DNA from: Glutinoglossum americanum
Taxonomy: Eukaryota > Ascomycota > Geoglossomycetes > Geoglossales > Geoglossaceae
Length of the DNA stretch: 39,110 bases
NCBI GenBank assembly: GCA_020080175.1
Contig: JAGHQL010000218.1
Location: 1 to 39,110 of the forward strand
Direction: 5' to 3'
Made by a program: the position numbers and the translations under genes. Below are positions 1 to 39,110 of the stretch, in pieces (position 1 is the stretch's first letter; every line of letters starts with the position of its first letter). The notes below the pieces were generated by a model. It made no database searches. It had not been told where the DNA came from and was given only the letters and a program-made list of their open reading frames with translations.

Positions 1-49
1 AGTGACGTCATACATACCGAACTCCTCCACCATACCGCGAGAATCGACA

Positions 50-140
50 TAGCCTCCTGTGCTCGCACGAGCGGGCTGAGCTGGTGATTCAATGGGGTGA
101 TCGCTCATCCTCCATGTTTAGCGCTGTCCACTAACTTTCC
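50..140 (+). repeat. Dispersed hairpin repeat, copy 1
   Basis: The block carries a short palindrome (GCTCG-CA-CGAGC, about 62-73) and then a segment at 83-140 that aligns with 13045-13101 over about 57 bases. Most differences are C/T or G/A. The hairpin and first part also match 36598-36662. The shared tail is CTGTCCACTAAC. The family is unknown; it may be a small non-autonomous element or the end of a larger one. Confidence 0.55.
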
Positions 141-776
141 CTCCATCATTCCTTGTACTCCGTTTGGCTTCAGGCATCTAGCCATTCAACTGACACCAGA
201 GGCTTGCAAAATACTGTAGAGTCATTGAGGTGATTGGCAAAGGTGTTCAGGGTCTCCAAGAGAATTCTCAAGCCTGAATGGGCGTTACAACCAAGCTAGA
301 TGCGAGCATGAGCCAGGCCCCCGAGCTCCTTTTCTAACCGATAGAATTGGTTCTTCAACCTCCATCGGTCAACACACTCGTTGTATATAGTCCATCCAAT
401 AGAATCGCGTTCGCGAGCCCATACCTACCTCACCACATTACCACAACCTCCCGAAGCCCCGTCAGCCCTCTAGCACCCGCGGCATCTCACGAGCTCTCAC
501 ATCCACTTAACTCAATTTAGGTTTTAACCCACTTACATATACTACTGATTATAGCGCTAAAGCCTTCAACTGAAATCCTCCTTAACTACATTTATGTATG
601 GCATATCGGGTGGTTCAAATTTTAGGGCCTTTTAGAGCTGTTCCTCGAATGCTAAACTTGCAGAATGTATTACAGCAGTTGTGTGTATCGTGAATGAGAA
701 ACAATGTATGATTCTTCTCACTCAATAAAAAGAGTTCAAATTCTATTCTGAGCTAGTTTAGGGCTCCGACAGCGGA

Positions 777-845
777 ATTGTGGTAGTTCGAAAACTTTTT
801 GTAGTATTTGAGTAACAAAACGAAAACCATGGTATCCGAGTATTG
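777..845 (+). repeat. Transposon-terminus-like segment
   Basis: This segment aligns with 8158-8228, which lies just outside the 3' end of a decayed Tc1/mariner transposase. Both share ACTTTTTGT, then a GAG.AA spacer, then GAAAACC or GAGAACC, then TGGTATCCGAGTA. I infer a solo terminal inverted repeat or a small deletion derivative of the same element family. No partner terminus was found nearby. Confidence 0.45.
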
Positions 846-912
846 GTAGAAAAGGTAACTCTATTGGTTTAGATGTTGGATATAAATTGTCTTCCCTTGC
901 ATTTCTCTACCG

Positions 913-3616
913 TCACTCGCCCCAACTCAACTCTCCGGCATCGGAGTGACCTCCTTCATCCTGATCGTCCTGGCTATCGCTATCCATATACTGAGTACTA
1001 CGATGCTTCTCGTTCCGGTTGGGCGGAGCGGCCCTTCTAGTGCGGGGAGGTCCGCTCCGATTGTTCTGGTATGGAGGCTTTGGCACGGCCTTTCTAGAGT
1101 ACGCATCCCGACGGACCTCCGCCCGCTCCGCGAGCACACTGTACGGGTCGTCAAAGTCGATGCCATGCAGGTCGCTAATGTAGTCGTCGAAAAGCGCGCT
1201 TGTCTTAGCGACTGCTCGGAAGTGCTTGGCACAGAGAAGTGGCCGTTTAAGCTTCGGTTCGTCATCCTTCTGGTTCTGGAAATCCCAATTTGCAAGCGCC
1301 AGCGCGGTCTGGAAGGCGTTCTTGATCTGCCGGCCGTTCCAGAGGCGCGCGGGCTGGTCCTCGTTGTCCCTCCAGTAGCTTGCGGAGAATTTTCGGATCT
1401 CTTTTTCTTCCATGTCGACGTTGAGGTTGCTTCTTCGGATGCGTGAGATGTTTCTGCTCCAAATTTCTGAGGTTGAGTTCAGATCAAGTTTTGGGTAGTA
1501 GAGGCTCATGTGGATACGTGATCTGAACGCCTCGTCAAATTCGCCAACGCGGTTTGTCGTCAAAATGAGGACTCCCGGGTAGTACTCGAGAACTCGTAAG
1601 AAGACTGTATTGGTGTTAGAACATCCATTAGGGTTGGTAGAATTCAGGTCCAAACCGACTTGAGACCAGCGCATTTCTCTTGAGATCACCTTCCCTTCTT
1701 TTGGTAAGGAAGACATCGGCTTCATCTAGGAGCAGGACAGATCTCCATCTATGTGCTAGTGCACAATATGTCTCAAGCTTCTCCTCGGCCTCTTTCACTG
1801 TCGTGCCGATATCACCACATGTGATGGGCAACAGGGGTCTCTTCAGCTGTGCGGCCACGACCTCAGCGGTCGAAGTTTTCCCAACTCCAGGGGCACCATG
1901 TAGTAGTATAATAAGGCCCTTGCCTTTCCCTTTGACAACATCCATCGAAAAACTGTCTTCGCTTTCAGCGCTTGCGTCCAGCTTTTGCTTAGGGGGTCCA
2001 ACTTGATTCTGGATTAAAGCCTGAAGCAGTTTCTTGTGGCCGGGGGGTAGGACCAAGTCATTGTAGCTAGCTGCGGCGTTTCGTCCTCGATCAGTTGGGA
2101 TATCTCTAATAATACTCACATCGAGAGGAAACCATTTGCGATTGTGCATTGCGTATCCATAGATTCGGGGAGGAAGCAAAATCTTGAAGTCGTCTAAGGG
2201 AGGAAAATCGCGCAACGTCAGATAAGAGAGCAGCTCAGTAGAGCCCATGAACTCGTTGCGGCGGTCCAAGTCAAGCACAGAGTCGTCGAAGACGTCCGTC
2301 ACCCATGCATCTCTGGTTTTTTCCGGCAAAGGATCGAAACCTTCTCTCGCATCGGCCGCCGTTGGGGAAGATAAGGTACTACCACCGAGCTTCAATGACC
2401 AACTGTCGTGATGTTTTCGTAGATTTACAGCAGCAGCAGCTTGGTCTATCATCACTTCACTGTGGATCTGGGCGACAAAATGTCAGTGTGTGCCATATAT
2501 CCAGAGAGCCAGCACCTAAGTTAAATGCATTACCTCTTCTTCATCGATTTGGTAACCAGAGGAGTTGTGTCTAGCCCACAGCTGTAAGCCTTCTCGCAGA
2601 GTGACTCCGGAGTATTGCTTGTGCGCCCCAAACGCGAGCTCCGTAAATCTCTTACCCCTCGAAACGAGTGATCGGTAGATCTCAGAATATTGTGAATGCA
2701 ATGAAGCCAGATATGCAACGAATGAACACACCGGCCGCTTTCCTCTATATGCTAGTATACCGAATCTTTTTGCTCTCGGCCCTATAAATTGGCCGTTAAA
2801 GTCCAGGTAGAAACAGTCAATAAGAAAGGCTGTTATTCTGGACGATGTCCGAACGGTGTTTCGGACTTTCTCTTCAGAGTCTGAGTTCCAATCCCAGTCA
2901 CGATTCGAGATCGCATGGAACTCCGACTTGTTGTTAGTATCGATGATTTGTCGTCCGCCGGTAACATGCAGCACTCTGTAGGCCTGATATTGGTGGTTGC
3001 CTGCTCCTGAGTTCTCGGACAAGATTAGGTCGCCTGGTTTATAGAGCTGCCAAAGATGCTCAAAGGTAACTTCTTTGAGAGTCTGATTGGCTATCTGACG
3101 CTCGATATCGAAGATATCTCGCATGTCCTCATCCATGAACTGCACAACGCAGCGTAGCTCATCCCTCAGCCTCCTCGCCCGCTGAACTTCTTCCGGGACT
3201 TCCACCTCCGGGACGGCATTGGTGCCCGCACTGGACTGCTCTTCTGTTGATATTTCTGCTGGTGCTAATGGCTCTGTGCCCAGGGTGGGTGTTGAATTAT
3301 TACCATTCTGCACAGTAAGGCCTGAGCCGGATTCTGCTTGATTGCAGGACGATTCGGCCTTCTGTAGGGCGTTCCTGATTTGCGTGCTGAAAGCCACGAG
3401 ATATTTGAAGGGACGCACCCACACGTTACGATCTTGCGGGATAGTATCACCAATGCAGTGTCCGAGTGCGTTCAAGAGCAACTCTGAATTGATGGCAAGC
3501 CGGTCTGGAACGGGTATTGGGACATATGTATCGGTGTCCATATCGACGGAGTCAGCTTGACCGCTACTGCCTTTCTGAGCGTTTTGTTTCGCTGGTCGTG
3601 CAGGCGGAGTCGACAT
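913..3616 (-). CDS. AAA+ ATPase with DUF7025-like N-terminal half
   Basis: Three exons on the minus strand: 3616-2534, 2467-1660 and 1604-913, giving about 860 residues. The introns are 66 and 54-58 nt; the second has an unusual GTCGGT donor but a good CTAAC branch point, and joining there restores the family string NALVSIFLRVLEYY. The N-terminal 360 residues include a region like fungal DUF7025 (about 180-340). The AAA+ core has Walker A GAPGVGKT (about 552-559), Walker B LLLDEADVF (about 606-614), sensor-1 TTNR (about 646-649) and an arginine finger in FRSR (about 657-660). A basic, acidic-ended low-complexity tail closes the protein. I chose the ATG at 3616 (AAAATGTCG context); an in-frame ATG lies at 3697. 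Members are ring-forming ATPases thought to remodel proteins or complexes; the substrate is unknown. It is transcribed away from the STAND-like gene at 4535. Confidence 0.85.
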
Positions 3617-4534
3617 TTTAAAGGAAATCACCAGAACGCCTAGACTCGGATTGAGCTTCGCGTCTCTCTTAACAGATCTCCATTGCGCAGATGGCACACG
3701 TGTGATACAGATTGGCTGAATTCCGGCCTCACTCTTTTCCTCTCCTGGTTGTACCCTGTCGGTGAGGTCCTTGGGGATAACATTGCTGCAACAGTCAAGT
3801 TACATTCCACATATTTATCAGGGAAATATACCTCTGCGTTCTCTCCATCGTTGGTAGCTGTGTCTCGAGGACGCCTGGAAGACTCTTCGTGGCTGTTAAC
3901 CCCGGGGATAGTTCTCTATCCTCTCCTCCATTTCTGTCGTTGCTAACCAAGGCCATTTATGAAGTTTCGAGCTCTTGATACTCTAGAGATATTGCTGGCG
4001 GCGCTGGGGCATAAAATCCTTCTTGGATTTCGTAATAATGGTATACTTCATTGATGCGAAAAATGAGCCGCAAATTAACCTGGTATCTTCCGAGCGCCGC
4101 TAAAAGCGAGCGATCCGAGTTTCCGCACGGGAACCGACTGCAATAGGGATAATGACCAATCAAAGGCCTCGTTCATGCCGATGAGCGATTGGGGATGGGA
4201 TTGCCCTCGCCAATCCACAACCATCCCTGCTCTACAATAGTTATCTGCCACGTCAGTGCTGAGGCTCAATGTAGTGCATTAGGGATGTTTTGTGCACAGC
4301 GCCCTTGCCCGCGGTTAGGCAGCAGCCAACAGCATGAAGGGTCCTTCTGCACCCGTGCCCCGCAGCACACTATCTTGTTCGCTTCGCCAAAGCTTGTCTT
4401 AAATTTGGAGCACAGCATAAGGAATAGTTATGCATATTTAGAGCCTCGCCGACGCCGAGAGGGGAGCAATTCTTCGATTTACCACAACCAGTCATTGTAC
4501 GCATAGAGCATCTCATAGTTGGGCCTTACCCAGA
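3617..4534. promoter_or_regulatory. Shared divergent promoter region with CCAAT boxes
   Basis: This gap of about 918 bases separates the starts of two divergent genes, so it should carry both promoters. Two forward CCAAT pentamers are visible, at 4156-4160 (ACCAATCA context) and 4210-4214 (GCCAATCC context), roughly 325-380 bases upstream of the plus-strand ATG. CCAAT boxes are bound by the Hap/AnCF complex in filamentous fungi. No coding frame here looks real. Confidence 0.4.
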
Positions 4535-6866
4535 ATGAGCGCCGGCAAGAATAGTCGTGATCGATATCTTCAACCCACCCTACCCATTCGGCCTCGCTCG
4601 TGTGGGGTCGTTGACACGTACGTGCAGAAGAGACTAAGTCCTGACGTTCATCCTGCGTTCAAAGCTCTGAGGAATTACGAAGAGGCCACCCTGGAGTTGC
4701 CGCAAATCCCCTGGAATGACGAACAATTAGCTCTTCTAGTCCCGCACAGTCAATTGAATGGGAAAGAGAGGAACGTCTCTGAAGCTAAGAATGTGGAGGG
4801 CAGAGAGGGCGAAAGCGGGAACGAGAGTCAGGAAGACGACCAGTTGTATGTATCATACCGAAAATGGTCGCGGCTGTGAGACTGACCTTGGGAAGTGAGG
4901 AGCTCTACCGGGATGCAAACAGTGAGATGCAAAGGTTCAAAGCAGCAATGGAGGCGTACGAGACGTCGACAAAGAGTTCAAAGTACAAGACGAACATTAG
5001 TAGCCAATCAACACATACATGGGATGAGGTTCTTGTGGAGGTGGAAAATGCAGTGCGGGAGTACGATAGCTGTACTGGTTTGTGGGGAAAGATACGAAAG
5101 GGTTTGCGCAGTTTCGGAAGAAACCATTCAGCGTTCGGAGCATGGATGGATCTTCTGCCATCACAATCAGAGCACGTTTCCGTACTCTGCGGAGGATTCA
5201 AGCTTATCCTTGGGGTCAGTCCTAACAGTATAGTCTTCCTAATTATGTATGAGCTGACTGATGATCGAAAGGCTGCTCGGCGTTTACATGACCTCCGGGA
5301 AGATATCTGTGACACCCTTGCACAGATTCCGGTCTTACTCGCATGTACTCACAAAGCTCTGGGCATCTTCAAATCGAAAGATCTGCATCAATGTAGTGCA
5401 GCTCTGTATATCTCAACGCTCGCGGCATTGAGCCATATTATTACCTGGTATAAGGAAAAGGCCATCAGTATGCTCCTCGAAAAACGCACCTGCATACTAT
5501 AGACTGATCAACACTCAGAGAAAATGAGAAGCTTGTTCTTACAAGATTCTTACGAAGAGCAGTTAAGCGACAAGCTGCAAGCCATCAAGACACATGCGGA
5601 AATCTTTGAAAAAACAGCTCGATCTTGCTCGTATGTGATGCTCGGAAACACACAAAGGACAGTGCAATCACACTACCAGTTATCACGAGAAAATCAACAA
5701 GAGCTACGTGAGTCGCGGCAAGAGTCTTCCCAGCAGGCCTCTATTCTTGCCGGAATGATCATGGGCGGAGCTGCAAATACGCGGCGAATGATGGAGGTGG
5801 AAAGCGATAGGATCATGGAACAATTAAAAGACACTCTCGAGAATTTTCTTAGTAGCCACGCGCGAATTGACTTTAGAACGCAAGACGGTAATCTCGGACT
5901 TCATCCTCCAACTACATTAGTGTGGCTGACCTCCAGTAGTAAGGGGGCCTATGCTCCCTCTAAGGAGAAGAGCATCCGGATCATCTCTGAAACAAGGTAT
6001 AAAAAAAGCCAGAACCACCAATGTGCCACAGCTAATGTCTTCCGACAGCGCGGTTACGTGTACAACAAATTATGCTTTCTTCACTGGATTACGAAGGCTC
6101 TGTGCTGCTCCGAGATGTCGATGTCAATCTTCGAGCCACCTGGACCTTGCCGCTCCAGGACCAAGATCGCGCACTCGCAATCATGCAGTGCCCGAAACTG
6201 CATGAGTGGATTATCAATCCCATGTCATGTGTACTATTCATTAATGGCAATCACCGTGGTTCCCCCAGGCAGCAACCAACGTCCGTTGTGTGCGCGAAAC
6301 TTGCCGATTCAATTTGGCATCCTGCCGTTGACTCCTGGAGGCCATATGCAGCCACAACATTCGCCCTGGCCTTCTTCTGTGGCGAGCATCGACGCCCAGA
6401 CGACTATGACTATGGCATGAACGGCATGATGCGAAGTCTCGTTGCACAACTCCTGGTAGCATATCCTACCTCTGACCTTCGTACTGTGTCCCGGCTAGAG
6501 AATCTACAAGGCGATGATATCCAAGACCTCTGTACCATGTTTGAGACGCTCATTACGAAGCTACCTCCTACCGCTGTAGTGTTCTGCATCATTGACGGCA
6601 TTACTTTGCATGAGGAGAATAAGGAATTGTTGGATGAAGTGGAATATGTGGTGCAGGCGTTAGTGAATATCGCGGGAAGAGCAAATGCAACAATCAAAGG
6701 ATACGGTGGGTGTGCATTCAAACTCCTCTTTATGAGTCCGACGAACAGCCGCGTTCTTTACAAAGTCATGCCCGATCCAGAATTGGACGTGATCTGGATG
6801 CCAGCGAGTGTGCCTTCAAAAGGCTGGCTCACGGAAGGGAAGTGGAACGCGAGTGTGCTTCTGTGA
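4535..6866 (+). CDS. DUF7708 / STAND-like protein with a degenerate NTPase domain
   Basis: Six exons fit: 4535-4845, 4896-5214, 5272-5467, 5519-5887, 5937-5996 and 6049-6866, with introns of 49-57 nt. All joins keep frame and give 690 residues. Exons 2-4 hold a region typical of fungal DUF7708 (about 110-290), with the string LLPSQSEHVSVLCGG before the intron at 5215 and AARRLHDLRED after it. A helical linker rich in Q, E and R follows. The C-terminal half resembles a P-loop fold: strand VLFINGN (about residue 480), helix SLVAQLLVAYP, a Walker-B-like strand VVFCIIDG (about 595-602) and strand FKLLFMS. No GxxxxGK[ST] is present after the first strand. In fungi such proteins sit among NLR/STAND-like architectures linked to non-self recognition; the function here is inferred only. 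The short fifth exon (60 nt) is the least certain. Confidence 0.7.
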
Positions 6867-8154
6867 ATGTCTCAACGATCCGACAAAATCGTATGTGCAA
6901 GGCCTCCGTGAAATGAAGACGAGTCAGCTAAATCTGTCTAACCTATATCTCTATATAGTACTTCTTCAGCTTTAGGCGATGCATCCAAAGCCTTGCTCCA
7001 CGGGGCGGTTGCCCCAGCCCAATATGTCATGATTAATGATTAAAGTATGCGTGACCTCTGCGGTGGACCAGATTAATCTAATAGCAGAAGGCTCGAAATT
7101 TTTGTACTTTCTAGTCACTGTAGCAGTGGGATTGCTATTGTGGTATGCCCATGCCGCCATTGGCTGTGCTTGCTTGGTTGAGCTCATGAAGTTCCGAGCA
7201 TACTCAGCAGGCTCGAATACGAAGTCATGACACCCCCGGTATGGTGGTCATGATGTCCAATCCTTCGGCTGCACCCCGGCCAGTCTTGGCCGCCAGCCGA
7301 GCTCGAGTTCTTCTTTCTTTGGGCCCTCTACTCTATCTTATATATAAGCGACTCGCCATACTTCGGCGTTCCGCAGCATAGTGGCCGAGAGGCTCTTAGC
7401 CATAGCTTTGGCAGCGGTAGCATGTGCCAGCCCATTTTCTTTATGCTAAGGCCGTTGGCAGCCTACATGCGAGACCGTTGAACATATAAGGACTCCATGA
7501 GGCGCCTTCATGTCATGGCAGCAATGCAATTGAACTCTATTGGATTAACTACTCCTTTTGTTAGGATATGACCAGCGGCGGAGCCAATAGAATACAGATC
7601 ACCAATATACTGGTGCTGATCATTACCCATTTTCTGTTTGTTTACCCACAGCACCGTCGGCACCGCATGTGTATAAGAGCCTCGGGTTCCATCTATTCTA
7701 ATAGCTAGGTCAATTATTCAAGGGATAATTACTTAGATACCACAAAGAGCTTAATGAAATACCACGATTTTATTTTCTACCCACCATCGCCACCAGGGAG
7801 TGTAAAATTGCTTACCTGCTCTCTCACCGCATCACTCTAGTATAGAAATAGTTGCTGCAATGACAACGTCCTTCACCGATATGACCCAGGCTTAATTTTA
7901 GCGTTGTATGAGAGCGGTTGCTAGGTGAGGCTTTAGGTGTCACTTAGGCTCTGCCTCGCTAACGCTAGTTGAACCTTAGCTCATAGTAAGCCGCTACTCA
8001 TGACAAGCGACAAAATGAGTAAAAGATCTCCAATAGCCATATGTAACATACCCTTTTAGGCTATGCATTATACAATACATGCACAAAGGCAACTACCTCA
8101 AACATGGCGTGGATACAATCAATGGTTTTAAGGGCATGTGTGAGCCTTAGCGAA
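6867..8154. other. Gene-poor stretch downstream of the STAND-like gene
   Basis: No gene is recognised. A 64-codon ATG frame at 7036-7230 (+) could encode one hydrophobic helix, but nothing supports it. A repeat shared with 35567-35680 lies at about 7349-7461. Long stretches are AT-rich and stop-rich in all frames. Confidence 0.5.
7349..7461 (+). repeat. Dispersed repeat shared with 35567-35680
   Basis: Both copies begin CCATACTTCG, then AGTGGCC, then a similar order of short blocks (CATGGCACTGGC against CATAGCTTTGGC; ATGTGCCA in both), and end AGGCCGTTGG. About 110 bases align on the same strand with scattered substitutions. The type is unknown and no coding potential is evident. Confidence 0.5.
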
Positions 8155-8770
8155 AAATCGTCAGAATTTTAGTAGACTTTTTGTGGCAGCCGAGCAATAT
8201 AAATGAGAACCAGTGGTATCCGAGTAATTGTCTTTTCATTAATCAATTCAATTTGATGCCTGTTGCCGTTGCTGAGACAAACCCCGTGGCTGTTGCTGAT
8301 GTGAGCCCAGTCACCTTGGATAGACATGCAGACAAATTATACCGGGTTGACATATCGGATATCCCGTCAAATTGCCATAGAGGTACGAAGGCCCACGCCA
8401 TAAGTCTTCGACTTTTTTGGTAGGCTTCGCTTAGGCTTCACTTCACCAAAATTTAGTTAAGCTGCCCCAACCGCCTTCTCTAAACTTGTTGTCGCCCTCC
8501 AAAAGAATTACTTTGTCAATATGACGTTTAATTCTTTCTATCCAAGCTTGAATGCGGGTTTGCTCAAGATCTTTCTATGCTTACTCTCATTGCATCTACT
8601 CGAGTGCCCGAGGCCCCATTCTTTATTGTGACTTAAGATATCCCCATGCCGTCTCAACCATATTGAGATCAGGAGTTACTACCAGCCCCTGAGGTAGTTA
8701 GTGTGTTCCGACTCGTGCTGCTCTAACCGCGCACCTCCGAGGACGGCATTCAGCGTTGTATTGTGCACTG
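8155..8770 (-). mobile_element. Decayed Tc1/mariner transposon, 3' half only
   Basis: Read on the minus strand, scattered frames match the C-terminal part of a Tc1/mariner DDE transposase. There is HNTTLNAVL (the helix after the second catalytic Asp), then LEQHE, then TPDLNMVETAWGYLK, which matches the hallmark SPDLNPIE..W..LK carrying the third acidic residue. After that comes WIERIKRHIDKVILLEGDN, the usual C-terminal helix. Stops and frame changes interrupt it. The N-terminal DNA-binding part and first catalytic Asp are missing, and the sequence switches directly into a HET relic near 8770. The terminus-like block at 8158-8228 matches 777-845. The element is non-functional. Confidence 0.6.
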
Positions 8771-9370
8771 CTTGCTCCGAAAATCCTGAGTATGAAGCTA
8801 TCTTATACACGTGGGCGGATGCGCATCCTAATCGTGAGATAATTGTGGATGGCAATATCATGAAAGTTCGGTAAAATTTGTGGTACGCACTGTATTATCT
8901 TTGGTCGCAATTGAAGTTCGGGTTCTCTGGGTTGATGCGATCTGTGTTGACCAATCGAATTTCAGAACGAAACCATCGGGTCCGTCAAATGGGAGACACA
9001 AAAGCCATGCTGCTACGGTTATTGATATGTCTTGGCTTGCGCACAGAGAGTAGCAAGACTGCGATGGAATGGATCGGGGAATCTTTAATGCTGCAACGAA
9101 GTTTCTTAGGCACAAGAGGAAGACTTGATTCTATGGCAGTATCTCGGATCACTCGGAGCTAGCTGGAATGATGGCATGCGCTACAGGAGCTTTACACTCG
9201 GGAATACTGGTCACGATCTTCTCAACAAGCCTCGAGCTACTGTGAAATAGGCCTATTGTTTCTTGAAGAGTCTTCCAATCCAACTTTATTATCTCCGACG
9301 AAGGAACCCAAATATAATGACGCAAGGGATAAGGTATATGTGCTTCTTTGTCTTGCTGCCGGCGCAAACC
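8771..9370 (+). pseudogene. Relic of a HET-domain gene
   Basis: In shifting plus-strand frames the order of HET-domain blocks is preserved. They are YEAI.YTWAD with a VDG strand (about 8791-8860), LWVDAICVDQSNF (about 8921-8960), ERNHRVRQMGD, a GLRTESSKTAMEWI stretch, TREYWSR (about 9200-9220) and NDARDKVYVLLCLA near 9320-9360. These correspond to the YEALSY, WIDAICINQ, REYW and D.RD.VYALLGLA signatures of the family. The copy is broken in several places and lacks a start. Its 5' side is directly abutted by the transposon fragment. HET proteins act in vegetative incompatibility and regulated cell death; this copy is a fossil. Confidence 0.7.
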
Positions 9371-12300
9371 TGCTGTTGGTTAGCCTCGTGTTGGCGGAAT
9401 GGTCACGGGGGTTAGCAGTTGCACAATGTACGTAGACGTAGCTAGCTCAATAGAATAGAATTGACTTAAATACTGTATAACATTCAAGGCTACCCGCAGG
9501 GCCCCTATATGCTCAGTGGTGTTGAGTCCAGGCTGCCAATGGCCGACTCAGGGGTAAAAAGGGGTAATTTGCCAGACCGCGAAACAGCGTAGTATGGCAA
9601 GTCTCATACCAGCTGGATCTAGTAGGAAGTAAACAAAAAGCAGCTCTCACATAGGGAAGGGTCCAGCTGAGCACCATAGCTAACTAGCCATTCCTAGATA
9701 GGAAGTGAGCGTTAGGGCAGGAAAGTTTTCATATGGTAGATGTCATAGACTCGAAGCCAAGAACGTCTTTCGGAGGCGGAAAGGGCACCGAAAACAACAA
9801 AACCCCTTCGGGAAGCACCGGATCCGTATACGCGAGTCTGGAAATTCTATGTCACCGACCGGTCACCGTCAACTCGCGCTCAAGGAAGCCAAATGCTGCA
9901 TCGCATACTAAAAAGTAGAATGTTCCAAGGTGATATAGTAGGGTACAATTTAAACAAATTCTAGCGGGTTGATCCGTGAGGCGTGTCTGTTACACCTGAC
10001 AGCCCTGGCGGGATGAAGGCGACAAACAGAGACTAAATTCTGTGCTGAGAGATCTTCACTACCAAGATTTCCAGGTTAAGAAGCGATGCCGATCTTTCAC
10101 AGATACCATGCAAGAAACTACGACTGACGATATAAATCGAGCCGCGGTTTCCTCGCAGTTTGGAGACAGTCAGCACGCCTCTGAAATCCCCCCCAACAAC
10201 ACTTTTGTGACTGAGCAGATCGCACCGACAAAGCAAAACTTCGATGGTCACACCTGGCGCCTCCATGACAGAGATTTCCATTGAGGGCATTTCAGTGGAA
10301 AGAATTGGGCTTTTTACCTCTGAACAAGTATCTCTGTCAGCAACAAGGGCCAGATGGGGCTTGCTCCTAGAGGTGTCAGAACTGGGAATGAGATCCGCCA
10401 ATTCTAAGTCTGCGACATCACAGCTATTGTTCGTCACCTTGATTAAGCACAAGTACCGTCACACCGACATGCAGCACTCGGCCCAGCGTCTCTGGTTAGG
10501 GTCGTGGGCGGGAGGAACCGAGATCTTGTAGCCAGAGCTTTATCGGCTAAGAGGTGGAACGAGAAGCCGGTATACTTGGATGCTGGATCTCTGGAGACTC
10601 TCAAGTTTAGTGTATTGGATAGGAGGATTGCTATTGATAGAGTGAGGCTGTCAGACCAGGCTTCGGATGACAAAGTCAATTGCCGGTGGCTGGCGCAGAT
10701 CTTCGATGGCTTACTGGCTAATCTACTTAACAGAGAGGGGATCGGAAATGTTGAATTAACATCGAATCTCACAATCTTAAGCATAGCCTAAACATTGCCA
10801 AAATGCCGGTAACGGAGATGGAGGTCACTGGGCTCGTGGGTCAAGACCGGGTTTCTCTACATCCGCAGCAACAGATTCGTCAGCACCACATCCCGAGCCT
10901 TTACATGCCTCTAGTCAAAGGGAGGTGGACGCGGGAACCTCTACCATCCCATCCTATGATCTAATCGAGTCCTGGCTTAGGATCACCCCCTCACTCAGTA
11001 TGAACATTGTTTTTCGCCCACCGAAGTCCATTTCTCTCATTAATAAAACCCCCAAACATCATGGGGACAGACATCCTCACCTCTTCCTTCTGTACTCCAT
11101 GGATTCCAAAATAATAGAATCCTACGCCCCTGCCTTATCCCTCTCCTGCTTCGCATTCTGGACCGTCGGTTTCGGCTGCTGGATTTTGACCCTTTCCCCT
11201 GGCTCCTTAGCCTCTTCACAGACACAATCCTTAAATGTAACATCGGCTCCGCCCACAAACTCTAGTATAACACAGTCACTAAAGACACCCCCGTGACTGC
11301 ATTCTTTGCTGGTACTGTGGAGGCAAAAGTTCAACCGGTAGGTAGAAGGATGACGAATTGAAATGGGCGAGCCTAGCTAATGAAGCTGTCTCTGCTAAGC
11401 CTATGTCTAATAGCTGGCCAGTGTTACAATACATAAGGGTGTAAACGCGGGTATAGAAATGTCCACCACGGCGTGATTGTTTAGCTACAGATCTGGTGGG
11501 TTAATAGGCGCTGGTGTCGATCAAGCGATTGGTCTGAGGAGGAAGCAGTTGCAGATCTGGGGCCTGCGAGTGGGGAAGAGTGGAAGAGACTTTGGATACT
11601 TTGGCCTTTGGCGCTGTTGCTTGGTGTAGCTTTTACGGTAGGGTTACACCCGCAGGTTAGTAGGGGTGCGAAATTGGTGCTGTGTAAGGTTCCCAAGAAG
11701 AGTCATAAGGGGCTTGCTTGTTATTGCAAGTTTGAGGGACAGCCTATCACCAGGAGGTCGTTAGCGAAGAGGATTAATTCATCTTATCACCACTGCTGCC
11801 TGAAATATACCCTTTGTGGATCTGTTTGTCGGTGCCCTTGTAAGAATACAAACGAGGGACGGGCTCTAACAAAACCATAAAGTATCACAGCATCACAGAA
11901 GATTACACGTACAAGTTTGCCAGTCTGTGCAAGCAGAATAGACTGAGAGCTACTCCACTAACCGGAGTATACTGTTATGTGGATTGGAAAAAGAACCTAT
12001 ATCCTAGTCACTAACCCCACCTCTGCCTTCTCTCCAGCTCACACTATTCCTTTTTGCATGACGGTAATTCGCAATTCGATGTGATTCTGTACGTCAAGCC
12101 AGCATGTCCGAAGCTGTCTCGCCATGCTACATGCGGAAGACCAGCGCATTCCCACCAGCTCGACCGAATTGCAATATTCTTCGGAACTGAGACCTACAAA
12201 GTTTATATGGTTTACCGCGCATACAGCATTCATGTTAATCCAAAATCCATCATGATACACTAGGCCCGAGAAGAGGTATAAATGCTAATGGTCAGTTATA

Positions 12301-12539
12301 AAGCCCAAGAATGAGAAGCTAAGAATATATTGCCTGAATGCAAAACTTTAGTTGCCTTCGTCCAGCATTCGATATCGGTAATGCCTCGGTAATTTGCCTA
12401 TGGTGGATCGATCTCCAGTGACTACGAGTATCTAGGAGGAACCTGTTGGTGGCGTAGACTGCATAGGTTCTGAGATATGGAATCCCTCTACCCAAAGAGC
12501 ATCTTGGAGGAAAACTAGATGATTTTGCGAGTTTGGAAC
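9371..12539. other. Long gene-poor region with unassigned open frames
   Basis: No gene is recognised with confidence. Three plus-strand open stretches were considered. About 10240-10450 contains MTEISIEGISVERIGLF, which resembles the C-terminal strand of HET proteins and may be a tail of the relic at 8771. About 10500-10791 is open without an ATG near its start and matches nothing I know. About 11485-11880 is open and encodes a hydrophobic segment (PLALLLGVAFTVG) then a cysteine-rich tail (CCLKYTLCGSVCRCPC), also without an ATG. The rest is AT-rich and stop-rich. Confidence 0.4.
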
Positions 12540-12700
12540 TTAAAGTAGAGCCGACCTCCTGTTATCTCGCTATCTAATAAAAGCTTCGTGATTAAGAGGC
12601 TATTTGCAGGTCCCACCCACTCGACCAGGATTTCTAGCCTTATGTCCTTTATAATTCGGAGCGTGAAGAGCTTCAAGGCATTTGCATTTTTCTTCCTTTA
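12540..12700 (-). pseudogene. Relic of a NACHT-type (NLR-like) STAND gene
   Basis: One minus-strand frame reads LKEEKCKCLEALHAPNYKG, then ARNPGRVGGTCK, then LLNHEAFIR and RRSALL. This follows the linker just before the NACHT P-loop in fungal NLR-like proteins, whose usual form is CL.ALR.S.Y...K.RNP.RV.GTC.WFL.H..F..W....LLWVSADPG. The positions where that pattern has tryptophan read as stop codons, as G-to-A change would give. The P-loop itself and the remaining domains are not preserved. The piece is short, so the assignment rests on this one motif run. Confidence 0.45.
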
Positions 12701-13567
12701 GAGGCTGATGTTTGGCCTTTATAGTCGCCTCTGCGTATTGAAGTGAGTATCCTCAAGCACAAGATGCTTTTCAAGAACTTATGAGAATACTTATGGGAAT
12801 ACTTATGTTTAAGGTCTGCGATGTCCATCAAAAGGCACGTTATTAACAATGTCAGTCTGGGGAATCTCTAGACTTTGAAGAGATCAATTCGTGCTATTAG
12901 GAGAGAGAATGGTTGTATTTCTCCCCATACCCAGTTTAGGTGGCTATACAAAAAAAGCATTTAGGGTACGGAGGTCTACAATTAAGAGCAAGCTCACGCC
13001 TCCTGCCCATCACGTTCGGGCAGGTGAGCCACGCCGCCCTGAGTGGTGACTCGACGGGGTGACCGTTCAATTCCATCTTTAGTACTGTCCACTAACGTTC
13101 CATTCCCCTTCACCGCGTGCGAGCCCCGGCGAAGCCAAGCTGGCAAGTTCCGACTAAGGGGCCTTGCTGTGGTTAGGTGGTCCGGGATCCCCCAGGCAAA
13201 CATAGGAAATCATATCATGAGATCCCTGAAGCCACCCTCCATTACCACGAGGAGCTGAAAACGAAACGGCTGAGAGACTTTGCTGCTGCTATCCCTTGTT
13301 AGCCCCGGGGCACACCCCTTCCAAGATATCCTGGGTGTTAATGTTGGGGAGGGATCGAGCCAGGAAACCCGAGAGGATCCTACACCTTTATAGGCGAGCG
13401 GATTGGCTTGATTTGCTAGCTAGATTTCGTATGATGATTATCAGCCTTGCCTAGGCATCGCACCAATCTCCAACATAAAATAGCTATCCCGCCCCTGCTG
13501 ACCGAAGACAAACGAGCCTTCTCTACAGTATATGCGACCAACAAATTAAAAAACAAAAAAATAAAAA
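12701..13567. other. Intergenic region upstream of the ceramidase gene
   Basis: No gene is seen. The stretch contains dispersed-repeat copy 2 (about 12998-13101) and, next to the ceramidase start, an A-rich leader (13545-13567). The proximal several hundred bases presumably hold the ceramidase promoter, but no clear TATA box stands out. Confidence 0.5.
12998..13101 (+). repeat. Dispersed hairpin repeat, copy 2
   Basis: A hairpin CCTGCCC-(9 nt)-GGGCAGG at 13002-13024 is followed by a segment (13045-13101) that aligns with 83-140. The differences are mostly transitions, plus one indel. The hairpin stem differs in sequence from copies 1 and 3, but the arrangement is the same: a GC-rich hairpin first, then the GGTGA.TC..GGGGTGA block. 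Confidence 0.5.
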
Positions 13568-16212
13568 ATGAACAGCATCTCGCAGTGGAACGGTTGGTTA
13601 AGGTGGCAGGGCGGAAGTAGCTGGCGGGCTCCAACGAGAGCCAGGGGCGAGGATGCCGAAAATGCGTCCCTTAAACGCCAGAGTGATTTCTCCGATGAAG
13701 AAATCATGCTCAGGAAGCTTAATAGCACTGCAGGTTACGACAATAGGCCATTGTTTGGATACTATTATCGCCCCGAACAACCGAGACTCGGCAAGTGGAG
13801 TCGCTACCGGCGCGCTATTGTGGTAGCGACTGCGTGTCTTGTCTTCCTGGTCTTGCGTCCACTGAGCTTGATGATTGGACCTTCGGGATGGGGCATTTCG
13901 AACATTGGAATTTTCGGAGGCTCTGGAAGTTGCACAGGGGCTCTTTGTGCGGCCGATCCCGATGAGTTCTTGATTGGCGTGGGAAAGGCAGATATTACTG
14001 GGTAGGCGTGCATGCTCGCTCTATCTCGAAACAGAAACTTACTTACCTACTACCTTGTGCGCTAGTCCCGTAGTAGAGCTAAATTTGATGGGTTATGCCA
14101 ATACCGCTCAAACTGGCACAGGCCTCCGACAGCGACTCTACTCGCGAGCGTTCATAATAGGCAGTGTGGACAACCCACAGGACAGGTTTGTCTACGTGGT
14201 ACTGGACGCGCAATCGTCCGACACCAATATACGATATGGAATTCTTTCTGGTCTCGCCGAGCTTAGCTCAGAGTATTCCGTGTATGGGCAGAAGAATGTT
14301 GCAGTGACGGGGACTCATAACCACGCGGGGCCGGGGGCGTGGGCGAACTATTTGCTTCTACAGATTACGAGTTTGGGGTTCGACAAGCAGAGCTATCGTG
14401 CTATTGTTGATGGTGCTGTGTTGTCGATCAAACGGGCGCATGAAAGCCTCACACCCGGACATCTTACCTTCGGATATACAAAAATCGACGATGCAAATAT
14501 CAACCGAAGTCCGTCGGCGTATCTTGCAAATCCCGCAGCAGAAAGAGCCAGGTACTCCACAGATGTCGACAAGGATATGACCCTGTTGAGATTTCAGCGT
14601 GCTTCCGATAAGAAAAATATCGGAGTGCTGACATGGTTCCCAGTCCACGGCACGTCACTACTGGGGAACAACACGATCGTAGCTGCCGATAACAAGGGTG
14701 TGGCTGCGTGGTTATTTGAGCAGAGCGTTGGGGATGGCATCGTCGCGGGATTCTCGCAGTCAAACGTCGGGGATTCATCACCGAATATTAAAGGCGCTTG
14801 GTGTGAGGACGGTAGCGGGAGTCCTTGCAGCTTTGAGCAGAGCCTGTGTGGTGGGAAGGCTTCACCGTGTCATGGACAAGGTCCTTTTACCGCACAATTC
14901 GACAACGGTGCAAAGAGTTGCTTCGAAATAGGACGAAGGCAGTTCTCCGGAGCGTTGAAAATCTACGTCAGTCAATACCCTTTCACACTTGGTGTGCTCA
15001 GTCGCTAACGGCCAACGCAGAACTCGCTCGATGCCACCGGCATGCCACTCAGGGGCGGCGTTGTCCGATACGCACACAGCTCCCAAGACATGTCTAACTT
15101 CGCTTTCACCCACCCCAACGGCACCCCCGTCTCCACTTGTCCCGCCGCCCTCGGGTACTCCTTTGCAGCCGGCACCACCGACGGCCCCGGCCCCTTCGAT
15201 TTCACGCAAGGCCAATCCGGGAACCCAACTTCTAACCCCCTCTGGGGACTGGTCGGTGGGGCTCTCAAGGACCCCAGCCCCGAGCAAAGGGCCTGTCATG
15301 CCCCCAAACCCATTCTCTTGGACGTTGGCGAGATTACGTGGCCCTACCTATGGTCCCCGAATATTGTGGATGTACAGCTCTTGCGCGCGGGTCAGATGAT
15401 CTTTATTATCGGTCCAGGTGAGGTGACGACAATGTCGGGACGGAGGTGGAAAGAGGCGATTGCGGATGCAGCGGCAGCGAATCCGCAGGTGATCGATGTG
15501 GGGCTTTCGCCGTTGGTGGTGCTGGGCGGACCCGGGAACACATACACGCACTATATCGCCACAGAAGAGGAATACGGAGTTCAGAGATATGAAGGCGCAT
15601 CGACACTCTACGGTCCGCACACGCTCAATGCTTACATCAACCTTACCGTCACGTATGTTTCGCACCTCTCGTCTGCGGCGCGGTCGTCCCCGCCGGCGGG
15701 TCCGCTGCCTCCAAATAATGTAGATGTCTCTCTAAGCTTTATTCCGGGTGTCGTATACGATAATCCTCCGATTGGCAAATCTTTTGGGCAGGTCTTGAAA
15801 GATGTCAGCCACGCTACACCATATCACAGAGGGGACGTTGTGAGCGCGACATTCCAGGGCGCAAACCCACGGAACAATCTCCGGCTGGAGGGCACATATG
15901 CCGCTGTTGAGAAAAAACTGGACGACAGATGGTTCGTGGAAAGGGACGACGCGGATTGGAGTCTACTATATCAGTGGAGGAAGGTGGATGGGCTCTTGGG
16001 AACCAGCGAGGTTACACTCACTTGGGAGATTGATGAAAATGCGGACCGTAAGTTGGAGCTTGAATACCATTTTAATCGTCGCGGATATGTATACTGATCT
16101 AGGCGATACAGCGGGGACATATAGGTTCCGATACTACGGCGATGCGAAGCAGCCTTTCACGGGCAAGATTAACGCATTTGTGGGCACGAGCAACACCTTT
16201 ACTATTGTTTGA
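13568..16212 (+). CDS. Neutral (non-lysosomal-type) ceramidase, N-terminally membrane anchored
   Basis: Four exons: 13568-14001, 14066-14966, 15021-16047 and 16112-16212, with introns of 64, 54 and 64 nt, encoding about 820 residues. The family cleaves the N-acyl bond of ceramide to give sphingosine and a fatty acid. Family residues are visible: GTHNHAGPGAW (about 227-237, zinc His), WFPVHGTSL (about 335-343, second zinc His), NVGDSSPN (about 379-386, nucleophile Ser), PGEVTTMSGRR (zinc Glu) and GNTYTHYIATEEEY (zinc Tyr). The last exon restores PGTYRFRYYGD and a beta-rich immunoglobulin-like end. In place of a cleavable signal peptide, about 80 hydrophilic residues precede one hydrophobic segment (IVVATACLVFLVL, about 80-100). 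This suggests a type II membrane anchor with the catalytic domain in the secretory lumen or outside. The start is the first ATG after an A-rich leader. Confidence 0.92.
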
Positions 16213-17109
16213 GATGGCGCCCCGCAAGTCTCTCACAGCAATATTGTGCAGTAAATTTAATGAAATTTGCTAGAAATAAGGGTTATGAGATTTCGGTCAC
16301 TTGGATTGGATGGAGGCTTTCCTGTTGAATGCTTTTCTTTTTTTTGGCTTACTGTAAGATTTGTTGGTAGTAGCGGCTTGCAATGATGTCGCCGGCGATC
16401 AGGGCAAGCGGCGAGGGTGGCCGAGGGCTCATGGGATCGTTGGTAGGTTCGCAAGGGTGTCACGGCGTAGCTAGAGGGCTTGAGGAGTAGTTTGAAGGTA
16501 GGCGGAACGTCACGAGGGTGGAGTAGAGGGCTGTCAGGAGAATTTGATATAAGTTTATAGAGTAGTATTGAAGACGAGAGGTTGCATGAAGACGGAAGGT
16601 GTGTTGACGATTTGATGACTAAGCTGGTAGGCTGGCCACTATGATAACGGCAAACTACAATAAACAGACAGGTGGCATGGGCTTATCCCATGACATGAAG
16701 CGAGGAGATTCAGGCATGGATTGCACACATACCAGAACATGTTGAGAAAATTATTGAGTAAAAAGGGGGAAATAAGTATAAGGGGGGTGGAAATAAGGGC
16801 TCACCGGTGCCTAGAAGGGGAAGAGTAGTTGTACGCAGCTCTAAAGGTCAGAACGGGGTATGTCGCAGAGAGCTTTTTGCGTTGTGGCACATAATTAGGA
16901 CACTTTTAACTGGGTTTAGGTATCCTGCAACTGTATACAGGGCCAAAGCTGCCTAAGCGAATAAAACCCAACGACTTTTCTCATCGTCCTCCGTAGCCAA
17001 TACAATTTCTATTTACATTGCCTATTCGTAACAGTATGAGCTCATGCCCATATTATGCCACTGAATCGATCTCCGTATTGCAGTAGCGTTCTGCGCATAG
17101 CGTAATGAA
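16213..17109. other. Intergenic between convergent genes, no gene seen
   Basis: The ceramidase and oxidase genes converge on this stretch, so it should hold both 3' ends. It is purine-rich with G runs near 16760-16800. No coding frame, tRNA or clear repeat was found. Confidence 0.5.
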
Positions 17110-19215
17110 TTAAGATCCAGCGGGAGGTAGGATCTGTGCCTGCCACTCGTTCAGGAAGCGGCCGTTTGGGTCGAGCTCGTCGCGGATGGTACGCCAGCGC
17201 TCGTACTGGGCGTACATGCCGCGCATCTGATCCGCGGAGGGATCACGCATCAGCTGGCCCCAGTGGGTACGGACCTCATTACCGAACCTCTGCCGGAGCG
17301 CCTCCTCATACCCGTCAACCATCTCCTGTGCGTGCTTGTTTGCGCCGGTGAAGATAAACTCGAAACTACAGTAGTCCTTGGGGCAGCCAAGCATGGCGGG
17401 GATTCCACGCATAAACCGCATCGAGAACGGTGCGGTCTCATATATCTTGCGCCTGGCGAACTGAGCGGCGACGTCCCGGATGACGTCGAGTGCTTGGAGG
17501 TAATTATCGTTCTCGAGGGGAACGTAGATGCTGCCAGCAAAAGCCGGAATCTCGCTCGTGCCGTGGCCGAGATTGAAGACGTTGAAGCTGCGATCGACGT
17601 AGGCATCATCAACCAGAGAGTTCAGTGCATTGTCGAGGAGCCATGGAGTCGCCTGCGGGGCAATCTTGATGATGGTATTGACGGTCCACACAAGGAGGTC
17701 GCGTAAATTTTCCTGAATCCACACGGGGATCGCGGGGCGAGTGAAGCGCGCTCCTAGCTCGACGGTGCGGACCAAGTCACGGCCAGGCGGTTCAAATGTA
17801 AATCTATCGTCATTGTCGACAACAATCGGATGGCGGGAGGTTATGATCACCAGGTCGCTGTACGGGTTGAGCACGAACTCGAGATAGTAGGCGCTGAATG
17901 GATGAGTTGCAAAACCACCATCCTTGCCATCGGAGATCCTTGGCTGCTCCTTTGCCAGGTCAGCTGGCTTGCCTCTGGCACCTGAAAGCTCGTGGATCTT
18001 TCCATCCCTAAGTTTCTCCCTCAACTCGTTAATCTTGACGGTAGTACGTATCTCATTCAGGTGGAAAGCATCGGTGACCTCCAGGACATAAGACTGAACA
18101 ACACCCATGGTGCCGATGTTGATAAGAGCCGCGTAGTAATAGTCGTCTTCCTGGATCAGCCGGATCTCGGGACGCTCCACCGTAAGTCTCCCAGGATCTG
18201 TGATTCCGCTGCCGGGCTCGATCCGGACCAGGCTTCCATCAGTGCAGACGAGATCGATGCTAACGATCATGTCCGCCAGTGGGCCGCGCGAGGGGACGGA
18301 ACTGTGAGTGCCAGTGGGGAACACACCACCGATGGTCTGCTGGTCCCAGCCACCGAGTGCGGGAAGCGACTTTTTGTGCATCCACAGAAAGCGGTTCGCT
18401 TCACGGAGGTGATGACCAGATCCACAGCGCACCAGATTGCCGAGACGATCGCCAAGATCGTGGCGATAGACATTGGGTTCTTCGGTGACGAATGCAAACC
18501 GCTTCATGCATTCCGGAGCGACGTACACATCGGTCGACAAGGCTGCCCTGGACCACGAGTGTCGTGCACCGCCAGCCTTCACCTTGGCTCCAGGAATGTT
18601 CTGATCGACCCATGCGAGAGCCGTTGGCAACTCATCGAGCGTCGGACTGAGGGTGATGCGTGGTAGCCAAGTAAGATTTTTGCCGTGGTTGACCTCTTCC
18701 ACGGGAACGAGGGCATTCACCCACGGCGCGCTGACCGACGGTTCCTCGGTGGGCCGGGCGGTCTCTCTCAATTGATAGCCGTGTTCCTCACGAACAATAT
18801 GACTGATAACCTTACGGCTATCAACAATGTAGGTCTGTGGAGCAAGTGGGTTGCCACCCAGAGGAAGCCCGCCGATGCGAAGTTCGCTATAGCGGACGCT
18901 GGAGATCGTCTTTACGACGTACTCGAAAGCGACCCATTCGGAGAGTGCCCTCAATACCAGAAAAACATTCTTTCCTCGGCGACGGCCCACCTCATCGAGG
19001 GCGCGTCCGAGAGTCTCGAACCGTAACTCGGTAGTTTCGGCTTGAAGGGTCTTTTCGGCTAGCACTTTGGGCTTCCAGTGAAGGGCAGGCGGGTCCACCG
19101 TGTCATGCAGATGCTCATATCGCTCCCTTAGTCGCAGGTCGCCGGGAGGGGCTGCAGGCGGTGCGGGGCTGCTGGCAGGCGCTTCGGTGGTGTGGGGGTC
19201 CGTTTCGGTTTCCAT
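17110..19215 (-). CDS. FAD-linked sugar-1,4-lactone-oxidase-like protein (ALO family)
   Basis: Single exon of 701 residues from the ATG at 19215; the frame stays open a few codons further upstream without another ATG. From about residue 180 it reads as a FAD-binding PCMH domain. It has KAGGARHSWS (His about 219, the usual place of covalent flavin attachment), LPALGGWDQQTIGG, then FPTGTHSS. The C-terminal half matches the D-arabinono-1,4-lactone oxidase domain, including CSFEFIF and THWGQLM near the end (the usual motif is HWGK) and LDPNGRFLNEW. Yeast ALO makes erythroascorbate in mitochondria; here the substrate is unknown. Two features set it apart: an N-terminal extension of about 170 residues with no recognised domain and a Pro/Ala-rich start, and no obvious transmembrane helix. 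Codon use is GC-rich relative to the flanking repeats. Confidence 0.85.
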   Translation of the reverse strand: METETDPHTTEAPASSPAPPAAPPGDLRLRERYEHLHDTVDPPALHWKPKVLAEKTLQAETTELRFETLGRALDEVGRRRGKNVFLVLRALSEWVAFEYVVKTISSVRYSELRIGGLPLGGNPLAPQTYIVDSRKVISHIVREEHGYQLRETARPTEEPSVSAPWVNALVPVEEVNHGKNLTWLPRITLSPTLDELPTALAWVDQNIPGAKVKAGGARHSWSRAALSTDVYVAPECMKRFAFVTEEPNVYRHDLGDRLGNLVRCGSGHHLREANRFLWMHKKSLPALGGWDQQTIGGVFPTGTHSSVPSRGPLADMIVSIDLVCTDGSLVRIEPGSGITDPGRLTVERPEIRLIQEDDYYYAALINIGTMGVVQSYVLEVTDAFHLNEIRTTVKINELREKLRDGKIHELSGARGKPADLAKEQPRISDGKDGGFATHPFSAYYLEFVLNPYSDLVIITSRHPIVVDNDDRFTFEPPGRDLVRTVELGARFTRPAIPVWIQENLRDLLVWTVNTIIKIAPQATPWLLDNALNSLVDDAYVDRSFNVFNLGHGTSEIPAFAGSIYVPLENDNYLQALDVIRDVAAQFARRKIYETAPFSMRFMRGIPAMLGCPKDYCSFEFIFTGANKHAQEMVDGYEEALRQRFGNEVRTHWGQLMRDPSADQMRGMYAQYERWRTIRDELDPNGRFLNEWQAQILPPAGS

Positions 19216-20571
19216 TCCAACCCGTTTAAGATGCCACAACAACTCAAGAAGCTATTGATGCGCTAAGAACGTAGTTTTACAGCATTCAGAGCTTTAATCC
19301 GTAAAACAGATAGGACAAGGGAGGAGGATGGAGTATTTATGAAGGGAGGACAGCTCCCAAGAGCTCTGTCAAAAACGCGCGTCAAGCAGCTTCTGATTTA
19401 CCCATCGCAGCGGGTGTCCAGCTGACCACTCGTCCGCCACTGCCAAAGTTGGTTGGGATCAACGTCCGCCCATCCAATCGATAGGTGGTATTCTTCTCAA
19501 TCACTGCATCAAGATTCTTCAGCTCCGAACAGCATTGCTAGCTGAACCGAAAGTGATGGGGATGCTTCTAAGATACAGACGGCCATCTGTAACATTTAAA
19601 ATAAATTTAAATTTACAAAAAACCCATCTTTTTTATATTTTTAACATTATAAAAGGTAAAATTTTTCAATATATGGTAATTCAAAGAAGAGAATAAAAAA
19701 AGAAGTTAAGGTTTAAAAGTCTTTACGACAAAAGTGGTCGCTGTTTTAGGGAAAAGAGTAACTGCCACTAATTGTCCAAGTTAGGCTAGCCAACGCTTAA
19801 GCCCAAATCATCCCCCAATAGGCATCATCCCCTAAACCAAATCTTAGGCACTTGTTCGGCTTTGTTGAGGTCCTTCGTAGACTCTTAGTTAGGAATTAAT
19901 CGAGTAATACTTTTACTCTTTATTAGTCCGTGAATCCTGAACCTGAATGGGACTGAAGGCGGGGTAATCATGAAGCATGGACGTGCCCTCACACCTCGTC
20001 TATTTTGATCCTGAAGCATTGGTAGTGGGAATCATCTCGTTCCTGCGGCGAAAGCACTGGCTCTCCATGCGAAGACATTTTTTCTAGAGGTATATAATGT
20101 ATGTGGTGATTGGAGTCAAAACTTCTAGTCCCTCTGTCGCAGCAAGCATCTTCACTGGGATAATTGCTCCATTTGGCGCGTTCCGGGTTATTCGGTCTGG
20201 ATGAAGACACCTAACAAGCTCCGCGGGAAAAGACCTCATGCAGAGCCCACAAGAAGCAGAAGGCAAGAGGCAGCTGTAGCGAACGTCGAGCGACAAAGCG
20301 GCAGGTGGTAGGCGGCCTTATCGCTGTTGAATAATAAACTATGCTTTAAATAGCGGGCCTCACGTTAATTACTACCTATGGTTGGTTATTAGTTCCCGGC
20401 TCTGATCCTAATTAGGTTCGGAGACTTGGAAACCCCCCTCCCCACTAGCGCTTGATATATTCCCTATGTGATGATTTCCTCGAGCAAGGGCCAACTATCA
20501 GTCATAGACCAAGAATAACATTAAATGACTTAAAGGTTATCATTTACACTCTCTCATGCGACAGTTTAGGT
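19216..20571. other. Intergenic, partly very AT-rich
   Basis: No gene is seen. Positions about 19595-19720 are strongly AT-rich, with runs such as AAATAAATTTAAATTTA. A transposon-like block follows at about 19725-19880. The oxidase promoter should lie nearest 19216; the 3' end of the polymerase-helicase gene is at 20572. Confidence 0.5.
19725..19880 (+). repeat. Possible DNA-transposon terminus
   Basis: The block includes ACAAAAGTGGTCGCTG, then GGGAAAAGAGTAACTGCC, then AATTGTCC and AAATCATCCCCC. From memory this recalls the non-coding ends of pogo/Fot1-type elements in ascomycetes. No transposase and no inverted partner were found, so it is at most a remnant. The family call is a weak inference. 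Confidence 0.22.
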
Positions 20572-23500
20572 TTAAGTAGCATTCTCAGTCAGTGTTCTTT
20601 CTCTGGTTCCCTTTTGCCTCCCCACTTGTCTCTTCCCATTCACTCTCGCGTTTGCCTCTCCCGTGTCTTCAATAACATCAACCTCCATGTCCACCAACCT
20701 GCCCAATAGACGCTTCCAAACTCTTGTACTCTCCAGTTCTGCCTCTCCTTTCGTCAGTGTGTCACGGTCCCCGATGACGATCACGGCGACCCTTGCCCTC
20801 GTCAGAGCGACATTCATACGCCGCATGTCTTTCAAAAAACCGATCTCACGATGGGCATTGCACCGCACGGTGTCGAAGATTATGATGTCTGATTCACGGC
20901 CCTGGAAACCGTCGATGCTAGAAACTTCTATACCCTTGAAGCCGGAGAGGGTAGCTTTGAGGAGCTCTGCCTGGCGACTGTAAGGTGTGAGTACAGCGAT
21001 AGACTGTTGAGCTATGGATGGCTGTTGCAACGATGTTGGCGGAGACGATGAAGATGGGGATATAGCCGGTGCCGTACAGAGCTTCTTGCAGATTACACGG
21101 CAGAGCTCTGCTTGGCCTCGGTTGCTCTTCGACTTTTGGCCCATGTCCTCGGCCGCCGAGCACTGTGCAAAGACCATCCGTGCTTGGCTGACGATCCCAC
21201 CGGTTCTTACCTTTGGCCATGGGAATTCAGACAGGGGAAATGGTCTCTTGTCGGGTGCAACGCCCGTACGAAGTTTGCCTTCATAAAATTCAGCTGAACT
21301 AAACTCGCAGACATCCTCATGCATGCGGTATTGCGTATCCAGCATGACTTTGCAGAAGATTGCATCAAGCGCTGGTGGCTGATGCTGTCGTGTGTAAAGC
21401 CTTTCAAACAGAGAGACGTCATACTGCTGCAAGATGGCATGTTGCTGGACCGTTGCACGTAGTTGCACGTGGTCACCGACTAGGATGACCTTCTGGCAGC
21501 CCTTGACGAGGGGCACTAGAGAAGCAGGCTCTGTCTGCTGCGAGGCCTCATCAATGATGACAACGCCAAACTTCTCCTCTCGAAGGAGGCCAAGCCCGGC
21601 GCCCACACAGGTAGTGAAGATTAATCGACACTCGCTGATGCGTTTCTGAGCTTTCTTTCTGCCACTCATGTCTGTGCTTAGTTCCCTCCCGACCATTGCG
21701 TCGCAGGTGTACATCTTCAGGTCATCTGATACTTTTCTAACCTAGTCAGACCAATAAGTAAATACATATCAGCGAGCACAGCACGTGGCGGCCGTGGGGA
21801 ACTCACATCTGTGGAGACACGAAGAGGAGCATGGTGTTCTCCGGCCCTTTGAGCCTCCTTCAAGAATTTACGCATGACGTTATCGACAGCATTATGCGTT
21901 GGCGCAGACACCATAATTCTCTCTTCTAGCTCCGAGGCCAGAAGCTCCCGCAAGATCGCCACAATAGTATACGTCTTTCCGGTTCCAGGCGGGCCCCACA
22001 TACACGTTAGCGGATAGGATATTGAGGCATGGACAGCTCTATTCTGGCTGGCGTTCAGATCATCCCTAGGCATATATTTTGGAGAAACTGATTCGTGACG
22101 ACAGTCAGATAGTCCTAGAATCTGTTGGTGGACCCCACAACACTGTCCTAACTGAGTGGCAAAGGTATAGGCTGCATCAAGCATCGTTTTGCTGGTTACG
22201 AAGGATCCACAATTGTCGAGCCGCCAGGAACAGTCCTCGACGAAGCTCGGAGGGGGATGGAGACAGCGGATCTTGGCGGAGCCTTGTTCGTATGCCACGA
22301 TTTGGGCATCCATCGAGTAAGCACGCGTAGTCACAGAATTGACAGGTGAGCTTGCCGTGGTTAATCTAACATGATCCCCCTGCGCTAACGCGCCAGTGGT
22401 GGGGGCATCGATCCTTAGCCTACATTGAAACGTCGAGGAATTGGAGTCTCTCTCTAGAAATTTTAGATTCAACAAGTCTCTCCTGTGATGTTGAGATTGG
22501 TTGGCCTCGTCGATGTGATCTAAAGCTATCCCAATCGCGCTCCGAACGGCATGCCGTACCACCGTTGGCCGCTCTGTGAGAATTCTGGTCGTCTGGGTCT
22601 CGAGGCAATCGAGAAATAGATCTAAGGCAATTTCAGGTGTGCGGACGGTCAGAGATATTAGCTCCACAAGTTCGAAGAAGGATGTCATTGACATTTGCTG
22701 AACTTGGGACAGCACTTCCTTGAAAGGTCGGATAGCGAACTCCTGCATTTCATTTGCAGAGAGAATAATTGCCCGAAGTATTTTCGGCGCTGAGCCCCGA
22801 AGCGCATCGCGCACATCAGGTGGCAACCCATCCCAATTGCCCATTCGAGCAAAGTTAATAGCTAGATAAGGGGCAGACGAGAGAAAATTAATCATTTTCA
22901 AGATTATAGTCGGCGGCTTTGCCCAGGCGAAACAATCATCGATAGATTTCAAGAGGTAGTCGAAGACGTGCTGAAGCAGTCCTGATCCATCCCTTTCAAG
23001 CATCCACTGAAATACGGAGGCAAATTGCGCTTCTGATCGAACTTCCTTGAGCGCGGCGAAATCCCTATGCTTGGCAATTCTCACTAGATGCTCTGGTTCT
23101 GAAGACCAATTAACATCGTCCAGCTTTGGGATGCCATATTCACGAGGGATTTGTTCGAAGAGTGGCATTCGCACTTCCGTATCAATGTGGTGGAGCCAGA
23201 GATCGAGGGTTTGCATCGCCTCGTCGTCCCTATTGCTGATGACGTAGATTTCCTGGAGAATCGTAAGTTATGTCTTAAGTGCCCTTCTCAAATAACTCAC
23301 AGCTGCTAGAATTCCATTCTTATTGACAAGCCCAATATGTTTTTGCAATGGCTTACTGAATTTTTGCAACGCAATGCTCACTTTGCAGTCTTGATTCAGA
23401 CCACTGTCTAAAGTTTTTTGCCTCTCCCTTCTTTTGTCACCAGTGTTTTTGATGTTCCGATAGCTACTCTCGTCAGATGCACCCCGCCCCATGTACACCC

Positions 23501-26088
23501 ACGTGTTCTGTCGGTGTGTTTCGTACAGCTGGAACACGCCTCCATCACAGTACAAACGATAGTTCATCTTCGTTGAGACCACTCGGCGTTGCGACGTCTC
23601 ATCTCCCTGCGAGTGTGGAAAAGCGAAGAGAAGCACTTTGTTATCGACTAGGCACTCTTGGCGTTTCTCGACTTTTCGAGGCACATAGATAGCCACGGTG
23701 AGCCGGTCGTTCACATGGATGATGATCAACTTACGGTGGAAAAGTTCAAGAGTTCTCGAGACGACGTCGAGGAAGGTTCCAAGTCGATCTCTGGTGGAGT
23801 CGAAGATACGTTTCCATCGCAACCCCTGGTAGTCGAGCTTGAAGGAACGAAGCTCGGCTGGTCTAATGAGGTTTGACTGTAATAGAGCGTTCATGACTAG
23901 ATTTGGGGTTCCATCAGCTGGAGGAAGTTGGTTCAATGTCCAGGCTTTCTCCTGCACGCTGAGACGGTTGAAGTCGAAAAGGTGCAGAAAATCTGCAAGA
24001 TCGGCTTTATTTTTCAGACACCAGCGATAAGTTAGTTTAACTAGTTCGAACTCGGACATGGCAACATCGTCCCGGCAGAGGAGAAGCTCCATAGCATCGA
24101 AGGAATAGCCATCGTAGCTTTGGCTACTCCCCCGGCAACTCTTAATGGAAAATTCTGCAGCCTCGTGAAGGGTGTCGAGAATAAAAGGGGGAGCTTCTGA
24201 GGGGAGTCGCGGACAATCTTCCAGTACAGGAGGGACTTTGATGCGGTTTCCGTCGACACAGGTGGAGAAGAGGCGATTTAGTTCTTGACACTCTGCACTC
24301 ATCGGTCCCTTCAATCTCGCCCAGTCGAGATAGAGATTTTTCACTCGTCCCAAGGATGCGTTTGTATATCTAGCGAAGTACTCAAGTCTGTCACTGTCGG
24401 TTATCTCGGTAAACTTGACCGGTTCTTTGGCCCCTGGATATTGTGCGGGCTCAGAGAGGATTGTGGGTACGAGGTCAGGATCCCAACACACAAAGACTAA
24501 TTATACGAGAGTAGGTTAGCTTTAGTTCTTCGTTCTAGTGGATTGCATTTTTGGAAAGGGTGAAGGCTCACATCTATCGCCATCCAGATCACCCCCAGAC
24601 ATCAAGTCTGCACTTGGCCTCCTCCCTCGCGTGGGGAACACGATACAATCAACTAGGTGTGCGAGTTCCTGTCTTTCCACAGCCTTGAATTTTTGCAAGT
24701 CTCCAGGATGCAGGCAGGGGTTCCTCGTCACGAGAACCTCCATCCCTTTCAAGATGTTCGGTTGTCCGTCTCCCTCCACAGTGACCCTGACAGCGCATTC
24801 TCCCTCCTTTAAAACGTTCCATGAGTCACAAACTCCAAACAACAGCCTCGACTGGGGAATTAAGATACGGCATCGCTGCTCTTCCCTCTTGTTCAACGTC
24901 CTGTCATATTCTGAATTTACCAGACTGATGACAGTAGGCTTGACCGATTCAAGACCCTCCAGTAAAACTTTCTCAGCGAGTTCGGGCCGATTCATCCAGG
25001 TTAAAAAACGGAATCCAGTTCGTGGATCTACGGTAGCCCATTCAAGATATTCGAAGTGTTCTTGCTGTTTTCGTAGAAGGACTTCCTCTTGGATGCCGAG
25101 GGCATGCAAGAGCAGGATTATTTCATCATTTAGATAGCCAAAACAGTATGGCTAACTCATAGTTGATCGATCAGCGGTGCAGGCGATGTCGAGGGATAAA
25201 AAGTCTCTATAAGCTAAAACACACCTTTGAGTAATCCACCACCGAGAATGAAAAATCATCCCCCTCACTAAATTTCTTCATAGACCCCCTCAACTTCAAC
25301 CAAACTTGTCCCTTCAGGGCCGGATCCAGCATAACTACTCCTTTGTAACCCCTATATCGTATTTGATACACAGAAGGTGTGTATCTGACATTTCGAAAGG
25401 CTATCCGTACTTTTTGGACCAACAGGTTAGCCAAGGAGTTTGAGATTAGGCCGCAGCCGTCAGTAAAAATGTAATCCTTTGTCAGAACATCAGGGACATC
25501 TTCACACCGGTCAGGCTTAACCTCAGCGGCCATCTGCGCAGTGGAGAAAAGGAGTCCGATTCGTTTTGCCTTCTTCGCGACAGTCTTCATTTTGGAGAAG
25601 TCTCCCAAGGCGTTCACTTTGAGCGCGATGTCTGCCTTGGAGTCGGCGAATAGCACACAGGATCTCGACTTCAACTGGCTGTTGCTGTGACCGTAGAAGT
25701 TGTAGTGAACACCGTTCAAATCTATTCCCGATTTGAGGAGTCGAACGATATAGTCGGCGGATTCCCTGGGAGTGGCCAGTTTTTTCATGGTGCCATCCCC
25801 ACCCGGAGACGGTAGCGCAATACGTAGACGGAAATCGGCAAAGGATATAAGAATGAATCGGTCTAGCGGATCAGATGTCATGGCCCTATTGGAGGAGGCA
25901 CGCTCGAAGCGTAAGACGATATTCTGCTTCACATTGTTTGATACAACTGCCACCAGCTTGACCATGCCTTGGCCGTTGACAGAGGATGCGTGAGGGAGGT
26001 TGGGGACCCGATAACACCATTGCCAATCATCCAGCTGAATGGAATTTTGGAGCGTGTAGCAAAACCCTTTGATATTTTTGGGCGCCAT
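20572..26088 (-). CDS. RNA-dependent RNA polymerase fused to an Upf1-like SF1 RNA helicase
   Basis: Five exons join in frame: 26088-25225, 25151-24572, 24496-23301, 23252-21807 and 21741-20572 (introns 73, 75, 48 and 65 nt, all GT..AG), giving about 1751 residues. Residues 1-880 are a cellular RdRP. They contain YNFYGHSNSQLKSRSCVLF, TDGCGLIS, QIRYRGYKGVV and, across intron 1, VVDYSK-PYCFGYLND. The catalytic loop GGDLDGDRFFVCWDP (about 472-486) spans intron 2. Residues about 1290-1690 are an SF1 helicase: I GPPGTGKT, Ia APTHNAVDNV, II DEAS, III GDHVQL, IV LDTQYRMH, V SIDGFQGRESD, VI VALTRAR. The linking intron (23300-23253, GTGAGT..CCAG) joins NGILAA to EIYVISNRDDEAM with no stop, so I read one protein. 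An in-frame TAA lies three codons before the chosen ATG, so the protein begins close to the polymerase core unless an upstream exon joins inside exon 1. Expected role: double-stranded RNA synthesis with built-in unwinding in RNA silencing. Confidence 0.88.
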
Positions 26089-27873
26089 TTTTTATCTCTG
26101 AGGGACCAGTGAAGGAGGAGGAAGGAGGACATCTACTCAACGCACGAAATCGAGTGGGTATATCTCGAGTAATGGGTTGAGAGGATTTCAAACCATGATC
26201 ATGAAATAGAATGACGTTGATGATGCCCCATGTAGAGGACGACGAGAGACTTCTGTAACGGAACGCCAGGGCCTGCCGGCTGGGTTTGCTGTCGTAGCAA
26301 TACAGAAAGTTGGCGAGCCTGTTTCGACCCCCGCCTTCTGGACTGTAGTAAGCGACGTTGGCAAAGGCATCAACAAGTAGCGCCGAAACCCTCGTTTTTC
26401 GGGGACTATTTTACTGACGTGTCGTATTACCCCATGCAAGAAAAAGGCTTTCGGGTTTTCTGACTCCAAAGCTAGACAGCATAAGAGAGGGAGCCAGAAC
26501 CAGAGAAGGCACTCACTACTAGAGTCCGCACTCGATGTTCGTTATGCTCGATTCAAGCAACCTCTTACACGGTTCCAGGTATACTAGATCACCACCTACC
26601 CTCCTATGGCGACCATTCCCCCAATTCGGGCATAGCCACCAACAGCAACATAAAATTCATGAATGAAACCAGCCCCAATACTAGATCTTGACCTCCAGTA
26701 TCAGCGCCTTCCTCCAAAAACGGCTCCAGCCCAGTATTGGCTCCCCTCATAGATACCGTTCAAAAACCAAAGATATCCCTAGTCCCTAATCCCTTGAAAG
26801 ACCTCTATCAAAATGTTAGAGCGGGGTAGGAAGCCAACTATCAAACCAAGGGATGCGAAACGCGAGCGGCTCGTGCTGGCAAATCCGAATTCAAAAATTT
26901 GGAAGCGGCAGCCCAAGCAGCAGGGAGACCGAATCCTCGAGGGTAATTAGGTAACACACGCTAATTTATTTCATTGCCCTTTTTGGGAGCCGGTGAGATG
27001 GATTGGTATGCAGCCTTACGTGAGTGGCGGGCGTTGGATCCTCCTATTGCTCCGTAGTGAACTGATCACGTGAGCCATCGCACTCGGCTCGATTAAGCCT
27101 CTAGCAAGGCCAGTGAGCGGCAAGCTGTGCAGTGTCGTGCATGGTAAATGAGGGGTCGCATCCCGAGTAAAGCAACAACGCAACATCGATATCGACAGCT
27201 AGCTTACAGGTTTCCTAATCATAGTGAAAAAAACGATCCGCGCTGTCCCCACTATTGAAAGCCCTGGCCTGGCTTTCAATTAGCTAATCAGAATACGGCA
27301 CACATACATTACTTCAAAGTTGCCCATTGAGTGATGATGGAGGCATGAGGGCGGGAGGCGATGGAAGTATGCTGGATGAGTGCGAAATGAGGTGGTTGAT
27401 GGATGTGCAACCTAGTTTCTTGCCCGAGCCCCCCCCCCGGACAATGCAGCCGGAGCGGATGACACGTTTGTATTTGGTGTGTGGAGTTGGGGATATCGAC
27501 CCTCCTCCGTACACGACCCTCTACAGAAGGAATGTAGATGACACTGCGGAAGGTCCTAGCTTTTCCCCGCCAATGCCGACAGAATCGTATCGCCCGGCCC
27601 TCCGCACATGGACCCTCTGAACCCAGATTGGTTGGGCCTGGCGAATCAATTAGCGTTGATAAGCGTTTCGGACGCCCACATATGCCACTTCCCACTCATG
27701 GGGCCATTTCCTGCTCATGGGGCCGTTTCTGGACTTGGAGTTCAATTTCCAAACTTTGAACGGTAGCTGTGGACATAGCTTCAACTCTTTTGAATTGCCT
27801 CTCCTTGTTGACGCCTTGCCAAGCAAGAGCAGAAAGGTTTGAAACCGCATGCAATCAAGCCGCCAGACGGAAG
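26089..27873. promoter_or_regulatory. Divergent intergenic region upstream of RdRP-helicase and nucleoside transporter
   Basis: About 1.8 kb between two gene starts, so both promoters should lie here. Visible items are a CACGTG E-box-like site near 27066-27071 (GATCACGTGAG), a perfect hairpin at 27254-27280, and a run of C around 27430-27440. A minus-strand open stretch at about 26188-26469 could be an upstream exon of the polymerase gene, but I recognise no family motif in it. Confidence 0.4.
27254..27280. repeat. Perfect inverted repeat (hairpin)
   Basis: ATTGAAAGCC and GGCTTTCAAT form a perfect 10-bp inverted repeat around a 7-nt spacer. It sits about 600 bases upstream of the transporter start. 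It could be a binding site for a dimeric regulator or chance; nothing else supports a role. Confidence 0.4.
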
Positions 27874-30027
27874 ATGTCAGAGTCGAGCGCACATATCACC
27901 GGGGCCCAACATGGCCACAATGTCTCAAGTCAGCATCACGTAGAGCCCGATTCCGATTTGGCTCTAAATCCGTCTCGGGGACATCACCACCAGCACATCC
28001 ACCATGGTGCGCATGCTGAAGAAGGCCGGGCGGATGAGGTTATCCATTCAGAAGGGACGACATCCGAGAGATCGACTACCCCAGGCACAGATCCTCAAGG
28101 CCACCACAGACGCCATCATCTGGAACAGGCTGGATTTGCTTATGGTGACGCTGAGCAAGGGGGAAATGGAAGCCCTACTCAGGGAGAGGAAGAGGATACG
28201 CAGAGTCACAGTTTCTCACGATTCTATGTGCATTGGCGTATTTTTTTCCACATCTTCATCTTCCTTCTATTTACGGGGTATGTTGCGCCTTAGATTCTAC
28301 CCACAATCGGCTTCCCTTCACAGCAGTAGCCTTGGAAGTCGTTCGGTTCATTCCTACACATCGTTTTCCCCGCCGAAGGTTGTTCTTTCATAATCCCAGC
28401 GTTTTGCAACCACTCTATGATCATCTAACGCTTGTAACAGCTGGTGGATTGCAGGCCTCATCCTTCACAGGAAGGACTTGGGCTGGGTAGTTCCGTTCCT
28501 CCTCTGGTTCGCCATCTCCCTTCGCCTGCTCTTCTTCCACGTTCCCATCATGATCCTTACAAAACCTATGCACTGGGTCTGGAACAATACGGGTGTCCGC
28601 TTCGCCGCTACGATCCCTGAAAAGCTCAAGATCCCTCTATCCGCACTCGTAGTGATAGCAGTCATCCTCATCGGATCTTTCGTTAGCGAAGAAGCTGAAG
28701 ACAATACTCGTCCCAACCGAGCTGTCAGCCTCTTCGGACTAGTAGTCCTTATCGCAGCCCTCTATGCTACATCCCACAGCCGCAAGGACATTAAATGGCA
28801 CACTGTAATCGTGGGCATGTTAGTTCAATTCATCATCGCCCTCTTCGTCCTCCGAACAGGTGTTGGCTACAACATCTTCACCTTCATCTCCGGCCTCGCA
28901 CGCGACCTCCTCGGTTTCGCCGGGCAAGGCACATCCTTCCTCACCGCCCCCACAGTCCCCAAGTTAGGCTGGTTCCTTACCGCCGTCATCCCGGCCATTA
29001 TCTTCTTCGTCTCCCTCGTCCAGCTCCTATACCACAATGGCGTCCTCCAGTGGCTCATCGGCAAGTTTGCCGTCTTTTTCTTCTGGTCCATGCGTGTCTC
29101 CGGGGCGGAAGCCGTCGTCGCAGCTGCCTCCCCCTTCGTTGGCCAAGGCGAAAGCGCCATGCTCATCCGCCCTTTCGTCGCCCACCTCACAGCGGCCGAG
29201 CTCCACCAAGTAATGTGCTCCGGCTTCGCCACCATCTCTGGCTCTGTCCTTGTCGCCTACATCGGTCTCGGGGTCAACCCTCAAGCTCTCATATCTTCCT
29301 GCGTCATGTCCATCCCCGCCTCCCTCGCCATCTCTAAGCTCCGCTACCCTGAAACCGAAGGAACCCTCACAGCCGGACGCGTAGTCATCCCCGATGACGA
29401 CGAGCACCGCGCCGCAAACTCCCTCCACGCCCTCGCCAGCGGTGCCTGGCTCGGCCTCAAGATCGGAGGCATGATCGTCGCAGTCGTTCTGTGCGTCATA
29501 TCGCTCCTCGGCCTAGCAGACGGTCTCCTGACGTGGTGGGGTTACTACCTCAACATCGACTCCCCACCTCTGACAATCCAGCTCATTGTTGGCTATATTT
29601 GCTACCCAATCGCCTTCCTCCTCGGTGTATCCCAAAACGACGATCTCTTCAAAGTCGCTCAGTTAATCGGCATCAAACTCATTACTGCATGTAACAACCT
29701 TTACACCTTCAATGTGCCCATCCTAACGAACTCTAGAACGAATTCGTAGCCTACACCTCCCTCCAAACCAATCCCGCCTATGCCGCGCTCTCCCCCCGCT
29801 CCCGCCTAATCGCCACCTATGCCCTCTGCGGCTTTGCCAACATCAGTGCTCTCGGCATCCAAATTGGCGTCTTGTCTCAAATAGCACCCGGACGCGCTAG
29901 TGATGTGAGTAGATTGGCGGTTAGCGCGTTGATCTCGGGGGCGTTGTCTACGCTTACCAGTGCGTGTATTGCTGGTCTGCTTGTGACGGACCAGAGGGCG
30001 CTTTTCACGCCAACGGCAGCACCGTAG
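27874..30027 (+). CDS. Concentrative nucleoside transporter (CNT/NupC family)
   Basis: Three exons: 27874-28277, 28441-29686 and 29737-30027, about 646 residues. The family moves nucleosides across the plasma membrane with a coupled cation gradient. A long hydrophilic, His-rich N-terminus (about 115 residues, clusters such as HHHQHIHHG) comes before the first membrane segment (IFFHIFIFLLF). Then follow WWIAGL, LLWFAISLRLLFF, a gate region (AEAVVAAASPFVGQGESAML) and the C-terminal transport domain (MCSGFATISGSVLVAYIG). NEFVAYTSL begins exon 3, matching the NEFVAY signature. Intron 1 is 163 nt, longer than the others here. Intron 2 (29687-29736) appears to be GC..AG: the nearby GT donor gives a stop, while GCATGT joins KLIT to NEFVAY in frame, with a CTAAC branch point. 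The 5' ATG is the first in frame before the His-rich region. Confidence 0.88.
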
Positions 30028-30918
30028 TGAGCTGGGAAGCAGGGTGAAGGGGAGACAAGGGGGGAGCTAGTGTACTATGGCTTTTCTGGGGAAGAAAATG
30101 TCAGGAGATATGGTAATGAGGGATGCAAATTACACCTCGAACAGAGAAATGTCCAGTCGTTCGTACACCGTGCAGATCCTGTTGCCGCTGCAGTATGCGG
30201 CACTGGGTTAGACAGCGTTTTCATGAGCTGCAATGTTAAGGCGCGGTAGCCACCCTTTATTAACACTGGTGATGGCCACAGCAGAATTTGCTAGAGTTTC
30301 GACTAACCCGTTGTCATATGCTAAACCACCGCTTTCACATTCAGCATGTGGGAGGAGTCTATGACAGCGTCATGTCAACATGTGAAAAAGGGGTAATGAC
30401 ATCATGATATCAGCCATGACGGTGGTGATTGCGTGTTCGTGCTTGCGTGTTTTGGCATATGACAGGCAACTAACAGAATGCTCTAGGAGCATTCTGCTCT
30501 AGGATCATAAATATCACCTTAGAGCCCTTTTACATAGTCTTTTCGAAATACTTCGGTCCATCAATGGTGCCTACATACACTTCATACTTCACATTATTAC
30601 ATGACCCTCACCCCTTCCCATATCCATCCATAACCTACAACACAACCGACAAGAAATAACACCGCCGATAACAAGTGCAAACCCCGCCTTTAAATGTCTC
30701 TAGCAATAAATAGGACCAGGTCCCTTGCAGGGACTTTGTCACGACTGGAGACACCTACATAAGCTTTTATCCGATCAGAAGGGTGAAAGAGCTGGCGACA
30801 TCCTTCTCGTGAAACCCCAGAGAACATTATGACAAACAACTTGAATCATCGCGATTGCCGAACCCGGTGCTGACCACTGCACATTTATCTCAGAACAACT
30901 CGGTCAACAATCATTCAA
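30028..30918. other. Intergenic, palindrome-bearing, no gene seen
   Basis: No gene is found. The stretch contains a palindrome at 30474-30496 (listed separately) and a leader before the small NTPase gene. No tRNA or clear promoter element is visible. Confidence 0.5.
30474..30496. repeat. Perfect palindrome CAGAATGCTC-TAG-GAGCATTCTG
   Basis: Ten-base arms around a 3-nt centre match perfectly. A second GCTCTAGGA follows at once, making a partial direct repeat. The core (ATGCTC-NNG-GAGCAT) also occurs at 39006-39020. It may be the terminus or footprint of a mobile element, or a cruciform-prone repeat. Confidence 0.5.
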
Positions 30919-31590
30919 ATGGCACCAATGCCAGGTCCAAGTCCCAATACACAGCTTCGATCGATATATGTAGTTGGAGCCCCATCTTCTGGCAAAACAA
31001 CTCTCATTACTGCCCTGAGATCGCACCCCCATCTACGGAGTGCGCGATTCGTTACTGAAGTGGCGCGAACAGTTCTTCGTAATCAAAAATTCCAGACCTC
31101 AGATATACGGGCATCGCCTACTGCGTCGTTGGAGCTACAACGCGCTATTCTGGAAGCACAGCTCCAGGCTGAAATGTCGTCCTCCAGCCCGTCTGTGTCG
31201 GGCAGCCCCAATGCGCCGCAAGTTCCGAGAGCAGAATCTACACTAATCGTATCCGATCGCTCGGGGATCGATCCTATCGTCTTCGCCGCGATGTACGGTC
31301 CGCCAGGCGGTGCGAGATCACTTCTGGAGTCAGGCACCTGGCACAATCTACGTTCCCAAATGCGGACCTCGCTGGTGGTTTTGTGCGAGCCGGTTGAAGA
31401 ATGGCTAAGAGGTGATGGAGTGAGGTTGATGCCTGAGAGGAAGGATGAGGAAGGCTGGTCACAATTGCACACGTTATTCTGCGAGACGCTGGAGAGAGAG
31501 AAAGTGAAATATATCATCTTGCCGGAACATGTTCGGAGCATCTTGGACAGGGTGGATTTCGTCCTACGGGCCTGGGCGGATCAGGTTTGA
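30919..31590 (+). CDS. Small P-loop NTPase, AAA_28 (NadR/Ttd14-like) family
   Basis: Single exon of 223 residues. Walker A is GAPSSGKTT (about residues 20-28) directly after strand SIYVVG. A later strand and DRSGIDPIVFA (about 113-123) match the second acidic/arginine motif of the AAA_28 group, which resembles nucleotide and deoxynucleotide kinases. A Ser-rich insert (about 86-100) precedes it. The end is WADQV. There is no membrane segment, so it is likely cytosolic; substrate and pathway are unknown. The ATG has AAATGGC context and no intron is needed. Confidence 0.85.
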   Translation: MAPMPGPSPNTQLRSIYVVGAPSSGKTTLITALRSHPHLRSARFVTEVARTVLRNQKFQTSDIRASPTASLELQRAILEAQLQAEMSSSSPSVSGSPNAPQVPRAESTLIVSDRSGIDPIVFAAMYGPPGGARSLLESGTWHNLRSQMRTSLVVLCEPVEEWLRGDGVRLMPERKDEEGWSQLHTLFCETLEREKVKYIILPEHVRSILDRVDFVLRAWADQV

Positions 31591-32150
31591 TCTTCAGCAC
31601 AATCCATACCACAGCGTAATTCATGCGAGTGGTGGAATCTACTGTTTTTATTAAAAATCTAGGCTGCTGCCCACCAAGCTTCTACAGAGGCGCCTAGTGC
31701 TCATGGATTGTAGAAGGCAGAGGAGATACACTCGTTTATTGGAAAATTTGGAGGTCAATTCTGTGCTAGTTATTCTGCGAATCAACATCATGCTTTCCAA
31801 AGATTAATTCCGCGATTTCTACACGTAAGCTGCGTGCTTACCATATAATCTAACCCCTATGCCGACAGACCTCAACACGGCCAAAACTTCTGCAAAGAGC
31901 AACCATCTCGGCCTCTTCACCCGGCCAAGACATTCTAGTCACCTTGCCCGTTTTGGGGTACCCCTTTCATTGGAGAATAACGTATATGCTCTCTCCTCCT
32001 CCACCGTCCCCTTGCTAATATCCCTTCAGTTCTCCCATATTCAATTTTCGATTATAGTGCGGCAACTGCTCACCAAAAATGTGGATATCAACTCGAGAGG
32101 CACTCATAACCATACGCCATTGTGCAGTCACGGAAACAAGTCTGAGCCAT
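31591..32150. other. Intergenic between convergent genes
   Basis: The small NTPase gene and the acyltransferase-like gene converge here, so both 3' ends lie in this gap. A long plus-strand frame (31859-32395) overlaps the last acyltransferase exon on the other strand and has no family features, so I do not call it a gene. Confidence 0.5.
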
Positions 32151-33371
32151 TTAGTAAAGCTCACAGTCTTGCTGCGGAAATAGCATCTTTGGCAGACTCC
32201 ATACAAAGAATAACCAAGCCCAAGCAAAGCTCAGTAGTCTCCGTGATCGTCCAAGCACCGGATTTGAGAATAGCCACCCGACAGCGTCCTCAAACACAAT
32301 TCCCAGTCCCATTGAAATGTACCATTGCACTACCGGCCTCCTATCGCATGCCGGAGCTATCACCCAGTAACCGACAGCATGGGAAATACCTGTGAGAGCA
32401 AAGATGATGAGAGTGATCAGTCGGCGGTATACAGGAATACTCCTGGGAATCCGAAGCACTGATGCGATGAACGCTGCATTCCCTATAAACGCAGCGCGGA
32501 TGACGCCATGCCAGTACGAGCTAGCCGCGCCCTTAACGTCAGCTGAAATTTGGGTTGCAGATATCCCCCAGGAAGCAAAACTCACCTCCAATACCGTCGC
32601 AAAGAAAATGCTTCTGTAATGTCCCCAAGCAAAGGCGGCCATTGCCGCGGCTGACCTCCAAGCACGGCGGAGACGATATCATACGCCATTTCGTAAGTAC
32701 AATGTGCCACCACCAGAAAACCAGCCGCCATCCAGGCACGTATCCACACTTCTCTCATCGAAACCTCTCCCGTGCCCAGTCTCCGAATAATCCGCTCTTT
32801 TTCCTCACTGTAATCCCCACCCTGGAGACTGTTACCGTAAATTTCCCCCGCTACCCCAAGCAGTCTGTAAACCGGATAGGCTAGTAGCGCCTTTGCTAAT
32901 CTCTGTACTACAAAAGCTAGCATAGACGGCACATAATTAGGGTCCCGCGCCGAAAAGATGTGGAATCTTCCTAATTTGCCATCCCGTCCCTATACCTCGC
33001 GGGTTGGGTAGAAGTTCATAGGGCCATTTCAGCTTCCCCAAAGCGCTCAGGTTGGATAGAGGGGCTACGGGAGCGAGGTATAGTCGAAAGTTTGTGAATA
33101 AGGGGGCCGAGAATGTGAAGTTACCTGTGAGCGCGAGAACCCTGTAGGAGTAGCGGGAGCGATCTATGTAGAGGAGGGAGAGTATTGAGCAGCTGGAGCT
33201 TAGGAAGACAGCGTAGAGCCGTATCCGTAATTTCGGGGAGGCAAAAGCGATAGGGCCTGCAATTGCTGTGGGGACGAGGCAGCAATGGGCAATAGGGTCT
33301 ATACGGATGGCTTTCAGCGTTTCCAGGGATGAGGAAGTGGGGATTGGTAGGATCTCCTTTGGGGAGAACAT
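32151..33371 (-). pseudogene. Wax-synthase-like MBOAT acyltransferase, apparently frameshifted
   Basis: Minus-strand parts fit the fungal wax-synthase-like (MBOAT_2) family, multi-pass membrane proteins that transfer acyl groups to alcohols or secondary metabolites. Part 1 (from ATG 33371) has hydrophobic helices and LKWPYELLPNPRGIGTGWQ, a family block. Part 2 gives FSARDPNYVPSM, then WPPLLGDITEAFSLRRYW. After a 65-nt intron (32585-32521), part 3 starts SSYWHGVIR with the expected active-site His and ends FAWAWLFFVWSLPKM. Between parts 1 and 2 (about 32955-32995) the frame changes by one base, and no plausible intron (nearest GT..AG about 25 nt) can explain it. So either the gene carries a recent frameshift or the base call is wrong. 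The rest is well preserved, which argues for recent inactivation or an error rather than old decay. Confidence 0.65.
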
Positions 33372-34677
33372 GACAACAGGATATCTTTTCCCAGTACGAA
33401 CTGATCAGATCTTCAACGTGCACCAACACCATCGTCATTTCCCGTTTTTTGTTCAGAGGAATGATTGCCCCGAAGTGGCGTTGGTTGGGTTACGTTTGAG
33501 AAAAAATAAAGTGGGCAGATATAAACGGATTGGCATGCGTACCTTGCTGCCGGGGTTGTCCCCACGGTAGAAGTATTCCGTTCGGACCAAATCGTAGCTT
33601 ACTGTACCTGGAAACGGTATATTAGTGATTGGATACAACGCCCAGGAGAGGTATGTTGCCCAGCCGGGCTAATCAGGAGCCAGGGCAATGCTGTGCCCGG
33701 ACCCGGCCATTGTGCTGCTAAGGGCCAGCTGGCAGGCGTCGCTGCCAACGCGCTTTCATTTGTGTGTTCCGGCGATGGAACTGGTTCCTGACACCTCGGA
33801 TGGGTAACTGCGACTATGGCGTCGCGGGGTACTATGCGCGTATGGCGGACTGACGGAACCTTTCCTGGATCGCGAAGTCTTCAAGGTGCCATGCACTCGG
33901 AGAAAGATCCCCCAGGAAAAACCCCGAGCAGTCAGATTTTTCATAAGTTACCTACTATTGCTTGATGCCCATGAAGTGAAAAACCTCGCTCAAAATTCAA
34001 CTTTCGTAAACCACTCTCACAAAAGAATTGATTTCTTAAAGCAGCAATCATTGCCAATTGCCCAAGATAGTCAAACTAATAGTCCAAATAGTCCACGAGT
34101 TTCCGAGTTTATTGGCCAGCAGTAATTAATACCAAAAGAGCATAAACACAGGTATAAAAGGTATCCTCCGCAGCGCCAAAATTCTAATACCGTAATTCTT
34201 CCATCACCCATCTGCTTTAACTACCGCCTTACATGTATGCTCCAAACTCTCAATTGATTTACTAAAAAGCTGTTTCCCATGCATCTCGCGAAATCTCCGA
34301 AAACTTGAAGGTCACGTAAATCGTGGTTAGACACTAATTTAACCACAATAACCGCGCATCTCGAAGCGGCGCGGTTGGAACGTCCCATGAGTCCGCCGTT
34401 GACAGGTGTTCCTACACTAGCCCGCACGGATATTGCGGGTGTATTTGCATGGGAGGAAAAAAAATTCTCCGCTCCCCCCGCATAACCGCGTTAGTAGACC
34501 TTGGGCTGGCGGGTTAAGAGATCTTACGACGATAGTATTTGTCCCCCCGAAGAACGACATCAATTGCTTTAGATGTGTGGTAGGCTGATTACGCATTTTA
34601 AGAATAGTTCCTTCTAACAGCGCGGGAAAACTAATATAAGCATAAGCATGCTAAGCTTAACTAGAATCCCAACTAAA

Positions 34678-34813
34678 CTACATACCACCACCTGCTAACA
34701 ACCAACATAAATATAAATAAAATTCTGAAAAGCGTTTCTTTTCCCGCAGCATCAGGTTTAGTTTTCTATATATTTTGGTTAGTTTTAAAATTGCTGCGGT
34801 GGTAGGTATGCGG
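34678..34813. repeat. Imperfect inverted-repeat pair, MITE-like
   Basis: CTACATACCACCACCTGCT at the left and the complement of TGCTGCGGTGGTAGGTATGCGG at the right match at most positions with one gap, and the space between them is AT-rich. The overall size, about 135 bases, suits a small non-autonomous element. No target duplication was confirmed. Confidence 0.25.
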
Positions 34814-35566
34814 TATAGGTAAGACGATAGTTAGGAACGAGTCTACACTCTACAGTACTAGGTTATAAGTATTGTCGCGTCTCGTTGACCCTCTAACCCG
34901 GAGACTAGGCGGTCACCTAACTGGAGCGGGCACCCCAACTTCATTTTCGCGGCGAAATCCAACAGCTGGCTCGCTCATTCTATGTCCCAGGTGATTACTA
35001 CAACTAGAGAAGTTAGTTTCATGACCCGCGTGTTAAGTTATATTGGATTAGAGCCTTACAGAGTAATTTTTGTGATTTTTACGCCTTGTGCTGTGGATTT
35101 GCGACAGCTTTCATAAGCCGTGACAACGCGCTGACTGTACTCGTACTGTGGAGGTGATTTCTATGCCGTGGAAATGGTGGTTTATTAGGTAGTTATTAGT
35201 CATGCTTCTTGGCAGGGGTGGCTTACCTACCGCGCCCACGACCTGCTTAATACAATCGTCCTTCTACCTACCAGACGAACTTTAACCTGCACAGTACTAG
35301 GGTTGAATGCCAAGTCTAGAGAGCACTACATTTTGATTTCGAGTTTTCCTGGTCACGAGAGGAAACACCAAAAAAACTCCCCCAGATCCCGTTAGGGGTA
35401 TCATTCCGGAGCGCAACGGAGGGTCGTGGTATCTGGAGCAAAAGAACTCGAGCCTACAGGAACTTCGTCACTCTACCCCCCCTCACCTTGCGTTCGCGAG
35501 TGGGTTCTTTCTAATGTATAAGTATTGCTTTACCTCCACTTCTTGTTTAATCTAATATGTATGAGA

Positions 35567-35680
35567 CCCCATACTTCGCGGTTTCGCGGCCGAGTGGCCA
35601 AGGAACCCTCAGTCATGGCACTGGCGATGGCTTTATGTGCCACCGCCGTTTTGCCAATGTGCAGGCCGTTGGTAGACCGA
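35567..35680 (+). repeat. Dispersed repeat shared with 7349-7461
   Basis: This is the second copy of the repeat that begins CCATACTTCG and ends AGGCCGTTGG. Divergence from the first copy is scattered over the whole length, so both look old. Short open frames cross it but none has a recognisable product. Confidence 0.5.
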
Positions 35681-36595
35681 GAGGCCGTTCCAGTCGCGGT
35701 TGCGGAACCGGAGCCGGCACTCGGGGAGTAGTTCGTTAGTAGGGATGGCGAAGGGTGTTGAGAAAGTGAGGCATCATGGGCGAAAGATTTGTTGCCGTGG
35801 GGACGCTAACTGGCGGCGTCACATACAGATCATCCTTCGCCAAGAAGTGGGAGATCGGATCGGCATCTCTAATAACTCGCTCCGTAGTTATCCCTGAAAA
35901 CGGCGCGAATTGAAGATTGAGGGCTTTGTTTTGTCTGTTGCTGTAGTCGCCTGATGGCGCAATGGGTGGATTGGGTGGTCGCGGGTACCCGGACGAAGGC
36001 TTGTGGTTATGGGCGTTCGACGGAAGGGTTCCGGGAACACTCAATTAGTTAGTCAATCTAACACCAATAACATCTAAATAGCACTAAACTTGGATCGAAA
36101 GATTTCCCTCTGGATGGGAAATCTTAGCACTGTTCTTGGGATCCTGGTTGCTTTAGTACAGCTTTTTTTTCTACAGAATACCGCAGATGTAGCCCTATGC
36201 TGTTGTAACTGCAAATTATACTGATATACAGAGGTGTGATGCAAAAGTCTGGTCGGTTTAGTGTTGGGGCCTCACTGAGGGGCTGACCACCTAAACCCAG
36301 TGAAAAATGCAAGCAATAAGTCCTCAAACCATGGGGCCAGCAAAGCCAAATAGGGCCCCTAACCAAGCATTAAGTTCGTCAATTTAATCGAAGGCTGAAG
36401 GTGATTTCCGGCTTCTCCCTAAAGGAAGTTGGTAAGGGATTTTAAACGTGAATTTGGTGAGTGAGAGAGAGGGTGATGTTTGAGCCTGTCTATAGGTTTA
36501 GCGAAGGATATGGCGATTCCTCTCGGGAATGCAAGCGACAAGAGCGATAACAGAAAACAGCGGACCCCACCCCTGATCTGTGGGTAAGCAACACA

Positions 36596-36662
36596 GCCCT
36601 GTGCTCGCGCGAGCAGGGTGGGCAGGGTGACTCCAATAGAGCGGCTGCTCGCCCCCCATGTT
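36596..36662 (+). repeat. Dispersed hairpin repeat, copy 3
   Basis: TGCTCG-CG-CGAGCA forms a hairpin (about 36600-36613). It is followed by GGGTGACTCCAATAGAGCGGCTGCTCGC and CCCCATGTT, matching copy 1 (TGTGCTCGCACGAGC, then GGTGATTCAATGGGG, then CCATGTT). It sits about 250 bases upstream of the HET gene start. Confidence 0.5.
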
Positions 36663-36907
36663 GTTCAATCCCCGGGGGCCAAGCTGCCGACCTGACGCGT
36701 TTGCCTTAGTTGCTCTGAGTCATCCAGTACTTCTCCAGCTAAAAACCCGTCAAGTGCCTCCCTGCTTCATAAACCCTCCACCCTACATTCCACATTAGCA
36801 CTCTAAATATATCCCAGCAAATTTCGAGCTGAGAATGAGCCCAGTTCCAAAATAAAGAACGTCCCTTCCAAGTTCTAGCGTCGGCCGATATTAGTTTGGA
36901 TCAACAG

Positions 36908-38986
36908 ATGGCCGTTCCACCTGGCCAAACCTACGGATACTCTCCTCTACCCTCTGAAACTTCCATTCGTCTCCTCCAAATACTTTCGGGAGCCGATGAA
37001 CCGATACGATGCTCTCTTGAAGTTGCCGACCTTGGCGATGAACCCCTCTACGATTGCCTGTCTTACACGTGGGGTGACCCGCTGTACCACGAACTCTCAG
37101 GGCCACAGGACATCAGAAGAACATCCAACGAGCGCAACAACCTAATCACTTGCGATGGATTAGTCCTCTGTATCACTGAGAATCTCCGTGAAGCGCTTCT
37201 GCAATTAAGCAGGGATGCATCTTCGTCGGCAGCTGGCCGTGGTCAATACCAGAGGCAACGCCTTATCTGGATTGATGCGGTGTGCATTGACCAAGGAAAC
37301 GTGCCCGAGCGAAACTCCCAAGTTGCGATGATGAACAAGATTTATCAGGCAGCTAAAACAGTCGTCGTATGGCTCGGAATAGAGGACGTGCACACAAGGG
37401 CCGCAATTGAGGTGATGAATCGACTCTCGTCTATCCCGCCGGAAAAACTCAAAGTCGAGCTACCCCCGGATCTTGATGATTCTGAAGTGTATCGTGCTCT
37501 TGGCATTCCATACGTTGAGCCGCAGCAGTGGTTGGATTACGCTGCGTTCCTTCAACGGTCCTGGTTTAGCCGGGTATGGGTTATACAGGAGATATTCGTT
37601 GCGCGCAATATCGTTGTATTCTGTGGTTCCAATGTTCTTCTCTGGTCTGATATTTCAACCAGCTCGCAGGTTCTCAGGGAAACGCAATTGGGTGAGTTGT
37701 TGACAAGCGTAGCCACAACAGCTGTCAATCCGTCTTGGGTCAAGTCGTCTGAGACGTCTACAACATATGTTGGCAATACCCTCACCAATCCGTTCATTTT
37801 TGAAAACATGAGGAAGAAGGCCACATCGCTCAACCTCGAAAAACTCTTGGTGTACGGCAGATACTTCAATGCAGCGGATGATAGAGACCGTGTTTTCGCG
37901 CTCTTGGGGATGCGGGAACAGTCTCTGGTGCATAGGGTACCCTATCATATACAGCCAGACTACAACTTCAACACTCAACAAGTCTATACAAAAGCCTCCT
38001 GGGCCACTATATGCGAAATGGCGGATCTTAATCTTTTTTCCCTCGTTGAAGACGCCTCTTTCCGAAGATTGCAAAATCTTCCTTCCTGGGTCCCTGATTA
38101 TAGCGTGACACCCCAAACCCACCCTCTGAGTGGCAGTCCAAGAGCCGCAGCGGGTGAGGGACGTTGGAATGCTAGCGACGGATTAAGGTGGGAGGTGCCA
38201 GTGCAGATGAATTTGCTACTACTGCCAGTGGAAGGCATTCGTTTCGACACTATTATTGAGTTCGCTGCGACGGCAGCAGAGATTACGGATCTGCACCAGA
38301 TGGAAACTCTGCTGGATCTCCTAGCACATTATCCTCAATCCCGTTACCCTAATGGAGGCACGCCTACCGAAGCTTTCTGGAGAACCCTAATCAAGGACAC
38401 ATTCCGTGGGCGACTAGCAGGCGAAGAAGCTCGTGGCGCATTTCCATTGTTCATCGCACTTCGCGTTTGGGAACTGAAAGAAGCACTAGGGAGCTTACGC
38501 GACGTCATCAAGTACTCTGAACCCAAGCCGAGCCCCCCCGATCAGCTAACCAAGGATCTTACTAAGCTCTCAGACGTATACTCTCAAACGAAAGCCGCTG
38601 TTTCAGACCTTTCTACCAGATATACAGATGGAATCATACCAGATTGGAACACTATTGAACGCATGATCGAAATCGGGCAGGATGAAGACTCACCTGAGAA
38701 GAAGGATCTGGACAGGGATTACGATCATATCGCTGAGAGCTTTCGGGTCGCTTACAGCGGCAGACGGCTCTTCAGGACAGAGCGCAACTACATTGGCATT
38801 ACGGCTCAGTCACTCCAGGAAGGCGATACTGTCTGGGTCCTGGCCGGTGCGACCGTGCCTACAGTCTTAAGGCGTCTACAGAATGGAAATTGGAAGCTTG
38901 TTGGCGAGGCGTACGTTCATGGTATCATGAACGGAGAAGCTGTGAGAGGTGATGGTGTCAAGTCAGAGCAGATTCTCTTGGAGTAA
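36908..38986 (+). CDS. HET-domain protein (heterokaryon incompatibility type)
   Basis: Single intact exon of 692 residues. The HET domain spans about residues 48-240: YDCLSYTWGDP (about 48-58), RLIWIDAVCIDQGN (about 118-131), ERNSQVAMMNKIYQAAK, then VVVWLG and SWFSRVWVIQEIF (about 219-231). Later blocks also fit the family: DDRDRVFALLGM, LPSWVPDYS, VEGIRFDTI and the C-terminal YVHGIMNGEAV. HET proteins trigger regulated cell death in incompatible hyphal fusions; partners are unknown. I start at the ATG at 36908, since the frame further upstream lacks an ATG. No extra repeat domain (WD, ankyrin, NACHT) is attached. Members of this family are numerous and fast-evolving, and a relic of another lies at 8771. 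Confidence 0.93.
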   Translation: MAVPPGQTYGYSPLPSETSIRLLQILSGADEPIRCSLEVADLGDEPLYDCLSYTWGDPLYHELSGPQDIRRTSNERNNLITCDGLVLCITENLREALLQLSRDASSSAAGRGQYQRQRLIWIDAVCIDQGNVPERNSQVAMMNKIYQAAKTVVVWLGIEDVHTRAAIEVMNRLSSIPPEKLKVELPPDLDDSEVYRALGIPYVEPQQWLDYAAFLQRSWFSRVWVIQEIFVARNIVVFCGSNVLLWSDISTSSQVLRETQLGELLTSVATTAVNPSWVKSSETSTTYVGNTLTNPFIFENMRKKATSLNLEKLLVYGRYFNAADDRDRVFALLGMREQSLVHRVPYHIQPDYNFNTQQVYTKASWATICEMADLNLFSLVEDASFRRLQNLPSWVPDYSVTPQTHPLSGSPRAAAGEGRWNASDGLRWEVPVQMNLLLLPVEGIRFDTIIEFAATAAEITDLHQMETLLDLLAHYPQSRYPNGGTPTEAFWRTLIKDTFRGRLAGEEARGAFPLFIALRVWELKEALGSLRDVIKYSEPKPSPPDQLTKDLTKLSDVYSQTKAAVSDLSTRYTDGIIPDWNTIERMIEIGQDEDSPEKKDLDRDYDHIAESFRVAYSGRRLFRTERNYIGITAQSLQEGDTVWVLAGATVPTVLRRLQNGNWKLVGEAYVHGIMNGEAVRGDGVKSEQILLE

Positions 38987-39110
38987 GGGGGAAATGTTGC
39001 GAGGCATGCTCTCGGAGCATTCCACTCAGGGGTTATGACCTCAGAGCGATGCCCAGCTGACAACACGAGGCCCGAGCATTGCTCGCACGGACTTTCATGA
39101 AGTCATAGAG
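38987..39110. repeat. Palindrome-rich tail after the HET gene
   Basis: Two palindromes are seen: ATGCTC-TCG-GAGCAT at 39006-39020 and CGAGCA-T-TGCTCG near 39074-39086. The first shares its core with 30474-30496. The second resembles, in reverse complement, the hairpin of the repeats at 50 and 36596. This may be the end of a repeat element that continues past the window edge. Confidence 0.35.

Follow-up and report, generated by a model that had tools for sequence, protein, structure and literature searches.

A silencing-type RNA-dependent RNA polymerase and a UPF1-like helicase predicted in one protein of Glutinoglossum americanum

Introduction

In two known silencing systems, Rdp1 with Hrr1 (RDRC) and SAD-1 with SAD-3, an RNA-dependent RNA polymerase (RdRP) and an SF1 helicase work together as separate proteins. 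A contig of the fungus Glutinoglossum americanum (JAGHQL010000218.1; the window, that is, the whole stretch of 39,110 nt analysed here) raises the question of whether both can be encoded in one chain, and what an attached helicase might do for the polymerase. Within the 25.8-Mb genome, this contig is the only one on which both domain types were found together.

Gene structure

The initial annotation had placed the polymerase and helicase exons on one strand and in one frame, joined by a 48-nt intron. This arrangement was recovered, with the following features.

26088-20572, minus strand: whole coding gene, 5 exons, 1,751 aa; ATG at 26088, stop codon at 20574-20572
25225..26088, minus strand: exon 1, 864 nt; the polymerase domain begins
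25152..25224, minus strand: intron 1, 73 nt, GTGTGT..TAG
24572..25151, minus strand: exon 2, 580 nt; catalytic SGGDLDGD at 24599-24576
24497..24571, minus strand: intron 2, 75 nt, GTGAGC..TAG, with a GCTAAC branch-like site
23301..24496, minus strand: exon 3, 1,196 nt; the polymerase domain ends and the linker begins
23253..23300, minus strand: intron 3, 48 nt, GTGAGT..CAG, phase 0, inside the protein
21807..23252, minus strand: exon 4, 1,446 nt; linker and helicase motifs I and Ia in a single open frame
21742..21806, minus strand: intron 4, 65 nt, GTGAGT..TAG
20572..21741, minus strand: exon 5, 1,170 nt; helicase motifs II to VI, then the stop

Joined in silico, the five exons give one open frame of 1,751 codons and a final stop, and both domains thus lie in one predicted protein. 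The start ATG (context AAAATGGC) is preceded two codons upstream by an in-frame stop. All four introns have GTGTGT or GTGAGY donors and TAG or CAG acceptors, and each contains one or more CTNAY branch-like sites. Codon bias was higher in the annotated frame than in both other sense frames in 5/5 exons; an antisense frame of exon 2 lay slightly above the annotated one (0.136 vs 0.105). Codon bias is uninformative on intron 3, which is too short (16 codons). If this intron were retained, translation would continue for ten codons (VSYLRRALKT) to a stop, yielding a polymerase-only protein.

The polymerase half

24183..25869, minus strand: Pfam RdRP domain (PF05183), residues 74-586, split by introns 1 and 2, E=2.6e-119

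The RdRP domain scores 400 bits against a curated cut-off of 23.8, as expected of a eukaryotic RNA-silencing RdRP. The motifs QIRYRGYKGVV (residues 242-252) and SGGDLDGD (473-480) are present, the latter with an intact DxDGD catalytic loop that aligns with the loops of RDR2 and of RdRP paralogues from the same genome. By domain and loop, this half is a eukaryotic silencing-type RdRP and is predicted to synthesize RNA.

The closest relative with a solved structure is plant RDR2. The polymerase shares 34-35% identity with two plant RDR2 chains, 31% with the RdRPs on contigs C190 and C81, and 25-27% with those on C306 and C285. In a seven-row tree, from which FgRdRp5, SAD-1 and RRP-3 are absent, the polymerase falls outside a group of C190, C81 and the two RDR2 chains (95/94) if the QDE-1-like pair is taken as the outgroup.

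The polymerase is without the long N-terminal region usual in eukaryotic RdRPs. A missed N-terminal exon was considered and rejected: nothing in 25400-28400 credibly matches the N-terminal portions of the RdRPs on C190 and C81 (best E 0.63), sense-strand codon bias upstream of the gene is at most 0.06 vs 0.105-0.166 in the exons, and the distance from N-terminus to helicase is equal in FgRdRp5 of Fusarium graminearum. Upstream, one antisense frame of 26701-27300 reaches a codon bias of 0.1.

The helicase half and the linker

20764..22058, minus strand: UPF1-like SF1 helicase core, residues ~1279-1688, AAA_11 (two stretches) and AAA_12, split by intron 4
22059..24182, minus strand: linker, residues 587-1278, split by intron 3

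A Pfam search of the joined protein, proposed in the initial annotation, returned RdRP, AAA_11 (E=1.7e-40) and AAA_12 (E=5e-50), with AAA_19 at 1283-1456 and AAA_12 at 1469-1688. The helicase motifs GPPGTGKT (1300-1307), DEAS (from 1426), QYRMH (1499-1503) and VALTRAR (1673-1679) are intact, so that every motif named in that annotation, including the two of the polymerase, was located.

The label "Upf1-like" was also borne out. Among proteins with solved structures, NAM7/UPF1 is the closest relative of this half (180 bits vs 83.5 for ZNFX1), and identity is 38% to the UPF1 of the same genome (371 columns) and 25% to a ZNFX1-like protein on contig C51. By bits and identity, the predicted SF1 core is nearest to UPF1. 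A helicase tree of eight rows (the fusion, five further helicases of the genome at C307:47 kb, C249, C42, C282:93 kb and C51, and two PDB chains) had long branches, and none of its five inner branches was starred; placement was therefore based on identities and bit scores. In that tree, C249 (SEN1) lacks some of its first motif region, and two pieces were joined to give C51. The remaining AAA_11/AAA_12 places, at C307:235 kb, C8, C282:26 kb, C273, C241, C16, C201, C237 and C255, were omitted as fragmented or not assembled.

The likeness to UPF1/NAM7 is seen in the core. UPF1_Zn_bind (PF09416; UPF2-interacting, CH-rich) and UPF1_1B_dom (PF18141) occur in the UPF1 that the genome encodes on C307, but were not found in the fusion by Pfam at E<=0.001. 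The ZNFX1 domain PF25396 was likewise not found in the fusion at this threshold, and a separate helicase carrying it is encoded on C51.

The linker matches only one place in its own genome (E<=1). AlphaFold models made without an alignment, with exons 4 and 3 modelled singly, reached mean pLDDT values of 41 and 37; the low-confidence model at 41 suggests helices at ~881-1136, followed by strands.

Related RdRP-helicase proteins

A fusion of this kind is already known. FgRdRp5 (FGSG_09076) of F. graminearum carries an RdRP, then a DEAD-like helicase, then AAA_12 in one chain (PMC4515635, PMC11237814), with DEXDc at 1277-1478 and AAA (PF13087) at 1475-1677 (PMC11237814). Three of the four helicase domain ends agree with those of the fusion within 11 residues, and the fourth (1478 vs 1456, from different domain models) within 22. 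The order RdRP, DEAD-like/AAA_11, AAA_12, with like spacing, is thus shared. Orthology is proposed on the basis of architecture and reported tree position, FgRdRp5 being known here by description rather than by sequence. That position varies between reports: of two papers, one gives FgRdRp5 a separate branch among the fungal RdRPs and the second places it nearer to those of plants (PMC4515635, PMC11237814), and elsewhere it is filed under SAD1 at 29% identity, without a branch of its own (PMC6764512).

The initial annotation had supposed such an architecture to be recorded but not studied, which is not supported: FgRdRp5 has been deleted in two studies. In 2015, no phenotype was seen under the tested conditions (PMC4515635). 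In 2024, ascospore discharge fell to 47.6% of wild type and 21-25-nt 5′-U small-RNA reads fell by ~32%, indicating a part in exonic siRNA and in the maturation of sexual spores; the helicase part may or may not share in siRNA production, and the authors also consider rRNA processing (PMC11237814).

Other RdRPs with added domains have been described. FFUJ_03638 of Fusarium fujikuroi appears in a listing as an RdRP with extra ATPase domains, AAA being named in the figure legend, and its likeness to the fusion is one of domain description in the part of the source available (PMC11130915). The lancelet protein BL02069 (Branchiostoma lanceolatum) is described, in the available part of its source, as a full-length RdRP with the catalytic site kept and an AAA_12 domain, as in the fusion; it is an animal protein, for which its authors speculate on a role outside RNAi (PMC6396948). 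RdRPs of Phytophthora and kin, Dictyostelium, Hydra and Nematostella also combine RdRP and helicase in one chain, but there a DEAD-box and helicase-C are N-terminal, whereas the helicase here is C-terminal and UPF1-like (PMC4791657).

Proposed role of the helicase

The genome that encodes the fusion also contains Piwi (Argonaute-type) sequences, with 7 matches on 4 contigs, and RNase III sequences, with 5 matches on 3 contigs (two each on two of them). Given these genes, the single spliced frame, the intact motifs and the architecture matching that of FgRdRp5, the protein is probably an FgRdRp5-type silencing RdRP, with a long linker and a UPF1-like SF1 helicase that would serve the template.

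Most likely, the helicase would clear or reel in template RNA for the polymerase. UPF1-type motors travel 5′ to 3′, and a polymerase moves along its template from 3′ to 5′; a motor on the unread template would therefore approach the polymerase and might draw the strand into it. In such a mechanism, the helicase would translocate along the template RNA, strip it of proteins and secondary structure, and feed the cleared strand into the polymerase, which would make double-stranded RNA for Dicer.

There is a small chance that the helicase half instead works as UPF1 does in nonsense-mediated decay, recognizing aberrant messages, and that it passes these to the attached polymerase, so that the fusion would link RNA quality control with silencing. 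The nearness of the core to NAM7/UPF1 (180 vs 83.5 bits) is in keeping with this, as is an FgRdRp5 interaction network of 2024 that includes NAM7 and a nonsense-mediated decay factor (PMC11237814). However, that network is a prediction, and the PF09416 and PF18141 domains of the genome's own UPF1 were not found in the fusion (E<=0.001).

It appears rather unlikely that the helicase acts on the product, parting new strand and template and thereby allowing single strands to be released or templates to be reused. The presence of an SF1 helicase, core motifs included, in the polymerase's own chain speaks for this, but unwinding the product would oppose the supply of double-stranded RNA to Dicer, and in Fusarium the relative promotes siRNA (PMC11237814).

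Highly improbable is a fused counterpart of Hrr1 or SAD-3, by which the RDRC or the meiotic silencing pair would have become one protein. Hrr1 does partner an RdRP and is described as the ZNFX-1 orthologue of S. pombe (PMC9276528), and SAD-3 and Hrr1 fall in one cluster (PMC5384783), but the fused helicase is 25% identical to the ZNFX1-domain helicase on C51 vs 38% to UPF1, and PF25396, present in C51, was not found in it. A helicase of the Hrr1/SAD-3 type was rejected on these grounds. The parallel drawn in the initial annotation thus survives as a functional analogy, that of an RdRP acting with an SF1 helicase, but not for the kind of helicase: those pairs are two proteins with a ZNFX1-kind helicase, whereas here a UPF1-like helicase shares the chain and the C51 protein is separate.

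Two adjacent genes falsely joined through the 48-nt intron, which is very short and holds an in-frame stop, are scarcely credible and this reading was dropped, because the halves lie only 48 nt apart (not enough for a terminator and a promoter), the splice signals are usable in phase 0, codon bias carries on into exon 4, and FgRdRp5 has a like architecture at nearly equal residue numbers (PMC11237814).

Significance and wider searches

The link between an RdRP and an RNA motor has otherwise been drawn from pairs such as Rdp1-Hrr1; the fusion suggests that a silencing RdRP and a motor act on one molecule, within one gene. The FgRdRp5 type, a known but little studied kind, is extended here to another fungus. 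As the motor is indicated to be UPF1-like rather than Hrr1-like, RdRPs may have acquired helicases from more than one family. A biochemical question is also opened, namely whether a helicase in the same chain increases the yield of double-stranded RNA from structured or protein-bound templates.

A broader scenario is speculative and we regard it as unlikely. One ancient fused RdRP-SF1 helicase gene could have given rise to both the fungal FgRdRp5 type and the lancelet AAA_12 RdRP. Together these would constitute a fourth lineage of RdRPs, next to the SAD-1, RRP-3 and QDE-1 types, whose polymerases bring a template motor of their own. Retention of the 48-nt intron would switch between helicase-bearing and polymerase-only forms.

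Searched with the whole protein, viral_contigs yielded no pattern match; a four-row alignment of RdRPs drew pattern matches from 34 stretches there, none of which was a relative. In genome_contigs, 239 pattern matches included two relatives, which belong to a single MAG with the label Deltaproteobacteria. The linker had no match in this MAG, in a search of a kind where absence carries no weight. The RdRP in the MAG is of fungal type, and its frame is interrupted as by introns.

Gene structure of the fusion

An RdRP and a UPF1-like helicase encoded as one protein, first proposed from the raw sequence, was borne out: the locus is one spliceable gene with both Pfam domain types in frame and both cores with intact signature motifs. 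Five consecutive open stretches on the minus strand are joined through GT..AG introns of 73, 75, 48, and 65 nt into a single 1,751-residue frame; a CTNAY branch-like site is present in all four introns, and the ATG lies two codons past an in-frame stop. By codon bias, the chosen frame ranked top among the sense frames in every one of the five exons, with one antisense frame slightly above it in exon 2. The RdRP domain spans residues 74-586 (E=2.6e-119), the helicase models begin at 1279-1283, and AAA_12 covers 1469-1688 (E=5e-50).

Intron 3 (23300-23253, minus strand) splits residues 880/881 and is not a domain border, because it lies ~290 residues past the RdRP end and ~400 ahead of the helicase. 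Its 48 nt are a multiple of three and include a stop in frame. Its retention adds ten codons before the stop and, if it occurs, would give a polymerase-only protein of ~890 residues.

Genomic context

The genome searched comprised 25.77 Mb in 317 contigs, one of which (C133, 39,110 bases, equal to the entire window) carries the fusion. PF05183 (RdRP) gave at least 16 matches on at least six contigs, the one on C232 falling under the curated cut-off, while AAA_11 gave at least 20 on at least 11 contigs, and AAA_12 at least 19 on at least 12. Among the matches listed, C133 was the only contig with both RdRP and AAA_11 or AAA_12. The linker between the two halves (residues 587-1278) had no match elsewhere in a whole-genome search. 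Piwi (seven matches, four contigs) and RNase III (five matches, three contigs, two of them with two matches apiece in a Dicer-like pattern) were also found, and a ZNFX1-domain helicase, of the Hrr1 kind, is a separate gene on C51. Together with the intron lengths of 48-75 nt and a HET-domain ORF in the window, these silencing genes would point to a filamentous ascomycete.

A 57-residue piece at C232:4431-4601 is 54% identical to fusion residues 237-292, and stands in frame behind an ORF resembling, by eye, an enoyl-CoA hydratase. With the next match on C232:1-9000 at E 0.61, the piece is probably what remains of another fusion-type gene; the RdRP model there stayed below its cut-off.

Neighbouring genes in the window
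2516-3799, minus: DUF7025 protein
13974-16097, plus: neutral ceramidase, split over adjoining ORFs that a single stop separates
17110-19251, minus: D-arabinono-lactone-oxidase-like FAD protein
28421-29749, plus: nucleoside transporter
30874-31590, plus: AAA_28 protein
36839-38986, plus: HET (heterokaryon incompatibility) domain ORF

The polymerase and helicase halves

Among solved structures, the fusion RdRP best matched plant RDR2 (210.6 bits; QDE-1, 79.7). In the aligned columns it shares 34.0% and 35.0% identity with two chains of plant RDR2; for the C190 and C81 RdRPs the values are 31.0% and 31.3%, and for the C306 and C285 RdRPs 25.2% and 27.3%. The latter two appear QDE-1-like by eye, because the SGGDYDGD loop is common to both and QDE-1; they share 52% identity over 409 columns. 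In a tiny tree of seven rows rooted on the QDE-1-like pair, the fusion shared a branch (100/100) with the RdRPs of C190 and C81 and the two plant chains, but lay outside the group that these four form (95/94). The alignment starts at RDR2 residue 453 but at fusion residue 113; a long N-terminal region is therefore absent from the fusion, and no remnant of it was found upstream. The fungal PH-like domain PF25358, present in C81, was not found in the fusion by Pfam search.

The helicase half scored highest against NAM7 (180 bits) and UPF1 (165), followed by the 8ftm chain, which we take to be Sen1-like (136), SMUBP-2 (133), SEN1 (124), DNA2 (109), and ZNFX1 (83.5). The genome's own helicases were named from accessory domains or best PDB match; over common columns, identity was 38.3% to UPF1, 35.2% to SEN1, 33.6% to DNA2, 28.8% to C282:93 kb, and 25.2% to the ZNFX1-like protein of C51. 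An eight-row tree had long branches and no resolved branching. PF09416 (UPF2-binding) and PF18141 (1B domain), both found in the genome's own UPF1, were not found in the fusion.

Relation to FgRdRp5 and possible mechanism

UPF1 translocates 5' to 3', so a motor on unread template would head towards the advancing polymerase. Such convergence would agree more with template being cleared or reeled in than with a push from the rear, and the fusion helicase may clear template RNA or reel it in for the polymerase. Assignment to the type of FgRdRp5 (FGSG_09076), the Fusarium graminearum RdRP-helicase fusion, with template clearing or reeling as the leading mechanism, appears likely; the clearing or reeling step taken alone is only somewhat favoured, and rival mechanisms would leave the assignment to this type unchanged.

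The architecture is not new. The initial annotation supposed that it might be recorded but not studied; the first part holds, as it is in print, and the second does not, as FgRdRp5 has already been knocked out. The FgRdRp5 C-terminus was described as a DEAD-like helicase plus AAA domains, the protein was placed closer to a plant RdRP-like protein, and mutants had no phenotype under the conditions tested there (PMC4515635, 2015). Later work placed DEXDc at 1277-1478 and AAA (PF13087) at 1475-1677, with FgRdRp5 on a separate branch; deletion lowered ascospore discharge to 47.6% of wild type, complemented strains being close to wild type, and 21-25-nt 5'-U reads by ~32% (PMC11237814, 2024). Its authors left the helicase contribution undecided, and also considered rRNA processing. 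By analogy with Fusarium, the present relative of FgRdRp5 may contribute to exonic siRNA and spore maturation. FgRdRp5 was elsewhere filed under SAD1 (29% identity), with antiviral defence remarked (PMC6764512), and hypovirus-derived siRNAs were predicted to target it (PMC6657619, review).

RdRPs with ATPase domains likewise include FFUJ_03638 of F. fujikuroi (PMC11130915); lancelet BL02069 combines a full RdRP and catalytic site with AAA_12 (PMC6396948), whereas the DEAD-box helicase is N-terminal on RdRPs of oomycetes, Dictyostelium, Hydra, and Nematostella (PMC4791657). Hrr1 is the S. pombe ZNFX-1 orthologue (PMC9276528), and SAD-3 was placed together with it (PMC5384783). The FgRdRp5 type is not universal, as the passages available mention no helicase domain for four RdRPs of Cryphonectria parasitica, two of Verticillium nonalfalfae, and three of Colletotrichum higginsianum. 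The available part of PMC4290597 held nothing bearing on helicase-bearing RdRPs, and no test of the helicase half of any FgRdRp5-type protein was found in the PMC excerpts searched.

A MAG labelled Deltaproteobacteria contains a fungal-type RdRP, C81-like by eye, with its frame broken as by introns and identical across 1,306 bases on NYXK01000054.1 and NYXK01000162.1; it is probably fungal contamination of the record.
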